Position numbers and translations under genes: made by a program. Below, in pieces: positions 1 through 64,000 of a stretch of DNA of 64,000 bases (within the stretch, counting starts at the first letter, position 1; every line of letters starts with the position of its first letter). This DNA is from Bordetella sp. H567 (GTDB lineage: Bacteria > Pseudomonadota > Gammaproteobacteria > Burkholderiales > Burkholderiaceae_B): positions 4,228,084 to 4,292,083 of the forward strand of contig NZ_CP012334.1 in assembly GCF_001704295.1 (NCBI RefSeq). The letters run 5' to 3'. The notes under the pieces are model-generated. The model was not told where the DNA came from, did not search any database, and saw only the letters and a list, made by a program, of their open reading frames with translations.

Positions 1-272
1 CACTGTTCACGCGCTTCACGCGCTACAGCAGCCCGCAGGCCGAGGCAGCGGCCAGCGAATACGTGGCGCTGGCCCGTCAGCATGGCCTGACACCGACCCA
101 GCTTGCCCTGGCCTTCATCAACCAGCAGCCCTTCGTCACCAGCAACCTGATCGGCGCGACGACGCTGGAACAGCTCAAGGAAAACATCGAGAGCGTGAAC
201 GTCACGCTGGACGAGGGCGTGATCGCCGCCATCGACGCGATACATCGCCGCCAGCCGAACCCGGCGCCGTAA
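1..272 (+). CDS. aldo/keto reductase, C-terminal fragment (5' end outside window)
   Basis: The reading frame is open from base 3 to a TAA at 270-272, giving 89 residues, so the gene begins upstream of the window. The tail has the end of a (beta/alpha)8 aldo/keto reductase of the Tas/YajO type: a segment on Ala-Gln-rich helices followed by SNLIGATTLEQLKENIES, the conserved NADPH-binding stretch near the C-terminus of these enzymes. They reduce aldehydes and ketones in the cytoplasm with NADPH. Substrate cannot be told from the fragment. A strong terminator follows at 359-396. Confidence 0.85.
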   Translation, partial: LFTRFTRYSSPQAEAAASEYVALARQHGLTPTQLALAFINQQPFVTSNLIGATTLEQLKENIESVNVTLDEGVIAAIDAIHRRQPNPAP

Positions 273-358
273 AGCGGCACGGGCGCCGGAGCTTCCCGGG
301 CGCCAAGCGCAGGGCGCGGCGACGGATAAGCGGACCCGGCCAACATGCATGACGCAGT

Positions 359-396
359 GGCCTTCGAAGGGCTAGCCTTTCGAAGGCCTTTTTATT
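359..396 (+). terminator. rho-independent terminator after the aldo/keto reductase
   Basis: A long hairpin has arms GGCCTTCGAA and TTCGAAGGCC around a short GC-rich top (359-388) and is followed by a run rich in T (CTTTTTATTT). It lies about 90 bases after the reductase stop and before the promoter of the next gene, and so ends the upstream transcription unit. Confidence 0.85.
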
Positions 397-424
397 TGTC
401 ACCGCCGCTGCCCGTCGCAGGGAC

Positions 425-443
425 TAGGTTGATTTGAAATCAA
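425..443. promoter_or_regulatory. palindromic operator upstream of aldehyde dehydrogenase
   Basis: TTGATTTGAAATCAA at 429-443 is a perfect palindrome around one central base. The 14 bases TAGGTTGATTTGAA at 425-438 recur exactly at 5359-5372 in the divergent promoter between the citrate-synthase-like gene and the Bug gene. An AT-rich stretch (CCATATATAT, 451-460) follows and could hold the -10 region. The likely reading is the binding site of a regulator shared by the cluster. Which protein binds is unknown. Confidence 0.6.
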
Positions 444-532
444 GATTGACCCATATATATCCCCGGCGATAGCCTGTATCGGTGGGTGGCATTGGTCGCC
501 CGTCCCGAACCCCTTGCCGGCGAGCGACAGCG

Positions 533-2026
533 ATGAGCGCCATCGAAGAAAACCCTGACCTGTCCAGCCGCGTGGCGGCCGCCCTGCCCGCGCAGCGCGG
601 CCTGTACTACGGCGGCCGGTGGCATGCGCCGCTATCCGGGCGCCAGGCGTGCAGCATCAATCCCGCCACGCAGCAGGAGCTGGGCGTCTACGCCGTCGCG
701 GGGCCGGACGATGTGGACGCGGCGGTCCGGTCCGCCGCGGCCGCGGCGGCGGGATGGCGCGACACCGTGCCGCTCGAACGCGGCGCCCTGCTGCGCCGGG
801 CGGCCGCCATCGTGCGCGAACATGCCTGGGAGCTGGCACTGATCGATGCCGCCGATTGCGGCAATCCGGTACGCCAAATGCGCGAGGATGCCGAGATCGC
901 CGCCACGCAGCTGGAGTACTTCGCCGGCCTGGTGCTGGAACTGAAAGGCGAAACCATCCCCACCGCGAACGGTTCGCTGGACTACACGCTGCGCGAGCCG
1001 CTAGGCGTGGTGGCGCGCATCATCCCCTTCAACCACCCTTTCATGTTCGCCGCCGGCAAGATCGCCGCGCCGCTGGCCGCGGGCAACACCGTCATCGTCA
1101 AGCCACCGGAACAGGCGCCGCTTTCCAGCCTGCGCCTGTTCGAACTGATCGGCCAGGTCTTCCCGCCGGGTGTGCTGAACTGCCTGACGGGCGACCGTAC
1201 GACCGGCGCAGCACTGGCCGCGCACGACGACGTCGCGGCGGTCGCCTTGATCGGCAGCGTGAACGCGGGCAAGGCCGTGATGCGCACCGCGGCCGACGGC
1301 TTGAAGAAAGTCCTGCTGGAACTGGGCGGGAAGAACGCGATGCTGGTGTACCCCGACGCCGACCCGGAAAAGGCCGCGCTCGGTGCCGTACGCGGCATGA
1401 ACTTCACCTGGTGCGGCCAATCATGCGGTTCCACCAGCCGCCTGTTCCTGCACGAATCGGTGCATGACCGCATGCTGGAACGCATCGTCACGCTGACAGC
1501 CGACCTGCATCGCCCCGGCCTGCCCACCGATACGCGTACGACCATGGGCGCGCTGGTCTCGGCCGAGCAGATGGACAAAAGCCTGTCCTATATCGCATCG
1601 GCCACCGCCGAAGGCGCCCGCGTCGCGCACGGCGGACGCCGCTGCGAAGACGCCGCGCTGCGGGCCGGCTACTTCATGGAGCCCACCATACTGGCCGGGG
1701 TCACGCCGGCGATGCGGGTGGCGCGCGAGGAAATCTTCGGCCCGGTCCTCTCGGTCTTCAAGTGGTCGGACGAAGCAGCCTTGTTCGCCGCCGTCAACGG
1801 CGTGGACTACGGACTCACCGCGTCGATCTGGACGCGCGACCTGGCCACCGCGCACCGCGCGGCAGCACGCGTCCAAGCCGGCTACGTGTGGGTCAACGGA
1901 TCGTCCGCCCATTTCATCGGCGCGCCCTTCGGCGGCTACAAGCGTTCCGGCATCGGCCGCGAGGAATGCAAGGAAGAACTGCTGGAATTCACGCAGGTCA
2001 AGAACGTCAACGTCACCCTGAACTGA
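533..2026 (+). CDS. NAD(P)-dependent aldehyde dehydrogenase
   Basis: This 497-residue protein oxidises an aldehyde to the acid in the cytoplasm. It has the full ALDH superfamily layout: cofactor-binding IIPFNHPF and NTVIVKPPEQ, the general-base glutamate in LELGGKN (Glu about 263) and the catalytic cysteine in GQSCGSTSRL (Cys about 298), then the conserved EEIFGPVLSVF and C-terminal GGYKRSGIGRE. I chose ATG at 533 because the protein then begins as family members do. An in-frame GTG at 482 would add 17 unlike residues, and neither start has a strong ribosome site. It is followed after 14 bases by the thiamine enzyme, so the two are probably cotranscribed. The substrate is unknown; a semialdehyde made in the same pathway is likely. 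Confidence 0.93.
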   Translation: MSAIEENPDLSSRVAAALPAQRGLYYGGRWHAPLSGRQACSINPATQQELGVYAVAGPDDVDAAVRSAAAAAAGWRDTVPLERGALLRRAAAIVREHAWELALIDAADCGNPVRQMREDAEIAATQLEYFAGLVLELKGETIPTANGSLDYTLREPLGVVARIIPFNHPFMFAAGKIAAPLAAGNTVIVKPPEQAPLSSLRLFELIGQVFPPGVLNCLTGDRTTGAALAAHDDVAAVALIGSVNAGKAVMRTAADGLKKVLLELGGKNAMLVYPDADPEKAALGAVRGMNFTWCGQSCGSTSRLFLHESVHDRMLERIVTLTADLHRPGLPTDTRTTMGALVSAEQMDKSLSYIASATAEGARVAHGGRRCEDAALRAGYFMEPTILAGVTPAMRVAREEIFGPVLSVFKWSDEAALFAAVNGVDYGLTASIWTRDLATAHRAAARVQAGYVWVNGSSAHFIGAPFGGYKRSGIGREECKEELLEFTQVKNVNVTLN

Positions 2027-2040
2027 GGTCCGCCCCGCCC

Positions 2041-3867
2041 ATGCCCATGCAAAACGATCACGCTACCCCGCGCTGGGGCAGCGACTATCTGGCCGCCCTG
2101 CTGCGCCACATCGGCCTCGAATATGTCGCCCTGAACCCGGGCGCGAGCTTTCGCGGCCTGCACGACAGCCTGGTGAACTACCTGGGCGACCATGCGCCCC
2201 GCATGCTGACCGTGCTGCATGAGGAACACGCGGTCGCCATCGCGCACGGCTATGCGAAAGTCACCGGCCGTCCGATGGGCGCGATCCTGCACGCCAACGT
2301 CGGCTTGATGCATGCCTCCATGGCCATCTTCGATGCCTATTGCGATCGCGTGCCGGTACTGGTGTTCGGCGCCACGGGGCCGGTCGACACGGCGCGGCGG
2401 CGCCCATGGATAGACTGGCTGCACACGTCCAAGGACCAGGGCGCGCTGGTGCGCTCCTTCGTCAAATGGGATGCCGAGCCGGCATCGCTGGAAGCGGCGC
2501 GCGACGCGGTACTGCGAGCCCGCCAGATCGCCACCACGCTGCCGCACGGCCCGGCCTACGTCTGCTTCGACAGCGCGCTGCAGGAGGCCCCGTGCGCCGC
2601 GGCGCCGGCCCTGCCGCCGCTGCAGCGCTACAACCCGCCGCGACGGCCGGGCGTCGCCGACAGCGTTGCGCGGGACGTCGCGAGGCTGCTGTACGCGGCG
2701 CGCCGGCCGCTGATCCTGGCGGGCCGCGTATCGCGCAACGAAGAGGATTGGCGACGCCGCGTGGCGCTGGCGGAACACTGCGGCGCGACGGTGCTGACGG
2801 ATGTCAAGGTGGGCGCCGCCTTTCCGACCCGCCATCCGCTGCATGGCGCGGCGCCGGGCTACTTCATGGGCGAAGATGGCCTGGCTGCATTGCGCGAGGC
2901 GGACGTCATACTGAGCCTGGACTGGGTGGACCTGGCCGGCACGCTGCGTTCCGCGTGCGGCGCGGACCCGGTGCCGGCGCATGTCATCCAGATATCGCTG
3001 GACCAGACGCTGCACAATGGCTATGGCGGGGAACATCAAGGGCTGACGGGCACCGATACGTACCTGATGTGCGATCCGGACGAGTTCAGCGGGCAATTGC
3101 TTGAGGCCATACGGTCGCTAGGTACGCCGCGCATGGCGCCGCCGTGGGATGCGCATTCCGGCGGCGCGCGTGCGCGCGACGCGTATCCCCACGAGGCCAC
3201 GCACAGCCATGCGACGCACAGCGATGCCAGGTCCGACGAGGCCGCCGGCCCCGACGGCATTCCCCTGACGGTGTTCGCCAGGACGATCAGCGCGCATCTG
3301 CAACGCAACGCGCCTGCGTGCCTGATCCGTACGAACCTGGGCTGGCCCGGCGGCGCGCATCCGTTCTCGCATCCCGTGGACTATCTGGGCTACGACGGCG
3401 GGGCCGGGGTCGGTTCCGGGCCTGGGATGTCCGTCGGCGCCGCATTGGCGCTGATGGGCGGGCCGCGATTGCCCGTCGCGGTGCTTGGCGACGGCGATTT
3501 CCTGATGGGTGTCACGGCGTTCTGGACGGCGGTGCGCTACGGCATTCCGCTGCTCGTCGTGGTGGCGAACAACCGGTCCTTCTTCAATGACGAAGTCCAC
3601 CAGGAGAAGGTCGCCGTGGTGCGGGGGCGGCCGGTGGAAAACAAATCGGTCGGGCAGCGGCTGGAAACGCCCGAAATCGATATTGCGGCCATGGCGCGTG
3701 CGCAGGGTGCCTTGGCTTGGGGGCCGGTAAGCGCCAAAAATGAACTCGAACATGCGCTGCTGGAGGCCGTCGCTGCCGTGCGGTCGGGCAAGGTCGCCGT
3801 CATCGATGCACGTGTGGGGCGCGAGTATGCGCCGGCCATGGCCAATGCGTTGACACGTGGCGATTAG
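2041..3867 (+). CDS. thiamine-diphosphate-dependent enzyme, acetolactate-synthase family
   Basis: A 608-residue protein of the acetohydroxyacid synthase/benzoylformate decarboxylase type. The N-terminal pyrimidine-binding domain holds the cofactor-activating glutamate in LHEEHAVAIAHGYAK. A central domain follows, and the C-terminal diphosphate domain has the GDGDFLMG...VANNRSFFND motif that binds Mg2+ and diphosphate. Such enzymes decarboxylate or ligate 2-keto acids, or release aldehydes. It sits 14 bases behind the aldehyde dehydrogenase, so a decarboxylase feeding an aldehyde to that enzyme is a natural inference. A second in-frame ATG lies two codons in. Residues about 360-400 are an Ala/His/Asp-rich linker. 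The exact reaction cannot be read from the sequence. Confidence 0.9.
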   Translation: MPMQNDHATPRWGSDYLAALLRHIGLEYVALNPGASFRGLHDSLVNYLGDHAPRMLTVLHEEHAVAIAHGYAKVTGRPMGAILHANVGLMHASMAIFDAYCDRVPVLVFGATGPVDTARRRPWIDWLHTSKDQGALVRSFVKWDAEPASLEAARDAVLRARQIATTLPHGPAYVCFDSALQEAPCAAAPALPPLQRYNPPRRPGVADSVARDVARLLYAARRPLILAGRVSRNEEDWRRRVALAEHCGATVLTDVKVGAAFPTRHPLHGAAPGYFMGEDGLAALREADVILSLDWVDLAGTLRSACGADPVPAHVIQISLDQTLHNGYGGEHQGLTGTDTYLMCDPDEFSGQLLEAIRSLGTPRMAPPWDAHSGGARARDAYPHEATHSHATHSDARSDEAAGPDGIPLTVFARTISAHLQRNAPACLIRTNLGWPGGAHPFSHPVDYLGYDGGAGVGSGPGMSVGAALALMGGPRLPVAVLGDGDFLMGVTAFWTAVRYGIPLLVVVANNRSFFNDEVHQEKVAVVRGRPVENKSVGQRLETPEIDIAAMARAQGALAWGPVSAKNELEHALLEAVAAVRSGKVAVIDARVGREYAPAMANALTRGD

Positions 3868-3992
3868 GCGGCGGCCGCGCGGATGCACGCCCTTGGGCCG
3901 GGAACAGCCCGCGTGCGGCGCGCGCCGCCGCGGACGCCCGCGAATGAGGGATGCCGGCGTCTGCATCGGCGAAACCCTCCCCGGGCAGCCGG

Positions 3993-5300
3993 TCAGGACG
4001 GGCCGATGTAGCGAGCCCGAGGCCGGACGAGGAACCCCGCCAATCGCTGCTCCAGGGCATGCGCCACCCACCCCGCCGCGCGGCCGACGGACATGAGCGC
4101 CCCCGGCGTGCCTGCCGGCGCGGCCAACACGGCGCACAGCACCGCCAACGCCATGGGCAGGTTGGCCTTCAACCCCAGCTCTTCATGCGCGCGCTCCACG
4201 CATTTCAGCGCGATCTTGCCCCGCATCGGCATGGGGTTGATTTCGCGAGCCAGTTCCAGCAGCAGCGTGGCACGGGGATCGCCATCGGGATAGAGCGGAT
4301 GCCCATAGCCGGGCACCGGGCTCTTGCGGGCCAGCATTCCCTTGAGATGATCCAGGTACGCATCCGCCGTCCTGGACTGCGCCAAGGCCGCCTCCGCCTG
4401 TTCGCATCCCAGCCCTGTCAGCATGCCCTCGAACGCCCCGAGCGCCGTGGTCACGCAGGAGAATAGATCGGCACCGGCGGAAGCCGCGATGCGGGCAGCA
4501 AAGGTGGCCGGTGCCAGTTCGTTATCCGCGCTCAGGATCAGTGCCGCATCCAGAATGCGCAGATGGGAAGACGTCGGCCGGATATCCAGCTTGTCGGCCA
4601 GCACCGCGGCGATCGACTGCGGCGCGTCGTTCAGCACGTAGGTGGGCCTGGCGGCCAACAGCCCCGTCGCCGCCGCCATGGCCTGCGTCAGTTGCCGTGC
4701 CGCCAGCGTTGGCGCACCCAAGGTCAGCTCAGGATTACGCCCCAGGCTGGCCGCATAGGCTTCCACGGCCACCGACAGCAGCCGGCGCGAATGGTTGCGC
4801 GACGCGACCTGGGTAATGCCTTCGGCCAGCGCCTGGAAACCGGCTCCCGGCCTGGCCGGCTGCCAGACCACCGCCGCATCGGGCAGCACGCCGTTCCACA
4901 AGAGCTCCGTGCACTCCTCGAAGGAACGATGGCTGCGCACCAGGTCCGCCGCCGGCTTGCCGCGATAGCGCGGACCGTCCGGCCCGATGGCGGTGATGGA
5001 TGTCTGCATCACGGCATTGCCGCCCCAGCGGATCATGCGCTCGCCGCTGGCGCCCGCCGTCGATCTGCCGCGGCCGCGCGCGCCCAAGGCCTCCAGGTCT
5101 TCCACGTAGTACAGATTGCCCTTGCCGCCCACCGCGGGCACCGCGCGTATCCAGCCGCGGCTGACGTAGGCGTACAGGGTTTGCATCTTGATGCCCAGGC
5201 GTTCGATGGCGGTGCGGGCGTCGACCAGCGTGCCGGCGGCCTGGCTGGGCGCTTCGTCACGCGCGGCCGGCGGGGCGATTTTCCTGCTTGTACGTGGCAT
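3993..5300 (-). CDS. citrate-synthase-family protein with N-terminal helix-turn-helix domain
   Basis: The 435 residues combine two parts. Residues about 25-75 look like a MerR/excisionase-type winged helix (AIERLGIKMQTLYAYVSRGW, then a lysine- and tyrosine-containing strand and VEDLEAL). The rest is a type-II citrate-synthase fold with the active-site segment GYGHPLYPDGDPRA and the C-terminal RAAGWVAHALEQ...RPRARYIGP. Citrate synthases condense acyl-CoA with a keto acid. Versions with a DNA-binding head are known but poorly studied, and may be enzymes, regulators or both. It is transcribed away from a Bug receptor, with palindromes in between, and converges on the thiamine enzyme. A CoA-ester-sensing regulator of this cluster is an attractive alternative to a metabolic enzyme. 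Confidence 0.85.
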   Translation of the reverse strand: MPRTSRKIAPPAARDEAPSQAAGTLVDARTAIERLGIKMQTLYAYVSRGWIRAVPAVGGKGNLYYVEDLEALGARGRGRSTAGASGERMIRWGGNAVMQTSITAIGPDGPRYRGKPAADLVRSHRSFEECTELLWNGVLPDAAVVWQPARPGAGFQALAEGITQVASRNHSRRLLSVAVEAYAASLGRNPELTLGAPTLAARQLTQAMAAATGLLAARPTYVLNDAPQSIAAVLADKLDIRPTSSHLRILDAALILSADNELAPATFAARIAASAGADLFSCVTTALGAFEGMLTGLGCEQAEAALAQSRTADAYLDHLKGMLARKSPVPGYGHPLYPDGDPRATLLLELAREINPMPMRGKIALKCVERAHEELGLKANLPMALAVLCAVLAAPAGTPGALMSVGRAAGWVAHALEQRLAGFLVRPRARYIGPS

Positions 5301-5327
5301 GCGGCAGTTCCGGTGGGGCCAGGAGGT

Positions 5328-5375
5328 TAGGTTGATTGATTGTAAATCAATCTATACATAGGTTGATTTGAATTC
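5328..5375. promoter_or_regulatory. divergent control region with repeated operator half-sites
   Basis: Between the citrate-synthase-like gene and the Bug gene lies ATTGATT-GTA-AATCAAT (5335-5351), a perfect 7-3-7 palindrome. TAGGTTGATTTGAA at 5359-5372 is an exact copy of 425-438, and TAGGTTGATT at 5328-5337 repeats the same start a third time. ATTTGAATTC (5366-5375) also recurs at 12836-12845, ahead of the second Bug gene. This is the clearest sign that genes of the first 13 kb share a regulator. Confidence 0.65.
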
Positions 5376-5423
5376 TACGATGAGATCCACATTCAGAAAA
5401 CCAATAAAACCCTGGAGACAAGC

Positions 5424-6485
5424 ATGTTCCACCGCCATGCACTTGCGCCCAAGCGCGGCCGCGGGAGCGCCACGCCAGGCCCGATGTCGGTCTCGAAGTT
5501 GGCCCGGAAGTCGGCCCCGAAGTTGGCGCCGATGTTGGCCGCGATGCTCGCCCTGACACTGGCCCTGGCCGGCGCCTGCCGCGCCGCTTATCCCGAGCAT
5601 CCCGTTACGCTGGTATCCGCCTTTCCGCCGGGCGGCAGCACGGACGTGATCGGCCGCATGCTGTCGCCCAAGCTGGGCGAGATCTTCAAGCAGACCTTCA
5701 TCGTCGAAAATCGCGCCGGGGCGTCCGGCAACATCGCCAGCGAGTATGTGGTGCGTTCGGCACCCAATGGCGAGGTCATCCTGATCGGCAACAACACCAT
5801 GACGGTGAACGCCGCACTGGGCGTCAAGCAGAACTTCGACTTGCAAAAGGACTTGACCCCCATCGCCGCCATCGCGGAAACGCCCGTGGCCCTGGCCGTC
5901 AACAGCAAGCTGCCGGTCCATACGGTGCAGGAACTGATCGCCTACGGCAAGGCGCATCCCGGTACGCTCAGTTTTTCGTCCTGCGGGACCGGCACCGCCC
6001 AGCATTTCGCGGGCGTCGAATTCGCGCATCGCGCGGGCATCGACATGGTCCACGTCCCGTACAAGGGCTGCGCCCCGGCGCTTAGCGACGGCCTGGGCGG
6101 GCAGGTGCCGGTGATGTTCAACGCCATCTCGAACATCAGCCCGCAGCTCAAGAGCGGCAAGATCCGCCTGCTGGCGGTGGCGACCAGGCATCGCGTTCCC
6201 TTCCATCCCGACGTACCGGCCATCGCCGAAATGCCCGGCTTCCAGGACTACGACTTCGCCGTGTGGCTGGGATTCTTCGTCACCGCCCGGACGCCGCAGC
6301 CCATCGTCGACAAACTGCGCACGGAAATCCTGGCGCTGGCACGCCAAAAAGAAACGCGCGAGGCCCTGACGCAGCGACTGTTCGTGCCGCTGGACATGGA
6401 CGGACCGCAACTGAAGCAGCAGATCGCCGAAGAGCTCGTGAAGTGGAAGAAGCTCGCGGACGAATACCACATCACGATCGACTGA
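5424..6485 (+). CDS. Bug-family (TctC-like) periplasmic solute-binding protein
   Basis: A 353-residue member of the Bordetella uptake gene family, the extracytoplasmic receptors of tripartite tricarboxylate transporters. The N-terminus has a positively charged run and a hydrophobic stretch (LAAMLALTLALAGACRA) that serves as an export signal. The mature part begins YPEHPVTLVSAFPPGGSTD, the usual family start, with ENRAGASGN and VPYKGCAPAL ligand loops further on. ATG at 5424 gives a long leader; an internal ATG at 5484 would give a more normal signal length. No membrane partners (TctAB) are nearby, as is common for Bug genes. It heads a run of catabolic genes and so should bind their carboxylate substrate. 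Confidence 0.93.
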   Translation: MFHRHALAPKRGRGSATPGPMSVSKLARKSAPKLAPMLAAMLALTLALAGACRAAYPEHPVTLVSAFPPGGSTDVIGRMLSPKLGEIFKQTFIVENRAGASGNIASEYVVRSAPNGEVILIGNNTMTVNAALGVKQNFDLQKDLTPIAAIAETPVALAVNSKLPVHTVQELIAYGKAHPGTLSFSSCGTGTAQHFAGVEFAHRAGIDMVHVPYKGCAPALSDGLGGQVPVMFNAISNISPQLKSGKIRLLAVATRHRVPFHPDVPAIAEMPGFQDYDFAVWLGFFVTARTPQPIVDKLRTEILALARQKETREALTQRLFVPLDMDGPQLKQQIAEELVKWKKLADEYHITID

Positions 6486-6493
6486 GTACGGCG

Positions 6494-7177
6494 ATGAGCG
6501 CATCGATTCCCCGCCTGAGGCTCGACCAGATGCGGCCGGACCTGGCCGACTACCTGACGCCGCGTGTGCGCCGCCTGGGCTACCTGGGTGAACTGTTCCA
6601 GGTCGCCGGCCATGCACCGGATGTGCTGCTGACCTTCATGCACTTCACCGAAGCGCTGAAGGACGCGCTGCCCGACAAGCTGGCGGAGACCGCCGTGCTG
6701 ACCACGGCCACGCTGATGGAGAACGCCTACGAGCGCAACCAGCACGAGCGGCTGTGCGTGCGCCTGGGTTTCGGGCACGACTGGATAAACGAGGTCGAAC
6801 GGCTGGAACCGGAGCGCGCCACGCTGATGTCGGAGGCCGAGCGCGCGGTGCAGGCCTACGTCATCGCCGCGCTCGCCACGCGCGGGCTGCAAGCGCAAGC
6901 GGAATTCGAACGGCTGGCCACGCTGCTGCCGCCCGCCCAGGCCGTGTCGGTCGCGATGCTGATCGGCCGCTATGCGACGCATGCGCTGATCGTGAACACC
7001 TTCCGCCTGTCGCCCCCCGTCCCCTCGATCCGGGACGATGGCTTCGGGCTGCCCTCGCAGGCAGCGGATCCCGGCACGGCCACGTCAGGCTCGGCCGCGC
7101 ACGGAGGCGCCATGCCGGACACGGCCGCCACCGGCGCGGGCACACCCAGCGCGAATACGCAACGACAGGAACGATGA
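6494..7177 (+). CDS. AhpD/carboxymuconolactone-decarboxylase-like protein
   Basis: A 227-residue all-alpha protein resembling the carboxymuconolactone decarboxylase/AhpD family: an N-terminal segment on a YLGELFQVAGHAPDVLLTF helix, then LMENAYERNQHERLCVRLGF where AhpD proteins carry their active-site helix. The CxxC pair is absent; only one cysteine lies near the conserved E...H positions, so it is unlikely to be a disulfide peroxidase. The last 50 residues are low-complexity (Ala, Gly, Pro, Thr). It starts 8 bases after the Bug stop and overlaps the next gene by ATGA, so it is part of the same operon. The function is not assigned. Confidence 0.75.
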   Translation: MSASIPRLRLDQMRPDLADYLTPRVRRLGYLGELFQVAGHAPDVLLTFMHFTEALKDALPDKLAETAVLTTATLMENAYERNQHERLCVRLGFGHDWINEVERLEPERATLMSEAERAVQAYVIAALATRGLQAQAEFERLATLLPPAQAVSVAMLIGRYATHALIVNTFRLSPPVPSIRDDGFGLPSQAADPGTATSGSAAHGGAMPDTAATGAGTPSANTQRQER

Positions 7178-8184
7178 TGAACGCAGAACCCGTCTGGATC
7201 ACCGAATCGCAGGTCACCGCGCTGCTGACGCTGGCCGAGGCGATACCCGCGCTGGAAAGCGGCCTGCGGCTGCAGGCCGAGGGCAAGGCGGAAAGCATGC
7301 CCAAGACCATGCTGCAGTTCGGCCGCAACAACCTGCACGCGCTGGGCGCCCGGCTGGGCGACCATGTCGGCACCAAGACCTGGGCGCATACGGAAGGCGG
7401 TACCTGCCCGCTGCTGCTGTTGTGGAATGCCGACGACGGCCAGCTGGCCGCCGTGATCGAAGCTTTCGCGCTGGGCAACCTGCGCACGGGGGGCACCACC
7501 GGGCTGGCCACGGACTGGCTGGCACGCAAGGATGCGGGTGTCCTGGCAATGGCGGGCACCGGCAAGCAGGCCATGTCCCAAGTGGCCGCGGTACTGGCGG
7601 TGCGCGATATCCGCGAGGTGCGCGTCTATAGCCCCACCGCCGCCAGGCGCGAGGAATTCGCCGCGCGCATTGCCGACGAATTCGGCGGCCGCGCGCTGCG
7701 TGCGCGAGCCTGCGGCAGCATGGCCGCCGCCTGCGATGGCGCGGACGTCGTCACGCTGGCGACGCGGGCGCGCGAGCCCTTCCTGGATGCGGGCATGCTG
7801 CGCGCCGGCAGCCACGTGAACGCCATCGGCGCCATCGCCCCGGACCGCGAGGAATTCCACCAGGATGTATTCGATCGCGCTGCCGTGGTGGCGGTCGACG
7901 ACCTGTCCAGCGCGCGTGCGTTGTCGCGCGAATTCCGCACCCGCTACGGCGACGACTGGAGCGCCGTCCAGACGCTGTCCGAGCGGATCCTGCGCCAGGA
8001 GCGCCGGCCCGCGGACGCGGACACGACGCTGTTCAAGGCCATGGGCATGGGCATATCCGACCTCGCCCTGGGCACGGAGATCCTGCGCCGCGCCCGGCAG
8101 CAGGGCGTGGGCCGTTCCATGCCCGCGCCGGTCAAGAGCAAACCCAGGTTCTTCGCGGCGCCGCCGGCGCCGCGGGCGGGCTGA
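7174..8184 (+). CDS. ornithine cyclodeaminase / mu-crystallin family enzyme
   Basis: The 336 residues show the family's NAD(P)-binding Rossmann core (AMAGTGKQAMSQ, with the glycine-rich turn) followed by VRVYSPTAARREEFA and the conserved SHVNAIGAIAPDREE loop. Members include ornithine cyclodeaminase, alanine dehydrogenase, ketimine reductases and other imine- or lactam-forming oxidoreductases. The start ATG at 7174 overlaps the stop of the preceding gene (translational coupling); a second ATG lies at 7177. Its place between a Bug receptor, a bicupin and a DapA-like lyase points to breakdown of a nitrogen-bearing or cyclic carboxylate, but the substrate is not evident. Confidence 0.88.
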   Translation: MMNAEPVWITESQVTALLTLAEAIPALESGLRLQAEGKAESMPKTMLQFGRNNLHALGARLGDHVGTKTWAHTEGGTCPLLLLWNADDGQLAAVIEAFALGNLRTGGTTGLATDWLARKDAGVLAMAGTGKQAMSQVAAVLAVRDIREVRVYSPTAARREEFAARIADEFGGRALRARACGSMAAACDGADVVTLATRAREPFLDAGMLRAGSHVNAIGAIAPDREEFHQDVFDRAAVVAVDDLSSARALSREFRTRYGDDWSAVQTLSERILRQERRPADADTTLFKAMGMGISDLALGTEILRRARQQGVGRSMPAPVKSKPRFFAAPPAPRAG

Positions 8185-8232
8185 AGCCCGCGTCCCATTG
8201 CCCCCTATACCGACATCCACGGAGACCGCATC

Positions 8233-9351
8233 ATGAGCGAATACCACCGCGACTTTGCCCGCGTCAACGGCAGTTTCATCGACTGTGCCGGGCAGCCGCC
8301 GGCCTCGCGCAACACCCAATGGGCGCCTATCGTCGTGACGAAGGAAGAAATCGACGCCGAGGTCGAACGCCTGGCGTCCTCGCCGCTGCCTGCCTGCGGC
8401 CGGCGTGAATCCCTGATCGTGCACCCGTCGGCGCGCGATTTCGCGCCGGGCATGGCGCCGGGCATCCAGGTGCGCCTGTCGGTGCTCAAGCCTGGCGAAC
8501 GCACCGAACCCTTCCGCCACAACGCCACCGAGGTCAACTTCTGCATCGGCGGCCAGGGGGTGACGGAAGTCGGCGGCCAGCGCATCGCGTTCAAGCAGTA
8601 CGACGTGTGGAATCATCCCAGCTATACGCACTACAGCCACTACAACGACGGCAAGGACCTGCAGGTCCGGCTGACCTATTCCAACGTTCCGCTGCTGCAG
8701 TTCATGGACATCTACGTCACCGACGTGTCGGCGCCCGCGGATACCCAGGCGGCCGCGCCGGCCCAGGCGCCGGACGACGACCCGCGCCGCCGCAATCCCT
8801 ACGGCATGTTCCCGATCACGGATGACGGCGGGCTGCTGATGCCCTACGAAACCCTGATCAATCCCACGGCCGTCGAATCCCGGCCCTTGCACTTCGCCTG
8901 GGACAAGGTCAAGCCGCAGCTGGACAAGCTGGAGGCGCTGGGCAAGGAATACATCGGCCGGCGCCTGTACATGTACTACAACCCCGCGACCGGCCGCTTC
9001 AACGGCATCACGCCCAACTTCTTCGCCACCATGACGATCCGGCCGCCCAAGATCATCGACCGCCCGCACCGCCACGTTTCGGCGGCGATCAACTATTACT
9101 TCTCCGGCAGCGGCTACAGCAGCGTGGCCGGCAACCGCTATGAATGGAAGGCCGGCGACCTGATGCTGTCGGCGCCCGGATGGGCGGTCCACAATCATGC
9201 CTCCTACGACGACTACGTGTACGAGCTGACGGTACAGGACCAGCCGCTGAACATCTATATGGAATCGCTGCTGTGGCAGGAAGACCTGCACCACCCCGCC
9301 GTGGTGCTGGGCAAGCAGGAAGGGTTCATGACCAATCGCAAGGCCGCCTGA
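8233..9351 (+). CDS. bicupin protein (gentisate-dioxygenase-like fold)
   Basis: This 372-residue protein contains two cupin barrels. The first (about 65-165) has EPFRHNATEVNFCIGG, with His and Glu at metal positions. The second (about 270-360) has IIDRPHRHVSAAINYYFSG and a later APGWAVHNHA, giving a His-x-His plus His metal site. The arrangement resembles gentisate 1,2-dioxygenase and related Fe(II) bicupins that open aromatic or hydroxy-acid rings. A good ribosome site (GGAGACC) precedes ATG 8233. It lies in the same-strand run with the cyclodeaminase-like and DapA-like genes. Dioxygenase activity is plausible but not proven; a non-catalytic or isomerase role is possible. Confidence 0.85.
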   Translation: MSEYHRDFARVNGSFIDCAGQPPASRNTQWAPIVVTKEEIDAEVERLASSPLPACGRRESLIVHPSARDFAPGMAPGIQVRLSVLKPGERTEPFRHNATEVNFCIGGQGVTEVGGQRIAFKQYDVWNHPSYTHYSHYNDGKDLQVRLTYSNVPLLQFMDIYVTDVSAPADTQAAAPAQAPDDDPRRRNPYGMFPITDDGGLLMPYETLINPTAVESRPLHFAWDKVKPQLDKLEALGKEYIGRRLYMYYNPATGRFNGITPNFFATMTIRPPKIIDRPHRHVSAAINYYFSGSGYSSVAGNRYEWKAGDLMLSAPGWAVHNHASYDDYVYELTVQDQPLNIYMESLLWQEDLHHPAVVLGKQEGFMTNRKAA

Positions 9352-9368
9352 CGCGCGTGGAGCACCGC

Positions 9369-10274
9369 ATGATCAATCTTCAGAAAGATGCCCTGCGCGG
9401 GTCCATTCCCCCCCTGGTCACGCCCTTCCGGGACGGCAGGGTGGATTACGACAGGCTGGCCGCGCTGATCGATTTCCAGGCAAGCAACGGCACCCACGGC
9501 GTCCTGATCAACGGCACGACCTCGGAGCCGTCCACGCTGACGGTGGACGAGCGCAACCAGGCGGTCAGCGTGGCGGTGCAAGCGGCGCGTGGACGCCTGC
9601 AGGTGGTCGCCGCCACGGGATCGCAGTCGCACGCGGAAAGCGTGGCCCTGACCGAGCATGCCGCCAAGGCCGGGGTCGATGCGCTGCTGCTGGTGACGCC
9701 CTACTATGTACGGCCGCCGCAGCGGGGCGTGACCGCCTATTTCATCGATATCGGCCGGCGCGTCGACATCCCGCTGATGATGTATCACATTCCGGGACGC
9801 ACGGCCTTCAAGACGGACCTGCGCACGCTGGAAGACATTGCCGAGGCGCTGCCGCATTTCGTCGGCATCAAGCATGCGGTGGACGATCACTCCTTCGTCA
9901 CGGAGATGTTGCATCGTTTCGGGCCGGAATTCCGGGTGTTCGTCGGGCTGGAGGAGTTCACTTTCCCGATGATGTGCCTGGGTGCGGGCGGCACGATGAA
10001 CGCGGTGGCCAACGTGGCCCCGCGCGAGGTCGCGGAGCTGTGCAATCTGGTGCGCGCCGGGCAGCTCGACGCGGCGCGCGCGCTGCACTACAAGCTGTTC
10101 GAGCTGATGAAGATGATCTTCTGGGACACCAATCCGATCCCGCTGAAGTACCTGATGAAGCGGCTGGGGCTGCTGGAACGCAACGAGCACCGCCTTCCCA
10201 TGGTGCCCGCCTCGCCGGAGCTTGAGCGCCGCATCGATACCTTGATCGACACGCTGGGCCTGAAGGCGCGCTGA
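9369..10274 (+). CDS. dihydrodipicolinate synthase (DapA) family lyase/aldolase
   Basis: A 301-residue (beta/alpha)8 class I aldolase. Diagnostic parts are GSIPPLVTPF at the start, NGTTSEPSTL (phosphate-like loop), the catalytic tyrosine in MMYHIPGRT and the Schiff-base lysine in FVGIKHAV. The family includes the lysine-biosynthetic enzyme and catabolic lyases for sialic acid, keto-deoxy sugar acids and hydroxyproline. Because it ends a catabolic run (Bug, AhpD-like, cyclodeaminase-like, bicupin), a catabolic pyruvate-forming lyase is more likely than lysine synthesis. It starts 17 bases after the bicupin stop. Confidence 0.9.
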   Translation: MINLQKDALRGSIPPLVTPFRDGRVDYDRLAALIDFQASNGTHGVLINGTTSEPSTLTVDERNQAVSVAVQAARGRLQVVAATGSQSHAESVALTEHAAKAGVDALLLVTPYYVRPPQRGVTAYFIDIGRRVDIPLMMYHIPGRTAFKTDLRTLEDIAEALPHFVGIKHAVDDHSFVTEMLHRFGPEFRVFVGLEEFTFPMMCLGAGGTMNAVANVAPREVAELCNLVRAGQLDAARALHYKLFELMKMIFWDTNPIPLKYLMKRLGLLERNEHRLPMVPASPELERRIDTLIDTLGLKAR

Positions 10275-10360
10275 AGCGCACACGCCGGCCGCCGCGACGA
10301 TGCGGCGCCGGCGGGCCGGGCTTCGGTTCGGCTTCGGTTCGGCCGACTTGCCCGATCACG

Positions 10361-10378
10361 CCGGCGCCGGGGCGCCGG
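10361..10378. other. GC-rich hairpin between convergent genes
   Basis: CCGGCGCC-GG-GGCGCCGG forms an 8-base-pair stem in the short gap between the convergent DapA-like and MmgE/PrpD genes, after a tandem copy of CTTCGGTTCGG (10321-10341). It lacks a T-run, so it may slow or block polymerase from both sides but is not a classical terminator. Confidence 0.35.
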
Positions 10379-10409
10379 CGCGGCGATGCGGTGGGCGTCG
10401 AGGCCGGGA

Positions 10410-11774
10410 TCATGCCGTCGCGCCCAGGCGCGCGACCTCGCCGGCGTCCTGCAAGCCAGCCACTTTCCAGCACGCGTCAGCCACGCGCTGCGCTTGCTCG
10501 CGCGGCATGACCTCGGCGGCCAGGCCGTGGAATTTCTCCTCCAGGTCGGCATCGCTCATGGGACGCGCCAGCGTGCCCAGCGCTTCGGGCACGTGACGGT
10601 CCAGCTCGCGGCCGTCTTTCAGCACGATGCGTACGCGTCCTTCCAGCTTGCGCATGTGGGGGTCCAGCGTGGTCGTTACCCGCTTGCGCAGGGCGACGAC
10701 CTCCGGGTTCAGGACGGACTGCGTGCTGAACTGCGCCTCGCCCGCGGCGCCGTAGACCAGCGCGGCGGCCAGGGCGTGATAGACGCTGAACTTTCCCTCC
10801 AGGCCGGTGGTGGGCTCCGTCTTGGCGGTCAGTTCCAGTACCAGGGGCCCCACCGTGGCGTGTACGGCTTCAATCTGCGCGGGCTGCAGCGCATATTCCT
10901 TGCGCAGCTGCAGGCAGGCGTCGATCACCGCATGCTGCACCAGGCCGCAGGCGAAGGGCTTGTACATATTGCGCATCAGCTCGTACTGGCCGCCCAGGTT
11001 GCCGGTGATCACCTCCGGGTCGAAGCGATCCGACATGACGTGTCCGAAGCCGCGCTTGGCTTCCAGCGCGCGGGTCGAGCTGGTGTAGCCGTGCTGCGCC
11101 ATCAACGCCGCGCCCAGGCCGTTCTGCGCCGCCTTGCCCGGATGCAGGCTCTTGCACATGCTGCCGAACATCTCGCGCAGGCCGGCCGACTGCGTGGCCG
11201 CGATGCCCAGGGCCCAGGCCATGCGCTCCTCGTCCAGCCCCAGCAGCTTGCCGGCGGCCGCGGCGGCGCCAAAGACGCCCGCCGTTCCGGTGATATGCCA
11301 GCCGCGGTCGTAGTGTTCCGGGAATACCGACAGGCCGATGCGGATTTCCGCCTCCACGCCCAGCGCATAGGCATGTACCAGGTCGCGTCCGCTGAACTTG
11401 CGCCATTCGCACAGCGCCAGCACGGCCGGCAGCACCGGCGCGCTGGGATGCACCGCACGGTAATGCGTATCGTCGAAGTCCAGCACATGCGAACTGATGC
11501 CGTTCAGCAAGGCCGCATGCAGGATATCGGCGCGATCCGGGCGGCCCACCACTTGGGCCTGCGGCGCGCCGAAGAACGGCCGGTAGGCGTCCAGCGCCGC
11601 CTGCACGGTGGCATGGCGTGCCGCGCCCAGGGCGCAGCCGTACCAGTTCAACAGGCCGCGTGAGGCCTCGTGCACCACGGGCGCGGGCAGATCCTCGTAG
11701 CGCGAGGCCACCAGATAGCGGGCCAGGATGCGCGTGACTTCCTGCTGGTCGGGGGAAAGCGTGGGTGTCGTCAT
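10410..11774 (-). CDS. MmgE/PrpD family protein
   Basis: The 454 residues match the MmgE/PrpD family (2-methylcitrate dehydratase, cis-aconitate decarboxylase, iminodisuccinate epimerase). The N-terminal helical domain carries GLLNWYGCALGAARH, then DILHAALLNGISSHVLDFDDTH with the conserved Asp-Asp-Thr, and HPSAPVLPAVLAL. The later part has WHITGTAGVFGAAAAAGKLLGL and KSLHPGKAAQNG, all family hallmarks. These enzymes eliminate or add water or isomerise carboxylic acids. It begins only 2 bases after the stop of the Bug gene at 11777, so the pair is cotranscribed and the receptor probably imports its substrate. The specific reaction is not evident. Confidence 0.92.
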   Translation of the reverse strand: MTTPTLSPDQQEVTRILARYLVASRYEDLPAPVVHEASRGLLNWYGCALGAARHATVQAALDAYRPFFGAPQAQVVGRPDRADILHAALLNGISSHVLDFDDTHYRAVHPSAPVLPAVLALCEWRKFSGRDLVHAYALGVEAEIRIGLSVFPEHYDRGWHITGTAGVFGAAAAAGKLLGLDEERMAWALGIAATQSAGLREMFGSMCKSLHPGKAAQNGLGAALMAQHGYTSSTRALEAKRGFGHVMSDRFDPEVITGNLGGQYELMRNMYKPFACGLVQHAVIDACLQLRKEYALQPAQIEAVHATVGPLVLELTAKTEPTTGLEGKFSVYHALAAALVYGAAGEAQFSTQSVLNPEVVALRKRVTTTLDPHMRKLEGRVRIVLKDGRELDRHVPEALGTLARPMSDADLEEKFHGLAAEVMPREQAQRVADACWKVAGLQDAGEVARLGATA

Positions 11775-11776
11775 GA

Positions 11777-12754
11777 TCAGTCGATATGGATGTTCGCGGC
11801 CTGGATGATCTTCGCGAACTTGCCGATTTCGGCGTGGATGAAACTATCAGCCTGCGCCGGCGTGCCGGACTGCACGGAAGCGCCTTGCTTGCGCAGCGCC
11901 TCCCGCACATCCGGCGACTTCAGCACCGTGTTCAGCGCGCCGTTCAGCTTGGCGATCACATCGTCGGGCGTCTTGGCGGGCGCCAGCAGTGAAAACCACG
12001 TACCGGTCTCGAAGCCTTTCACGCCGGCCGCCTGCATCGTCGGCACGTCGGGCATATCGGGATCGGGCTGCGCACTGGTGATGGCCAGCGCGCGCAGGCG
12101 GCCGGTCTTGACCTGCGGCAGTACCGACAGGGCATTGGCGAACATCATGTCCACTTCGCCCGACATCAGGTCCGTCATCGCCGGCGCGGTACCGCGATAA
12201 GGCACATGGCGCAACTGCACGCCGGTGTCGTGGGCATACATTTCGGCGGTCAGGTGCGGCGAGCTGCCGTTGCCCGTGGACGCGAAAGTCAGGCCGTTGG
12301 GCTTGCTCTTGGCCAGCGCGGTCAGCTCGGCCACGGTGTTGACGGGCACCTTGGTGTTGACTACCAGCAAAAAGGGCACCGACGCCATCATCCCGACCGC
12401 ACGGAAATCCTTCTCCACATGGAAAGGCAAGTTGGTGTACAGCGACTGGCTGACGGCGATGGACGAAGGCGCGGCCAGCAAGGTGTAGCCGTCCGGCGCG
12501 GCCCGGGCCACCGTGGCGGCTCCCACGTTCCCGCCGGCGCCGGAGCGGTTTTCGACGATCAACTGCTGGCCCAGGGAGGTCGACAGCTTGGAAGCAACCA
12601 GACGGGTGACGATATCCACGCCCGCGCCGGGCGGGAACGGGACAATGACGTGTATGGGCAGGTTGGGATAATCGGCGGCCTGCGCGGCGGCGCCGAAGGC
12701 CAGTGCGGCCATGCAAAGCGTGGCGCGCAGCATGGCGGCGATGCGGGTATTCAT
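11777..12754 (-). CDS. Bug-family periplasmic solute-binding protein
   Basis: A 325-residue Bug receptor with a clean signal peptide (MNTRIAAMLRATLCMAALAF, cut near AAQA-ADYP), then NLPIHVIVPFPPGAGVD, ENRSGAGGNVGAATVARA and VPYRGTAPAMTDL. ATG at 12754 is chosen because it carries GGAGGAG eight bases upstream and puts the signal at the start; an upstream in-frame start at 12793 would add 13 arginine-rich residues. The gene is followed at once by the MmgE/PrpD gene and preceded by a LysR gene on the same strand, a common arrangement for Bug genes. Confidence 0.94.
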   Translation of the reverse strand: MNTRIAAMLRATLCMAALAFGAAAQAADYPNLPIHVIVPFPPGAGVDIVTRLVASKLSTSLGQQLIVENRSGAGGNVGAATVARAAPDGYTLLAAPSSIAVSQSLYTNLPFHVEKDFRAVGMMASVPFLLVVNTKVPVNTVAELTALAKSKPNGLTFASTGNGSSPHLTAEMYAHDTGVQLRHVPYRGTAPAMTDLMSGEVDMMFANALSVLPQVKTGRLRALAITSAQPDPDMPDVPTMQAAGVKGFETGTWFSLLAPAKTPDDVIAKLNGALNTVLKSPDVREALRKQGASVQSGTPAQADSFIHAEIGKFAKIIQAANIHID

Positions 12755-12835
12755 GGACAGTCTCCTCCGCCTCCTGGCGGAGGCCTCGGGCAAGGATTAC
12801 AGCAGCGACCGGCCGCGCCGGCAATGGGCAACTTC

Positions 12836-12864
12836 ATTTGAATTCATAGGCGCAGCTTATGAAT
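12836..12864. promoter_or_regulatory. inverted repeat ahead of the Bug-MmgE/PrpD operon
   Basis: ATTCATA (12842-12848) and TATGAAT (12858-12864) form a 7-base inverted repeat with a 9-base spacer, inside a locally AT-rich patch that overlaps the end of the LysR gene. The geometry fits a LysR-type box. ATTTGAATTC (12836-12845) is also present at 5366-5375. It probably serves the LysR protein just upstream. Confidence 0.45.
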
Positions 12865-13762
12865 CCCCCAAGATCCCTGCCTTGCGCCAGGACATGTCGC
12901 GCAGCATCTGGCGAAAGCGTTCCGCCGCCGGAGACAGGGCGTGGTCCACATGGCGGCACAGGCAGATCTCCCGCATCGGGCGCGGCCCGCGCAAGGGCCG
13001 GTGCACCAGGCCCCGCAGATTCAGTTCCGGCAAGGCGATCACCGGCACGATGGTCACGCCAAAGCCGGCCCGCGCCATGCTCAGGGCGGTGACGGTATTC
13101 AGCACTTCGTGGGCCGCCTGCTTGTCGATGCCGTTCTGCGCGAAGCCGTCGCGGATCAGGTCTGCCTGCGCCTGCAAGCCGATCAAGGGCTCGTCGGCGA
13201 TTTGCCGCCACTGCAGCACGCGGCGCCGCGACAGCGCATGGCCGCGCGGCAGCACCGCCACCAGTTCGTCGTCGAACAGGTGTTCCAGCAGCAGGGACTC
13301 ATTGGCGTCCAGGCGTGAACAGACGGCCAGGTCCACCTCGTAGTTGCGCAGCAAGCCGGCGATGTGGGGCGTGCGGGCCTCGCGCAGGCGCAGCTGGACC
13401 TCCGGATAGCTGTCATGGAAGCTGGCCAAGGCGTCGTTGACCAGCCCTAGGGCCAGCGACGGCAGCACGGCGAGCGAGAGCTGCCCCTGCTTGAGCCGCG
13501 TGATGGCGCGTGCGTTGTTGCAGGCGTTGTCGATCTCCAGGAGGCCGCGCCGCATCTGCTCGCGCAGCTGCATGCCTACGTCCGTGATGCGCACGCGCCG
13601 CGTGCTGCGATCGAACAGCTTGACGTCCAGCGCCGCCTCCAGGTCGCGAATCAATTGCGAGAAGGCCGGCTGCGTCATGCCTATCCGCTCCGCCGCGCGG
13701 GAAAACGACAGCGAGTCCGCCGCCGCCAGGAATCCCTCGACCTGCCGCAGCTTGATGCGCAT
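12857..13762 (-). CDS. LysR-type transcriptional regulator
   Basis: A 301-residue LysR regulator. Residues 1-60 form the winged helix (VEGFLAAADSLSFSRAAERIG, QPAFSQLIRDLEAALDVKLF). From about residue 90 the protein is a periplasmic-binding-like effector domain (QLSLAVLPSLALGLVNDALASF). It is transcribed in the same direction as the Bug and MmgE/PrpD genes, with a palindrome just in front of them, and 15 bases after the efflux-pump gene. It most likely activates the Bug-MmgE/PrpD pair in response to the pathway substrate. The effector is unknown. Confidence 0.93.
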   Translation of the reverse strand: MRIKLRQVEGFLAAADSLSFSRAAERIGMTQPAFSQLIRDLEAALDVKLFDRSTRRVRITDVGMQLREQMRRGLLEIDNACNNARAITRLKQGQLSLAVLPSLALGLVNDALASFHDSYPEVQLRLREARTPHIAGLLRNYEVDLAVCSRLDANESLLLEHLFDDELVAVLPRGHALSRRRVLQWRQIADEPLIGLQAQADLIRDGFAQNGIDKQAAHEVLNTVTALSMARAGFGVTIVPVIALPELNLRGLVHRPLRGPRPMREICLCRHVDHALSPAAERFRQMLRDMSWRKAGILGDS

Positions 13763-13777
13763 CCGGGTCTCCGCCGA

Positions 13778-15004
13778 TCAATGTTGCAGCGAGGTGGCGC
13801 CCCAGCGCCGCATCGCCAGGAAAACCGCCAGGGACAAGGCGCAGAACACCGCCATGCTGCCGGTGACCGCCACTACCCCCAGGGCGGGAAAGTAGCGGCT
13901 GACCATATAGCTGGCGAAAGCGCCGATGCCCATCATCAGGGCATTCATCATGGCCGAGGCGGCGCCCGCGATCTCGCGCAGCGGCTGCAGCGCCCCTTGC
14001 TGCGTACTGGGCGTGATCAGGCCGTAGCAGAAGGTATTCACGATGAAGAAGGGCATCAGGTTCCATGGCGTAATCAGGTGCGCCAGCGTCAACGCCAGCA
14101 TGATCAACGCCGAGCATAGGGCCGCGGACAGCCCGATCCGGATCAGGCGGTCGCCCGGCACGTGGCCGGCCAGCCTGCCGCTCAGGAAGGAAGCCAGCAT
14201 AATGCCGGCCGCGGTCATGGCGAACAGCAGACCGAACAGCTGCGGCGATACGCCCAGCGCTTCCATCAACACCAGCGAGGCGCCCGTCACATAGGCGAAA
14301 TGGCTGCCGAATTTCAGGGCGCAGATCATCATGTAGCCCAGGGCCGCCGGCTTGCGCAGCAATGCCAGATACGCGGCCGCCACCGGCGCGGCGGGCGGGC
14401 GCCGCGACACCGGATGGCGCAGGCGCGGCGCGGATTCTTCCAGCGCCAGCCACACCACCGCCAGCATGGCGAAGCCGGCGATGGTCATCATGGCGTAGAT
14501 CCAGCGCCAACTGCCGATATTCAACAGCGCCGCGCCCACCGAAGGCGCGACCATGGGCGCGATGACGCGGATGATGGCGATATGCGACAGCAGCTCGCGC
14601 ACGCGGCTGCCTTCGAAATGATCCCGCACCAGGCTGATCGCCAGCACGCCCGCCGCGCCCGCGCCGGCGCCCTGTACCAGCCGCCAGCCCAGGAAGGTGG
14701 AAATCGACCCGGAGAACGTGCAGCCCGCCGCGCCCAGCGCATACAGAGCCAGGCCGAACAGCAGCAGGGGGCGCCGGCCCAGGCGGTCCGACAGCGGCCC
14801 GTACACCAGCGGCGCGGCGGCGAAACCGACGAAGAAAATGCTCAGGCTCATCGCCACGCGGGCGGCGTCCGTACCGAGGTCGCGCGCCACGGCGCCGAAG
14901 GCGGGCAAGCCCACGTCGATGGACAGCGACGCGAACGCCGTCAGCACGCCGCAGAACAGGATGAACGCAAACGAATGGGGGGAGATGCGGCGCCGCGGGG
15001 TCAT
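13778..15004 (-). CDS. MFS multidrug efflux transporter, Bcr/CflA type
   Basis: The 408 residues form 12 hydrophobic segments with the motif-A loop GPLSDRLGRRPLLLFGL between helices 2 and 3 and the drug/H+ antiporter motif around GWRLVQGAGAGAAGVLA. This matches the Bcr/CflA branch of the major facilitator superfamily, inner-membrane exporters of drugs and metabolites. ATG at 15004 (MTPRRRISPHSF) begins just before the first helix; an in-frame ATG 13 codons upstream is less likely. It precedes the LysR gene by 15 bases and may be cotranscribed with it. Confidence 0.9.
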   Translation of the reverse strand: MTPRRRISPHSFAFILFCGVLTAFASLSIDVGLPAFGAVARDLGTDAARVAMSLSIFFVGFAAAPLVYGPLSDRLGRRPLLLFGLALYALGAAGCTFSGSISTFLGWRLVQGAGAGAAGVLAISLVRDHFEGSRVRELLSHIAIIRVIAPMVAPSVGAALLNIGSWRWIYAMMTIAGFAMLAVVWLALEESAPRLRHPVSRRPPAAPVAAAYLALLRKPAALGYMMICALKFGSHFAYVTGASLVLMEALGVSPQLFGLLFAMTAAGIMLASFLSGRLAGHVPGDRLIRIGLSAALCSALIMLALTLAHLITPWNLMPFFIVNTFCYGLITPSTQQGALQPLREIAGAASAMMNALMMGIGAFASYMVSRYFPALGVVAVTGSMAVFCALSLAVFLAMRRWGATSLQH

Positions 15005-15083
15005 CGGTTGTGAAATGTGCCCCGGACGATGGGGCGCTGGCATTATTCCACACCCGCGCCCACGGGCGCGGCCGGCCTCGCCG

Positions 15084-16610
15084 TTACATCTGCGCGCCTA
15101 TCATCCAGGGCACGAACTCCTCGTCGCCCACGCCCAGCGCCTCGCTCTTGCTGCGCGTCCCGGAAGCGACATCGACAATGGCACGGAAGATTTCCTCGCC
15201 CTTGCGCTGCACGGTCGCTTCGCCTTCCATGATGTCGCCGCAATTGATATCCATGTCGTCGATCATGCGCCGGTACATCTGCGTATTGGTCGCCACCTTG
15301 ATGGACGGCGCCGGTTTCGCGCCGAAACAGGATCCGCGCCCGGTGGTGAAGACAACCAGGTTCGCGCCGCTGGCGATCTGGCCGGTCGCGCCCATGGGGT
15401 CGTAGCCGGGCGCGTCCATGAACACCAGGCCGTGGGTGTCCACCGGTTCCGCGTAGCGGTACACGCCCATCAGCGGCGTCGACCCGCTCTTGGCCACCGC
15501 GCCCAGGGATTTTTCCAGGATGGTGGTCAGGCCGCCGGCCTTGTTGCCCGGCGTCGGATTGTTGTCGATGCTGCCCTTCTCGCGCTCGGCATACGATTCC
15601 CACCAGTGGATGCGTTCGACGATCTTTTCCCCGACCTCGGGCGAGATCGCGCGGCGGGTCAGCAGGTGTTCGGCGCCGTAGATTTCCGGGGTCTCGGAAA
15701 GGATGGCCGTGCCGCCGTGCTGCACGAGCAGGTCCACCGCCGCGCCCAGGGCGGGATTGGCCGTGATGCCCGAATAGCCGTCGGAGCCACCGCACTGCAG
15801 GGCCACGACCAGATGCGACAGCGGCAAGGGTTCGCGCTGGACGGCATTGGCCGCCGGCAGCATTTTTTCTATGGCGGCGACGGCCGCGTCCACGGTCTTC
15901 TGCGTGCCACCCAGTTCCTGCATGACCAGGGGCACCATCATCGGGCCGGGCTGGATGCCGCCCGTCATGAACATGGCGCCCATCTGGTTCGCCTCGCAGC
16001 CCAGGCCGATCACCAGCACGCCCGCGAAATTGGCGTGCTTGGCGAAGCCGCCGATGGTGCGCCGCAGCTGCTGGATGCCCTCGCCGTTATGGTCGATGCA
16101 GCAGCCGAAACTATGCGTCAGCGGCACCACGCCGTCCACGTTGGGATAGGCGTCCAGCCGTCCCGGCGCGGCGAAGTGCTGCGCGACGCGCTTGCTCACG
16201 GTCGCCGAGCAGTTCACCGTGCTGATCACGCCGATGTAGTTGCGCGTCGCCACGCGCCCGTCGGCGCGGCGTATGCCCTGGAAAGTCAGCGGCGCGGCGG
16301 CCGGGGCGACCGGCCGCACGTCTTGGCCGTAGGCATACTCACGCTCGAAGTCGCCCATCGACACATTGTGGGTGTGGACGTGGTCGCCGGGCGCGATGTC
16401 GCGCGTCGCGAAACCGATGATCTGTCCATAGCGATGCACGGCCTCGCCGGCGCGTACCGCGCGCAGCGCCACCTTATGCGCGGGGGGCACGTCGGCACGG
16501 ACCACGACGCCCGCGACGCCCGGCAGCTCGGTGCCGGCGGGCAGCGCTTGGCGGGCTATCGCGACATCGTCGCGGTCGTGCAGCAGGATGATGGGGGACA
16601 AGGCGTCCAA
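15084..16610 (-). CDS. UxaA/GarD-family hydratase (altronate/galactarate dehydratase-like)
   Basis: About 508 residues. The N-terminal SAF-like domain (LPAGTEL...VPPAHKVALRAVRAGEAVHRYGQIIG) is followed by the large Fe-binding domain with RNYIGVISTVNCSATV, VVPLTHSFGCC and LQCGGSDGYSGITANP, as in altronate and galactarate dehydratases, which remove water from sugar acids. TTG at 16610 is chosen as start: it lies seven bases after GAGGAG and begins at the SAF domain. The longer frame up to 16694 would run into the operator. The divergent GntR gene and the operator between them suggest induction by a sugar acid. The exact substrate cannot be told. Confidence 0.9.
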   Translation of the reverse strand: MDALSPIILLHDRDDVAIARQALPAGTELPGVAGVVVRADVPPAHKVALRAVRAGEAVHRYGQIIGFATRDIAPGDHVHTHNVSMGDFEREYAYGQDVRPVAPAAAPLTFQGIRRADGRVATRNYIGVISTVNCSATVSKRVAQHFAAPGRLDAYPNVDGVVPLTHSFGCCIDHNGEGIQQLRRTIGGFAKHANFAGVLVIGLGCEANQMGAMFMTGGIQPGPMMVPLVMQELGGTQKTVDAAVAAIEKMLPAANAVQREPLPLSHLVVALQCGGSDGYSGITANPALGAAVDLLVQHGGTAILSETPEIYGAEHLLTRRAISPEVGEKIVERIHWWESYAEREKGSIDNNPTPGNKAGGLTTILEKSLGAVAKSGSTPLMGVYRYAEPVDTHGLVFMDAPGYDPMGATGQIASGANLVVFTTGRGSCFGAKPAPSIKVATNTQMYRRMIDDMDINCGDIMEGEATVQRKGEEIFRAIVDVASGTRSKSEALGVGDEEFVPWMIGAQM

Positions 16611-16694
16611 GGCGGTCTCCTCGATAGGCGGTGAGCGGCCGCGGACGTACCGCGGGGCCGGGCCATCATGGGATAATCGCCGCAGCAAGCGCAA

Positions 16695-16709
16695 ATTGGT
16701 TGGACCAAT
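16695..16709. promoter_or_regulatory. GntR/FadR-type operator between dehydratase and regulator
   Basis: ATTGGT-TGG-ACCAAT is a perfect 6-3-6 palindrome of the TTGGTnnnACCAA form bound by FCD-domain GntR regulators. A further ATTGGT half-site follows directly (16708-16713). It lies between the divergent dehydratase and GntR genes, so it should be the autoregulated operator of the latter. Confidence 0.75.
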
Positions 16710-16766
16710 TGGTGCCGGCGTAGCCGGCCCCGTGCCGCTTGCCCAGCAAGTCAGGGGAATTCCGGC

Positions 16767-17495
16767 ATGCCGCGCATCACCGCCTCATCGAACGCCTTGC
16801 AGCACGCGATCCAATCCCTGGAACGCCTGGTCCTGGAACACGGGCTGGACGGACGCCCACGCCTGCCGCCGGAACGCGAACTGGCGCAGCGCTTCGGCGT
16901 ATCACGCACGACGGTGCGCGCGGCCATCCAGCGGCTGGTTTCGCGCGGCATGCTGCAAACGCGCCAGGGTAGCGGCGTCTTCATCGCCAGCGACAGGCCC
17001 AGCGCCGCGGCCGCCCCGTGGCCGCCCGCGCCCTGGCTGGGCCTGGTGGACGCGCAGCCTGCCTTGCGCGCCGATACGCTGGAATTCCGCATGGTGTTCG
17101 AATGCGCCGCCGCGCGTTTCGCGGCGCAGCGGGCCGACGCGCAGGAACGCCGTCAACTGGCGGATACCGTAGGCAACATGCAAAGAGCGGTACGGGAAGG
17201 CGATGTGGCGGCCGAGGCCGCCGCGGACACGGCCTTCCATGCCCAGCTGGCCAGCGCATCGCACAACATGATGCTGGGCCGCTTCTACGCCAACGCCATC
17301 GCGTCGCTGCGCGAACACATCACGCGCAACACCTACGACGCCGGCCGGGATGCCGCGCTCGCGACACGCCGCGCGCTGGAGCGCCTGCGTCAGCACGAAG
17401 CCATCTGCGAAGCGGTCCTGCGGCAGGCGCCGGACGACGCGGCGCTCGCCATGCGCGAACATATCGAATTCGTCGGGCGCCAGTTCCAGGCGTAG
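16767..17495 (+). CDS. GntR-family regulator, FadR/FCD subfamily
   Basis: A 242-residue regulator. The winged helix at about 15-80 has RLPPERELAQRFGVSRTTVR and QTRQGSGVFIA. The C-terminal all-helical FCD domain (about 95-235) has EFRMVFECAAARFAA, DTAFHAQLASASHN and the metal/ligand histidines around LRQHEAICEAVL. FCD regulators usually sense a sugar acid or other carboxylate and repress a divergent catabolic gene, here the UxaA/GarD-like dehydratase. The palindrome at 16695-16709 fits their operators. It converges on the YceI gene. Confidence 0.93.
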   Translation: MPRITASSNALQHAIQSLERLVLEHGLDGRPRLPPERELAQRFGVSRTTVRAAIQRLVSRGMLQTRQGSGVFIASDRPSAAAAPWPPAPWLGLVDAQPALRADTLEFRMVFECAAARFAAQRADAQERRQLADTVGNMQRAVREGDVAAEAAADTAFHAQLASASHNMMLGRFYANAIASLREHITRNTYDAGRDAALATRRALERLRQHEAICEAVLRQAPDDAALAMREHIEFVGRQFQA

Positions 17496-17571
17496 GCGCC
17501 CGTCGCCGCGTGGCCGGTTGCGGGTTGCCGGTTGCCGTGGGTCCGTTGATGCTGGCCCGTTGCCGTCCGGC

Positions 17572-18153
17572 CTATTCCCGGATGCCTTCGGCCTGGATGT
17601 GCAGCGTGGTCTTCATGAAGAAACCGTAGTCCTTGCCGTAGGACACGCCGTAGTCGCCGCGGTCGAAGGCGGCCGTCGCCTCGGTGCCGCAGACCTCTTT
17701 CTTCAAGATGGGGTTCTGGTAGCACTTGAACGACAGCAGCGTCAGCTTGAGCGGATGCGGCACGCCGTGCAGGGTAAAGGTGCCATCCACTTCCACCGGC
17801 TTGCCGTCCTTGAAATGGACCGTATTGCCCTTGAACGTGGCGGTAGGGAAACGGGAAACATCGAAAAACTGTTCGGATCGCAGATCCTTGTCCAAGTCCG
17901 CATTTCCCGTATCCACCGACGCCGCGTCGATGGTGACGTCGACGCTGCCCGTCCCGGCCTGGGCGTCCAGCACCACGGTGCCGCTGGTCTTGTTGAATTT
18001 CCCGCGCCAGATCGAAGCGCCGCCGAAGTGGTCCGCCTCGAAGCTGGGATAGGTGTGGCCCGGATCCAGCCGGTAGGTCACGGGTTCGGCCAGCGCGGCG
18101 GCGGGCAGCACGACGGCGGCGACCGCCGCCAGGGAGGAGATCAGAAAGCGCAT
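17572..18153 (-). CDS. YceI-family periplasmic protein
   Basis: The 193 residues have a signal peptide (MRFLISSLAAVAAVVLPAAA, cleaved near ALA-EPVTY) and the YceI lipocalin-like barrel: YRLDPGHTYPSFEADHFGG, TGSVDVTIDAASVDTG and HPLKLTLLSFKC. YceI proteins bind polyisoprenoid or other amphiphilic lipids in the periplasm and are often induced by high pH or osmotic stress. Two cysteines in FKCYQNP and KEVCGTE could form a disulfide. No obvious operon partner is present. Confidence 0.92.
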   Translation of the reverse strand: MRFLISSLAAVAAVVLPAAALAEPVTYRLDPGHTYPSFEADHFGGASIWRGKFNKTSGTVVLDAQAGTGSVDVTIDAASVDTGNADLDKDLRSEQFFDVSRFPTATFKGNTVHFKDGKPVEVDGTFTLHGVPHPLKLTLLSFKCYQNPILKKEVCGTEATAAFDRGDYGVSYGKDYGFFMKTTLHIQAEGIRE

Positions 18154-18347
18154 GGTGGTTCTCGCAGATGGTTGGGAATGGTCGAACGTGGAATGCGGAG
18201 TTGGAATGCATGAAAAGCGGCGGTTTTATTTCGACGCTGCATATGGATACGTCCCTTTATGCTTTGTGGAAAAATAGGCAGCCTGTTAGAGTGCAATTCG
18301 GACATATCTTACCCGTCCCTCTTTCAGTTCTGTGTATGGAGATCGAG

Positions 18348-19127
18348 ATGAAGCGCATTTTTTCTGTCCTGCTTGCCGGCCTGCTCAGCTGCGCCGGGAT
18401 GACGCTCGCCCATGCCCAGGACGACCTGGCGCGGATCAAATCGGCGGGCGAAATCAAGATCGGTACCGAAGGCACGTATGCTCCCTTCAGCTTTCACGAC
18501 GCGTCGGGCCTGACCGGCTTCGACGTGGAGATCGGACGCGCCATCGCCCAGCGTCTGGGCGTCAAGGCGGAATTCGTCGAAGGCAAATGGGACGGCTTGA
18601 TCGCCGGCTTGGACGTAAAGCGCTATGACGCCGTCATCAACCAGGTCGGCATCACCGACGCGCGCAAGGCCAAGTACGATTTTTCCAATCCGTATATCTC
18701 GTCGCAGGCCGTACTGATCGTGCGCGACAACAACACGGCGATCAAATCCTTCGCCGACCTGAAGGGCAAGCGCTCCGCCAACACGCTGACCAGCAACTTC
18801 GGCAAGCTGGCGCAGAAATACGGCGCCGAGGTGGTGCCCGTGCAGGGCTTCAATGAATCCATCGACCTGTTGCTGTCCGGGCGGGTCGACGCCACCATCA
18901 ACGACAATCTGTCCTTCCTGGACTTCAAGAAGCACAAGCCTGATGCCAAGGTCAAGGCCGTGGCCAACGACAAGTCGGCGGAGTTCAGCGAATCCGGCGT
19001 GCTGCTGCGCAAGGGCAATCCCGACCTGGTCGCCGCCATCAACAAGGCACTGGCCGACATCAAGGCCGACGGCACCTACAAGAAGATATCGGTGAAGTAC
19101 TTCGGCACGGACCTGTCCGCACAATAA
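18348..19127 (+). CDS. polar amino-acid ABC transporter substrate-binding protein
   Basis: A 259-residue periplasmic binding protein of solute-binding family 3. The signal peptide MKRIFSVLLAGLLSCAGMTL is followed by IKIGTEGTYAPFSFHD, GLTGFDVEIGRAIAQRLG and EFVEGKWDGLIAGLDVKRYD, the standard amino-acid-binding lobe motifs. The pattern (KWDGLIAGL, NQVGITDARKAKYDFSNPY) most resembles cystine-binding FliY/TcyJ proteins. ATG 18348 has GGAG in front; an ATG four codons upstream is possible. It is first of a three-gene importer operon with permease and ATPase. Confidence 0.93.
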   Translation: MKRIFSVLLAGLLSCAGMTLAHAQDDLARIKSAGEIKIGTEGTYAPFSFHDASGLTGFDVEIGRAIAQRLGVKAEFVEGKWDGLIAGLDVKRYDAVINQVGITDARKAKYDFSNPYISSQAVLIVRDNNTAIKSFADLKGKRSANTLTSNFGKLAQKYGAEVVPVQGFNESIDLLLSGRVDATINDNLSFLDFKKHKPDAKVKAVANDKSAEFSESGVLLRKGNPDLVAAINKALADIKADGTYKKISVKYFGTDLSAQ

Positions 19128-19136
19128 GGACGCCAC

Positions 19137-19813
19137 GTGCCGGCCTGGGTACAGTTGATGGCGGACTCGTTCTGGCCCCTGCTCAAAGCGGGGCTGGAAT
19201 TCACGGTTCCGCTGACGCTGATTTCTTTTTTCGCGGGGCTGTTGCTGGCTTTCGCGGCAGCGTTGATCCGACTGTTCGGGCCCGCCCCGGCGGTGGCCGT
19301 GGTGCGGTTCTACGTCTGGCTGATCCGCGGCACGCCGCTGCTGGTGCAGCTGTTCGTGATCTTCTATGGGCTGCCCAGCATCGGCATCGTGCTGGATCCG
19401 CTGCCCGCGGCGCTGATCGGCTTCACGCTGAATGTCGGCGCCTATAACTCGGAAGTCATCCGGGGCGTCATCGAATCCATACCCAAGGGCCAGTGGGAAG
19501 CCGCCTATTCGCTCAGCATGACCCGCTGGCAGGCAATCCGGCGCACCATCCTGCCGCAGGCGGCGCGCGTATCGGTGCCGCCCTTGTCCAACTCCTTTAT
19601 CGCGCTGGTCAAGGACACTTCGCTGGCCGCCGTGCTGACCGTGCCGGAGATCTTCCAGGCCGCGCAACGCATCGCCGCGGTCACGTACGAGCCGTTGATC
19701 CTGTATACCGAAGCCGCGCTGATCTACCTGGTATTCAGCAGCGTGCTGTCCTCCGCCCAGGTGCGGCTGGAAAAGCGCTTCGGCAAACATGCGGCGTTCG
19801 CGGAGAAGACGCA

Positions 19814-19817
<4 letters not shown>
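19137..19817 (+). CDS. polar amino-acid ABC transporter permease
   Basis: The 226 residues form a His/Glu/Gln/Arg/opine-type ABC permease with five predicted membrane spans. It has the conserved motifs RFYVWLIRGTPLLVQLFVIF near the middle and the EAA loop YSLSMTRWQAIRRTILPQAA that docks on the ATPase. A GTG start at 19137 sits after AAGGACGCC; an ATG at 19158 is an alternative. The gene begins 9 bases after the binding-protein stop and overlaps the ATPase gene by ATGA. It probably works as a homodimer for cystine or a related amino acid. Confidence 0.93.
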
Positions 19818-20593
<776 letters not shown>

Positions 20594-20792
20594 GGATGCG
20601 AAGTTTCTCGGCACCGTGGTCGCTGGCCGGCGCGTCAGAAGTTCGTCGGGAAATCCATACGATGCTGCGCAGATGTCGACTTCACGCCAGTTAGAACTGC
20701 CCACGCATATAAAACGCTGACTTATCAGAAACACGCAATGCAAATCGGCGCCGGTGCGTCGTTTAAGCTGGAAATGCGCGAAAGAAAGCTGC

Positions 20793-21039
20793 ATGAGCCA
20801 CGACCCGCTAACGGCTAGAAGCCGGCTCGCACGGGCAATCGCGTCCGGCAGGAGCCACCGTTCGCAATGGCGAGAAGTGGGCACTCAACGTTGGAATTCA
20901 GATACCGCCGCAAACAGTCCTTGGCATCCGTCAGCCCACCTATGTACGCATGGAAGCGCTGGACGCGCGTCCCCGCAAGTCGACGCGCGCCCGTATTGCG
21001 GCGGCCATGGGCCTACACTTCGATCAACTGGACGTGTAA
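20793..21039 (+). pseudogene. frameshifted remnant of a small Xre-type HTH regulator
   Basis: An ATG at 20793 opens MSHDPLTARSRLARAIASG. The sensible continuation is found in another frame, which ends at TAA 21037-21039 with GIRQPTYVRMEALDARPRKS and ARIAAAMGLHFDQLDV. That end reads like the recognition helix and last helices of a short Xre/Cro regulator. The two parts are out of frame (247 bases in total) and the first helix region seems shortened, so a frameshift and small deletion are inferred. No single frame gives a plausible protein, and nothing else coding is seen between 20594 and 21129. Confidence 0.4.
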
Positions 21040-21129
21040 GCCTTAACCGCACACTGCGGCAATGCTCCCGCGAACGGCGCTGAGCAATCACCGCTCACCG
21101 TTCACCGCTCACCGTTCACCGCCCACCGC

Positions 21130-21834
21130 TCAACCAACAGGCGGATAATTCGACGGATACAGCGCACGACGAGCTTCCTCGTCGCGGGCCGCCGTGAACT
21201 TCAGATCCGCGCCCACCTTGCGTGCGCGCTCCACTGCCGGACGGGCGTCGATCCGCGCGAACCATCGCGCAATATTGGGATACGGCGCCAAAGGTTCTTC
21301 GGCGCCTTTCAGCACGCGAGAGGCGCGATCCAGCCAGCCCCAGGCGGAAATATCCACGATGCTGTATTCATTGCCCACGATGAACTCGCGTCCGGCCAGC
21401 CTGTCGTCCAGAACGCGGTAATGCCGCTCCGCCTCGCGCCGGTAGCGGTTGACGGCATAGTCCAGGCCGGCGGGCGCGGCATGCTGGAAATGCACGGCCT
21501 GTCCGGAAAACGGCCCCAGTCCCGTGCCGATAAAGAAGAGCCACGACAGCATGTCCGGCCGATCCTCGGCCCGCCCAAGCAGCTTGCCGGTCTTTTCCCC
21601 CAGATAGAGAAGGATGGCGCTGGAGTCGAACACCGTGGCCGGCTTTCCACCCGGACCGTCTGGGTCGACGATGGCGGGGACCTTGCCGTTGGGATTGATT
21701 GCCCGGAACGCGGGCTCGTGCTGCTGTCCCTTGGCCGTATCGACCGGAACGACTTCATAGCGCAGCCCGGTTTCTTCGAGCATGAGCGCCACTTTCGCCG
21801 GATTCGGCGTGGGATGAAAGTAGAAGCGAATCAT
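21130..21834 (-). CDS. glutathione S-transferase family protein (YfcG/GstB-like)
   Basis: A 234-residue protein with an N-terminal thioredoxin-like domain (MIRFYFHPTPNPAKVALML, NPNGKVPAIVD with the cis-proline, then FDSSAILLYLGEKTGKLL) and a C-terminal helical domain (GNEYSIVDISAWGWLDR). This fits the Nu-class GST/disulfide-bond oxidoreductase group. ATG 21834 begins at the domain edge; the open frame continues upstream without family likeness. The TetR gene is divergent, so GST expression is probably controlled by it in response to a toxic compound. Confidence 0.92.
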   Translation of the reverse strand: MIRFYFHPTPNPAKVALMLEETGLRYEVVPVDTAKGQQHEPAFRAINPNGKVPAIVDPDGPGGKPATVFDSSAILLYLGEKTGKLLGRAEDRPDMLSWLFFIGTGLGPFSGQAVHFQHAAPAGLDYAVNRYRREAERHYRVLDDRLAGREFIVGNEYSIVDISAWGWLDRASRVLKGAEEPLAPYPNIARWFARIDARPAVERARKVGADLKFTAARDEEARRALYPSNYPPVG

Positions 21835-21868
21835 TTGCCGACGTGCCTCCTGTACTGGTACGGTGTGA

Positions 21869-21936
21869 AGCGATGTGCCACTCGCGGCGGTGTGGTGTTT
21901 TAACGATGTCCCGCTCGCGGCGGTGCTTTGTTTTAA
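21869..21936. repeat. imperfect tandem direct repeat in the GST/TetR intergenic region
   Basis: Two adjacent units of about 33 bases (21869-21902 and 21903-21936) share CGATGT, CTCGCGGCGGTG and a TTTTAA end. They lie between the divergent GST and TetR genes, close to the GST start. The AT-rich TTTTAAATCACCCGTTATAA just downstream could be the TetR operator or a promoter. Confidence 0.5.
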
Positions 21937-21994
21937 ATCACCCGTTATAAAATAGTCAATCAAGAATCGCCTATCGCGGCGCGGAAACGGATCC

Positions 21995-22585
21995 ATGGGT
22001 CGTCCAAGAGAATTCGATGAAGGGCAGGCATTGGACCTTGCCATCCAGTGCTTCTGGGAACACGGCTATGAAGCCACGTCGGTCAGGGATCTTGCCGAAA
22101 AGATGAACCTGACCACCGCCAGCGTGTACAACGCCTTCGGTGACAAGCGCAGCCTGTACCGACGGTCCCTGGAACACTACGTCGACATCACCGTCGCCGA
22201 CCGCATCCGGCGCCTGGAAGGGAACATGCCGCCGCGCCAGGCCATCGAGGCTTTTTTCGAAGAGCTTATCGAGCGCTCGGTGAACGATGCGGCGCACAAG
22301 GGTTGCATGCTGGTGAACGCGGCGCTGGAAATGGCGCCGCACGATCCCGACTTCCGCGAACTCGTCGCGCAGATGCTGACCCGCATCGAAAGTTTTTTCC
22401 GCCGCTGCGTCCAGGCCGGCCAGCGCGACGGCACGATCACCCTATCCCAGCCGGCGATCGATCTGGCCCGCATGCTGCTCGGCGTACAGGTCGGCCTGCG
22501 GGTGTTGGCGCGCTCCAGGCCAGAGCCCGCGTTGCTGCGCGGCATGGTGCGCGCTTCCCTGGCCCTGTTGAACCCACCCACCTGA
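21995..22585 (+). CDS. TetR/AcrR-family transcriptional regulator
   Basis: The 196 residues begin with the TetR DNA-binding domain (ALDLAIQCFWEHGYEATSVR, DLAEKMNLTTASVYNAFGDK, LYRRSLEHYV). The all-helical ligand domain follows (about 75-190), with KGCMLVNAALEMAPHDPDF, as in the AcrR-like branch that contains a TetR_C Cys-Met-Leu segment. Divergent from the GST gene, it is probably a repressor of that gene and of itself. The inducer is unknown. Confidence 0.94.
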   Translation: MGRPREFDEGQALDLAIQCFWEHGYEATSVRDLAEKMNLTTASVYNAFGDKRSLYRRSLEHYVDITVADRIRRLEGNMPPRQAIEAFFEELIERSVNDAAHKGCMLVNAALEMAPHDPDFRELVAQMLTRIESFFRRCVQAGQRDGTITLSQPAIDLARMLLGVQVGLRVLARSRPEPALLRGMVRASLALLNPPT

Positions 22586-22640
22586 ACCGTGAGTCACGGG
22601 GGGCGATCGCACCATCGTTCCCGCCTCAAGGGTGGCGGTT

Positions 22641-23636
22641 TCAATCCTCCGCTGGCTCGGCCTCGGGTGCCGCCCCTTCCGCGGGCTGGGTGTGTCCCAG
22701 CCGCCGCCATTCACCGGGCGTCATCCCTATCCATTGCGTGAAACTGCGCCGGAAGGCCGCGACGGATTGATATCCCACGGCCTCGGCCACCGCTTCGGTC
22801 GTGGCGGACGGCCGCTTCAGTTCATTGGACGCCAGGCTCATGCGCACATCGGTCAGCAGGTCATAGGCGGACCGTCCCAGCTTGTCCTGGAAGTGCCGCA
22901 TGAAGGTCGCCCGCGACATGCTGCATCGTTCGGCCAGTTCCGGCAGGGTCCACGGCCTGGCAGGGTCGGTGAATATCGCCGACAACGCCGGGGCCAGCCG
23001 CGGGTGCCCCGCCAGCGCGAGCAGCCCCGTGGGCGCTTCTTCCGAATCGCTCGCCACGCGTAGCGCCAGCGTGAACAAGGCGGATGACAAGGCGTTGAGC
23101 ATGGCGCGTCCGCCCAAGCTATCCATCGACGTCTCGCTGCGCATCAGGCGGACCAGTGCGGCCATTTGATCCGAAGGCCGGTCCATGCCGGACTGCTGGT
23201 CCATGTTCGTGGCGCGCGCGACCACCTTGGTGGGCAGATAGTCGCGGATCAGCCTATCGTGGGGCGGCGCGACGAAAAAGCGGCCGCACAGCATATCCAG
23301 GGCCCTTTCATCGCTGCCGTTTTCGCTGATCGTCAGGTTGGCCGCCTGTTTGAAGTACGCCGGGATAGGGGCGCGGCCGCTGCCGTCGTGCAGGATATGC
23401 GCCGATCCGTGCGGAAGCATGATGATGTCGCCCGCGCCCAATTCGCGGACCGTCTCGTCTTCCGGATCCTCCAGGATGGCGACGCCTTGCAGCACCACGT
23501 GGTACGGGATCTCGCGTGCCGCAGAATGCCCGTAGGCGATGCGCCAGGGCGCCCCGTAGGCGCAGCGGATTTCCAGCTGGCCTGTGACCTTGATCATTTC
23601 AAGCAACTGGCTCAGCCAGTCGAGCGGGCTGGACAT
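22641..23636 (-). CDS. AraC-family regulator with N-terminal cupin domain
   Basis: A 331-residue regulator. Residues about 15-190 form the AraC_binding_2-type cupin found in regulators of peroxidase-like genes (HVVLQGVAILEDPEDETVRELGAGDIIMLPHGSAHIL). Residues about 225-315 hold two helix-turn-helix motifs (LAERCSMSRATFMRHFQDKL and VAEAVGYQSVAAFRRSFTQW). Divergent from the carboxymuconolactone-decarboxylase-like gene, with a palindrome between the two, it very likely activates that gene. Confidence 0.93.
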   Translation of the reverse strand: MSSPLDWLSQLLEMIKVTGQLEIRCAYGAPWRIAYGHSAAREIPYHVVLQGVAILEDPEDETVRELGAGDIIMLPHGSAHILHDGSGRAPIPAYFKQAANLTISENGSDERALDMLCGRFFVAPPHDRLIRDYLPTKVVARATNMDQQSGMDRPSDQMAALVRLMRSETSMDSLGGRAMLNALSSALFTLALRVASDSEEAPTGLLALAGHPRLAPALSAIFTDPARPWTLPELAERCSMSRATFMRHFQDKLGRSAYDLLTDVRMSLASNELKRPSATTEAVAEAVGYQSVAAFRRSFTQWIGMTPGEWRRLGHTQPAEGAAPEAEPAED

Positions 23637-23685
23637 GGGGACTCCGGTCCTGAACGGGTGATCCGAATAAGCATTTTATTGAGCA

Positions 23686-23701
23686 TTTACGGACTCGTAA
23701 A
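23686..23701. promoter_or_regulatory. palindrome between AraC regulator and CMD gene
   Basis: TTTACG-GACT-CGTAAA is a perfect 6-4-6 inverted repeat in the 129-base space between the divergent AraC and CMD genes. It lies in an AT-rich patch about 65 bases upstream of the CMD start, a sensible place for the AraC protein to bind. Confidence 0.5.
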
Positions 23702-23765
23702 GATCGTTTTGCGGGCCTACAGTGACGACTCCTGACCACACAACGTTTTCCCAAGGAGTCACACC

Positions 23766-24305
23766 ATGAGCCGCATCGCCATCCCCGCCATCGAATCCGC
23801 CACCGGCGCCACCGCTGACGTCTACGCCCAAGTCAAGAAGGTCGCTGGGGGCAGCATTCCCAACCTGTTTGCCGCGCTGGGCTATCTGGCGCCCGCTTCG
23901 CTATCGGCGGTGCTAAACGCCGAAGGCGCCTTGGGCAGCGCCAGCCTGAGCCGCCAGGACCTGGAAACGATCAAGCTGCTGGTAAGCGAACTCACGGGCT
24001 GCGATTACTGCGTGGCCGCCCACAACCTGCTGGGCAAGATGGCTGGCCTGTCGCCGGACGTGCTGCGTCAGATCCGCGCGGGCCAGCCCACGGGCGATGC
24101 CAGGCGCGACGCGCTGGTGCGTTTCGTGCGAGTGATTCAGCAAACCAGCGGCACGCTGCCGGCCGCCGAGGTCGACGCCATCCGAGCGGCCGGCTACACC
24201 GACGCGCAGCTGGCCGACATTTCGCTGGCCATCGCGCTGACGATCTTCACCAACACGTTCAACCGCATCAACGACACCGACGTGGATTTCCCGCCCGTGC
24301 GGTAA
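23766..24305 (+). CDS. carboxymuconolactone-decarboxylase/AhpD-like peroxidase-related protein
   Basis: A 179-residue alkylhydroperoxidase-like protein. It keeps the active-site helix ELTGCDYCVAAHNLLGKMAG, with the CxxC pair and downstream histidine used by AhpD proteins to reduce peroxides or pass electrons. It has a strong ribosome site (AAGGAG) before ATG 23766. It is controlled most likely by the divergent AraC regulator, a pairing common in proteobacteria and linked to oxidative or electrophile stress. A true decarboxylase role is unlikely given the cysteines. Confidence 0.92.
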   Translation: MSRIAIPAIESATGATADVYAQVKKVAGGSIPNLFAALGYLAPASLSAVLNAEGALGSASLSRQDLETIKLLVSELTGCDYCVAAHNLLGKMAGLSPDVLRQIRAGQPTGDARRDALVRFVRVIQQTSGTLPAAEVDAIRAAGYTDAQLADISLAIALTIFTNTFNRINDTDVDFPPVR

Positions 24306-24373
24306 ACCCAGGTGACGCCTGATGGGCGTGCTTATTCGGTTTCGTCGACGTCTTCGAAGGCTCGCTTTTCTGT

Positions 24374-26392
24374 CTACCGGTCTTCACCGCCACGCACTTT
24401 ACGCCAGAGCGTGGTCCGGCTGATGCCCAACTCGCGCGCGGCGGCAGCCTGGTTGCCGCCGTGCGCGCGCAGCGCTTCGCGGATGTGATGGAGCTCGGTT
24501 GCGCGCTGCAAGGCGCCCAGCCGGCGCGCGCCCCGTGACACGCCGTCGCTCGAAGGCGCGGCGTCGCCGGACGGGTCCAACGCCGCGGCACCGGACGGTT
24601 CCGACATAGCCAGACCGGACGGGTCCAGCACGCCGCGCAGCGTGGCGGCCGGCGGCACCGCGTCCGCCAGCAGGCATTCCAGCGCCATCCGCTCGATGAC
24701 GTTTTCCAATTCGCGCACATTGCCGGGCCAGGCATGCTCCATCAGCAGCGGCAGCGCCGCGCGCAGCACGTCCGGCGCCAGCTTGCGCGCACCGATGCGC
24801 TCCAGCGCAGCGGGCAGCAGATCGGCGGCCAGTGCCGCGATGTCTTCAGGACGTTCGCGCAGGGGCGGCACGCGGATCTGCAGAATGTGCAGCCGGTAGA
24901 ACAAGTCATGCCGAAACTGGCCCTGGCGCGCCATCGCCCCCAGATCGCGGTGCGTGGCCGCGATAATCCGTACATCCACCGGTATCGCGTCGATGCCGCC
25001 CACCCGCGTGATCTCTTTTTCTTGCAACGCGCGGAGCAGGCGGGTTTGCAGGGGCAGCGGCATTTCGCCCACTTCATCCAGCAGCAGCGTGCCGCCGTCC
25101 GCGGCCTCGAACAGCCCTGCCTTGCCCTGCCGGCGCGCGCCGGTGAAAGCGCCTTCCTCGTAGCCGAACAACTCGCTTTCCAGCAACTGCTCGGGAAAGG
25201 CGCCGCAGTTGATTGCCACGAACGGGCGCGCATGGCGACGGCTGGCGCGGTGGATGCCCTGGGCCACGACTTCCTTGCCGGAACCGCTCTCGCCCTGGAT
25301 CAACACCGACGCATCGCTGTTGCGCGCCAGCACCTCGCAGCGATGCACCAGTTCGCGCATCGGCGCCGATACCGCGATCAGGCCGTTCAGCGTATAGCGC
25401 GCGGAACGCGAACGGCGGTGGCTGTGCGCGCGCAGGCGCCCCACGGCGTGCTCCAGCGGCTGGGAGGGATGCAGCGTCAGTACGGCCCCGGTCTGAGCAC
25501 CCGCTTCGTACAAGGGAACGGCATCCACCACCAGGGCCTGCCCCCGTACATCCTCGACCCGCCCCAGCTCGGGCGCGCCGCGCGCCAGCACGGGGCCAGG
25601 CGTCAAGCCCGGCGCCGCCTCGGCCAGCGGCTGGCCCACCGCCTGGGATGCCGCCGCGCCGAGGATGCGCGCCGCCGCCGGATTCATCGTCGTAATGCGC
25701 CCTTGCATGTCGATGGCGACCACGCCGTCGTTCAAGTGCCGCAGGACCAGATCGAGCCGGTCCCGCCGCGTGCGTTCCTCGTACTGCGCCCGGGCAATGG
25801 CCAGGGCGGTTTCCATGGCCGCGCGCACGGAATCCAGCGAATACAGCAGCACGGCGGTCAGCCCCGCCTTTTTGGCGTAGTCGGTGACCATGCCGGCGCC
25901 CACCACGACTTCCACGCCTTGCGCGGCCAGCTCGCGGATGCACCGGGCGGCGTCCTCCGGCGTGTCGTACGCGCGCAGCTCGACGTCCAGGTCGAAGACC
26001 CCCATGAAGCGCCGCAGCGAGGCCGACACCTCGTGATGCAGCACCACGGCGACATGCCGGGACAGTTCGCGCGCGCGGGCCAGCGCCGTCATCAGGTCAT
26101 ACCCGCCCACCTGCACCAAAACGACCGGTACCGGCAGGCGCGTCCGCAGGAAAGCGCCATTGCTGCCGGATGCCACCACCACGTCGCAGCGGCCCTGGGC
26201 AACCGCTTGCGCCAAGGACGCCAGGGCGGACTCGAACGCGTCGTGCAGCAGCTCTACCCGTGCGCGATCGGCGAATTCGGGCGCGACCTGGCGCAGGCTT
26301 TCGAATAGGCCGTAACCGGTCACCGCATGGATCACGGGCGCGGCCCTGGGCATCAGGGGGGCGGTTGCAGCGGGCGGGGAAGACGAGGACAT
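24374..26392 (-). CDS. PrpR-type sigma-54-dependent activator
   Basis: The 672 residues form a four-domain regulator. The N-terminal PrpR_N effector domain (about 20-200) includes [20 protein letters not shown], and a PAS domain follows (about 215-310; [20 protein letters not shown]). The AAA+ domain (about 345-570) has Walker A GESGSGKE, the sigma-54-contacting EEGAFTGA loop and Walker [13 protein letters not shown]. The C-terminal Fis-type helix is [20 protein letters not shown]. PrpR_N domains sense small carboxylates such as 2-methylcitrate. The gene is divergent from the Bug-hydratase-lyase operon, which has a matching sigma-54 promoter and upstream repeats, so it is almost certainly that operon's activator. 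Confidence 0.95.
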
Positions 26393-26415
26393 TGTTGCGA
26401 AACAGCGATGCTTTA

Positions 26416-26444
26416 ATGAAACGCCGTATTTTCACTTATGAAAC
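26416..26444. promoter_or_regulatory. upstream activator sites for the PrpR-type regulator
   Basis: ATGAAAC occurs at 26416-26422 and 26438-26444, exactly 22 bases (two helical turns) apart. The second lies in the imperfect palindrome TTTCA-CTTA-TGAAA (26430-26443). They stand about 70-95 bases upstream of the -24/-12 promoter, the usual place for an enhancer-binding protein. Confidence 0.6.
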
Positions 26445-26509
26445 ACATCGGCGCTTCCGCACTTACCCCTAGGGCGTCCCGCCCTGGGAAGCACCCCTGG
26501 CCGCCGACT

Positions 26510-26525
26510 TGGCACCGGTTTTGCT
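26510..26525 (+). promoter_or_regulatory. sigma-54 (-24/-12) promoter of the Bug-hydratase-lyase operon
   Basis: TGGCACCGGTTTTGCT matches the sigma-54 consensus, with GG at 26511-26512 and GC at 26523-26524 separated by exactly ten bases. It is 49 bases ahead of the Bug start, on the right strand, and paired with a divergent GAFTGA-type activator. Confidence 0.85.
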
Positions 26526-26573
26526 TTTAGGGTTTAGCTCTGGCATCCAGACCAGGAATACAGGAGACAACAC

Positions 26574-27566
26574 GTGAGCCTTTCCCGCCTTCGACACGCC
26601 GCCGCCGCCCTGGCGACCCTCTGTGCCGTTTCACTGGGCAGCGGCAACGCGCTGGCCGCGGACGCCGACAATTTCCCCAACCGCCCCATCCGCCTGCTGG
26701 TCGGTTTCGCGGCGGGCGGCAGCTCCGATACGGTCGCCCGGATCATGGCCCCGGTGCTGTCCAGGAACCTGAAGCAGAACATCATCATCGACAACCGGCC
26801 GGGCGCCGGCGGCAACATCGCATCGGACGCGCTGGTCAAGGCCGCGCCCGACGGCTACACCATCATGCTGGGCACGATCGGCTCCCTGGCGGTGAACCAG
26901 CACCTGGGCAAGCTGACGTACGACCCGGTGAAGGACATGGAGCCGATTTCGCTGGCGGTGTCGTTCTCCAACGTCCTGGTCGTGAACGCCGACAGCAAGA
27001 TCAAGACCTTCGCCGACTACGTCAAGGCGGCGCGCACGCAGCACTCCGATATGTCCTTCGGCTCGTCCGGCATCGGCAGCAGCGGCCACCTGGCCGGCGA
27101 ATTGCTGAAGTCCGTGGCCGGCCTGCAGAACCAGCACGTCGCGTATCGCGGCGGCGCCCCCGCGATGAACGACCTGCTGGGCGGCACGCTGGCTTCCATC
27201 TTCGCCAGCCCCACCGACGCGATACAGTTCATCGCCGCAGGCAAGCTGCGTCCGATCGCCACCACGGGCCTGCATCGCCTGGACGTCCTGCCCGATGTGC
27301 CCACCATCGCGGAATCCGGCTACCCGGGCTTCGAAGCCAACAACTGGTACGCCTTCACCGCGCCGGCGCACACGCCCAAGGCTGTGGTCGATGCCTTGAA
27401 CCAGGCCATCGTGGCGACGCTGAAGGATCCCGAGGTGGACGCCAAGCTGAAGAAGCTGGGGCTGGACCCGGCGCCCACCACGCCCGCCGAGACCGATCGC
27501 TATATCCGCAGCGAAAGCAAGAAATGGGGCGATCTGGTCAAGAAGATCAATATCAACGCCGTCTGA
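26574..27566 (+). CDS. Bug-family periplasmic solute-binding protein
   Basis: A 330-residue Bug receptor: signal peptide (LRHAAAALATLCAVSLGSGN, cut near ALA-ADADN), then FPNRPIRLLVGFAAGGSSD, DNRPGAGGNIASDALVKA and VAYRGGAPAMNDLLGG. The GTG start at 26574 is set by CAGGAGAC about nine bases upstream. It is the first gene of a sigma-54-driven operon with an aconitase-like hydratase and a lyase, so its ligand is probably the di- or tricarboxylate those enzymes degrade. Confidence 0.95.
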   Translation: MSLSRLRHAAAALATLCAVSLGSGNALAADADNFPNRPIRLLVGFAAGGSSDTVARIMAPVLSRNLKQNIIIDNRPGAGGNIASDALVKAAPDGYTIMLGTIGSLAVNQHLGKLTYDPVKDMEPISLAVSFSNVLVVNADSKIKTFADYVKAARTQHSDMSFGSSGIGSSGHLAGELLKSVAGLQNQHVAYRGGAPAMNDLLGGTLASIFASPTDAIQFIAAGKLRPIATTGLHRLDVLPDVPTIAESGYPGFEANNWYAFTAPAHTPKAVVDALNQAIVATLKDPEVDAKLKKLGLDPAPTTPAETDRYIRSESKKWGDLVKKININAV

Positions 27567-27586
27567 CATCCCTTTGGCCCGACATC

Positions 27587-28873
27587 ATGCCTTCCACCAT
27601 CGCTGAAAAAATCCTCGCCCGGCACGCTGGCGTCGAAGCGGTCCAACCCGGCGATATCGTCATCGCCGATGTGGACTTCGCCATGGTCACCGACGCGCGC
27701 GCGCCCAACGCCATCCGCGTGGTGGACAAGATGGGCGCCGAAAAGCTGCCCTTCGCGCCGCGCACGGCCTGGGTGCTGGACCACTATTCGCCGCCGCCCA
27801 ACCTGGCGGCCGCGCAGACCCACACCGCCATGCGCGCGTTCGCCGACAGCCATGGCAGCCCGCTGTACGACATCGGCGACGGCATCTGCCACCAGGTCCT
27901 GCCCGAGGGCGGCCACCTGACCTGCGGCGACCTGGTCGTGGGCACGGACACGCACTCGACCACCTATGGCGCCTTCAATGCCTTCGGCACCGGCGTCGAA
28001 GGCAGCGACGTCACCGCCGTGATGAAGACGGGCAAGGTGTGGCTGCGCGTACCCGAATCCGCGCGCGTCGAGCTGTCGGGCCGCCTGCAGCCGGGCGTCT
28101 GGGCCAAGGACATCACCTTGCACATGCTCGGCCGCTTCGGCGCGGAAGGGCTGAACTACCTGGCGATCGAATATGTGGGTTCGGCGGTCTCGGCGATGGA
28201 GATCGACGACCGCATGACCCTGGCCAACCACGCCGCCGAACTCGGCGCCAAGGCGGCCCTGCTGGAAGCCGACGACAAGACCCTGGCATGGCTGGCGGCG
28301 CACGGCGCCCGCGCGCCGCGGCCCGTATCGGCCGACGCGGATGCGCGCTATGCGCACCGCGTGTCCATCGATGCGTCCACCCTGGCGCCGCAGGTCGCGC
28401 GACGCCACGAAGTGGACGACGTGGTCGCCGTCACGCAGATCGACAGGCAGAAGATCAACTTCGCGCTGATCGGCACCTGCACCAACGGCCGGCTGGACGA
28501 CATCCGCCAGGCCGCCGCGATCCTGAAAGGCCGCAAGCTGGCGCGCGGCGTGCGCATGATCGTCACGCCCGCGTCCCGCAAGATCTACCTGGACGCGGCG
28601 CGCGAAGGCCTGATCGAGATCCTGACCGCGGCCGGCGCCTCGTTCGAAGCCGCCGGCTGCGGCACCTGCGTGGGCATCACAAATCACCTGATCCCCGGCG
28701 ACAAGGAAGTGGCCATCTCCAGCGCGAACCGCAACTTCCGCGGCCGCCTGGGCAACCACGAAGCGGAAATCTGGCTGGGTTCGGCCGCCACCGTGGCGGC
28801 ATCGGCCCTGACCGGCTACATCACCGACCCGCGCACGGTCGACGGCGGCGAATGGAGGCCCAGCCATGCATGA
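27587..28873 (+). CDS. aconitase-superfamily hydro-lyase, large subunit (LeuC/DmdA-like)
   Basis: This 428-residue protein resembles the large subunit of 3-isopropylmalate dehydratase, homoaconitase and dimethylmaleate hydratase. It has VVGTDTHSTTYGAFNAFGTG near residue 125 and three probable [4Fe-4S] ligands, one in IGTCTNGRLDD and two in AAGCGTCVG. Such enzymes move or add water across a double bond of a carboxylic acid. It follows the Bug gene by 20 bases and overlaps the small-subunit gene by 8 bases. The catabolic setting argues against leucine biosynthesis, where LeuC and LeuD would lie with leuB. Substrate specificity is inferred only. Confidence 0.9.
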   Translation: MPSTIAEKILARHAGVEAVQPGDIVIADVDFAMVTDARAPNAIRVVDKMGAEKLPFAPRTAWVLDHYSPPPNLAAAQTHTAMRAFADSHGSPLYDIGDGICHQVLPEGGHLTCGDLVVGTDTHSTTYGAFNAFGTGVEGSDVTAVMKTGKVWLRVPESARVELSGRLQPGVWAKDITLHMLGRFGAEGLNYLAIEYVGSAVSAMEIDDRMTLANHAAELGAKAALLEADDKTLAWLAAHGARAPRPVSADADARYAHRVSIDASTLAPQVARRHEVDDVVAVTQIDRQKINFALIGTCTNGRLDDIRQAAAILKGRKLARGVRMIVTPASRKIYLDAAREGLIEILTAAGASFEAAGCGTCVGITNHLIPGDKEVAISSANRNFRGRLGNHEAEIWLGSAATVAASALTGYITDPRTVDGGEWRPSHA

Positions 28874-29378
28874 CACCATCCACGACGTCATCAGGGGGCC
28901 CGTCTACAAGCTGGGCGACGACGTCAATACCGACACGCAGTGCTCCGGCAAATACCTGCCCGGCAAGGACGAGGCCTATATCGCCTCGCAGGCCTTCGAA
29001 GGCGTCTCGCCTGGGTTCGCCAGCCGTTTTCAGCCCGGCGGCATCATCGCCGCGGGCACGCACTTCGGCATCAATTCCTCGCGCGAACAGGCCGTGCACA
29101 TCCTGCACCGCCTGGGCGTGGCGGCCATCATCGCGCCGTCCTTCGGCCGGCAGTTCTTTCGCAACGCCATCAACAACGGCCTGTTGCTGATCGAGTTCGA
29201 CACCGCCGGCCTGGCCGAAGGCGACGTGGTCACCATCGACCTGGCCAATAGCGAACTCGCGGCGGGCGGGCTGCGGCAGGCGCTGCGGCCGCTGTCGCCG
29301 CAGATACGCGCCATCCTGCGCGAAGGGGGCCTGATTCCCTTCCTTCGCAAACATCCGGATTGGAGCATGACGGAATGA
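28866..29378 (+). CDS. aconitase-superfamily hydro-lyase, small subunit (LeuD/DmdB-like)
   Basis: A 170-residue small (swivel) subunit: YKLGDDVNTDTQCSGKYLPG at the N-terminus, then GTHFGINSSREQAVHILHRL, in which the SSRE loop contributes substrate-binding serine and arginine, and IIAPSFGRQFFRNAINNGL. The length suits the shorter archaeal/anaerobe-like IPMI small subunits rather than LeuD of about 200 residues. It overlaps the end of the large subunit, so the two are translationally coupled and form one heterodimeric hydratase. Confidence 0.9.
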   Translation: MHDTIHDVIRGPVYKLGDDVNTDTQCSGKYLPGKDEAYIASQAFEGVSPGFASRFQPGGIIAAGTHFGINSSREQAVHILHRLGVAAIIAPSFGRQFFRNAINNGLLLIEFDTAGLAEGDVVTIDLANSELAAGGLRQALRPLSPQIRAILREGGLIPFLRKHPDWSMTE

Positions 29379-29424
29379 GCGAAACGGCGCGTCGACACCT
29401 GGGCACATCACCGAGGGCACATCA

Positions 29425-30336
29425 ATGAGCATGCATCCGGACAAGGCCGCCCGCCTGCGCCAGGCCCTGCGCGAGCGCCTGGCGCGCGCGGGCCGTGGCG
29501 AGCCCACGCTGATCGCTCCCGGCGTCTACGACGCCTACGGCGCGCGCATGGTGCAGCACGCCGGCTTCGAGGCCGTCTACATGACCGGCAATGGCGTGTC
29601 GGCCAGCTTGCTGGGCAAGCCGGACGTCGGCCTGGTCGACCTGACCATGATCACCGCGCACGCGCGCCGCGTCGCCGCCTGCATCGACCTGCCGCTGATC
29701 TGCGACGCCGATACGGGTTATGGCGCGGCCGCGGCCATCCGCCGCACGGTGGAAGAATTCGAGGCAGCCGGCGTTGCCGCCATCCATATCGAAGACCAGC
29801 AGTCCCCCAAGCGCTGCGCCCAGTTCCCCGGCGCGCGCGCGGTCCTGCCCTTCGACGTGGCGGTAACACGCATCGCCGCGGCCGCCGCCGCCCGCGCACC
29901 GACCGGCTTGCTGGTGATCGGGCGCACGGACTGCGCGGCCTCCATGGGGCTGGACGAGGCCATCCGCCGCGCGCAGGAATACGCGCAAGCGGGGGCCGAT
30001 GCGGTGTTCGTCGAATTGAAGGCGCACGAGCGCGTGCTGGACGACATCCGCGCGGTGACTGAGCAGGTACGCATCCCCTGCATGATCAACCTGGATTCGG
30101 GCGGGCCGCTGGCCGACCTGCGCTTCCCCGATCTTGCCGGGCTGGGCATCGCCCTGGCGATCTACCCGGGGCTGCTGCGCAATGCGCTGGGCTACGCCAT
30201 GCGCGAAGCGCTGGGCCACCTGCGCGACGACGGCAGCACGATCGCCATGCGCGACCGCATGCTGACGGGCGCCGAGTACAGCGAATACCTGGGGTTGAGC
30301 GAGGTCGAGGCGTGGGAAAACCAGTTTCCCGCATAG
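29425..30336 (+). CDS. PEP mutase/isocitrate lyase superfamily lyase (2-methylisocitrate or dimethylmalate lyase-like)
   Basis: A 303-residue (beta/alpha)8 enzyme with the superfamily's Mg2+ site CDADTGYG, YMTGNGVSASLLG near the start and IHIEDQQSPKRC with the catalytic-loop cysteine. Methylisocitrate lyases have KRCGH at that loop; here it reads KRCAQF, so the cysteine remains but the Gly-His pair is changed. Such enzymes cleave 2-hydroxy di- or tricarboxylates to pyruvate or glyoxylate plus a second acid. Downstream of a two-subunit hydratase, the expected reaction is cleavage of the hydrated product. It converges on the azoreductase gene. Confidence 0.88.
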   Translation: MSMHPDKAARLRQALRERLARAGRGEPTLIAPGVYDAYGARMVQHAGFEAVYMTGNGVSASLLGKPDVGLVDLTMITAHARRVAACIDLPLICDADTGYGAAAAIRRTVEEFEAAGVAAIHIEDQQSPKRCAQFPGARAVLPFDVAVTRIAAAAAARAPTGLLVIGRTDCAASMGLDEAIRRAQEYAQAGADAVFVELKAHERVLDDIRAVTEQVRIPCMINLDSGGPLADLRFPDLAGLGIALAIYPGLLRNALGYAMREALGHLRDDGSTIAMRDRMLTGAEYSEYLGLSEVEAWENQFPA

Positions 30337-30352
30337 CGGAATCGGCCCCGGC

Positions 30353-30976
30353 CTAGTTCGCGACGGGCAGCACGAAAAACGCCGCGAGATCCCGCCCTGC
30401 CTTCTGCCTGGCTTGCGCCAGCGCCGCCGGTCCCAGGCCCGTACCCTGTACCGAAAAGTACCGAATGTCGACCAGGCCCACGGTATTGAGTATCGCGCTC
30501 AGGTAAGGCGTCAGGAAATCCGGCTGGCGCACCCGCTCCCCGGAATACCTGCCGCCGGAAGAGACCGCCACATAAACCGGCCGGTCCCTCAGCGTGCCCA
30601 CCTTCCCTTCGGGCGCCGACGCGAAGGTTCGATCGATGCGCACGATGTGGTCCAGCCAGGCCTTGAGCCCGGACGGCACCGTGTAGTTGTGCATGGGCGT
30701 CGCGATGATCACGCAATCCGCCGACTCGAGTTCCTGGATCAATTGCTCGGACGCCGCCAGGCTTCCGGTCATCGATGGGTCCGCGGGCAGGCCGTATCCG
30801 CCCACCGCGTCGGCGTATCCCTCATCGACGTGCGAAATCGCGGTTTGCGCCACGGGGCGCTCGACGACGTGGGCGTCGGGATGGCGCCGGCGCAGCGCCT
30901 CGACGATGCTTTCCGATAGCCGATAGCTTTCGGACCTGGGCCCACGCGGGCTGCAAAGAACCCGCAGGATCTTCAT
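30353..30976 (-). CDS. azoR: FMN-dependent NADH:azoreductase (AzoR-like)
   Basis: The 207 residues have the flavodoxin-like fold of AzoR: LRVLCSPRGPRSESYRLSES (FMN phosphate loop), IATPMHNYTVPSGLKAWLDH (flavin-binding MxNFxxP-type loop) and AVSSGGRYSG. These cytoplasmic enzymes reduce quinones and azo compounds by two electrons. ATG 30976 begins at the domain; the open frame upstream belongs to the GNAT region. The start overlaps the stop of the acetyltransferase gene by four bases, so the two are coupled. Confidence 0.9.
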   Translation of the reverse strand: MKILRVLCSPRGPRSESYRLSESIVEALRRRHPDAHVVERPVAQTAISHVDEGYADAVGGYGLPADPSMTGSLAASEQLIQELESADCVIIATPMHNYTVPSGLKAWLDHIVRIDRTFASAPEGKVGTLRDRPVYVAVSSGGRYSGERVRQPDFLTPYLSAILNTVGLVDIRYFSVQGTGLGPAALAQARQKAGRDLAAFFVLPVAN

Positions 30977-31437
30977 GTGCCCCCCTTCGGCAGCACCTTG
31001 CTGAACCGCATCGCGCCCGTCAACAGGCCTTCGCGGAAATAGAAACGCTGGGCCAGCGCATTGGAGAGCGCCGTATCCAGTACCAGCTTCACGCAGTCTT
31101 CGCGTTGCGCGATCGCGGTGGCTTCCTGCAGCAGGACGGAGCCCCACCTACCGCCTCGCAGCCCCTCCTTCACCACCAGGTCGTCCACGTAAAGAAACTT
31201 TCCATAGACCAGGTTCTCCTGCAATCGATAGCCGGCCAGCGCGACGGGGGCATCGCCTTCCCAGCCCGCCAGCAGCCGATAGCCCTCGCCGCGCATGCGA
31301 CCTACCCGCGCTGCGAAATCCTCGTAGCTTTGCAGATGCGGTCGGAGCTCGCGCATGACGGCGAAGCAGGCGCGCAGCTCCTCCTCCGTATCCGCATGCC
31401 GGAGTTTTTCATGGTCCGTATCTTTCGCATTTCGCAT
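30973..31437 (-). CDS. GNAT-family N-acetyltransferase
   Basis: A 154-residue GNAT protein: LRACFAVMRELRPHLQSYED at the start, then YKLQENLVYGKFLYVDDLVV-like strands, the acetyl-CoA loop region EGLRGGRWGSVLLQEA and a final ALAQRFYFREGLL strand-helix. ATG 31437 is chosen because AGGAG stands eight bases upstream; a longer in-frame start at 31491 adds 18 unlike residues. It is the first gene of a two-gene unit with azoR. The acceptor substrate is unknown. Confidence 0.88.
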   Translation of the reverse strand: MRNAKDTDHEKLRHADTEEELRACFAVMRELRPHLQSYEDFAARVGRMRGEGYRLLAGWEGDAPVALAGYRLQENLVYGKFLYVDDLVVKEGLRGGRWGSVLLQEATAIAQREDCVKLVLDTALSNALAQRFYFREGLLTGAMRFSKVLPKGGT

Positions 31438-31572
31438 AGGTATTGCTCCTGGCATGACGAGAAGGCCGAAGTCCGGTCGATGGTCGCGCACGGATGTCCT
31501 TCATCGGAATAGGTATCGTAGAAGTCCGATGACATAATGCCCAGAGCCATAAATCGCCAAATGGACTAGGTC

Positions 31573-33081
31573 ATGACTCCCCTCGCCGCCCCCCTGGCCG
31601 CCCTCGACGGCCAAACCGGTCCCGCCGCGCCGCTGTACCGGCAGGTCTACGAACGATTCCGCGGCGCCATCGTCGGCGGCGTGCTCAAGCCCGGCGACCG
31701 CATCCCCTCGGTGCGTGCGCTCACCAAGGAACTCGGCGTGGCCCGCGGCACGGTAGAGGCGGCCTATTCGCTGCTGGCCGCGGAGGGGTATATCCAGCCC
31801 CGCGGGCAGGCCGGCACGATAGTCACGCCCGGACTGAGCCTGCCCGCTTCGCCCGCGCCGGCACGCCCGCTGGGGGAACAACGATCCTCACCCCCAGCGA
31901 CGCAGGGCGCGCGCCGCGCCGCGCCCACGGCGCCCCGCGCGATGCGCCATGCCGCGCCCGGCGCGGCCCCTACCCTTGGCGGTCCGCCGGCGGCGCCTCT
32001 CGGTCCCTTTCAAATGGGCCTGCCCGCCGTGGATGCCTTTCCGCGCAAGATCTGGGCAAGATTGGGCGCGCGCTGCGTGCGCGCCACCCAGCCGGTCGAT
32101 ATGGCCTACCCTTCTCCCCATGGCGTACCGGCGCTGCGCGCTGCCATCGCCGCCTACCTGCAGCTGTCTCGCGGCATTGCCTGTTCGCCGTCGCAGGTCT
32201 TCGTCACCACGGGCTATCGGCATACGCTGGAACTGATCGTGCGCGCGCTGCTGGCGCCGGCCGACGAGGTATGGCTCGAAGATCCGGGCTACCCGCCCAC
32301 GCGCGAACTGATCGCGCATGCACGGTTGCGCGGCGTCCCGGTACCGGTGGATGCCTCGGGCCTCGATGTCGAACAAGGAATAGCGCGCGCGCCCCACGCG
32401 CGCGCCGCGGTGGTCACCCCGTCCCACCAGAGCCCGTTGTGCGTAACCCTGGCACTGCCCCGGCGGCTCGCCCTGCTGGATTGGGCGGCGCGGCGCGGGG
32501 CCTGGATCATCGAGGACGACTACGACGGCGAATATCGCTACGCCAGCCGGCCCCTGCCCGCGCTGAAAAGCCTGGACCGCGAGGGTCGCGTGCTCTATGC
32601 CGGGACCTTCAGCAAGGTGCTGTTCCCCAGCGTACGCCTGGCCTATCTGGTCGTGCCGGAAAACCAGGTCGAGCGCTTCGAACAGATCAGCCGGGCGTTC
32701 TCGGGCGGTCCGCCCAATCTGATGCAGGCGCTCGTCACGGTCTTCATGGCGGAAGGCCATTTCGCCCGGCATATCCAGCGCATGCGCAGACTGTATGCGG
32801 AACGCCGCGAAATCGCCGCTACGGGCTTGACCGATATCCTGGGCGAGCGACTGTGGATCGAGCCCCAGCCCGGCGGAATGCACCTGGTCCTGCGCCTGGG
32901 CGACGGCCTGCGCGATGCCACCCTGGCGCGCCGCATGCGCGAAATGGGCATGGCCCCGCACGCCCTCAGCCAGTGGAGCATCGCGCGGGATCCGGGCTCG
33001 GCGCTGCTGCTCAATTTCACCAACGTCGACACCTTGGACACCGCACGGGCGCTTGCCCGCCGCATCCTGGCACTGATCTGA
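31573..33081 (+). CDS. MocR/PdxR-type regulator (GntR winged helix + aminotransferase domain)
   Basis: The 502 residues fuse a GntR winged helix (about 15-85; LKPGDRIPSVRALTKELGVA and GTVEAAYSLLAAEGYIQPRG) through a Pro/Ala-rich linker to a fold-type I aminotransferase domain. That domain has IIEDDYDGEYRY and the PLP lysine in GTFSKVLFPSVRLAYLV. MocR proteins use PLP or PLP-amino-acid adducts as effectors. The gene is divergent from the GNAT-azoR pair, its probable target, although such regulators may also control distant PLP- or amine-related genes. Confidence 0.93.
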   Translation: MTPLAAPLAALDGQTGPAAPLYRQVYERFRGAIVGGVLKPGDRIPSVRALTKELGVARGTVEAAYSLLAAEGYIQPRGQAGTIVTPGLSLPASPAPARPLGEQRSSPPATQGARRAAPTAPRAMRHAAPGAAPTLGGPPAAPLGPFQMGLPAVDAFPRKIWARLGARCVRATQPVDMAYPSPHGVPALRAAIAAYLQLSRGIACSPSQVFVTTGYRHTLELIVRALLAPADEVWLEDPGYPPTRELIAHARLRGVPVPVDASGLDVEQGIARAPHARAAVVTPSHQSPLCVTLALPRRLALLDWAARRGAWIIEDDYDGEYRYASRPLPALKSLDREGRVLYAGTFSKVLFPSVRLAYLVVPENQVERFEQISRAFSGGPPNLMQALVTVFMAEGHFARHIQRMRRLYAERREIAATGLTDILGERLWIEPQPGGMHLVLRLGDGLRDATLARRMREMGMAPHALSQWSIARDPGSALLLNFTNVDTLDTARALARRILALI

Positions 33082-33224
33082 GCCGCCCGCTGGCGGGAGC
33101 GCCGCGGTCATCCGGGCATGGGTGGCGCCCACTGGATCGGCCTTAATTTCCGGCCAAGGCTGCCGTTAACGGAAAAGCGTAATGGCCTCGCCAGGCCGAC
33201 CTTGCCCGATCGCGAACCGAGACC

Positions 33225-34859
33225 ATGCAAAGCCTGCTCCCATTGACGACTGTGCCCGCCCTGCCACACCCCGCGGCGTCCGCTGCCGGCACCGGTGGTA
33301 CGGCCACGCCCGCCACCGGACCGGCCGCGCCGGCGTCCTCGGCCAGCGTCACGCTGACCGACGCGCAAGCCGCGCTGCTGAGCCAGACCTACACCCCCAG
33401 CGGAACCCTGCCGCCTTCCGCGCCGGTGTGGGAAAAGCAGCCGAACGATGCCATCAGCGCGCTGATGGCCGACAACTACGCCTCGACCACGCTGGCCGAC
33501 CGCTTCCATGGCCTGGGCGCCGCGGCACTGCAAGGACTGCTGGCCGGCGGCGATTATTCGCAATCCGTCATGTTGCGGTCCCCGGGATCCGGCGCCGACG
33601 GCTCGACCTCCAACCTGGATCAAATCCGGCAGACGCAACTGCATACGCTCGCCGACAACCAGGTCACCCTGGACATCAAGACCGCCGGCGGCGCCACCGT
33701 CCATCTGTCGCTGACCAGCCAGGCCGGCGGGTTGGGCGTGCAGGTCGAGGTCACCGGCGGCACGCTCTCCGATGCGGAGCGCTCGGCCCTTGCCGGATTG
33801 ACCGACGCCTTCCAGGGCGCGATCGACGGCCTGACCGGCGTACCGCCCAAGCTGGCGCTGGACGGCTTGACGCAATTCGACTCGAAAGTGCTTACATCCG
33901 TGAGCCTGCAAGCCAGCTTCAAGCTGGCCAACGGCAGCGTGCAGACGCTGGCTTTCCAGGCGGACAGCCAGCGCCGTAGCGTCGCCTACACCGGCACCGC
34001 CGGAACGGTGAACGTCGAGGTCGACCTCTCCAATCCCGCGTTGATCGGCAGTGCCAGCCAGCAATCGCGCGCCCTGGCCGCCTATCTGCAGCAATTCGAT
34101 CAGGCGCAGGGCCGCGGCAGGGGCGACGCCGCCCTGATGACCATGTTCAAGGATGCATTCACAACCTTGAACAGCCACTATGGCCCGGACGTCGCCCATT
34201 CCGGATCCGTCGCCGGCCCGGTGATGCCGCTGAGCGATACGGACCGCGCCATGCTGACCGGCCTGGCCGATTTCAGCGCCTCGGTCCAGGCAAGCGACCA
34301 GCCGTCGCCCAACCCCATGCGTCCGGAAGAACGGGACACCTTCTCCTACCAGATGTCGCAGCAGACAACCGTGCGGGGACGCGGCGCCGCCGATCGCGCC
34401 ATCGAACAATCCCAACAGTCGCGCCTGAGCGCCAGCTATCACCAGTCGCTTTATCCCGATACCGCGCTGAACCTGACCACCGACGCGACCTCGCAGAACT
34501 ACTACTACAACAAGATCGACGATACGGCCAGCAGCGTGGCCAGCATCGGGTACAAGGATGGCAGGCTCGTCAAGGCGTCCCTGGTGCAGTCCACCCGCCA
34601 GTCCACCGAAATCAAGAAGTACCTCGCCGGCAAACTGGAGGAAGACCTGAACACGCCGTCCTCCGTCTCCCGCGACTGGGACCTGGTGGGCCTGATTCAG
34701 GGCAGCCAGCCCAGGGAAGATGGCTCGGCCACCGAGCAGGAGCTGGGCCGCTGGCGCAATACGCTGTCCGCCATCGGAAATCTGGCGCTGATGAAAGCCG
34801 ACCCCACGCAACTGCGCGGCGCGTACCTGGTGGGCGCGAAGGAACTGAACACGCGCTAA
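33225..34859 (+). CDS. uncharacterised 544-residue protein
   Basis: No family was recognised. The N-terminal 50 residues are Ala/Pro/Thr/Gly-rich low complexity, without a signal peptide. The middle (about 110-270) has alternating hydrophobic strands such as QVTLDIKTAGGATVHLSLTS and SLQASFKLANGSVQTLAFQ, suggesting a beta-rich domain. The last 270 residues look helical, with many Gln, Ser and Asp and the segment YSYKQMSQ-like QQTTVRGRGAADRAIEQSQQ. Base composition and codon use match the surroundings, and third positions are GC-rich, which supports real coding. It stands alone between a MocR gene and an SDR gene on the same strand. Confidence 0.8.
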   Translation: MQSLLPLTTVPALPHPAASAAGTGGTATPATGPAAPASSASVTLTDAQAALLSQTYTPSGTLPPSAPVWEKQPNDAISALMADNYASTTLADRFHGLGAAALQGLLAGGDYSQSVMLRSPGSGADGSTSNLDQIRQTQLHTLADNQVTLDIKTAGGATVHLSLTSQAGGLGVQVEVTGGTLSDAERSALAGLTDAFQGAIDGLTGVPPKLALDGLTQFDSKVLTSVSLQASFKLANGSVQTLAFQADSQRRSVAYTGTAGTVNVEVDLSNPALIGSASQQSRALAAYLQQFDQAQGRGRGDAALMTMFKDAFTTLNSHYGPDVAHSGSVAGPVMPLSDTDRAMLTGLADFSASVQASDQPSPNPMRPEERDTFSYQMSQQTTVRGRGAADRAIEQSQQSRLSASYHQSLYPDTALNLTTDATSQNYYYNKIDDTASSVASIGYKDGRLVKASLVQSTRQSTEIKKYLAGKLEEDLNTPSSVSRDWDLVGLIQGSQPREDGSATEQELGRWRNTLSAIGNLALMKADPTQLRGAYLVGAKELNTR

Positions 34860-35066
34860 TGCCGTCGTGCAGGGGTGGACCGCCTGTGTGCGTGCCACCC
34901 TACTCCCACGGCTTGACAGCATCTCCACCTGCCGGCCGCCGCCCCCGCATCCTCTCGCTGTCCCTTCCCTTTGCCCGTGCATGATGCCATGCTGGCTTGA
35001 AGTTTTAGAACAAGTGATCCAAAATCTCTTCCAACGTCGACGCGACGCCATCTCACAGGACGCGAC

Positions 35067-35873
35067 ATGGAAGTTCAAGGCAAACGCATATTGATCACCG
35101 GCGGATCCAGCGGCATCGGCCTGGAAACGGCGCGTGCATTGGCGGGTAAAGGCGCCAAGGTATTCATCGTCGGTCGTCGTGGCAAGGTGGTGGCGCAGGC
35201 CGTCGCGGCGTTACGCGGCGCCGGCGGTCAAGCCGAAGGGACGGACGCGGACGTCACCACGCCGGAAGGCCGCACGCGGGCATTGGTCGGGGCGCGGACA
35301 TGGCTAGGCGGGCTGGATATCCTCATCAACAACGCCGGCGGCGTGCGCGCGGGCCGCTTGGAAGACACGCCGGAAGCCGATATACGCCAGATGGTGGAGG
35401 TCAACCTCTTGTCCCCCATCCTGCTCGCACGCGCCGCCTTGCCGGACTTGCGCGCCGCCGGCGATGGCATGATCGTGAACGTCGCGTCCGGCATCGCACT
35501 GGTGGGCGTACCGTTCTATACCACCTACGCTGCCGTCAAGGCGGGCATCTCCCACTTCGGCGAGGCGCTGCGCCGGGAGCTGAAAGGTGAAGGCGTGCAT
35601 GTGCTGACCATCTATCCCGCCGCGACGGACACGCCCATGATGACGTCCTCCCACGCGGGACCGGACCTGGGCTTCGTCCGCGAGCCGGCGTCGGCGGTCG
35701 CACAGGCTATCGTCGAGGGCATCGAGACCGCGGCTTTCCAGGTGATCCGCGGCGGCGAAACGCGACTGGCCATGATCGCCCAGAACCGCTCGGATCCGGC
35801 CGCCCTGGACGCGCGCTTCCTGGGACTCAAGCCCAAGCTGGCCGAAGCCGTCAAGGATCATTCCGCCCTTTGA
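35067..35873 (+). CDS. short-chain dehydrogenase/reductase (SDR)
   Basis: A 268-residue classical SDR: cofactor motif ITGGSSGIGLETARAL, the NNAGG stabilising motif, catalytic serine in IVNVASGIALVG and the YxxxK pair in FYTTYAAVKAGISHF. It catalyses NAD(P)-dependent oxidation or reduction of an alcohol or carbonyl in the cytoplasm. ATG 35067 lies after CACAGGACGCGAC. Upstream, TTTTAGAACAAGTGATCCAAAA (34999-35020 region) is an imperfect palindrome that may be its operator. The dehalogenase gene follows after 18 bases, so the two may be cotranscribed. Confidence 0.93.
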   Translation: MEVQGKRILITGGSSGIGLETARALAGKGAKVFIVGRRGKVVAQAVAALRGAGGQAEGTDADVTTPEGRTRALVGARTWLGGLDILINNAGGVRAGRLEDTPEADIRQMVEVNLLSPILLARAALPDLRAAGDGMIVNVASGIALVGVPFYTTYAAVKAGISHFGEALRRELKGEGVHVLTIYPAATDTPMMTSSHAGPDLGFVREPASAVAQAIVEGIETAAFQVIRGGETRLAMIAQNRSDPAALDARFLGLKPKLAEAVKDHSAL

Positions 35874-35891
35874 CCACGACAGGGAAACGCC

Positions 35892-36572
35892 ATGCCGCGC
35901 ACCGAAGCTGTCGTCTTCGATCTATACGGAACGCTGTACGACGTGCATTCGGTCGCGCGGGAATGCGACGCCTGCCATCCCGGCCGCGGCATGGAATTCA
36001 GCATGCTGTGGCGCCAGAAGCAACTGGAATACACGTGGCTGCGCAGTCTGATGGGGCAATACATCCCGTTCGAACAAGCCACGCGGGATGCCCTGGTCTA
36101 TACCTGCCGCGCGCTGAAGGTGGACCCGGATCCGGCGACCCTCGCATCGCTATGCGATGCGTATCTTAAGCTGGCGCCTTACCCGGACGTTCCGGATGTG
36201 CTGCGTCGCCTGAACGCATTGGGGTTGCCGTTGGCGATCCTGTCCAATGGTTCGGTGTTCTCGATCGCCAGCGTGGTGGATGCGTCTGGCCTGAGATCGC
36301 ACTTCTCCCACTTGCTCAGCGTCGAAGCGGTCCGCGTCTACAAGCCGGATTTCCGAGTGTACCGGTTGGCCTGCGAGCAGCTCGGCGTGCCGGCGGACAG
36401 GATCCTGTTCGTGTCCTCCAACGCCTGGGATGCCGCCGGGGCATATCATTTTGGCTTTGATGCATGCTGGGTAAACCGCGACGGCAGGACCTTCGACGAA
36501 TTGGGTGCCGCGCCCCGGGTAATCGGCGGGTTGGACGAGCTGCCCGTCCTGTCGGCCAAAAATAAACCTTGA
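35892..36572 (+). CDS. haloacid dehalogenase type II (HAD superfamily)
   Basis: The 226 residues match L-2-haloacid dehalogenases: nucleophile aspartate in [14 protein letters not shown], the cap-domain [33 protein letters not shown] (motif II serine/asparagine), the lysine in [13 protein letters not shown] and [16 protein letters not shown] with the SSNxWDxxGA signature of true dehalogenases. These hydrolyse 2-haloalkanoic acids to hydroxy acids. It is preceded by the SDR gene, and the cold-shock gene promoter overlaps its stop. Confidence 0.92.
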
Positions 36573-36598
36573 CTTTCCTATATGCCTGCCCTCATAGT
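36569..36598 (+). promoter_or_regulatory. putative sigma-70 promoter of the cold-shock gene
   Basis: TTGACT (36569-36574) and CATAGT (36593-36598) are separated by 18 bases. The -35 overlaps the stop of the dehalogenase gene. Transcription from here would give a leader of about 120 bases with a small CGGACG/CGTCCG hairpin (36695-36708), in keeping with the long leaders of cold-shock mRNAs. Confidence 0.45.
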
Positions 36599-36727
36599 AC
36601 CAGTAGATCCTCAAGTGTTGTGATTCCGTTCGGGTGTGCGTTCCACGTAGTACGCCATCATTGTCCATGTCCTACCTTGATCATCTCTCTCTTTCGGACG
36701 TGCGTCCGTATCTCATCAAGGAACATC

Positions 36728-36931
36728 ATGGAAACTGGCATCGTCAAGTGGTTCAACTCGGAAAAAGGCTTTGGTTTCATCATGCCGGACTCGGGCGGTA
36801 AGGACCTCTTCGCGCATTTCTCCGAAATTCAGGGCAGCGGCCACCGCTCCCTGCAGGAAAACCAGCGCGTGAGCTATATCGCCGGTCAGGGTGCCAAGGG
36901 CCCCCAAGCCACCAAGATCACGCCGCTGTAA
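36728..36931 (+). CDS. cspA: cold-shock protein (CspA family)
   Basis: A 67-residue single cold-shock domain: [20 protein letters not shown] carries the RNP-1 motif and [10 protein letters not shown] the RNP-2-type motif. CspA proteins bind single-stranded RNA and DNA and melt RNA structure in the cytoplasm. ATG 36728 follows AAGGAACATC. A long 5' leader and two hairpins downstream (36941-36960 and the terminator at 36973) frame a monocistronic unit. Which paralogue it is cannot be decided. Confidence 0.95.
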
Positions 36932-36972
36932 ATGCCTGGTGGGCTGTGTCACCACAGCCCGCAAAGCCAGCA

Positions 36973-37006
36973 AACAAGCCCTCTTCGGAGGGCTTGTTGC
37001 TTTTTC
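36973..37006 (+). terminator. rho-independent terminator of the cold-shock gene
   Basis: AACAAGCCCTC-TTCG-GAGGGCTTGTT is a perfect 11-base-pair stem with a stable TTCG loop, followed by GCTTTTTC. A second hairpin, GGGCTGTG-TCAC-CACAGCCC-like, precedes it at 36941-36960. Confidence 0.9.
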
Positions 37007-37021
37007 AGGCCGTCCGCCGGA

Positions 37022-37993
37022 TCAGTTGGTCACGATGTTGTTCGCCTTGACGACTTCCGTCCAGCGACGGATCTCGGCGTCGATGAAATCGGCGAACTGC
37101 TTAGGCGAGCTGCCCACCGGCACCAGGCCCAGCTTGCCCAGCTGGGTTTTTACATCGTCGCGGGCCAGCACGGCCTGCACGGCGGCATGCAGCTTTTCCA
37201 CCACATCGGCCGGCGTGCGCGCCGGCACCAGGAAGCCGTTCCACTCTTCCACGGCGAAGCCCTTGATGCCGGACTCGGCGACAGTCGGTACATTGGGCAA
37301 CTCGGACATGCGCTGCGGCGAGGTCACCGCCAGCGCCTTGAGCTGGCCGCCGGTGATGTAGCCCAGACTGGAGGCCGCGTTGGCAAAGTACGTGTTCACC
37401 TGGCCGCTGATCACGTCGACCAGCGCCGGCGCCCCGCCCTTGTAGGGAATGTGCACGATGTCGATGCCGGTATCCTTCTTCAGCAGCTCCCCCGCCATCT
37501 GGGCCAGGCTGCCCGGTCCGTAGGACGCGAACGTGTACTTACCGGGTTCGGCCTTCGCGGCCTTGATGAAGTCGCCCAGCGAATTGAAGGGCGAATTCTT
37601 GGCCACCACCATGATGTTGGGCACACGTACGGCCTGCGAGACCGGGATGAAATCCTTCCTGGCGTCATAGGGCAGCTTGCGCAACGCCGGATTGATGGCG
37701 AATGCCGAGGCGTCGTACAGCACCGTATAGCCGTCCGGCGACGAACGCGCCACCAAGGCCGCTCCGATGGAACCGCTGGCGCCGCTCTTGTTGTCGATGA
37801 CGATCGCCTGGCCTAGTTGCTCGCTCAAGGCCTTGGCGATGATGCGCGCCGCGTTGTCGGCCCCGCCCCCGGCCGCGTAGGGAACCACCAGGGTGATGGT
37901 CTGGCTGGGATAGCCGGCCGCCAGCACCGGCGCGCCGGCCAGCACGGCGCAGAGGGCCAGGCTGGCCTTCATCAAATTACGTCGAATCGTCAT
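37022..37993 (-). CDS. Bug-family periplasmic solute-binding protein
   Basis: A 323-residue Bug receptor: signal MTIRRNLMKASLALCAVLAG (cut near VLA-AGYPS), then QTITLVVPYAAGGGADNAAR, DNKSGASGSIGAALVARS and IPYKGGAPALVDVISG. ATG 37993 with AGAGG upstream is preferred; an in-frame start at 38074 would add 27 residues that overlap the divergent control region. The MFS gene is divergent. No enzyme genes are linked, so the ligand is not predictable. Confidence 0.94.
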   Translation of the reverse strand: MTIRRNLMKASLALCAVLAGAPVLAAGYPSQTITLVVPYAAGGGADNAARIIAKALSEQLGQAIVIDNKSGASGSIGAALVARSSPDGYTVLYDASAFAINPALRKLPYDARKDFIPVSQAVRVPNIMVVAKNSPFNSLGDFIKAAKAEPGKYTFASYGPGSLAQMAGELLKKDTGIDIVHIPYKGGAPALVDVISGQVNTYFANAASSLGYITGGQLKALAVTSPQRMSELPNVPTVAESGIKGFAVEEWNGFLVPARTPADVVEKLHAAVQAVLARDDVKTQLGKLGLVPVGSSPKQFADFIDAEIRRWTEVVKANNIVTN

Positions 37994-38125
37994 GTCTACC
38001 TCTACTCCCACTCGGGATGGAAAATCTTGGGGGGTTGTCGTTATAGCGGATTGCACTGCGTCCAGGCAAAACATACCGCGCAGCGCGGTGCGCCGGCTTT
38101 ATGGCTACAATGCGTCCTCCTTACC

Positions 38126-39412
38126 ATGTCCACTTCCCCCACCTCTTCCGCACCGCTGCTTACCCCAGGCAGGGAACGCACCCTGCTGTGGCTCCTGGCC
38201 CTGACCCAGTTCACCATCGTCGTGGACTTCATGGTGATGATGCCGCTGGGTCCGCAGATCATGCAGGCCTTCACGATCAGCCCTGCGGCCTTCGCGGCCG
38301 CTGTCTCCGCTTATTCCTGGTGTGCGGGCATTTCGGGCCTGCTGGCGGCCACCTACATCGACCGCTTCGATCGCCGCAAGATGCTGCTGGCGGTCTACGC
38401 CCTATTCGCGCTGTCCAACCTGGTCTGTGCGCTGGCCACCAGCTACCACGCCCTGCTGCTGTCCCGCGCCTTCGCCGGCCTGACCGGCGGCGTGCTGGGA
38501 TCGCTGGTGCTGGCCATCATTGGCGACGTCATCCCGGCGCAGCGCCGGGGCACGGCCATGGGCGTGGTCATGACCTCGTTCTCGCTGGCCGCCGTGGCCG
38601 GGGTACCGCTGGGCGTGGTGCTGGGCGCGCACTTCGGCTGGAGCTCACCCTTCTTCGAACTGGTACTGCTGTCGGCCGTGATCTGGGCCGGCGTCTGGAA
38701 GGTGGTGCCTACCCTGAAGGCACATATCCGCGTTCCGCCCGTGCCGCTGTCGCGCACGCTGCCCGACCTGTGGTCCCTGATACGCGAACCCGCGCACTTG
38801 CGGGGCTATGCGCTGACGGCGCTCGTCATGGGCGCGCACATGATGATCGTGCCCTTCATCTCGCCCGCCTTCGTCGGCAACCTGGGCGTGCAGCCGGAAG
38901 ATATCTCGCTGATCTACATGGCCGGCGGCTTTGCCACCTTCTTCAGTTCGCGCACGGTCGGGCGGCTGGCGGACCGCTTCGGCACTCGCAAGGTATTCTG
39001 CGCGGCAGCGCTGGCCTCGGTGCCGCCGGTGTTGTTCATCACGCACCTGCCGCAACTGCCGTTGTGGGCCTTGATCGTCTTCTTTCCGTTCTTCCTGGTG
39101 ACCGCGAACTCGCGGATGATCCCGGTCCAGGCGCTGCTGACGACGGTACCGGAACCCCACCGGCGCGGCGCGTTCATGAGCGTGAATTCAGCGGTCCAGC
39201 AGATCGCCACGGGCACAGGCGCATGGATTGGCGGCTTGATGCTGACCACCTCCCCAACCGGCCGCATCTCGGGTTACGGCATCAACGGCTGGCTCTGCTG
39301 TGCGGGTATCGTTTTCGCGATGTGGTGGTCGGGAAAGGTGCGGTCCCATGCCGTGGACGCACCGCCGGCCGGCGGGCGAGCGCTGGCGTCGGACGCGGCG
39401 ATAGACGCGTAG
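38126..39412 (+). CDS. MFS transporter (DHA1-type)
   Basis: The 428 residues make 12 membrane spans. The N-half has LTQFTIVVDFMVMMPLGPQI and the loop AATYIDRFDRRKMLLAVYAL, where the usual motif-A Gly is replaced, followed by SRAFAGLTGGVLGSLVLAII. The C-half has VGRLADRFGTRKVFCAAALA. It resembles drug/proton or sugar-efflux DHA1 carriers of the inner membrane. ATG 38126 is chosen because the first helix begins about 22 residues later; the ribosome site is weak. Divergent from a Bug gene. The substrate is unknown. Confidence 0.88.
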   Translation: MSTSPTSSAPLLTPGRERTLLWLLALTQFTIVVDFMVMMPLGPQIMQAFTISPAAFAAAVSAYSWCAGISGLLAATYIDRFDRRKMLLAVYALFALSNLVCALATSYHALLLSRAFAGLTGGVLGSLVLAIIGDVIPAQRRGTAMGVVMTSFSLAAVAGVPLGVVLGAHFGWSSPFFELVLLSAVIWAGVWKVVPTLKAHIRVPPVPLSRTLPDLWSLIREPAHLRGYALTALVMGAHMMIVPFISPAFVGNLGVQPEDISLIYMAGGFATFFSSRTVGRLADRFGTRKVFCAAALASVPPVLFITHLPQLPLWALIVFFPFFLVTANSRMIPVQALLTTVPEPHRRGAFMSVNSAVQQIATGTGAWIGGLMLTTSPTGRISGYGINGWLCCAGIVFAMWWSGKVRSHAVDAPPAGGRALASDAAIDA

Positions 39413-39418
39413 GCATGC

Positions 39419-39438
39419 ATGGCGCCAAGGGGCGCCAT
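39419..39438. other. hairpin after the MFS gene
   Basis: ATGGCGCC-AAGG-GGCGCCAT is a perfect 8-base-pair stem seven bases past the MFS stop. It has no following T-run, so it may protect the mRNA end or weakly terminate. Confidence 0.4.
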
Positions 39439-39583
39439 CATCGGGGCGGGCTCCGCGGCCTTTGCCGTGCCCGGAATCGACCCGATTCATTCGATCGCGC
39501 TATCCATAAGAAGCTTGGAACGACCGTCCACGATGCTTACGATAGGAGAGCCCCCCTCGGGGCCCCGATTCGAGGAGCGAACC

Positions 39584-39931
39584 ATGGATACCAGCCGCCT
39601 AGTCGCAATCGCTTTACTGGCCACCACCACCCTGATCAGCGCCGAGTCCAGCGTAGCGGGGGACAACGATCCCCCTCATTCGTCCGGCGCGGGCTGGCGG
39701 CATCCGATGATGGGCGCCGGCCCTGCCATGGACCGGGAGGCCGCGGGACACGGGATGTCCGGCTGTCCCATGGGCCCCATGGGGTTCGCGGCGCTGCCGC
39801 CGGGCAACGAGAAGATCGCGATGGAGATGCATGGCGAAATGATGAAGGCGATGGGGGAAATCCTGCTCAAATACGCCGACAAGATAGAAACCCCTCCCGC
39901 CATGCCTCCCTCGGCCTCACCGGGGAAATAG
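39584..39931 (+). CDS. small exported Met/Gly-rich protein of unknown function
   Basis: A 115-residue protein. Residues 1-25 (MDTSRLVAIALLATTTLISA) form a signal peptide. The mature part contains GWRHPMMGAGPAMD and GHGMSGCPMGPMGF, rich in Met, His and Gly with a single Cys, then a helical MEMHGEMMKAMGEILLKYAD. GAGGAGCG eight bases before ATG 39584 decides the start. Met/His-rich periplasmic peptides often bind copper or silver, but no metal-resistance genes are beside it, so this is only a suggestion. Confidence 0.7.
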   Translation: MDTSRLVAIALLATTTLISAESSVAGDNDPPHSSGAGWRHPMMGAGPAMDREAAGHGMSGCPMGPMGFAALPPGNEKIAMEMHGEMMKAMGEILLKYADKIETPPAMPPSASPGK

Positions 39932-39952
39932 GGCGCCGCCCCTGCATTACCG

Positions 39953-41140
39953 TTACGAGGGACACCCCGATCCGCTGTGCCGGGCGACGGCCGGGAATTC
40001 CCCGAGCGTATTGCCCGCCTGCCTGCGGATTGTTTCCGCCAGATCCGGCGTCGGATGCTGATAACCGTAGCAGTACGGAGGGGCCGGCACCTGCTCGGGA
40101 CGGTAGTCCTGCAGCACGGGTTTCGCGTCGCCCAGGTAAAGATTGTCCTTCAAGCGCAAAAATGCCTTGAACTCCTGCTTGTAGCCATACTGACCCTTTG
40201 ATTTCTCGTAGTTGCGACGATCGGAATCGCCGTTGTCCAGCGCGCTTTTCTTGGGGGCATCCTGGATATAGCGGCAGTAGTTCACGTTGATGCCCTCGAC
40301 CGTCGGAAAGAACTCGGGCTCCACACACTTGCGCTGCGATACGTTGCTGAACATGTTTCCTTCGACCAGCGCACGCGCCTCCAGGCTGAAACTCATGCCG
40401 TAGAAATCCCAGTTCTCCAAGAGGTTGTTGAACAGGTGGAACGTCCCGAATTGCGCCCTTGGATTGCGTTGCACCGTATTCAGGAAATAGTTGTGGTGCA
40501 GGGTCACCCGCGCGATGGAATCCCGGCCGTAGTTCTGGAAAAGGTTTTTCGACGTTATGTTGTTGAGCAACATGACCTTGTCGGAATCATGAAATTTCGT
40601 CCACGAAACCGTGACGTCGGTCGAACCGTTCTTCACATTGAGCAGCCGATCAGAGAATCGCGACAGATCGAGATGGTCCACCCAGACATCCTGACTGCCA
40701 TTGGCCACATTCACGGCCTGGGTGAGCCGGCTGAATCGCCCGTCTATCGTCAGATGCGTGAGGATGACGTTCCTGCTGCCGTATATCCCCAACCCATCGT
40801 CGATCAAGGTGATGTGCTTGCCCCGTCCATCGATCGTGATGTTCGATGGCACGCGGATCTGCGACGCCAGCACGATGGTCATGTCGGACGCAAAGCGGAT
40901 CCACGTGGGCCCTTGGGCATGCTTGAGCGCCGCGCGCAATGTTCCCGGCCCCGCGTCCTTGTCGGATGTGACCTCGACGAACCGACCGCCGAGGCCGCCC
41001 GTGGCCTTTGCGCCGTAGCCTTCGCGTTGTTGCAGGAGTGACGAGACACTCGGACAATGCTCGTCCGCGATATTGCAGGAATCGCTCGCGGCGGCCACGC
41101 CGCCATACACCACCGCCAGGGCAAGAAGCCAGCGCATCAT
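39953..41140 (-). CDS. PL1-type pectate-lyase-family protein; probable capsule (Vi) lyase
   Basis: This 395-residue exported protein (signal MMRWLLALAVVYGGVAAA) has the right-handed beta-helix of polysaccharide lyase family 1: RFVEVTSDKDAGPGTLRAAL, SNITIDGRGKHITLIDDGLG, VWVDHLDLSRFSDRLLNV, VTVSWTKFHDSDKVMLL and VTLHHNYFLNTVQRNPRAQF, the last holding the catalytic arginine. PL1 enzymes cleave alpha-1,4-galacturonan by beta-elimination. As last gene of a Vi-type operon whose product is alpha-1,4-linked GalNAc-uronic acid, it most likely cleaves the capsule itself in the periplasm. AAGGAG fixes the ATG at 41140. I recall a Vi lyase being described in a related Achromobacter locus, but cannot verify this here. 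Confidence 0.88.
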   Translation of the reverse strand: MMRWLLALAVVYGGVAAASDSCNIADEHCPSVSSLLQQREGYGAKATGGLGGRFVEVTSDKDAGPGTLRAALKHAQGPTWIRFASDMTIVLASQIRVPSNITIDGRGKHITLIDDGLGIYGSRNVILTHLTIDGRFSRLTQAVNVANGSQDVWVDHLDLSRFSDRLLNVKNGSTDVTVSWTKFHDSDKVMLLNNITSKNLFQNYGRDSIARVTLHHNYFLNTVQRNPRAQFGTFHLFNNLLENWDFYGMSFSLEARALVEGNMFSNVSQRKCVEPEFFPTVEGINVNYCRYIQDAPKKSALDNGDSDRRNYEKSKGQYGYKQEFKAFLRLKDNLYLGDAKPVLQDYRPEQVPAPPYCYGYQHPTPDLAETIRRQAGNTLGEFPAVARHSGSGCPS

Positions 41141-41151
41141 ATCCATCTCCT

Positions 41152-42240
41152 TCAGGCCGACACCGGGGCAGTGAGAAAGGCGATATACCACGGCAGCGCT
41201 TCTTCCATCCCGCGCCGCAGATCCACCAGCGGAACGTACCCGATGCCGGTCTTCGCCTTGGATACGTCGGCTTGCGAATGCCGCACGTCGCCCTCACGAA
41301 ACGGCTTGTATGCCGGCGACAGCACATACTCGAAACCATGCGGCACCAAGCCGTCGCGAATGATGCCGAAAAGGTCGTTGAGCGTCGTGCGTCCCCCGAC
41401 GGCGACGTTATACACCTGGCTTGCGCCAGCCTCCTGGCGCAATGCCGCGCGCAGGTTCGCTTGCACGACATTGCCCACGAAGCAGAAATCGCGGCTGGTT
41501 TCACCGTCGCCGTTAATCTGGACGGGCCCGCCCTCGATGATGGAGGAAATCCATTTCGGGATCACGGCCGCATAGGCGCCGTTCGGGTCCTGGCGCGGCC
41601 CGAAGACATTGAAGTAGCGCAGGCCCGTGGAGGAGAATCCGTAGGTGCGACAAAACACATCGGCATAGATCTCATCGAAAAGCTTGGTGGCTGCATAGGG
41701 GGACAAGGGTTTACCGATACGGTCCTCGCGCTTGGGCAGATTGGGTTCGTCGCCGTAGGTGGAACTGGATGCGGCATAGACGAAGCCCCGGATGGACGCC
41801 CGCCGCGCCGCGTCCAGCATATTCAGGAATCCCGACACATTGACCTCATGCGTCGTCAACGGGTCCTTCACCGAGCGCGGAACGGAGCCCAGCGCCGCCT
41901 GATGCAGCACGTAGTCGACTTGCGCGACGGCCCGTTCGCACGCAGCCATGTCCCGGATGTCCGCCTCGTGCATCGTGAAGCGCGACCAGCAGCTGTCTCC
42001 GACATTCTTGCGGACCTCCTCCAGGTTGCGCCGGTGTCCCGTCGAGAAATTGTCCAAGCCGTGCACGTCCTGCCCGAGGAGCAGCAAGGTTTCCACGAGA
42101 TTGGAGCCGATGAAGCCGGCGGCGCCGGTCACCAGCCAGCGGCGGCGCTGCGCGCGCAATTCATCGCGAAGCTCACGCTGCGTCTTGTCGCGCAGCCAAG
42201 AGGGCATTGCCATATCCCGTTCGGGTTTGGTCGATTTCAT
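41152..42240 (-). CDS. tviC: UDP-GlcNAcA 4-epimerase, TviC/WbpP family
   Basis: A 362-residue extended SDR epimerase: NAD motif [17 protein letters not shown] at about 37, [17 protein letters not shown], the catalytic [13 protein letters not shown] (YxxxK) and [20 protein letters not shown], closest to TviC/WbpP-type 4-epimerases of UDP-GlcNAc and its uronic acid. In Vi synthesis it turns UDP-GlcNAcA into UDP-GalNAcA. ATG 42240 follows AGGAG at about ten bases. In the Salmonella locus tviC follows tviB; here it has moved to the far end after vexE, 13 bases behind it, and the lyase gene follows after 11. Confidence 0.92.
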
Positions 42241-42253
42241 CAGATCTACACTC

Positions 42254-44158
42254 CTATTGCTGCGCGGAACGATCCGCAGGCTTTACATGGCGCCAGATTC
42301 CCCCGCTCAAGCGCAGGTTTTCCGGAGGGCCGGCCAGGTGCTCCCTGAGCCGTTCGAAGTAGGCGCGCTGCCATCGCAGCGAATACGCGTCGGCGTCCTC
42401 GCCCGGTTCGACCGCGGGCAGCATTTCCAGGGTGAAGGCGACGCGGCCGTTCTCCCACCGAGGGGCGTAGAAAACCGAAGGCACGCCCAGGCGGTGCGCC
42501 ATATGGGAAGCAAAACTCGAATACGTCACTTCCTGCCCTTCGAAGGTGGTTCGCGGCGCAGCCGGATTCGCCGCACCATCAATGGCCAGACACAGCACGT
42601 AGCCCGATCCGAGCGCACGCAGGCAGGCCTTGGCGACCTGGGCTTCGGTCTGGTCGGCGGTGGATATCAAGGCCGCGGAGTAGCTGGCCCGGGCGATGTT
42701 CGGCGCGGTCGCGAGCCAGCGCGACGGGATGCCGACCAGTTCCAAGGCCATCAGCCCGGCATACATGGGACCGACGTGGGCCGTGGCCACCACGACGCCT
42801 CGCCCGGATGCAAGCAAGGGCGCGAAGAAACGCTCGCCGGCATCAAGATCGCCCAGCACCTGCATTGCCTCCTCGACCCGCTCCTCGCGGCATTCGATCC
42901 AATCGAACAGGAGGTGATCCACCAGATGGCCCCAGCGGGCCGCGCGCTCCCATTGCGCGCGATCGATATCGGGACCACGGCGCAGCGACCACGCCCAATC
43001 GAGGCGCGCCTGGGGTATTGGCGCGGTGTCGAGCCGTTCCTCCAGTTCGGCCAAGGCCTGCTGGAAGGTGTCGGGAAGCCGCGCGTCCCGTTTCGACAAG
43101 TATTGGCGATATAGCGCTTCAGCTTCCTGCTTGCGGCCTGCCTGGGAAAGCGCCGCGATGGCGGATCGCTGCCAGAGCAGCTTTTCGGGGGATTTATCCA
43201 GCACATGCAGCAGCTGATCGGCGGCCTCGGCGTACTGCTGCGAATAGCGCAACGCGCGCGCGTAGAGTATTCGGGTCTGCTCCAGTTCCGGTGCAAGATC
43301 GGTGGCCTGCTTGAGCGGCGCGACCGCGTCCTTGTAACGTCCGCCGCGCAGCAAGGTTTCGCCGTAAAGCGACAGCACTCTCACGTCCGACGGCGACATC
43401 TTCAAGGCGGCCTCGAAATGCGCCAGGGCATGCACCTTGCGATCCTCTTCCGACCCCCGCTGAAGATGCGACATGCCCAGGTAGGTACGCAAGCTGGTGC
43501 AATCGTGCCCGGCGCGCAATGCCGCGTCGCCAAGGCGGATCGCGGCCTCCGCCCGACAATCCTCGAACAAGGCACGCACGGCCATTGCCGCCACGCGCTC
43601 GCTAGGCAGTTTGTCCACGTCCAGGACCGCCGCCATGCGCGCCGCGTCGGCCGTATCCCCATTGCGGATGAATGCCAACATCCAGAAATGCGCCTGCCCG
43701 GGTTCGCTTGCCACCGTGTCGGCGGTCGCGCGAGCGATGGCCGCGGCATCCGACACCTGCCCGGCCTGCAGCCGCAATTGGATACGCGCGGCATGCAGCG
43801 CCACCGCATCCGGCTCGATCCCGGCAGCGGCATCCGCCTGGGCGATGGCCCGTTCCCACTGCTCCGTTCGTCCCAGCAGGCTGGCGAGCAAGCGCCGATC
43901 TTCGACGCGGGATGGATAGGCCTGCACGAGCACCTCGAGCGCGGCGATTGCCGGTGCGAACGCGCCCTCTCGCACGAAAGGAGAAACCAGCAATCGCCGG
44001 ACATCCCGCCCGCCATCGGCGGCTCGGACCAGTGCCGCATCCAAACTGGCCATCTCGCATGCCGGGTCCGCCGCGGATCGGATACTGCCGATGACGTCGA
44101 GCAGCCGGGTGGTGGCCTCGCGCGACGTGCCGTGACGATCTATCGTCATATCAACCAT
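42254..44158 (-). CDS. vexE: VexE-like TPR/acyltransferase for the capsule lipid terminus
   Basis: A 634-residue two-part protein. Residues about 50-330 are tetratricopeptide-like helical repeats ([40 protein letters not shown]). Residues about 380-600 resemble an LpxL-type acyltransferase with the active histidine in [15 protein letters not shown]. In Salmonella VexE is needed to add the reducing-end lipid that anchors Vi. The length is close to the Salmonella protein, by memory. It overlaps the vexD stop by 8 bases, with AAGGGGG eight bases before ATG 44158; a second ATG is three codons in. Confidence 0.88.
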
Positions 44159-45446
44159 GACGCAGCCCCCTTAACAAAGCCAAGGCAACGCGAACGATGA
44201 ACATCAGCACGAAACCGATGGCCAGCGCCTCCAATAGCAGCGTCCTCAGGCGCGGGCTGCTGGGCCGGTCCGTGGGAACCGGTTGCGCGATGATGGACAA
44301 ATACCGCTGCAAGCGCAGGGCGTCCACCATGGCTTGCTGATACGACTGCTGTGCCAAGGTCAGATTGGAATCCGCGAAAGCCTGGGCATTCCTGAGCGCT
44401 TCGTATGATTTGAGTTGCCGCGCTTCCGTATTGCCCTCGCCACTGAGGCGATGGCGTACTGCCACGATCCTTTTCTGCAAGGCGGCGACCTGCATCTGGG
44501 CAGGCTTGAGCATGGGATGGTCCTTGTTGCCCAGCGCGCGGATCTTGTCAAGACTGATCTGGGCGTTACTGAGTTCTCCTTCAAGCTGGCCGGAGAGATT
44601 CAGCAGCATCGCGACAGAAGCGGTGGGGTCGATATTGCCGTGGGACGTCCGCCAGGCGGTCAGCGCATCCCTGGCCTCGAGCGCCTTCTGCTCCGCAAGC
44701 CTGACCGACTCCTGGCTGACCTTCAGCTTGTCGGACACGCCCTTCTCGTTCAACCGGCTCACGAAGTCTTCCGCCAGGCCGATCAGCGCCTTGGACAGGA
44801 TCGCCGCGTCATCGGGGGAAAACGCGCTGACGCGCAGCACGTCGATCTGCTCCAGCACGTTGAAAGACACTTTGACCGACGCCTGGTAGGCGCGGTACAG
44901 ATCGTCCTCGCTGGCGTCTTCATCAAGGCGATTGGCCGGGTCCAACCCGTCATGGACCAGGTACCGGCGCAATCCCACTTTCTGGTCGAGCTGCCGCATG
45001 CAGTCGCGCGATTTCAGGAAATCGCTGACCGCCCATCCGTCCACGAATCCGCCAAGCATCCCCGACATGCTCCCCGTGGTCAGCAAACTGGCCGCGCCGG
45101 CGCCCGGCGCCTGCTGCCCGGAGCCCGACTGCACGAAGAATCGCGACTCCGCTTCATACCGGGGGGTAGCGACCGAAAGCGCATAGACCAGCGCGAACGC
45201 GACCGGCATGACCACGATGACCGCGTTGATCCAGCGGTGACGGCGGCGCTCGCGCAAGGCCGCCTGCCGGTCCCGGACGCGGCGCTCAATCTCGGACCCG
45301 CTATCAGAGGCCAAGCTGGCTGTCTCCGAAACCGCTTCCGAAGGCGTCTTCGCCTGCGCTGCCCGATTCGCTTCTGGATCGTCGGGGCGGGAACTTGCGG
45401 ATGCACTGGTCGAGGTCATCTTCGATTCTGAGCGTGCTTCCTTCAT
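44151..45446 (-). CDS. vexD: VexD/KpsE-like polysaccharide co-polymerase (inner-membrane exporter subunit)
   Basis: The 431 residues have a Ser/Glu-rich cytoplasmic start, a membrane helix (WINAVIVVMPVAFALVYALS) at about 75, then a long periplasmic part starting TPRYEAESRFFVQSGSG, with coiled-coil in the 240-370 region, and a second helix LEALAIGFVLMFIVRVALAL near the end. This is the layout of KpsE/BexC/VexD proteins that bridge the ABC exporter to the outer-membrane channel. The ATG at 45446 lies 143 bases inside the end of vexC; the first 45 residues are therefore encoded in the overlap. ATG 45419 would shorten this by 9 residues. Confidence 0.9.
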   Translation of the reverse strand: MKEARSESKMTSTSASASSRPDDPEANRAAQAKTPSEAVSETASLASDSGSEIERRVRDRQAALRERRRHRWINAVIVVMPVAFALVYALSVATPRYEAESRFFVQSGSGQQAPGAGAASLLTTGSMSGMLGGFVDGWAVSDFLKSRDCMRQLDQKVGLRRYLVHDGLDPANRLDEDASEDDLYRAYQASVKVSFNVLEQIDVLRVSAFSPDDAAILSKALIGLAEDFVSRLNEKGVSDKLKVSQESVRLAEQKALEARDALTAWRTSHGNIDPTASVAMLLNLSGQLEGELSNAQISLDKIRALGNKDHPMLKPAQMQVAALQKRIVAVRHRLSGEGNTEARQLKSYEALRNAQAFADSNLTLAQQSYQQAMVDALRLQRYLSIIAQPVPTDRPSSPRLRTLLLEALAIGFVLMFIVRVALALLRGLRHG

Positions 45447-46035
45447 ACACTAAGCCTTTGAAGCAATAGTCCGCCATCTGGTTCTGGCGATAACTGGAGA
45501 AAACGAGCGTCCGGCCAACCAGCCGCTCTTCGAACAGCGCCAGCCACAGACGGGTGAAGCGGCAGGGCTCGAAAGGAATGGCGCCTTCGATCACATAGAC
45601 ATCGAAGGCAGGCGCCAGCGCGAGCGCAAACGAGAATTCCTGCCGTGCGTATAGCGGCCAATGCTCCATGGGCAGGGCCAGGCATTTCGGATCGCTGATG
45701 AGATCCGCGACGAGTTCGACCGTGGCATCCGCGTCGATCTCGTACATTTCACACACGAACTCGATCATGCGCAGGCCGTTGGCCTTGCCGCGGATGAAGC
45801 CTTGCCGGCCGATGGCCCAGGAGACGCTGCCATCGTGCGTGACAAAACCATAGGAGGGCGGACGAAGGCGACACAACACATCGATGATCTGTCGATGCAG
45901 TTCCGGCGCGGGCGACAGCAGCGCGTAGCGTCCGACGGGGATGTCGAGATCGACGTTGGCAAGCAGCGGCTGCCGCTTTCCGAATGCATAAGGTTCGTCG
46001 GTCACGCCGTTCAGATGGATCATCACGGTGCTCAC
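45304..46035 (-). CDS. vexC: VexC/KpsT-like export ATPase subunit with degenerate catalytic motifs
   Basis: A 243-residue protein that follows KpsT/VexC ATPases from end to end: strand LLANVDLDIPVGRYALL, then SWAIGRQGF and GLRMIEFVCEMYE as in the WPVG and GREN segments, FDVYVIEGA where FDxYLIDE should be. Yet Walker A (residues about 41-48) reads SPAPELHR, with no Gly-Lys-Ser; the signature (about 127-131) reads WPLYA instead of YSSGM; Walker B has Glu-Gly instead of Asp-Glu; and the H-loop is FSSYRQ, without His. It overlaps vexB by 4 bases and vexD by 143. It is clearly coding and homologous, but ATP hydrolysis looks impossible. The last 30 residues are a Ser/Gly tail. Confidence 0.85.
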   Translation of the reverse strand: MSTVMIHLNGVTDEPYAFGKRQPLLANVDLDIPVGRYALLSPAPELHRQIIDVLCRLRPPSYGFVTHDGSVSWAIGRQGFIRGKANGLRMIEFVCEMYEIDADATVELVADLISDPKCLALPMEHWPLYARQEFSFALALAPAFDVYVIEGAIPFEPCRFTRLWLALFEERLVGRTLVFSSYRQNQMADYCFKGLVYEGSTLRIEDDLDQCIRKFPPRRSRSESGSAGEDAFGSGFGDSQLGL

Positions 46036-47378
46036 ATCGGCTGGATATTGCTGCGGGCCAAACGCTCGGCCGCAAGGGCGACAACCGCCAGGAAAACCAG
46101 CGAAGTCAGGAAATAGCTCAAGCTCGCATCCTGCGACGTGTAGCTATTGAAGTAGGCCGAGCGCAGGAGTTGCATGCCATGCGCGAACGGCGACCATAGG
46201 ATGAAGGACTGGAACTGCTCTGGCAGCTGCTCCGAAACAAAGAACACTCCCGAAACTATCTGCAGAAACCGTTCGATCACCGGCGCGAGCCTGAGGAAAA
46301 AATGCCAGCCCGTCGCGATCGAGCCGAACAGCACGCCCATGGCCGCACCGCAGCAACCCATCAGCACGACATAGGCCATGAATCCCACCCAGCTCTCGGG
46401 CAGCGTGATCAGCCCCAATGCGCTACCGGCGCTGATCAACACGACGAACACCCCGACATACACCGAGACATAGATAAAGGCCTGCACCAGCGCGCCCATG
46501 AGCGGCGTGACCCCTTGGAAGTTCAGCATTCCACGGGCCGACACGTAGCTGGTGCTGCTCCTGAAGATGATCTGCCGGAACATGATCCAGGTCGTCGCTC
46601 CCAACAAGGAGAACGTCGGCACATCCATGCCGAGGATGTAATGCGTTCCCATCACGATATACAAGGACGAAATCAGCGTAAGCAATACCACGGGCCCCAC
46701 CAGCGCCCATAGCAACGCGATCCGGCTCTCCCCATGCATCACGTGCAACTGATAGATGAACATGGGCAACAGGGTGCGCAAGCGCGGCCGCCCCTCGTCG
46801 ACATCGCGCGGACGATACCCATCGTGCAATGCGCGCAAGCGTTCGCGCAGGATTGCCAGATCCCCCGCCTCTTCCCGCGAAAGTTCGATCTGCAGCGCAA
46901 TGTCGTTGCGCGAGGCATGGCGGCGCGCGTTTTGCGCCTCTTCGAGCTTGCGCCGTTGCGCCCGGCGTGCGTGCGCCGCGCCCAGGCGCTCGTCTTCCTC
47001 CACCAGCCTGGCCGGCAAGTATCCCGGCGCGAACACATCGACACCCGCGCGGATGTCCAGTTCGACCAGCCGCACGATAATGCGCAGGCGCCGACGGGGG
47101 AAATCAGCAACGGTCTCGGCATGGCCACTACGCTCGATCTCTCCTTCCAGCTCCGACTGTATGGCGTCATAGACCGCCCGCCGTGCCGCCACCGTATCGT
47201 GCGGCTGGCCCAGCAGCCGCGCAAGCAGGGGCTTGAGCAAGGCGGCAGGCGAAGTTTTAACGTCGAACAGCGCGGTCGGATCCAGGCGCCATGCGGCGAC
47301 ACCGGAACCTACCGCGTAGTTTCCACCCTGCCGGCGCGCGCGCCAGCCTTTGATACGATCCTCGTTGCTCATCGACAC
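46032..47378 (-). CDS. vexB: VexB/KpsM-like ABC-2 permease with extra N-terminal domain
   Basis: The 448 residues are much longer than usual for this family (about 260). Residues about 205-445 are the ABC-2 transporter domain with six membrane spans (ALLWALVGPVVLLTLISSLY first; VFFVSEQLPEQFQSFILWSP and the loop FAHGMQLLRSAYFNSY near the end, as in KpsM). Residues 1-200 are soluble, charged and mainly helical, with RRKLEEAQNARRHASRNDIA likely coiled-coil, and match no motif I know. It begins one base after the vexA stop, so it is in the export block of the operon. The added domain probably faces the cytoplasm. Confidence 0.88.
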   Translation of the reverse strand: MSMSNEDRIKGWRARRQGGNYAVGSGVAAWRLDPTALFDVKTSPAALLKPLLARLLGQPHDTVAARRAVYDAIQSELEGEIERSGHAETVADFPRRRLRIIVRLVELDIRAGVDVFAPGYLPARLVEEDERLGAAHARRAQRRKLEEAQNARRHASRNDIALQIELSREEAGDLAILRERLRALHDGYRPRDVDEGRPRLRTLLPMFIYQLHVMHGESRIALLWALVGPVVLLTLISSLYIVMGTHYILGMDVPTFSLLGATTWIMFRQIIFRSSTSYVSARGMLNFQGVTPLMGALVQAFIYVSVYVGVFVVLISAGSALGLITLPESWVGFMAYVVLMGCCGAAMGVLFGSIATGWHFFLRLAPVIERFLQIVSGVFFVSEQLPEQFQSFILWSPFAHGMQLLRSAYFNSYTSQDASLSYFLTSLVFLAVVALAAERLARSNIQPM

Positions 47379-47379
47379 G

Positions 47380-48531
47380 CTATCGATTCGCGCCTGAACT
47401 TGAGCCTGAGTCGCTGTCGATCGCCCGCGTGGCGCTGAAGCCGGCGCTCATGGTCACCCTGAATGCCGACAGGACCTTCTGCACCTGGGTAAACGGAGCA
47501 TCCGATATATAGATTGCCTCCCCTTCGCGTACCGTGAACTGGCGTGCCAGCGCCACCTGCTCCGGACGAGTGAGGTCGAACTGGTAGACGATGGGGACGC
47601 TGTCCGGCTTGCCTTCGACACCGGCCTTCGCGGGCGTAAACAAGAACACGGAGCGTGGGTCCGCCGTCTTGTCATCCAGGCCGCGGGCATCGCCCAAGGC
47701 ATCCAGCACGCTATAGTTGCGCTTGCTGATGGCAACGCGCCCTTGATTCCCGGCCGCGCCCAATACCGTCAGATACTCCCGAGCATCATGCGCCGTGATG
47801 ACATCGCCCGAGCGCAAGAGGATGTCGTTCTCCTGGTTGCGGTAGATATCCGACAGGCGCACCGACGTGACCTCGTTGCCCCGGCGCAGCGTAATCACGA
47901 GCTGCTCGGGATTCGTCTGGACCGGTGCCGCCAGCGCCAGCGCGCTGCTCAGCCTTTGGGAAGTCTGTGTAATGGGATACATGCCGGGCTTGGTCAGGTT
48001 GCCCTGGACTGTCACCATCTGCCCGCGCGCATCGGCGCGCGTCACGCTCACGTCGGATCCGATCGTGAGCTTGCTCAAGCGGGCCACGATGGCGTCATGC
48101 AGCTCGGTCAGCGTCAAGCCGGCCGCCCGGAATTTACCGATCATGGGAAGGTAGATCGCACCCGACCGGTCTATCTCATGGTTTCCCAGGTCGCTCATGC
48201 CGGCGGGATTGGCCCCGAAAACGCCCAAGCCATCGCGCTCCCAGACCGTGACGTTTATCCCGTCGCCAGGGACCAGGCGGTCGAAACCCGCTTGAGTCTC
48301 GTCACGATAGCGCGCCGGAAAATCCGCGATGGGCGACACGTTGCTCGCCCGCGCGAGTTGTGGCGAGACCGGTACGACGACGACGTCCTTGTCGTCGTTC
48401 GCGGACGTCATCTCGCTCAACATCGGACCGGAGCGCGGCAGCTGGCATCCCGCGAGCGAAAGTGTGGCGAGCAGCATCATGAGCAGGGCGCTCTTGCGTC
48501 GCAGCCCTGAAACCGGGATATTCATTTGCAT
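47380..48531 (-). CDS. vexA: VexA/Wza-type outer-membrane polysaccharide export lipoprotein
   Basis: A protein of about 383 residues with a lipoprotein signal (SALLMMLLATLSLAGC), the Poly_export domain (RLVPGDGINVTVWERDGLGV, LPMIGKFRAAGLTLTELHDA) and SLBB-type repeats (VTVQGNLTKPGMYPIT; LTVLGAAGNQGRVAI). OPX proteins form the outer-membrane channel for capsule. The start is uncertain: ATG 48531 or 48525 gives a normal lipoprotein signal, while TTG 48573 has GGAGG five bases upstream and directly follows the tviE stop, but would make the leader 43 residues. Confidence 0.9.
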   Translation of the reverse strand: MQMNIPVSGLRRKSALLMMLLATLSLAGCQLPRSGPMLSEMTSANDDKDVVVVPVSPQLARASNVSPIADFPARYRDETQAGFDRLVPGDGINVTVWERDGLGVFGANPAGMSDLGNHEIDRSGAIYLPMIGKFRAAGLTLTELHDAIVARLSKLTIGSDVSVTRADARGQMVTVQGNLTKPGMYPITQTSQRLSSALALAAPVQTNPEQLVITLRRGNEVTSVRLSDIYRNQENDILLRSGDVITAHDAREYLTVLGAAGNQGRVAISKRNYSVLDALGDARGLDDKTADPRSVFLFTPAKAGVEGKPDSVPIVYQFDLTRPEQVALARQFTVREGEAIYISDAPFTQVQKVLSAFRVTMSAGFSATRAIDSDSGSSSGANR

Positions 48532-48573
48532 AAAAGCCAGTAGGTTGAAGATCGCGGGAGGATCGTCGGGCAA

Positions 48574-50634
48574 TCATGCCTCCATCAGACGCATCGGGCC
48601 GATACCGAGGGGCTCATCGTTCCTGGACGTCCCCATGACGGTCACGCACAGGCTCAGGAATTTGCTCAGCATCGCATTGAGCGAAAACAAGTCCCGCGCA
48701 CGCTGGCGGCTATGCTGCTTCAACACATCGTTGCTGCGCATCAAGTCCACGATGGATTCGATTTTGTCGCACGCCTCGTTCAGGTCCGGGTGCTCGACGT
48801 CACCGAGCAGATGGCCGGTCACATTCTCGACAAAGCATTCGCCCGCGCCCCCGGCGGGCGTCGAGACCACCGGGACACCCAGGAGCTGTGCCTCGATAAG
48901 CACGTTGGGCAAGCCTTCGTATCGGGACAGCAGCACCTTGGCATCCATGCGCGTATACCAGTAGCCCACGTGATTCGACAGGCCTACGAACAACAGTCGG
49001 TCCGTCACGCCAAGCTCCTGCGCCAACGCAACCATGTTATCGAGCAGGCGCCCGTCACCCACGATGAAGAAGCGTGCATTGGGACGCCGCTTGAGGTACT
49101 GCGCGGCGAGCTTGATCCACAGTTGCGGCCTTTTATCCGGCTCCAGCCGGAACACGCCGCCTATCGTTTCCGTGGCATCGGGCGTGCTTTCCTGGAACGC
49201 CGTCCATTTTTTCTCGTCTTCGGCCGACGCGCTGGTCGCCAGCTCCGGCACGCCGTTATACAGGATATGAAAACGCACGATCGGAATACCGAGCCATTTC
49301 GCATACTCCTGGGCGGCCGTGCGGCTATTGCTGACGAAATGCACGCCCGGCACTTGAGCCAGGGCCTGGTACAGCGCCGGATACTCCTCGCGGTAGCGAT
49401 CCTTGCGAATATTCGGCGGCAGCCCCCGAAACACCAGGTGTATGGTGGGCACGCCGGCCAGCAAGGCCGCCAGCGCACCGAACAGGCATGTGCCGTCCTG
49501 CCACAAGCTCACGACGTCGAACGGGTTCGCGCGCAGCAGCGGCGTGAGGCGGGTGACACCGTAGTGTACGGGGGGCGGCAGCTGTTCCAGCAAGCGGGTC
49601 AGGGCGGGATCGGCGACGGATTGATGGGAGGTCGAGATCGCGGGCAATCCGTTGATTTCCGTGACCGGAATCTGCGCATCGGCCAGCACCGGAAGGAAAA
49701 AATCCAGCCCCTGTTTTTTGCCGGACCCGGAAGGCTCGGTGTGCTGCTTCACCAGCACCTCGACCTTTTCCGGCTTCACGCGCATGAAGGACGGCAGGCG
49801 ATCCGCGGACGCCGCCATGCGATGCAGTTCGCCCGCGAGTCGCGTCAGTTGCCGTTCAGCCCCGCCGGGGCCAAGGCTGCCCGTGACGAGCGCGATCGAG
49901 ACACGGTTATCCGACGACTGCTCCTCGATCTCCCGGTCCCGGAAGTGCAGGATCGCATGCTTCATCGACACGATCCGGATGTCCGTTCCGGCAAGCCCCT
50001 CTTCCGGCTCGAAGCCCCGGTAGAAGGCATAGTCGTTCGCCAGGGTGCTGGCCAGCTCGGCCGCCTTGCTGCCGGGAACAAGCTGGTCGGCGACGGGCTT
50101 GATCGTCTCGTAGGCGTCCGCCAACAACCCGCGTTTGCGTAGGCGCTTGGCGAATTCGATGCGCACATTGCGATCGTCATGACGCGCGATCAGGCGACGA
50201 AACAGCGCATCGGACTGCTCGTATGCGCGGATGTCGCTAAGCAGCTTGGCGCGGGCGAACAGCATGTCGGGATCGTCGCTGGACTCCGGAATATAGCGCT
50301 CGATCAAGGCCAGCGCATCGTCGATATGCCTTTCCTTGACGAGACGCGAGGCGCAATAGCGCACGACCTGAAGATCATCCGGACATGCGCGCAGTAGCTC
50401 CGCCCACTGCTCGGACATGCCCTCGTTCAAGCCGGCGAGCTCCTTCAGCCGCAGCAGAAGAAAGCGGACTTTCGGGTCCGCCATGTGATCTTGCGCCAGG
50501 GCTTGCGCGCGGGTCAGGTTGCCCTGAGCGAGCTGCACCCTGCCCGACGTCGCCACGATTTGCTCCAATTGGGTGCGAACCCATTGGAGACTGGACGTAT
50601 CGTCCTCCCGCTCGGGATCCGCTCGATAGTTCAT
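48574..50634 (-). CDS. tviE: TviE-like glycosyltransferase (GT4), probable capsule polymerase
   Basis: The 686 residues have a helical TPR-like N-terminal part (about 20-190) and a GT-B glycosyltransferase. The latter's donor domain includes GGVFRLEPDKRPQLWIKLAA, FFIVGDGRLLDNMVALAQEL and RYEGLPNVLIEAQLLGVPVV, the GT4 E-x7-E motif region. TviE is the enzyme thought to link GalNAcA units in Vi. The start overlaps the tviD stop by four bases. The N-terminal extension makes it longer than the Salmonella protein as I remember it. Confidence 0.9.
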   Translation of the reverse strand: MNYRADPEREDDTSSLQWVRTQLEQIVATSGRVQLAQGNLTRAQALAQDHMADPKVRFLLLRLKELAGLNEGMSEQWAELLRACPDDLQVVRYCASRLVKERHIDDALALIERYIPESSDDPDMLFARAKLLSDIRAYEQSDALFRRLIARHDDRNVRIEFAKRLRKRGLLADAYETIKPVADQLVPGSKAAELASTLANDYAFYRGFEPEEGLAGTDIRIVSMKHAILHFRDREIEEQSSDNRVSIALVTGSLGPGGAERQLTRLAGELHRMAASADRLPSFMRVKPEKVEVLVKQHTEPSGSGKKQGLDFFLPVLADAQIPVTEINGLPAISTSHQSVADPALTRLLEQLPPPVHYGVTRLTPLLRANPFDVVSLWQDGTCLFGALAALLAGVPTIHLVFRGLPPNIRKDRYREEYPALYQALAQVPGVHFVSNSRTAAQEYAKWLGIPIVRFHILYNGVPELATSASAEDEKKWTAFQESTPDATETIGGVFRLEPDKRPQLWIKLAAQYLKRRPNARFFIVGDGRLLDNMVALAQELGVTDRLLFVGLSNHVGYWYTRMDAKVLLSRYEGLPNVLIEAQLLGVPVVSTPAGGAGECFVENVTGHLLGDVEHPDLNEACDKIESIVDLMRSNDVLKQHSRQRARDLFSLNAMLSKFLSLCVTVMGTSRNDEPLGIGPMRLMEA

Positions 50635-53111
50635 GCCGCCTTCCTACGGTTGGCCTTCTCGATCCAAACCAGGCACCTATGGATATAGTGGTCGAACTGC
50701 TCCGGCTTGTCGGAACGCTCCTTGAGCAGCTCCCAATAGGGCAGCGCCTGCTCGAAGCGGTGCAAACGCATCGCGCCCACGGCCGCCGCGCGCAGCCCGA
50801 CGGGATCGTCCGGAACGAGCTGCAGGATCCGTTCGCCAAGCGCAAGACGCTCGGTCGCGCTGGACGGATCCAGCGCTCGCGCTTCGGCATACAGCACCGC
50901 GAGGATGCGCCGCTTTTCATGGGCGACTTCCGGCATCTCCGGCCAGGACTGCGCGATGCGATCCAACAGCTTCCATGCCCCATGATGGTCGCCCGCCGAC
51001 AACATCTCGCGCGCAGCGCGAATCGAACGCGGCCCGAGCCGCCGCAGCTGACGCTCGGCCTCCTCTTTCGCGTTCTGGTCGGCCGACGCGTGCCCCAGCA
51101 CGGCGGTGTAGGCGTCGATTGCTTCGCCAAACCAGCCGCCGGTGAATGCCACTCTCGCAAAATGCAGCAGCGTGCTGAACGGGGCAGACTCCCCGGCTGC
51201 CGCGAGCTCGAGATGCCGCATGGCCGTTTGCTTGTCGCCCAGGGCGTCCGCGGCCCGTCCACGCATTGCGTCAAGCTCGGGGAAATCGACGCGTGCGTCG
51301 AGCGCGATATCCGTGAGCTCGATCACCTCTTTATGGTTGCCCGCCAGGAGGGCGGCGCGTACGGCCAGCCGCATCGCGCGCTCGAACGTACGCTGCGCGC
51401 GCACGCCGGACAGGGCGTCGGGCGCAAGCAGCCGGTGCGCGCAAATCCTCTCGGCCGCGTCGCGCAGGCGGCCTTCGTCCAGGGCACGCGCGCCCTCCTC
51501 GGCCCACGCGGACGACTGCGCAAGCAGCCATGCGCGTATATCTTCTGTTTCGCTATTAGCCAGCCCGCACGACACCGCCAGCGCGGCCGCGGCCACCATG
51601 CAGCCTCGCCACGACGCTTCCTTGACCAGCTCCAGGGCGTCGAAGTCCGCAAGCGCGGGCGATTCGGCCGCCAAGGCGCGCAGCGCGGCGCGATCGCCAG
51701 CCATCAAGCGATCGCGCCACAGTACGGCAAAGCCTCGACCATACGAAGGCAGCGACGCGCGGACCTCATGCACCCAGCGAATGACGGCCTGCATGTCCCC
51801 ACTGGACTGCAACATCGAGAGCACCGTGTCAGCAGCCTCCGTCGCCAACGCTTCATCGTTGGATGCGATGCGGAACAGTTGCCGCCAGTTGCTCAGGGCC
51901 TCGTCGATCTTGCCCAGCTGCCCCGCGGAAGCCGCCGCGATCCGGACGATTTCCGGCGTCTCTATCTCGTCGCCGAGCAAGCCGGCCGCCAGCGAATATG
52001 CGACATCGTGGTGTCCCAGCTTGAAGTGGTTGCGCATCAGGATCTGTTCGGCCTTGCTGCCCGAAGCTACCCCGCCGTCCGCGTTCTCCAGCAGGGCGAG
52101 GGAGCCTTCATAATCGCCCAGCTCTCCTTGTATCCGTGCCAGCAGCGTCACATGGTCAGGCAGCCCGGGATGTCTGCGCAGCACCTCGCGCACGCGCCGC
52201 GATGCCTCCAGGAATTCACCCGTATCCCACACCTTTTCGATGCGCTCGGCGGCTTCGTCGGCGGCAAGCCTTGCCGCCACCGGCGATGGCGTGGATACGC
52301 TTATCCTCGGACGCATATAGTTCTTGTACCAATCGGCGCACAGGCGCTCGGCGAACACTTCCGTGTAATGGGTAAGGTCGAGTCCGCCGTCTTCCAAGGC
52401 GTCCGCCTGGCCTATCTTGTTCATCAGCGGCGTCGGGTCGTAACAGGGCACGCCGATGCGCTCGGCACCCGCCACCACGGCGGCGATCAGTTGCTCGCGC
52501 TGCTCGATGGGCACGTTGTCCGGCGTCAACGCATTGACATGCGTGACGAATATCACCTTCTCCTTGCCGAGCAGGTCGACAAGCCCGCGCATATCGCTCT
52601 CGATCTCGTCATCGCCCAGGTCACGCCTGACGATGCGAGCGAGCAATTCGCGGTCGTCCGCCGGCAGACTCTTGAACACCGGGTCTTGTTGGAGCAATTC
52701 GCGCCGTTCCGCAAGCTTATCGTCCGCCGCCAGGGACCAGAACGAGCGGGTACGCGCACGGTCGGCGAAGAACTCGCTGAAATAACGCCCCAGATAGTTG
52801 GACTGGATGGGATAGCCGTCGATGGTCAGCAGCTTGCGCGACGACAACTCCACCATGTACAGGTCGGCCGGCTTGTGCGTCCCGCGGCGGGCCTGCTCGC
52901 CGTTCGAGGGCCGGAAAATCAAGCGTTGGACGTCGGCAGGAATCTCGGCCTGGCCGTACATGAATCGCGCCTGTTGAAGCGCCTCCGCACTCGTATGCAC
53001 AAAGCCGTAGTTGCGCCCGAGTTGCAGCTTGAGCGGATAGCGCCCCACGGCATCTCGCAGCGGCGTATGGATACGGCAGGTTCCGATCGGAGCGATGGTA
53101 AAAGCAGCCAT
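50631..53111 (-). CDS. tviD: TviD-like capsule O-acetyltransferase (SGNH-like domain + TPR)
   Basis: A protein of 826 residues, close to the length of Salmonella TviD as I recall it. Residues about 1-280 look like an SGNH-type domain: an early FTIAPIGTCRIHTPL loop where the nucleophile would lie, VIFVTHVNALTPDNVPIEQR, and a DLTHYTEVFAERLCADW end with the Asp-His pair. From about 300 to the end are TPR-like repeats (GELGDYEGSLALLENADGG; LEQALPYWELLKERS). It is proposed to add O-acetyl groups to the GalNAcA chain. It lies 37 bases behind tviB. Confidence 0.88.
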   Translation of the reverse strand: MAAFTIAPIGTCRIHTPLRDAVGRYPLKLQLGRNYGFVHTSAEALQQARFMYGQAEIPADVQRLIFRPSNGEQARRGTHKPADLYMVELSSRKLLTIDGYPIQSNYLGRYFSEFFADRARTRSFWSLAADDKLAERRELLQQDPVFKSLPADDRELLARIVRRDLGDDEIESDMRGLVDLLGKEKVIFVTHVNALTPDNVPIEQREQLIAAVVAGAERIGVPCYDPTPLMNKIGQADALEDGGLDLTHYTEVFAERLCADWYKNYMRPRISVSTPSPVAARLAADEAAERIEKVWDTGEFLEASRRVREVLRRHPGLPDHVTLLARIQGELGDYEGSLALLENADGGVASGSKAEQILMRNHFKLGHHDVAYSLAAGLLGDEIETPEIVRIAAASAGQLGKIDEALSNWRQLFRIASNDEALATEAADTVLSMLQSSGDMQAVIRWVHEVRASLPSYGRGFAVLWRDRLMAGDRAALRALAAESPALADFDALELVKEASWRGCMVAAAALAVSCGLANSETEDIRAWLLAQSSAWAEEGARALDEGRLRDAAERICAHRLLAPDALSGVRAQRTFERAMRLAVRAALLAGNHKEVIELTDIALDARVDFPELDAMRGRAADALGDKQTAMRHLELAAAGESAPFSTLLHFARVAFTGGWFGEAIDAYTAVLGHASADQNAKEEAERQLRRLGPRSIRAAREMLSAGDHHGAWKLLDRIAQSWPEMPEVAHEKRRILAVLYAEARALDPSSATERLALGERILQLVPDDPVGLRAAAVGAMRLHRFEQALPYWELLKERSDKPEQFDHYIHRCLVWIEKANRRKAA

Positions 53112-53148
53112 TCAGGGTCACCTATAGAGAGGGATTGACAGCCCGAAC

Positions 53149-54426
53149 CTAGAGAGTCCAGTACAAGAGATCCGACTGAAGCCGGCTGCTATCGAGCACG
53201 GATTTCAAGTCGCAGACCATGCCGCCGCTCTTGACCAGCTGCGGCATGTCCTCCCAGATGGATTCCATGGTCTGACGGTGGGGAACGGCGAGGATGAGCA
53301 CGTCCATGCCCTTGAAGTTCTTCGGGTCCACCAGCTTGATGCCGTACTCGTGCTCCATCTGGGCCGGATCGGCCATCGGGTCGCTGGCCACGGGAGTAAT
53401 GCCGTAATTGCCCAGGGCGTTATAGAGATCGACGACCTTGGAATTGCGGATGTCCGGGACGTTCTCCTTGAACGTCATGCCCAGGATGCCGACGCGGGTC
53501 GAGGCATTGAGGCGGCCATTGCGAGCCAGTACCTGGACGACGCGCGACGCGACGTGATTGGCCATGCCGTCGTTGATCCGGCGGCCCGACAGGATCACTT
53601 CGGGGTGATAGCCAAGCTCTTGCGCTTTCGAGGTCAGGTAATACGGATCGACGCCGATGCAATGGCCACCCACGAGGCCCGGCGTGAACCGCAAGAAGTT
53701 CCACTTGGTGCCGGCGGCGGCCAGTACCTCCGAAGTACGGATGCCGACCAGGTCGCAAATCTTCGACATCTCGTTCATCAACGCGATGTTGATGTCGCGC
53801 TGCGTGTTCTCCAGGACCTTCGCGGCTTCAGCCACCTTGATGGAAGACGCGCGGTGCACACCCGCATCGATGATCTTCTCGTAGACACCGGCGACCGTTT
53901 CCAGCGTTTCCGCATCCTGGCCGGACACGATCTTGACGATCTTTTCCAGCGGGTGGTCGCGATCGCCCGGGTTGATCCGTTCGGGGCTGTAGCCCAGCTT
54001 GAAGTCGATGCCGCAACGCAAGCCGGAGGCTTTTTCCAGTTCCGGCCCGCAGATTTCCTCGGTCGCGCCGGGGTGGACGGTGGACTCGAACACCACAATG
54101 TTGCCGGGGCGCAGCACCGGGCCTATCGATTGGCAAGCCCGTACGAGCAGCGAAAAATCCGGGTTGCACTTCTCGTCCACAGGGGTGGGAACGGCCACTA
54201 CGAAGAAATCGCAGCCCTCCAGCTCCGTCACCGTGTCCGTAAACAAAATGTTGGAGGCAAGCAGCGCGTCGCGCTCGATCTCGCCAGTCCAGTCATCGCC
54301 CTCTTTCAGGCGGGCGATCCGTCGCTTGTCCACATCAAAGCCGATGACGTCGAAGCGCTTGGAAAACGCCACGGCAACCGGTAGGCCCACGTACCCAAGG
54401 CCACACACTGCGATTTTTTTGACCAC
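53149..54426 (-). CDS. tviB: UDP-GlcNAc 6-dehydrogenase (TviB)
   Basis: With the GTG start at 54426 (after GAGGTAGCA) the protein is 425 residues, which I recall as the length of Salmonella TviB. Motifs: NAD site KIAVCGLGYVGLPVAVAFSK at the start, FESTVHPGATEEICGPELEK, the active-site cysteine in GLVGGHCIGVDPYYLTSKAQ, and a C-terminal UDP-binding domain (GILGMTFKENVPDIRNSKVV). It oxidises UDP-GlcNAc to UDP-GlcNAcA with two NAD+. It is the first gene of the capsule operon. The longer open frame to 54495 lacks family likeness. Confidence 0.95.
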   Translation of the reverse strand: MVKKIAVCGLGYVGLPVAVAFSKRFDVIGFDVDKRRIARLKEGDDWTGEIERDALLASNILFTDTVTELEGCDFFVVAVPTPVDEKCNPDFSLLVRACQSIGPVLRPGNIVVFESTVHPGATEEICGPELEKASGLRCGIDFKLGYSPERINPGDRDHPLEKIVKIVSGQDAETLETVAGVYEKIIDAGVHRASSIKVAEAAKVLENTQRDINIALMNEMSKICDLVGIRTSEVLAAAGTKWNFLRFTPGLVGGHCIGVDPYYLTSKAQELGYHPEVILSGRRINDGMANHVASRVVQVLARNGRLNASTRVGILGMTFKENVPDIRNSKVVDLYNALGNYGITPVASDPMADPAQMEHEYGIKLVDPKNFKGMDVLILAVPHRQTMESIWEDMPQLVKSGGMVCDLKSVLDSSRLQSDLLYWTL

Positions 54427-54999
54427 TGCTACCTCACTATTACCCGTGGTGTCAGGGACACCGGAAGTGGACGCCCATAGACAACGGCGAAACACTTTGT
54501 CTACTACGCGGGGCGTATCGCTAAAGAGTCCTTACATCTGACGCGATATCAAGCCGAAGTTGGTCGATGTCGGCGTTCAGGTCGGTGAATGCTAGACGTA
54601 AGGTTGAGGTAGCTTCTTTCCAAAGATTTTCATTGCTGTGGAAATGAATCAGGGAATACCCGGAAAAGAGAGCAATCCACCGCAATGAATTACATTGATT
54701 ACACAACTCGCAATGGAACCGATGCGGCAATTCTTTAAATGCGTTTTAAAGCGTGTCTTTTCTTTTTTCTTAATAGAAACGCAATAAAAGATGACCAGCC
54801 ATGTCGAATTCCCGGAACCTTGGCGGCGAATCACCGGAGAATGAAGCGCTGCGTTGGAGCCAGCGCCCTGCTCGGCAAGCTCATGTGCCGAGGGCGTCGT
54901 CGTGCTGTCGGTGCGGAAGAACGAGTGCGGATGCCGCCCCATACCTCCGTCGATGCGGTGCCACACTACGCCGCGGAAGACCCGCTGTTGTCGCAGCTC
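54427..54999. promoter_or_regulatory. AT-rich control/leader region of the capsule operon
   Basis: The 573 bases between the helicase gene and tviB contain no convincing gene. From about 54600 to 54800 the sequence is notably AT-rich compared with its surroundings. It holds a 13-base inverted repeat: TTCATTGCTGTGG (54629-54641) and CCACCGCAATGAA (54677-54689), with 12 of 13 matching and a 35-base spacer. A third GCAATG occurs at 54710-54715. No ops/JUMPstart element (GGCGGTAG) and no TviA-like gene were seen. The promoter of the operon must lie here on the minus strand. Confidence 0.6.
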
Positions 55000-56853
55000 C
55001 TACGCGCGTGCTTTGAGGTATTCGCGCAGTTGGGGATCAGTGGCATGGACATAGCATCCCTTCATGCCACGCGTCATCAGCGTGCGGTACGTGTTTTTTA
55101 TGATCATGTCCGCCAGCCGCGCGGCCTCGGCCGGCTTTTGCTTCGACAGCTTCACGAACCCTTTCATGGTCTTGTCGTGTCTGTCCCGGGCCTTGGGCAC
55201 GGACACCAGCGTATCGCCGTCCATCACGAGGTCAGGCCCGATGATGACGCCGACGTAGTCGACTTCCAGCCCCTGGCATGTATGGATGCACCCCACTTGC
55301 CGAACCGAGTCGGGGGCGACTATCCACAGGCTTCCGTCCTGATCGAGATTCCATTGACGCTCGTAATCGCCTATGACCACATCGTTGACCCTGGGGTTCT
55401 TCTTGCTGTTCCACGGCCAGCAATACCCTGCGACCACGCGCGCGCGGTTATTCCCGTTTTTCGCTTCAATCGCCGCGTGCAACGCCGCCGGGTTGTCGAA
55501 CACCTGGAAGTCGAATGGAACGCCGTCGAGGGTCTGGTTGGCAGTGGGACGAATCTGCAGCACGTCGTCCACCCATGCGAGGTAGCCGTCGGAGCCGGCG
55601 CAACGGAATTGCGAAGACAGCGAATACTCTTCCACCTGCGCGCCACGGGCCGCTGCGAACTCACGGATGACCGCTTCCGAACCCACGTCCTTTAGCGTCA
55701 CGCGCTGGTCTTCGTCAATGAAGAATATGCTGCACTTTGCCGCATTAATGAGCTCCTTCACCTGATGGGTGCCAAGGTTTCCATAGAAGCCGCTCTTCTC
55801 GGTCAGGCGGTGCGCCTCATCCACTACGAGCACATCGAAGGCGTCTTGCTCGGTTTCAGTGAAGGAGCCAGACCCACCGAACAGATTCACCAGATGCGCG
55901 TTCTCGCGGGTCTGGATGAGCCTGTCGCTATAGACCGCGCGAGGCGCAGCGTTCTTCGATATGTACTTTACCGTCAAGCCCTCTCGCAGCGCCGCGAGCA
56001 AATTGACCGCGACTACCGACTTGCCGGTTCCCGGGCCTCCTTCAATGATCACGACGCGAGGCTTGCCCGAAGCGCTGGCCTGCCGGCAGGCAGCCTTGGC
56101 CGCCTCGAACACTTCTTTTTGATCGTCGATCAGCGTGAACGCACTGTTGCCTTTTAGGAGCTTGTCAACCACGTCGGCAAGTGCCTTGGAAGGACGCAGC
56201 CGTCCATGCTCAAGGTCGAATAGCACTTGGCGACCTCGGCCGTGCCTGATGTGCTGCTTGATGAAATCGCGAAGGCGCTTGCGGTCTTCATCGCCCTTCA
56301 AGAACAGCGGAGCGCGTTCGATGTAGGGTTGGTAATGCGGCGCGTCGATAATGCCATCGGCGGGGTAATTGTGCAGGTAGGCGCAAGGACGCAACTGCAG
56401 CCCCCCGTCGTAGACCGCCTCATTGAAACCCTCCAAGAAGGCTGTGTACGACCATGCCTGATAGCTGGGATGGACGCGCGCCTGGTCGGGTCTACTTCCG
56501 CCGCGCAACAGTACGATCGCATCCCGATCCGTGGCGCCGACCGACGACCACTGCTTCAGCTCGACCACGACCAGGCGGCGGGAACCGTCGTCAGCATGTC
56601 CTGCAAGAATCACATCGATGCGCTTGGCCGTCTGAGGCAGGATAAATTCGACGGCTACGCCCACATCGTCCGCAATCGCCGAATCACGCAGTACCCGGGC
56701 AACGTAGCCTAGCGACTCGCGCCACGAACGAATCTCGGCCATGGCGACCTTGCGGCTCGTCGCCGCCTGGTACTTTGCATGAATGAGATCTTCAATGTCG
56801 CGGTCGTCGTAGTCGAGTAAAAACTCTTTCTTGTCGGCCTGGTAGACAATCAT
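55000..56853 (-). CDS. DUF2075-type helicase/ATPase with N-terminal nuclease-like motif
   Basis: The 617 residues combine an N-terminal PD-(D/E)xK-like pattern (Asp80 in RIDVILAG, Glu98 and Lys100 in VVVELKQW) with a superfamily-1-like DUF2075 motor. The motor shows Walker A GGPGTGKS (272-279), Walker B VLVVDEAHRL, SIFFIDEDQRVT, SLSSQFRCAGSDGYL and the late motif IHTCQGLEVDYVGVIIG. Such proteins occur in phage-defence and mobile islands. The start overlaps the MazG-like gene by four bases, so the two form a unit. Nuclease activity is inferred from spacing of three residues only. The capsule operon lies downstream on the same strand. Confidence 0.88.
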   Translation of the reverse strand: MIVYQADKKEFLLDYDDRDIEDLIHAKYQAATSRKVAMAEIRSWRESLGYVARVLRDSAIADDVGVAVEFILPQTAKRIDVILAGHADDGSRRLVVVELKQWSSVGATDRDAIVLLRGGSRPDQARVHPSYQAWSYTAFLEGFNEAVYDGGLQLRPCAYLHNYPADGIIDAPHYQPYIERAPLFLKGDEDRKRLRDFIKQHIRHGRGRQVLFDLEHGRLRPSKALADVVDKLLKGNSAFTLIDDQKEVFEAAKAACRQASASGKPRVVIIEGGPGTGKSVVAVNLLAALREGLTVKYISKNAAPRAVYSDRLIQTRENAHLVNLFGGSGSFTETEQDAFDVLVVDEAHRLTEKSGFYGNLGTHQVKELINAAKCSIFFIDEDQRVTLKDVGSEAVIREFAAARGAQVEEYSLSSQFRCAGSDGYLAWVDDVLQIRPTANQTLDGVPFDFQVFDNPAALHAAIEAKNGNNRARVVAGYCWPWNSKKNPRVNDVVIGDYERQWNLDQDGSLWIVAPDSVRQVGCIHTCQGLEVDYVGVIIGPDLVMDGDTLVSVPKARDRHDKTMKGFVKLSKQKPAEAARLADMIIKNTYRTLMTRGMKGCYVHATDPQLREYLKARA

Positions 56854-57224
56854 GACTTCGTCAGTTTGTCGTACTTGGTACTGACTCCCCGCGATGTCTC
56901 GATGGGGTACTTGGCGGCGTTGGACGCCAGCTTGCTGGCGACGGCCGCGTTCAGATCGACCCCGAGCACGTCAGCGAGCCGAATAAGGTACAAGGCGACA
57001 TCAGCGAGTTCGTCGCGCACCGCACGGGCAGTCTTGGGGGCCGTAGCAGCGGTGTGCGAGTCGGCCTCGCTCATCCACTGAAAGATTTCCGTCAGTTCGC
57101 CGACCTCACCCGAAAGCGCCATCACCAGGTTCTTGGGCGAATGGAACTGTTGCCAATCGCGCTCTTCGGCAAATTGCCGTAGCGCCTGTGCTGCACCGTC
57201 GACGTCAATCAAACTCTTTTCCAT
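56850..57224 (-). CDS. MazG-like nucleotide pyrophosphohydrolase
   Basis: A 124-residue all-alpha NTP pyrophosphatase: FAEERDWQQFHSPKNLVMAL, SGEVGELTEIFQWM (the ExxE metal pair) and VRDELADVALYLIRLADVLG (the ExxD pair), matching the short MazG/iMazG type. It hydrolyses (d)NTPs to monophosphates; house-cleaning and phage-defence roles are both known in the family. ATG 57224 follows AAGGGG by seven bases. It is coupled to the helicase gene and lies downstream of tRNA-Lys. Confidence 0.92.
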   Translation of the reverse strand: MEKSLIDVDGAAQALRQFAEERDWQQFHSPKNLVMALSGEVGELTEIFQWMSEADSHTAATAPKTARAVRDELADVALYLIRLADVLGVDLNAAVASKLASNAAKYPIETSRGVSTKYDKLTKS

Positions 57225-57404
57225 GGCCGGCCCCTTTTGACGGCTAAGTGTAACCGTGCCATCCTCGGTTCGGCGCTGACATAAACCGGTGACTCACAGG
57301 GCGGAGCGCACTCCGACCAGGCCTCGACAGGGATGAAGGCCCCGCAGCAGCAGGACGGCGCCAGCAAAATAGACGGCGTTCGTACGCTACAAAAATTCCC
57401 AAAA

Positions 57405-57432
57405 GCAAAAAGCCCACCGCTGCGGGTGGGCT
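57405..57432 (-). terminator. terminator of tRNA-Lys
   Basis: Read on the minus strand, AGCCCACC-CGCAGC-GGTGGGCT forms an 8-base-pair stem followed by TTTTTGCTTTT. It lies 27 bases beyond the tRNA 3' end and separates the tRNA from the MazG-like gene. Confidence 0.85.
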
Positions 57433-57458
57433 GTATGCATGGTACTTCCAAGGAATTC

Positions 57459-57534
57459 TGGTGGGCTGTGAGTGGCTCGAACACTCGACCTACGGATTAA
57501 GAGTCCGCTGCTCTACCAACTGAGCTAACAGCCC
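57459..57534 (-). tRNA. tRNA-Lys (anticodon CTT)
   Basis: The minus strand reads GGGCTGTTAGCTCAGTTGGT at the 5' end, with D-loop, then GGACTCTTAATCC as anticodon arm (CTT, reading AAG) and GTTCGAGCC in the T-arm. The acceptor stem GGGCTGT/ACAGCCC pairs fully and a templated CCA ends the 76-base gene. All four arms fold. Confidence 0.97.
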
Positions 57535-57666
57535 GCTATGCGCACCGGGATTGCCCCAGCGCTGCTGCGCCTGACTCGCAACATCACCCCTGCCAAGCTT
57601 GCGGACTGGCCCAAAAGCCAAACCCACCAAGCCGATCAAGCGGTGCCGCCCGAATCAAGAGGCGAA

Positions 57667-57695
57667 AGTATACACGTTTTGATCGACCTGGCCAA
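57667..57695 (-). promoter_or_regulatory. putative promoter for tRNA-Lys
   Basis: On the minus strand TTGGCC (57690-57695) and TATACT (57667-57672) are separated by exactly 17 bases. It is the only good sigma-70-like match in the otherwise empty 346-base space 57535-57880, and would give a leader of about 125 bases before the tRNA. Confidence 0.4.
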
Positions 57696-57880
57696 ATCGC
57701 CCGGCAAACCCACCGGGCGCGACAAAGCCAGCCTGTGTCGCCACCACACGACAAAACGCTCCCGGGCTGCATCTTTGGATGCAAACAGGCAGGGCTGTCC
57801 CTCCGCCTTTTAGGGGTACAGGGCGTATCATCCTCCAATTGCATAGCTCGAGCAGCGCGCCGGCAGCCCCACCCCCACCC

Positions 57881-59497
57881 ATGTTCAGAATCGACCTGCG
57901 CCGTCTCATTTTGTGGCTGTGCCTGTGCTCGGTCCTGCTGGCCCTGGGTAATAGCTTCTACGCCAGCTATCGGGTACAGCGCGACATCCTCCTGACCAAC
58001 ACGCTGGAAGGCAACCACGCGTACGCCGCCAAGCTGGCGACCACCACCGACAACTTCATCCGCACGATCCGGCAGGAACTGGCCTACAGCGCCAGCATGC
58101 TGGCCGACATGGAAACGGGCCCGGACCGGGCGGCCGACGAGGCGCGGCGGCTGATGCGCCAGAACGATCATTTCAATTCCGTTCTGGTGGTGGACGCCAC
58201 CGGGTTGATCCTCGCCGTGGACCCGACCACCACCGGACTGGTGGGCGCGCGCCTGGATAGCGACCCCGTACAGCGCGCGCTGCGCTCGAAAAAGCCGGAG
58301 GTCAGCGAACCGTATCTTGGCCTGACCGGGCGCTGGGTCATCCTGAATTCCCACCCCATATTCGACCGGCAAGGCCGCTATATCGGCTTCATTGCCGGCA
58401 CCTTGTACCTGCACGAGCAGAACGCGCTGCATCTGCTGCTGGGCGAACACTATTACCGCGACGGTTCCTATCTGTATGTCGTCGATCGCACCGGCAAGCT
58501 GATCTACCATCCCGATACGGGCCGTATCGGCGAGCTCGTCGGGCAGAATCCCGTCGTCCAGGACATCATGCGGGGCGTATCGGGCGAGCGGCGCGTCCAA
58601 AATACGAAAGGCGTGGATATGCTCGCAGGCTATGCCGTCGTTCCCTCCACCGGATGGGGCCTGGTGGCGCAGCGGCCCGTGGAGGGCACGCTGCAGCGCA
58701 TGGACGACCTGCTCTGGCTCACCGTCCGCAACTCCCTCCCCATGATGATCGTGCTGCTGCTCTGCATCGGCTGGCTCTCCAAGCTGATCGCCGAACCCTT
58801 GTGGCAACTTGCCAGGGCGGCCAAGCAGATGGATGAACTGGACGCCTCCGACCGCATCCGCGGCGTCAAGTCCTGGTACTTCGAGGCGGCCCAGCTGAAG
58901 CGGGCGCTGCTGACGGGGCTGGGTAGCATCAACCACAAGATCCGCAGTCTGCGCCGCGAATCGACGACGGACGCGCTGACCTCATTGCTGAACCGCCGCG
59001 GGCTGATGCGCGCACTGGACGAATTCGCCGGCACCGGCGTGCCAGTCGCGGTAGCCGTGATCGATATCGACAACTTCAAGGCCATCAACGACAGGCACGG
59101 CCATGACACGGGCGACGACGTCATCCGCACACTGGCTTCGCTGATGCGCCACGGTTCGCGCAGCAATGACGTGCTGGCGCGCGCAGGCGGCGAGGAGTTC
59201 ACCATGCTCTTGCCCGCCACGTCGCTGGACGATGCCTTGCGCGCCGCGGAACGCTTGCGTGTGTCGATGGAGGAGGCGGTGAATCCGTCGGGAAGCACGG
59301 TGACGATTTCGATTGGCGTTTCCCGCTATCCCGACCACGGCAAGGATGTCTACGCGGTCATGAAAGAGGCCGACAAGGCGCTCTATCACGCGAAGAACAA
59401 CGGCCGCAACCAAACCTGCGTGCCTGACCCGGACAGCGCGGACGGTTTCCGTTCCGCCGCGCGCGCGGCCGCGCCGCTCCCGCAGGCGGCGCGCTAG
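57881..59497 (+). CDS. diguanylate cyclase with periplasmic Cache sensor
   Basis: The 538 residues have a membrane helix (LILWLCLCSVLLALGNSFYA), a periplasmic dCache-type sensor domain (about 35-275; VVDATGLILAVDPTTTGLVG, YVVDRTGKLIYHPDTGRIGE), a second helix (LPMMIVLLLCIGWLSKLIAE) and a C-terminal GGDEF domain. The active site is GGEEF, and RSND five residues before it is an intact I-site, so it should make c-di-GMP with product feedback. ATG 57881 starts just before the first helix; a longer frame opens at 57779. It converges on the AsmA gene, overlapping by four bases. Confidence 0.94.
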   Translation: MFRIDLRRLILWLCLCSVLLALGNSFYASYRVQRDILLTNTLEGNHAYAAKLATTTDNFIRTIRQELAYSASMLADMETGPDRAADEARRLMRQNDHFNSVLVVDATGLILAVDPTTTGLVGARLDSDPVQRALRSKKPEVSEPYLGLTGRWVILNSHPIFDRQGRYIGFIAGTLYLHEQNALHLLLGEHYYRDGSYLYVVDRTGKLIYHPDTGRIGELVGQNPVVQDIMRGVSGERRVQNTKGVDMLAGYAVVPSTGWGLVAQRPVEGTLQRMDDLLWLTVRNSLPMMIVLLLCIGWLSKLIAEPLWQLARAAKQMDELDASDRIRGVKSWYFEAAQLKRALLTGLGSINHKIRSLRRESTTDALTSLLNRRGLMRALDEFAGTGVPVAVAVIDIDNFKAINDRHGHDTGDDVIRTLASLMRHGSRSNDVLARAGGEEFTMLLPATSLDDALRAAERLRVSMEEAVNPSGSTVTISIGVSRYPDHGKDVYAVMKEADKALYHAKNNGRNQTCVPDPDSADGFRSAARAAAPLPQAAR

Positions 59498-61923
59498 CGC
59501 GCCTGGCGCTGCCTTGTCGCCGTGGGCCGCGGCGGCGGCGCCTTGGGCGGCTGCTGCATTTCATGCAGCATCGTGGCGCACTGGTTTTCGGCACCCTTGT
59601 TGCTGGGCACGATCAAGGCCAGCAGGCCCGCGGCGGGCGTCAAGGCGGCGCCCAGCGCCACCATGCCGGCACCGCGCGCGACCAGCGGCCCCGCCTTTAC
59701 ACCTGCCTTGGGATTTTTCAGCGTACCGGCAACGTACAGCGGCGAGCGCAGCGAAATGATGCGCAGCCCCTTGCTATGCGGCGTGATGTCCAGGTCGATG
59801 TCCTCCGATTTGAAGTTCACCGAACCGTCGATATTGATCACCGCGTTTTCCGTATCGAAGACGAAAAGATCCGGCTTCGCCAGGCCGTCCTTAAGCCTGA
59901 CGTCGGCCGCCGCGCAATTGATCGGCACCTCCTCGTCGCCGAACAGCTTGGCCACGACGTAATTGCCCACGTTAAGCCCGGCAAGCTCCATCAGGCTGCT
60001 GCTGATGACGCCGTTGTCGATCAGTATCTTCGTCTCGCCGTTGGCGCTACCCAGCAACGCCGCGATCGAGTTGCCGGTGCCGGTCAGGGCGGCATCGCCG
60101 TTCAGCTCTCCCAGACTGCGCTTCATGGTCTTCACCTTGGGAAACAGCTGCTGCAACTGCAGGCCGCGCGCGGAAAGCTTGGCCCGTCCCGGCATGGGCG
60201 TTTTCGATCCATCCAGATGAATATCCGCGTCCAGCTTGCCGCCGGCCATGCCGAAGCGCAAGGGCGTCAGGGCCAGCGCGCCATTCTGCATCACCGCGCG
60301 CACCTGCAAATCGGTGAGCGGCAAATCGGCAGTCTGGACTATCTTGTGGGCCTTCAGGCTTACGTCCGCGTCCATGGCGTCCCAGCGATCCGTGCGGAAC
60401 TCCTGTACCGGCAACGCCTTGTTCGGCGGTTGATCCGACGGCGCCTTGGCGCTCTGCGGGCCGCCCTTCCCGGATTCCCGTTCGGCCCGCGCCACCTTTG
60501 CACTGTCGGAGCTCGACTTGCGCCCGCTTCCCTTGCCGGTGTCCGCGCCGACCAAGGGCCCCAGGTCGGCGAAACGCAGCAGATTCGACGTGAACTGCCC
60601 CTGCAGCCGCGGTCGCGGCTTGCTGTTGGTGAAGGTGAGATCCCCATGGATGTCGCTGTCGCCAACCTTGCCGTTGAAGCCCCGATATTCGTATACGGCG
60701 CCTTGCGGCGCATTCAAGCGCCCGATCAGGTGTCCATCGGTGCTGTACGGCGGGGTATCCGGCAAGGCGACGCCGATCAGCGGATACAGGTCGGCCATGC
60801 TGGCGCCGGACAAGGTCAGGCGCAGATCCAGGGCGCCCAGATCCATGGGATTGGTCAGCGTGCCGGCGGCTGAGGCCTTGGTCTGGCCCACGGCTGCCTT
60901 GACCTCAACCGGAAAAGGCTTGGCAGTGTCCTGCAGGGCGAGAACGCCGCCGATCCGGCCCTGGCCGTCGACGTCCAGTGCCTTGTATTTTCCTTTCGCG
61001 CGCCAGCCGAAGACGTACGCGTTGTCTGCGCCCTGCGCACCCGGGGCCCGATCCGATTGCCCAGCTTTCGCTGCCTGTCCTGCCTGTCCCGCCTGCCCTG
61101 CCTGTCCCGCCTGCCCTGCCTGTCCTGCCTGCCCTGCCTGCCCTGCCTGTCCTGCCTGCCCTGCCTGCCCTGCCTGTCCTGCCTGGCCACCAGGGCCGGC
61201 TTGATCCGCCTTGCCTCGCGGGGCGGCTTGCCCCGCTTGCGGAACCTGGCCTGCCTGCCCTTCCTGTCCGGCCGCCTGCCCTTGCGCGGCGCGTCCCCCC
61301 ACCTCGCCGGCGATGGTCGCCCCGGCCAGGTTGGCGATGGAAACCGGCCTGCCCAAGGGATCCACGATGACCTGCATATCGGCCTGGCGGGTTTCGTCCC
61401 GATAGCCGACAGTCCCCTGGTCGAAGGCGATTTCATGCACGTCCAGCCGCCAGGCCGAGGTCTTATTCTGATCCTTCTCTTTGTCGTCCTGCGGGGTGAA
61501 AGACCAGTTCGCACGGCCATCCGCCAGGCGCTCCAGGTTCACCGCCGGCCCTCCCAGCTGGACATGCCGCAACGCAATGCGATGCGATAACAAGGGCAAC
61601 AGGCCAATCCTGAACTGCAGCTGTTTCAGCGTCGCGAACTGCGGCGCCCGCCCCCAGTCTGTATTGGCGACTGAAATATCGCCAGCCGTGATCTCCGCCC
61701 ACGGAAGCCAGGCGCGCCAGCCCTCCTCGTCCTCGGAACGTCGCCATTCCAGTCGCAGGTCGCCATGGATCGCGACGGGCCGCCCCACGGCGGCCGTGGC
61801 CTTCTCTTCTACGAAAGGCTTGAAGCGATTCGCGTCCAGCGTGGCCAGGAACACGATGGCGGCCACCAGGACTAAAATGACCGCCGCGCCGATACCGGCG
61901 AGAATCTTGTATCTACGCGCCAT
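59494..61923 (-). CDS. AsmA-family protein with Gly-Gln-Ala repeat
   Basis: An 809-residue protein with an N-terminal membrane anchor (LAGIGAAVILVLVAAIVFLA) and an AsmA periplasmic body: RFKPFVEEKATAAVGRPVAI at the start, GSVNFKSEDIDLDITPHSKG and SLRSPLYVAGTLKNPKAGVK near the end. AsmA proteins span towards the outer membrane and are linked to lipid transport and outer-membrane assembly. Around residues 245-285 is an insert of 13 Gly-Gln-Ala triplets encoded by a DNA tandem repeat. A second charged linker (about 470-500) is Ser/Lys/Arg-rich. Divergent from the sulfatase-like gene. Confidence 0.92.
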   Translation of the reverse strand: MARRYKILAGIGAAVILVLVAAIVFLATLDANRFKPFVEEKATAAVGRPVAIHGDLRLEWRRSEDEEGWRAWLPWAEITAGDISVANTDWGRAPQFATLKQLQFRIGLLPLLSHRIALRHVQLGGPAVNLERLADGRANWSFTPQDDKEKDQNKTSAWRLDVHEIAFDQGTVGYRDETRQADMQVIVDPLGRPVSIANLAGATIAGEVGGRAAQGQAAGQEGQAGQVPQAGQAAPRGKADQAGPGGQAGQAGQAGQAGQAGQAGQAGQAGQAGQAGQAGQAGQAAKAGQSDRAPGAQGADNAYVFGWRAKGKYKALDVDGQGRIGGVLALQDTAKPFPVEVKAAVGQTKASAAGTLTNPMDLGALDLRLTLSGASMADLYPLIGVALPDTPPYSTDGHLIGRLNAPQGAVYEYRGFNGKVGDSDIHGDLTFTNSKPRPRLQGQFTSNLLRFADLGPLVGADTGKGSGRKSSSDSAKVARAERESGKGGPQSAKAPSDQPPNKALPVQEFRTDRWDAMDADVSLKAHKIVQTADLPLTDLQVRAVMQNGALALTPLRFGMAGGKLDADIHLDGSKTPMPGRAKLSARGLQLQQLFPKVKTMKRSLGELNGDAALTGTGNSIAALLGSANGETKILIDNGVISSSLMELAGLNVGNYVVAKLFGDEEVPINCAAADVRLKDGLAKPDLFVFDTENAVINIDGSVNFKSEDIDLDITPHSKGLRIISLRSPLYVAGTLKNPKAGVKAGPLVARGAGMVALGAALTPAAGLLALIVPSNKGAENQCATMLHEMQQPPKAPPPRPTATRQRQAR
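61072..61188. repeat. 9-base tandem repeat (13 units) inside the AsmA gene
   Basis: Thirteen 9-base units of the form TGCCTGYCC (a few begin with C) stand head to tail without interruption. Each codes for Gly-Gln-Ala on the minus strand, so unit gain or loss keeps the frame. The units are almost identical at DNA level, including the third codon bases, which points to recent slippage rather than old selection on protein only. Confidence 0.9.
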
Positions 61924-62134
61924 TCTTTCGCCTTCTTTTTAATCGCAATCGGTGGGGCGTGCCCGTCAGTACGCGGGCGGCGCATATTCCGTGCCAGGCG
62001 GGTCCCGCCATCAGCCCGATCCGCATTAACATTGCGGCCCGGGGCCAGCCCCGACGCCACCGGCGCCATACGAAAAGCGCCGTCCACGATAGACAAAGGC
62101 ATCACGGCCACACGCCGGCATGCCGGGAGAGCCC

Positions 62135-64000
62135 ATGCGGCAATTGTGTTTGGTTTTCATCGTCGCGGCCCTGCTTATGTTGACCCTCAGCCGCCTGGCA
62201 TTGGCGGCCTGGCAGCGCGAGCGCGTACGCAATGCCGGCAGCCTCTGGCCCATCCTGCGCGGCGGCTGGCGCATCGACGCGCACCAGGTCGCGGTACTGG
62301 CGGTAGCGCCGGCCGTCTTCTCGCCCTGGCTGGGACATCTGCCCACCGCGACGACCATCGCGTCGATATGGTTCCAGGCGGCATGGCTGCTGCTGGTCTT
62401 CATGGAGGTCGCGACGCCGCCTTTCATCCTGGAATACGACGCACGTCCCAACCGGCTTTTCGTCGAATACCTCAAGCACCCGCGCGAGGTATCCGGCATG
62501 CTTTGGCGCGGCTTCAAGGCGCCGCTGGTCGGCGGGCTGGTGGTCGTGGTCCTGGCCGCATGGATAGGCCGCCTGCTGTTCGGCAACCCGCGGCCCGACG
62601 CGGTACTCGCTTGGTGGCAGATGCCGCTGCTCAGCCTGTTGGCGCTGGCCATCGGCATACTGGCCATCCGCGGCACGCTGCAGCACCGCCCTATCAACCC
62701 CTCCACGGTGGCCTACTGCGGCGACGGCATGTTGAACATGCTGCCCTTGAATTCGCTGTACAGCGTGCTGTACGCCGTCTACAGCATGAAGAATGAGAAG
62801 TCCGCCTCGGCCGTCTACGGCGATATGCCGGACGAGGAAATGCACGCGCAGGTATTGGACGCCGCCGGCCTGCCGCGCCCGCCGGCCGACCCGACCTATC
62901 CCAGCATGCATACGCAGGCGCCAGGCCGTCCCCGCGCACGGCCATTGAACCTGGTCATCATCCTGGAAGAAAGCCTGGGCGCGCAGTACGTCGCCAACCT
63001 GGGAGGGCAAGCCTTGACGCCTTGCCTGGATGCCCTGGCGGGCGAGGCCTGGAATTTCACCCGGGCCTATGCCACCGGCACCCGTTCGGTGCGCGGCCTG
63101 GAGGCCGTCGTCACGGGGTTCCCACCCACCCCGGCTCAGGCGGTGGTCAAGCTGCCCGATGCCCAGCGCGGCTTCTTCACCCTGGCGGATTTGCTGGGAC
63201 GACAAGGCTACCGCTCGCGCTTCATCTACGGGGGCGAGGCGCACTTCGACAATATGAAGGGCTTTTTCCTGGGCAACGGGTTCGACCACATCGTGGACCG
63301 CGGGGAATTCGTCGATCCGCAATTCGTTGGGACGTGGGGCGCCTCCGACGAAGACATGTTCAACCAGTTGCACCGCCTGCTAAGCAGCGACGGGGACCAG
63401 CCGACCTTCACCCTGGCCTTCACGGTGTCCAACCACACTCCCTGGGAATACCCCAGCGGACGCATCGAGCCCGACGGCAACCCTGCCACGGTCGAGAACA
63501 CGGTGCGCTACGCGGATTGGGCCCTGGGACGCTTCTTCGAGGAGGCAAAGAACTCGCCCTATTGGGAAAACACGGTGTTCCTGATCGCCGCGGACCACGA
63601 CTCGCGCGTCTCCGGTGCCAGCCTGGTGCCGGTGCGCCATTTCCACATCCCCTCCGTCATCCTGGGCGCGGATGTTGCCGCGCGCCGCGACGACCGCATC
63701 ATCAGCCAAATAGACCTCGCACCCACACTGCTGTCCGTGATGGGCCTGGAAACCCGGCACCCGATGCTGGGCCGCGACCTGACGCGTCCCCTGCCCGACA
63801 ACGCCCCGGGCCGCGCCATCATGCAGTACGGCGACAATTACGGCTACCTGAAGGGCGACCGTCTGCTGGTGCTGGGGCCGCAGAAAGCCCCCGTCCAATA
63901 TCGTTATGCGCGGCCCGAAACCTACGACCCCGTGCCGGTCGACGAAGCGCTTGCACGCGAGGCGCTGGCCCACGCGCTCTGGCCCAGTTGGGCATATCGT
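62135..64000 (+). CDS. sulfatase-fold membrane phosphotransferase (LTA synthase family), 3' end outside window
   Basis: The frame runs 622 codons from ATG 62135 (after GGGAG) to the last base of the window without a stop. Five hydrophobic segments fill the first 200 residues. Then follows a periplasmic alkaline-phosphatase-like domain: NLVIILEESLGAQYVANLGG with the metal site, YATGTRSVRGLEAVVTGFPP with the catalytic threonine, YGGEAHFDNMKGFFLGNGFD, FTLAFTVSNHTPW and LIAADHDSRVSG. LTA-synthase relatives in Gram-negatives transfer phosphoglycerol to periplasmic glucans, or phosphoethanolamine in other branches. The donor and acceptor are not evident. An in-frame ATG lies five codons upstream. 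Confidence 0.92.
   Translation, partial: MRQLCLVFIVAALLMLTLSRLALAAWQRERVRNAGSLWPILRGGWRIDAHQVAVLAVAPAVFSPWLGHLPTATTIASIWFQAAWLLLVFMEVATPPFILEYDARPNRLFVEYLKHPREVSGMLWRGFKAPLVGGLVVVVLAAWIGRLLFGNPRPDAVLAWWQMPLLSLLALAIGILAIRGTLQHRPINPSTVAYCGDGMLNMLPLNSLYSVLYAVYSMKNEKSASAVYGDMPDEEMHAQVLDAAGLPRPPADPTYPSMHTQAPGRPRARPLNLVIILEESLGAQYVANLGGQALTPCLDALAGEAWNFTRAYATGTRSVRGLEAVVTGFPPTPAQAVVKLPDAQRGFFTLADLLGRQGYRSRFIYGGEAHFDNMKGFFLGNGFDHIVDRGEFVDPQFVGTWGASDEDMFNQLHRLLSSDGDQPTFTLAFTVSNHTPWEYPSGRIEPDGNPATVENTVRYADWALGRFFEEAKNSPYWENTVFLIAADHDSRVSGASLVPVRHFHIPSVILGADVAARRDDRIISQIDLAPTLLSVMGLETRHPMLGRDLTRPLPDNAPGRAIMQYGDNYGYLKGDRLLVLGPQKAPVQYRYARPETYDPVPVDEALAREALAHALWPSWAYR

What the first reader, a model, noticed from the sequence alone, without database searches (positions are those of the whole stretch)
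45304..46035. Capsule-export ATPase (VexC) that has lost all ATPase motifs
The protein aligns with KpsT/VexC over its whole length and sits in the right operon slot between vexB and vexD. Nevertheless Walker A reads SPAPELHR instead of GxNGAGKST, the signature reads WPLYA, Walker B Asp-Glu is Glu-Gly and the H-loop His is Tyr. Loss of all four with preservation of frame, length and fold-defining segments suggests a selected pseudo-ATPase, not decay. Export then needs another energy source: a second ATPase elsewhere, a heteromer, or the extra VexB domain. If general to this lineage it would be an unusual ABC-2 exporter.
Basis: partly seen in the sequence, partly recalled or inferred. Interest (0 to 1): 0.88.

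Follow-up and report, generated by a model that had tools for sequence, protein, structure and literature searches.

The report
Capsule exporter with a dead motor
In the Vi-type capsule gene clusters of Achromobacter- and Caballeronia-like bacteria, the protein that should burn ATP to push the sugar chain out of the cell has swapped its catalytic residues for other, equally fixed ones, so it looks like a selected 'dead motor' and the exporter is probably powered in some other way.

Summary
The minus-strand gene 45304-46023 is a KpsT-type ABC ATPase by descent (hhalign 8e-25), but Walker A, Q-loop, signature, Walker B, D-loop and H-loop are all replaced.

63 of 63 distinct proteins from 86 loci share the replacements. 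61 of 268 family genomes carry it, and the same 61 carry VexE. It also occurs in another Burkholderiales family and on Caballeronia plasmids. Median dN/dS is 0.12, lowest of seven operon genes tested. The relatives read outside the clade are canonical KpsTs.

So it is an old, selected pseudo-ATPase, not decay. VexB carries a ~200-residue extension that a 398-genome phylum sample found only in two genomes, both with this locus. Ten operon proteins show no classic P-loop; 18 of 59 carriers show no KpsT/Wzt-like ATPase at E<=1e-10.

The energy source is not shown. I favour a nucleotide-independent VexB-VexC gate with the chain pushed by its synthesis; a trans-acting ATPase is the main rival. Ten literature searches listed no report of it; two key papers were not held.

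The parts
45304..46023 (-). vexC: KpsT-type pseudo-nucleotide-binding subunit, 239 aa (alternative GTG start at 46035)
45889..45915 (-). former Walker A, residues 37-45: SPAPELHRQ in place of GxNGAGKST; S37, P40, E41, H43, R44 invariant in 63 of 63
45790..45792 (-). place of the consensus Q-loop Gln, now Arg78 (invariant in the 11-row alignment; entropy under 0.3 in the 63)
45637..45666 (-). former signature region, residues 120-129 EHWPLYARQE; E120, W122, P123, R127, Q128, E129 invariant in 63 of 63
45583..45600 (-). former Walker B, residues 142-147; Asp146 is Glu in 60 and Asp in 3 of 63, catalytic Glu147 is Gly in 63 of 63
45556..45576 (-). former D-loop, residues 150-156 PFEPCRF; the family's invariant Gly152 is Glu in 63 of 63, Asp153 is Pro in 61
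45490..45492 (-). former H-loop His, now Tyr178 (63 of 63)
46032..47378 (-). vexB: KpsM-type ABC-2 membrane subunit with an N-terminal extension
   Evidence: PF01061 E 9e-7; KpsM chain 8tsh_C E 4e-12 over residues 199-445
46773..47378 (-). VexB N-terminal extension (about 200 aa, predicted helical; cytosolic by position, inferred)
44151..45446 (-). vexD: BexC/CtrB/KpsE-type co-polymerase
   Evidence: TIGR01010 E 3e-61, below its cut-off
42254..44158 (-). vexE: Vi terminal acyltransferase with TPRs
   Evidence: NF011721 E 2e-272, 905 bits, below its cut-off of 1200
47380..48573 (-). vexA: outer-membrane polysaccharide export protein
48574..50634 (-). tviE: Vi polymerase (family 4 type glycosyltransferase)
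   Evidence: NF011726 965 bits, over its cut-off of 733
50631..53111 (-). tviD: TviD-like protein (called the O-acetyltransferase in PMC9597891)
   Evidence: NF011727 E 7e-76, below cut-off
53149..54495 (-). tviB: UDP-sugar dehydrogenase
41152..42240 (-). tviC: UDP-GlcNAcA C4-epimerase
   Evidence: NF011728 E 3e-133, below cut-off
39953..41191 (-). pectate-lyase-family protein, likely the Vi lyase VexL
   Evidence: PF00544 E 4e-23; the name VexL is from PMC9597891 (passages); identity with it was not tested

Best explanation
VexC of this lineage is a conserved pseudo-nucleotide-binding subunit. Shown: it is homologous to KpsT, its ATP-site motifs are replaced by other fixed residues, and it has the lowest dN/dS of seven operon genes tested. 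Inferred: it still sits under VexB as a dimer but cannot run the ABC ATP cycle, so VexB2-VexC2 is a nucleotide-independent gate and assembly platform. Invariant basic residues at the old P-loop (H43, R44) and acidic ones at the old signature and D-loop (E120, E129, E152) may staple the dimer where ATP once did. Inferred and least sure: the chain is driven outward by its own synthesis (TviE with TviD), docked through the extra domain of VexB. My shares: no canonical ATP hydrolysis by VexC 0.95; docked structural subunit of VexB 0.75; synthesis-driven export 0.35.
For: Homology: hhalign 99.6%, 8.2e-25 over residues 16-213, ungapped within the Walker A, signature, Walker B and H-loop sites; PDB KpsT 3e-17. 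Replacement is fixed: K->H, S->R, signature S->P, catalytic E->G and H->Y in 63 of 63. Of 27 positions invariant in 16 intact KpsT/Wzt, four are kept in 62-63 of 63 rows, two keep the family residue in a minority (Tyr211 in 15, Asp146 in 3), and at the other 21 the commonest residues differ. Selection: median dN/dS 0.123 over 738 pairs, against 0.152-0.193 for vexA, B, D, E, tviE and tviD. Grouping: 17 pseudo rows lie on one side of a branch (100/100) with a stem of 4.0 changes per column. Obligatory with the locus: VexE and pseudo-VexC occur in the same 61 of 268 genomes. VexB stays KpsM-like. Its extension was found only with pseudo-VexC in 398 sampled genomes; 18 of 21 frames read upstream of canonical KpsTs in carrier genomes are 264-304 codons. 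No classic P-loop in ten operon proteins; the next most common neighbour gene is in 7 of 44 loci compared. In the solved system E151Q in KpsT abolishes capsule detection (PMC11041684, passages); the aligned residue is Gly here. Vi synthesis and export are thought to be temporally coupled (PMC9597891, Discussion).
Against: No experiment shows export through this VexB-VexC or that VexC cannot bind nucleotide. The structure predictions are poor (mean pLDDT VexC 41, VexB 54), so dimer and docking are inferred. In E. coli carrying the Salmonella viaB locus a vexC insertion leaves Vi in the cell (PMC3448643, passages), so there the chain does not push itself out. The membrane part of VexB alone has nearly as low a dN/dS (0.130), while its extension has the highest of those measured (0.214). 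The former Walker A stretch as a whole is no more conserved than the rest (mean entropy 0.753 against 0.715), although five of its nine sites are invariant, and 6 of 189 shifted masks were as conserved as all motif sites together. The ion-pair staple is only a reading of the letters.
Confidence: 0.6

Rival explanations
1. A trans-acting ATPase: VexB is driven by an intact NBD encoded elsewhere, as its own dimer, and VexC is an accessory or regulatory subunit.
For: The genome holds at least 150 ABC_tran matches and an intact Wzt-type ATPase at C1:5283978. 41 of 59 carriers have a KpsT/Wzt-like match at E<=1e-10.
Against: 18 of 59 carriers have none at that threshold (only 39 candidates per genome were scored). 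The own Wzt has an ABC-2 membrane gene beside it. In three relatives a canonical KpsT sits in a second cluster with vexA-, vexB- and vexD-like genes. Near the operon I saw only a helicase-domain gene in the window and an import-type ABC ATPase in 5 of 44 loci. It does not explain why VexC itself is so constrained.
Confidence: 0.22
2. Noncanonical nucleotide use: VexC binds or hydrolyses a nucleotide with the new invariant residues at the old site (P40, E41, H43, R44, W122, Y178).
For: The new residues sit at the old ATP site and are invariant, as an active site would be.
Against: P-loop glycines, Lys, catalytic Glu, His switch and signature are gone; no Pfam family and no classic P-loop.
Confidence: 0.08
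3. VexC left transport and became an enzyme or regulator of the Vi synthase; VexB works without any NBD.
For: A nearly invariant block PFEPCRFTRLW at the old D-loop.
Against: The gene keeps its place between vexB and vexD, and the region after the Q-loop still aligns with KpsT; that this region contacts the permease is recalled, not tested.
Confidence: 0.08
4. Decayed copy or sequencing error in a locus on its way out.
For: None beyond the loss itself.
Against: 63 of 63 distinct proteins share it; median dN/dS 0.12; frame and length kept.
Confidence: 0.01

Closest known systems
KpsMT-KpsE capsule exporter (PDB 8tsh/8tsi, S. thermodepolymerans; E. coli group 2 kps)
   Same: KpsM-like VexB, KpsT-like VexC and KpsE-like VexD; best PDB hits of VexB and VexC
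   Different: KpsT needs its Walker B Glu for capsule secretion (PMC11041684, passages); VexC has none of the motifs, and VexB has a 200-residue extension
Salmonella Typhi viaB exporter VexABCD
   Same: Same genes TviB-E and VexA-E; VexE model at 905 bits, TviE over cut-off
   Different: Its VexC is described as the ATP-binding motor (PMC3448643, passages); the Salmonella VexC model does not match here, the VexB model (264 positions) only at E 0.0017. Its sequence was not fetched
ABC exporters with one degenerate site (TM287/288, BmrCD, PatAB in the listing; TAP and CFTR recalled)
   Same: Catalytic residues of an ABC site are lost by selection
   Different: There one of two sites stays active (listing); here one subunit type lacks all motifs, so its homodimer has no site
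Pseudokinases and other pseudoenzymes (recalled)
   Same: Fold kept, catalytic residues replaced, scaffold role
   Different: I recall no fully motif-less NBD that serves as the only NBD of an ABC exporter

Membership tests
KpsT-type ABC ATPase (capsule exporter NBD) | Sequence homology over most of the length | tested here: met
   hhalign 8.2e-25 over residues 16-213 of 239; PDB KpsT 3e-17
KpsT-type ABC ATPase (capsule exporter NBD) | Walker A GxxGxGK[ST] | tested here: not met
   SxxPExHR in 63 of 63
KpsT-type ABC ATPase (capsule exporter NBD) | ABC signature (SSG-like) | tested here: not met
   Ser->Pro in 63 of 63; the Gly is Tyr 53, Phe 6, His 2, Ala in the two Caballeronia rows
KpsT-type ABC ATPase (capsule exporter NBD) | Walker B with catalytic Glu | tested here: not met
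   Glu->Gly in 63 of 63
KpsT-type ABC ATPase (capsule exporter NBD) | H-loop His and Q-loop Gln | tested here: not met
   Tyr178 in 63 of 63; Arg78 at the consensus Gln
KpsT-type ABC ATPase (capsule exporter NBD) | Gene beside a KpsM-type permease | tested here: met
   vexB upstream, KpsM-like
KpsT-type ABC ATPase (capsule exporter NBD) | ATP hydrolysis that drives export | not testable with these tools
   needs protein
VexC as defined by NCBIfam NF011724 (Salmonella) | Score over the 313-bit cut-off | tested here: not met
   no match at E<=0.1
Vi capsule locus | TviE polymerase over its model's cut-off | tested here: met
   NF011726, 965 bits against 733
Vi capsule locus | VexE over its model's cut-off | tested here: not met
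   905 bits against 1200, E 2e-272
Vi capsule locus | Vi polymer on the cell surface | not testable with these tools
   A. denitrificans is called a Vi producer in PMC9597891 (passages); not tested for this strain

The most novel reading that the evidence does not exclude
A whole lineage of capsule exporters has turned an ABC transporter into an ATP-free channel: a KpsT-derived dimer held together by its own side chains, with the polysaccharide pushed through the membrane by the synthase docked on the permease. It would be an ABC-fold exporter that is not a primary active transporter.
Probability: 0.35. Interest if true: 0.93.

Novelty: new variant of a known kind. Interest (0 to 1): 0.8.

Why it matters
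ABC-dependent capsule export is taken to be ATP-driven, and how far ATP turnover or chain synthesis moves a polymer through such exporters is open. This lineage is a natural experiment: an exporter of the same family that lost the ATP site long ago, kept the subunit under strict selection, and has a permease domain not seen elsewhere in the sample. Showing export here without ATP turnover would separate the structural role of the nucleotide-binding dimer from its motor role. It also warns of annotation: two plasmid records call this protein 'ATPase'.

Tried and rejected
Structure prediction of VexC and VexB from 21 close homologues gave low confidence (mean pLDDT 40.9 and 53.8). Foldseek on the VexC model ranked three KpsT chains (8tsl, 8tsi, 8tsh) first, but with E 0.007-0.055 and TM-scores under 0.3, so I count it as weak; the VexB model gave nothing at E<=0.001. 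The VexB extension has no convincing Pfam match (best 0.0037, in 1 of 13 members) and no PDB relative (best E 0.42). A pattern scan of viral contigs found no relative. VexE relatives on two of the four Mesorhizobium plasmids listed (36-37% identity) and on a Marinibacterium plasmid have no vexBC annotated nearby, so they show no intermediate. No Wzt C-terminal domain was found in the own genome. An enterobacterial VexC was not fetched; its motor role is taken from a paper. I considered that another frame or a frameshift hides the motifs: rejected, because 63 distinct proteins keep this frame.

The first dN/dS run had a slip: the window's CDS was trimmed at the wrong end and its pairs dropped; it is superseded.

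Counts that are partial: one search gave 37 matches in 36 of 196 genomes, of which I read 20 loci (5 pseudo, 15 intact; one intact locus also held a chance pattern match in another frame), and 17 matches were not read. In one search the 10 matches outside the own genome were read and are intact. In one search I gave 58 of the 61 family carriers plus G515; G033, G039 and G116, the three under 90% complete, were left out. The 86 loci include genomes fetched twice; 63 is the number of distinct proteins. For one search I left out the 30 loci with short flanks and eight others that were repeats or partial. The tree tool warned that long branches meet.

Papers: passages only of PMC9597891 (plus its Discussion), PMC4264864, PMC10999152, PMC3448643, PMC9430717, PMC11041684 (78, plus its Discussion) and PMC12220298. 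All others were seen as listings, several of them capped (for example 10 of 217 and 12 of 57).

Full report
What is there. The finding lies in a ten-gene Vi-type capsule operon on the minus strand: tviB, tviD, tviE, vexA, vexB, vexC, vexD, vexE, tviC and a pectate-lyase-family gene. vexC is 45304-46023 (239 aa; a GTG four codons upstream also fits). TviE scores over its NCBIfam cut-off; VexE matches its model at E 2e-272 but below the cut-off.

The protein is a KpsT relative. Pfam does not recognise it and the Salmonella VexC model does not hit it. phmmer finds the solved KpsT of S. thermodepolymerans at 1e-13, a profile finds it at 3e-17, and a profile-profile comparison with 20 intact KpsTs gives 99.6% and 8.2e-25 over residues 16-213, ungapped within the Walker A, signature, Walker B and H-loop sites.

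Its catalytic elements are replaced. Walker A GxNGAGKST reads SPAPELHRQ; the consensus Q-loop Gln aligns with Arg78; the signature YSSGM reads WPLYA; Walker B DE reads EG; the D-loop GD reads EP; the H-loop His reads Tyr. In the solved KpsT the single change E151Q abolishes capsule detection (PMC11041684, passages); the aligned residue here is Gly.

It is lineage-wide. The own genome and the five others held for the genus carry it, the five at 86-87% identity. In the family 61 of 268 genomes, 12 of 43 genera, carry it. The VexE model finds the same 61, and VexC was read by script in all 61. A scan of named genomes with VexE gave 18 Vi loci with vexC in records named Achromobacter, Bordetella, Castellaniella, Eoetvoesiella and Schauerella, all with the same motifs, plus one distant match without vexC. 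Outside the family it is in G515 (order sample of 399 genomes; the other two matches at E<=1e-12 are the own genome and G003), in four more genomes of G515's genus, and on two Caballeronia plasmids with the whole operon; a third plasmid hit is cut by the start of the record and its vexC was not read. In all, 86 loci give 63 distinct proteins, and all 63 have K->H, S->R, signature S->P, catalytic E->G and H->Y. The Walker B Asp is Glu in 60 and Asp in 3.

There are no intermediates among what I read. In one search the scores drop from 397 to 80 bits. Below the gap the motifs are canonical: 10 of 10 in the class sample and 15 of 15 of those read. On the tree of 17 pseudo and 16 intact rows the pseudo group is one side of a branch (100/100) with a stem of 4.0 changes per column and short branches inside; the tool warns that long branches meet there.

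Selection. Over 738 of 903 pairs of 43 distinct loci (those with dS 0.05-1.0), median dN/dS is 0.123 for vexC codons 1-190, which exclude the overlap with vexD. It is 0.153 for vexA, 0.166 vexB, 0.157 vexD, 0.193 vexE, 0.152 tviE and 0.164 tviD; within vexB it is 0.130 for the membrane part and 0.214 for the extension. In the 40 pairs with the window vexC has 0.105, the others 0.143-0.179. Against the deepest relatives VexC is the best-kept of the proteins compared in L121; the lyase is better kept in L120 and tviC in L152. The former motif sites are more conserved than the rest (mean entropy 0.444 against 0.715), but 6 of 189 shifted masks do as well, and the Walker A stretch taken alone is not more conserved than average.

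The permease partner changed too. VexB is KpsM-like from residue 199 on and carries about 200 further N-terminal residues, present in the 21 VexBs aligned and in G515 and Caballeronia. They are predicted helical, with pLDDT 66-88 over residues 31-150, match no known domain convincingly, and in 398 genomes of the phylum were found only in the own genome and G515, both with pseudo-VexC. Of 21 frames read upstream of canonical KpsTs in carrier genomes, 18 are 264-304 codons from stop to stop; the other three (L048-L050, 329-398 codons) begin with sequence unlike KpsM and their true starts were not set.

Where could energy come from? None of ten operon proteins has a classic P-loop. Among 44 loci compared, the next most common neighbour gene is in 7; the ATPases I saw nearby are a Schlafen-type helicase-domain gene upstream in the window and an import-type ABC ATPase in 5 loci. 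The own genome has at least 150 ABC_tran matches, but its best KpsT/Wzt-like one is a Wzt with an ABC-2 permease beside it. Of 59 carriers, 18 have no KpsT/Wzt-like match at E<=1e-10 (the search scored 39 candidates a genome). From the known geometry of ABC dimers (established knowledge) a mixed dimer of VexC with an intact NBD would have no complete site, because VexC gives neither Walker A nor signature. What remains is an NBD pair that displaces VexC, or export without ATP turnover in the exporter. Vi synthesis and export are thought to be coupled (PMC9597891, Discussion read), which is why I put synthesis-driven export first, at 0.35. Against it, E. coli with the Salmonella viaB locus and a broken vexC keeps the polymer inside (PMC3448643, passages), though there VexC is the motor.

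Is it new? Ten literature searches were run. None listed a paper that, by its listing or the passages I read, reports a motif-less VexC or a motif-less sole NBD of an ABC exporter; several listings were capped. Two papers most likely to mention it, Wear 2022 and Liston 2016, are not held, so I cannot say that it is unreported. I class it as a new variant of a known kind: by descent a KpsT, by the membership test not an ABC ATPase.

Names. That A. denitrificans, the studied Vi producer, has the same VexC was not tested.

Noticed in passing
window 41152-42240: A tviC homologue was found in the neighbourhood only in the window, L045 (G003) and L152 (G515) by tblastn, and an SDR gene holds that place in the Caballeronia loci; the other loci with wide flanks gave none, so the precursor may come from elsewhere.
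   Followed up: partly
window 55000-57224: A Schlafen-group-3 helicase-domain gene with a MazG-like gene upstream of the capsule operon, a pair that looks like a defence or mobile cassette.
   Followed up: no
L127 (G044): vexC and vexD form one open frame in this genome, so VexC and VexD could be fused.
   Followed up: no
L048, L049, L050: Three of six genus genomes carry a second kps-type cluster with intact KpsT and vexA-, vexB- and vexD-like neighbours.
   Followed up: partly
L121 (G027:C1:18141): G027 carries two Vi operons; VexC of the second is 60% identical to the window's, and both have pseudo-VexC.
   Followed up: partly
L164, L165: Mesorhizobium plasmids have a VexE-like protein (36-37%) beside three glycosyltransferases, with no vexBC annotated nearby: perhaps a related glycolipid pathway.
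   Followed up: no
window 46773-47378: The VexB extension has the pattern RRxxY...RxxR...RLxExDxR, which recalls (from memory) a helix-pair motif of alphaproteobacterial proteins.
   Followed up: no
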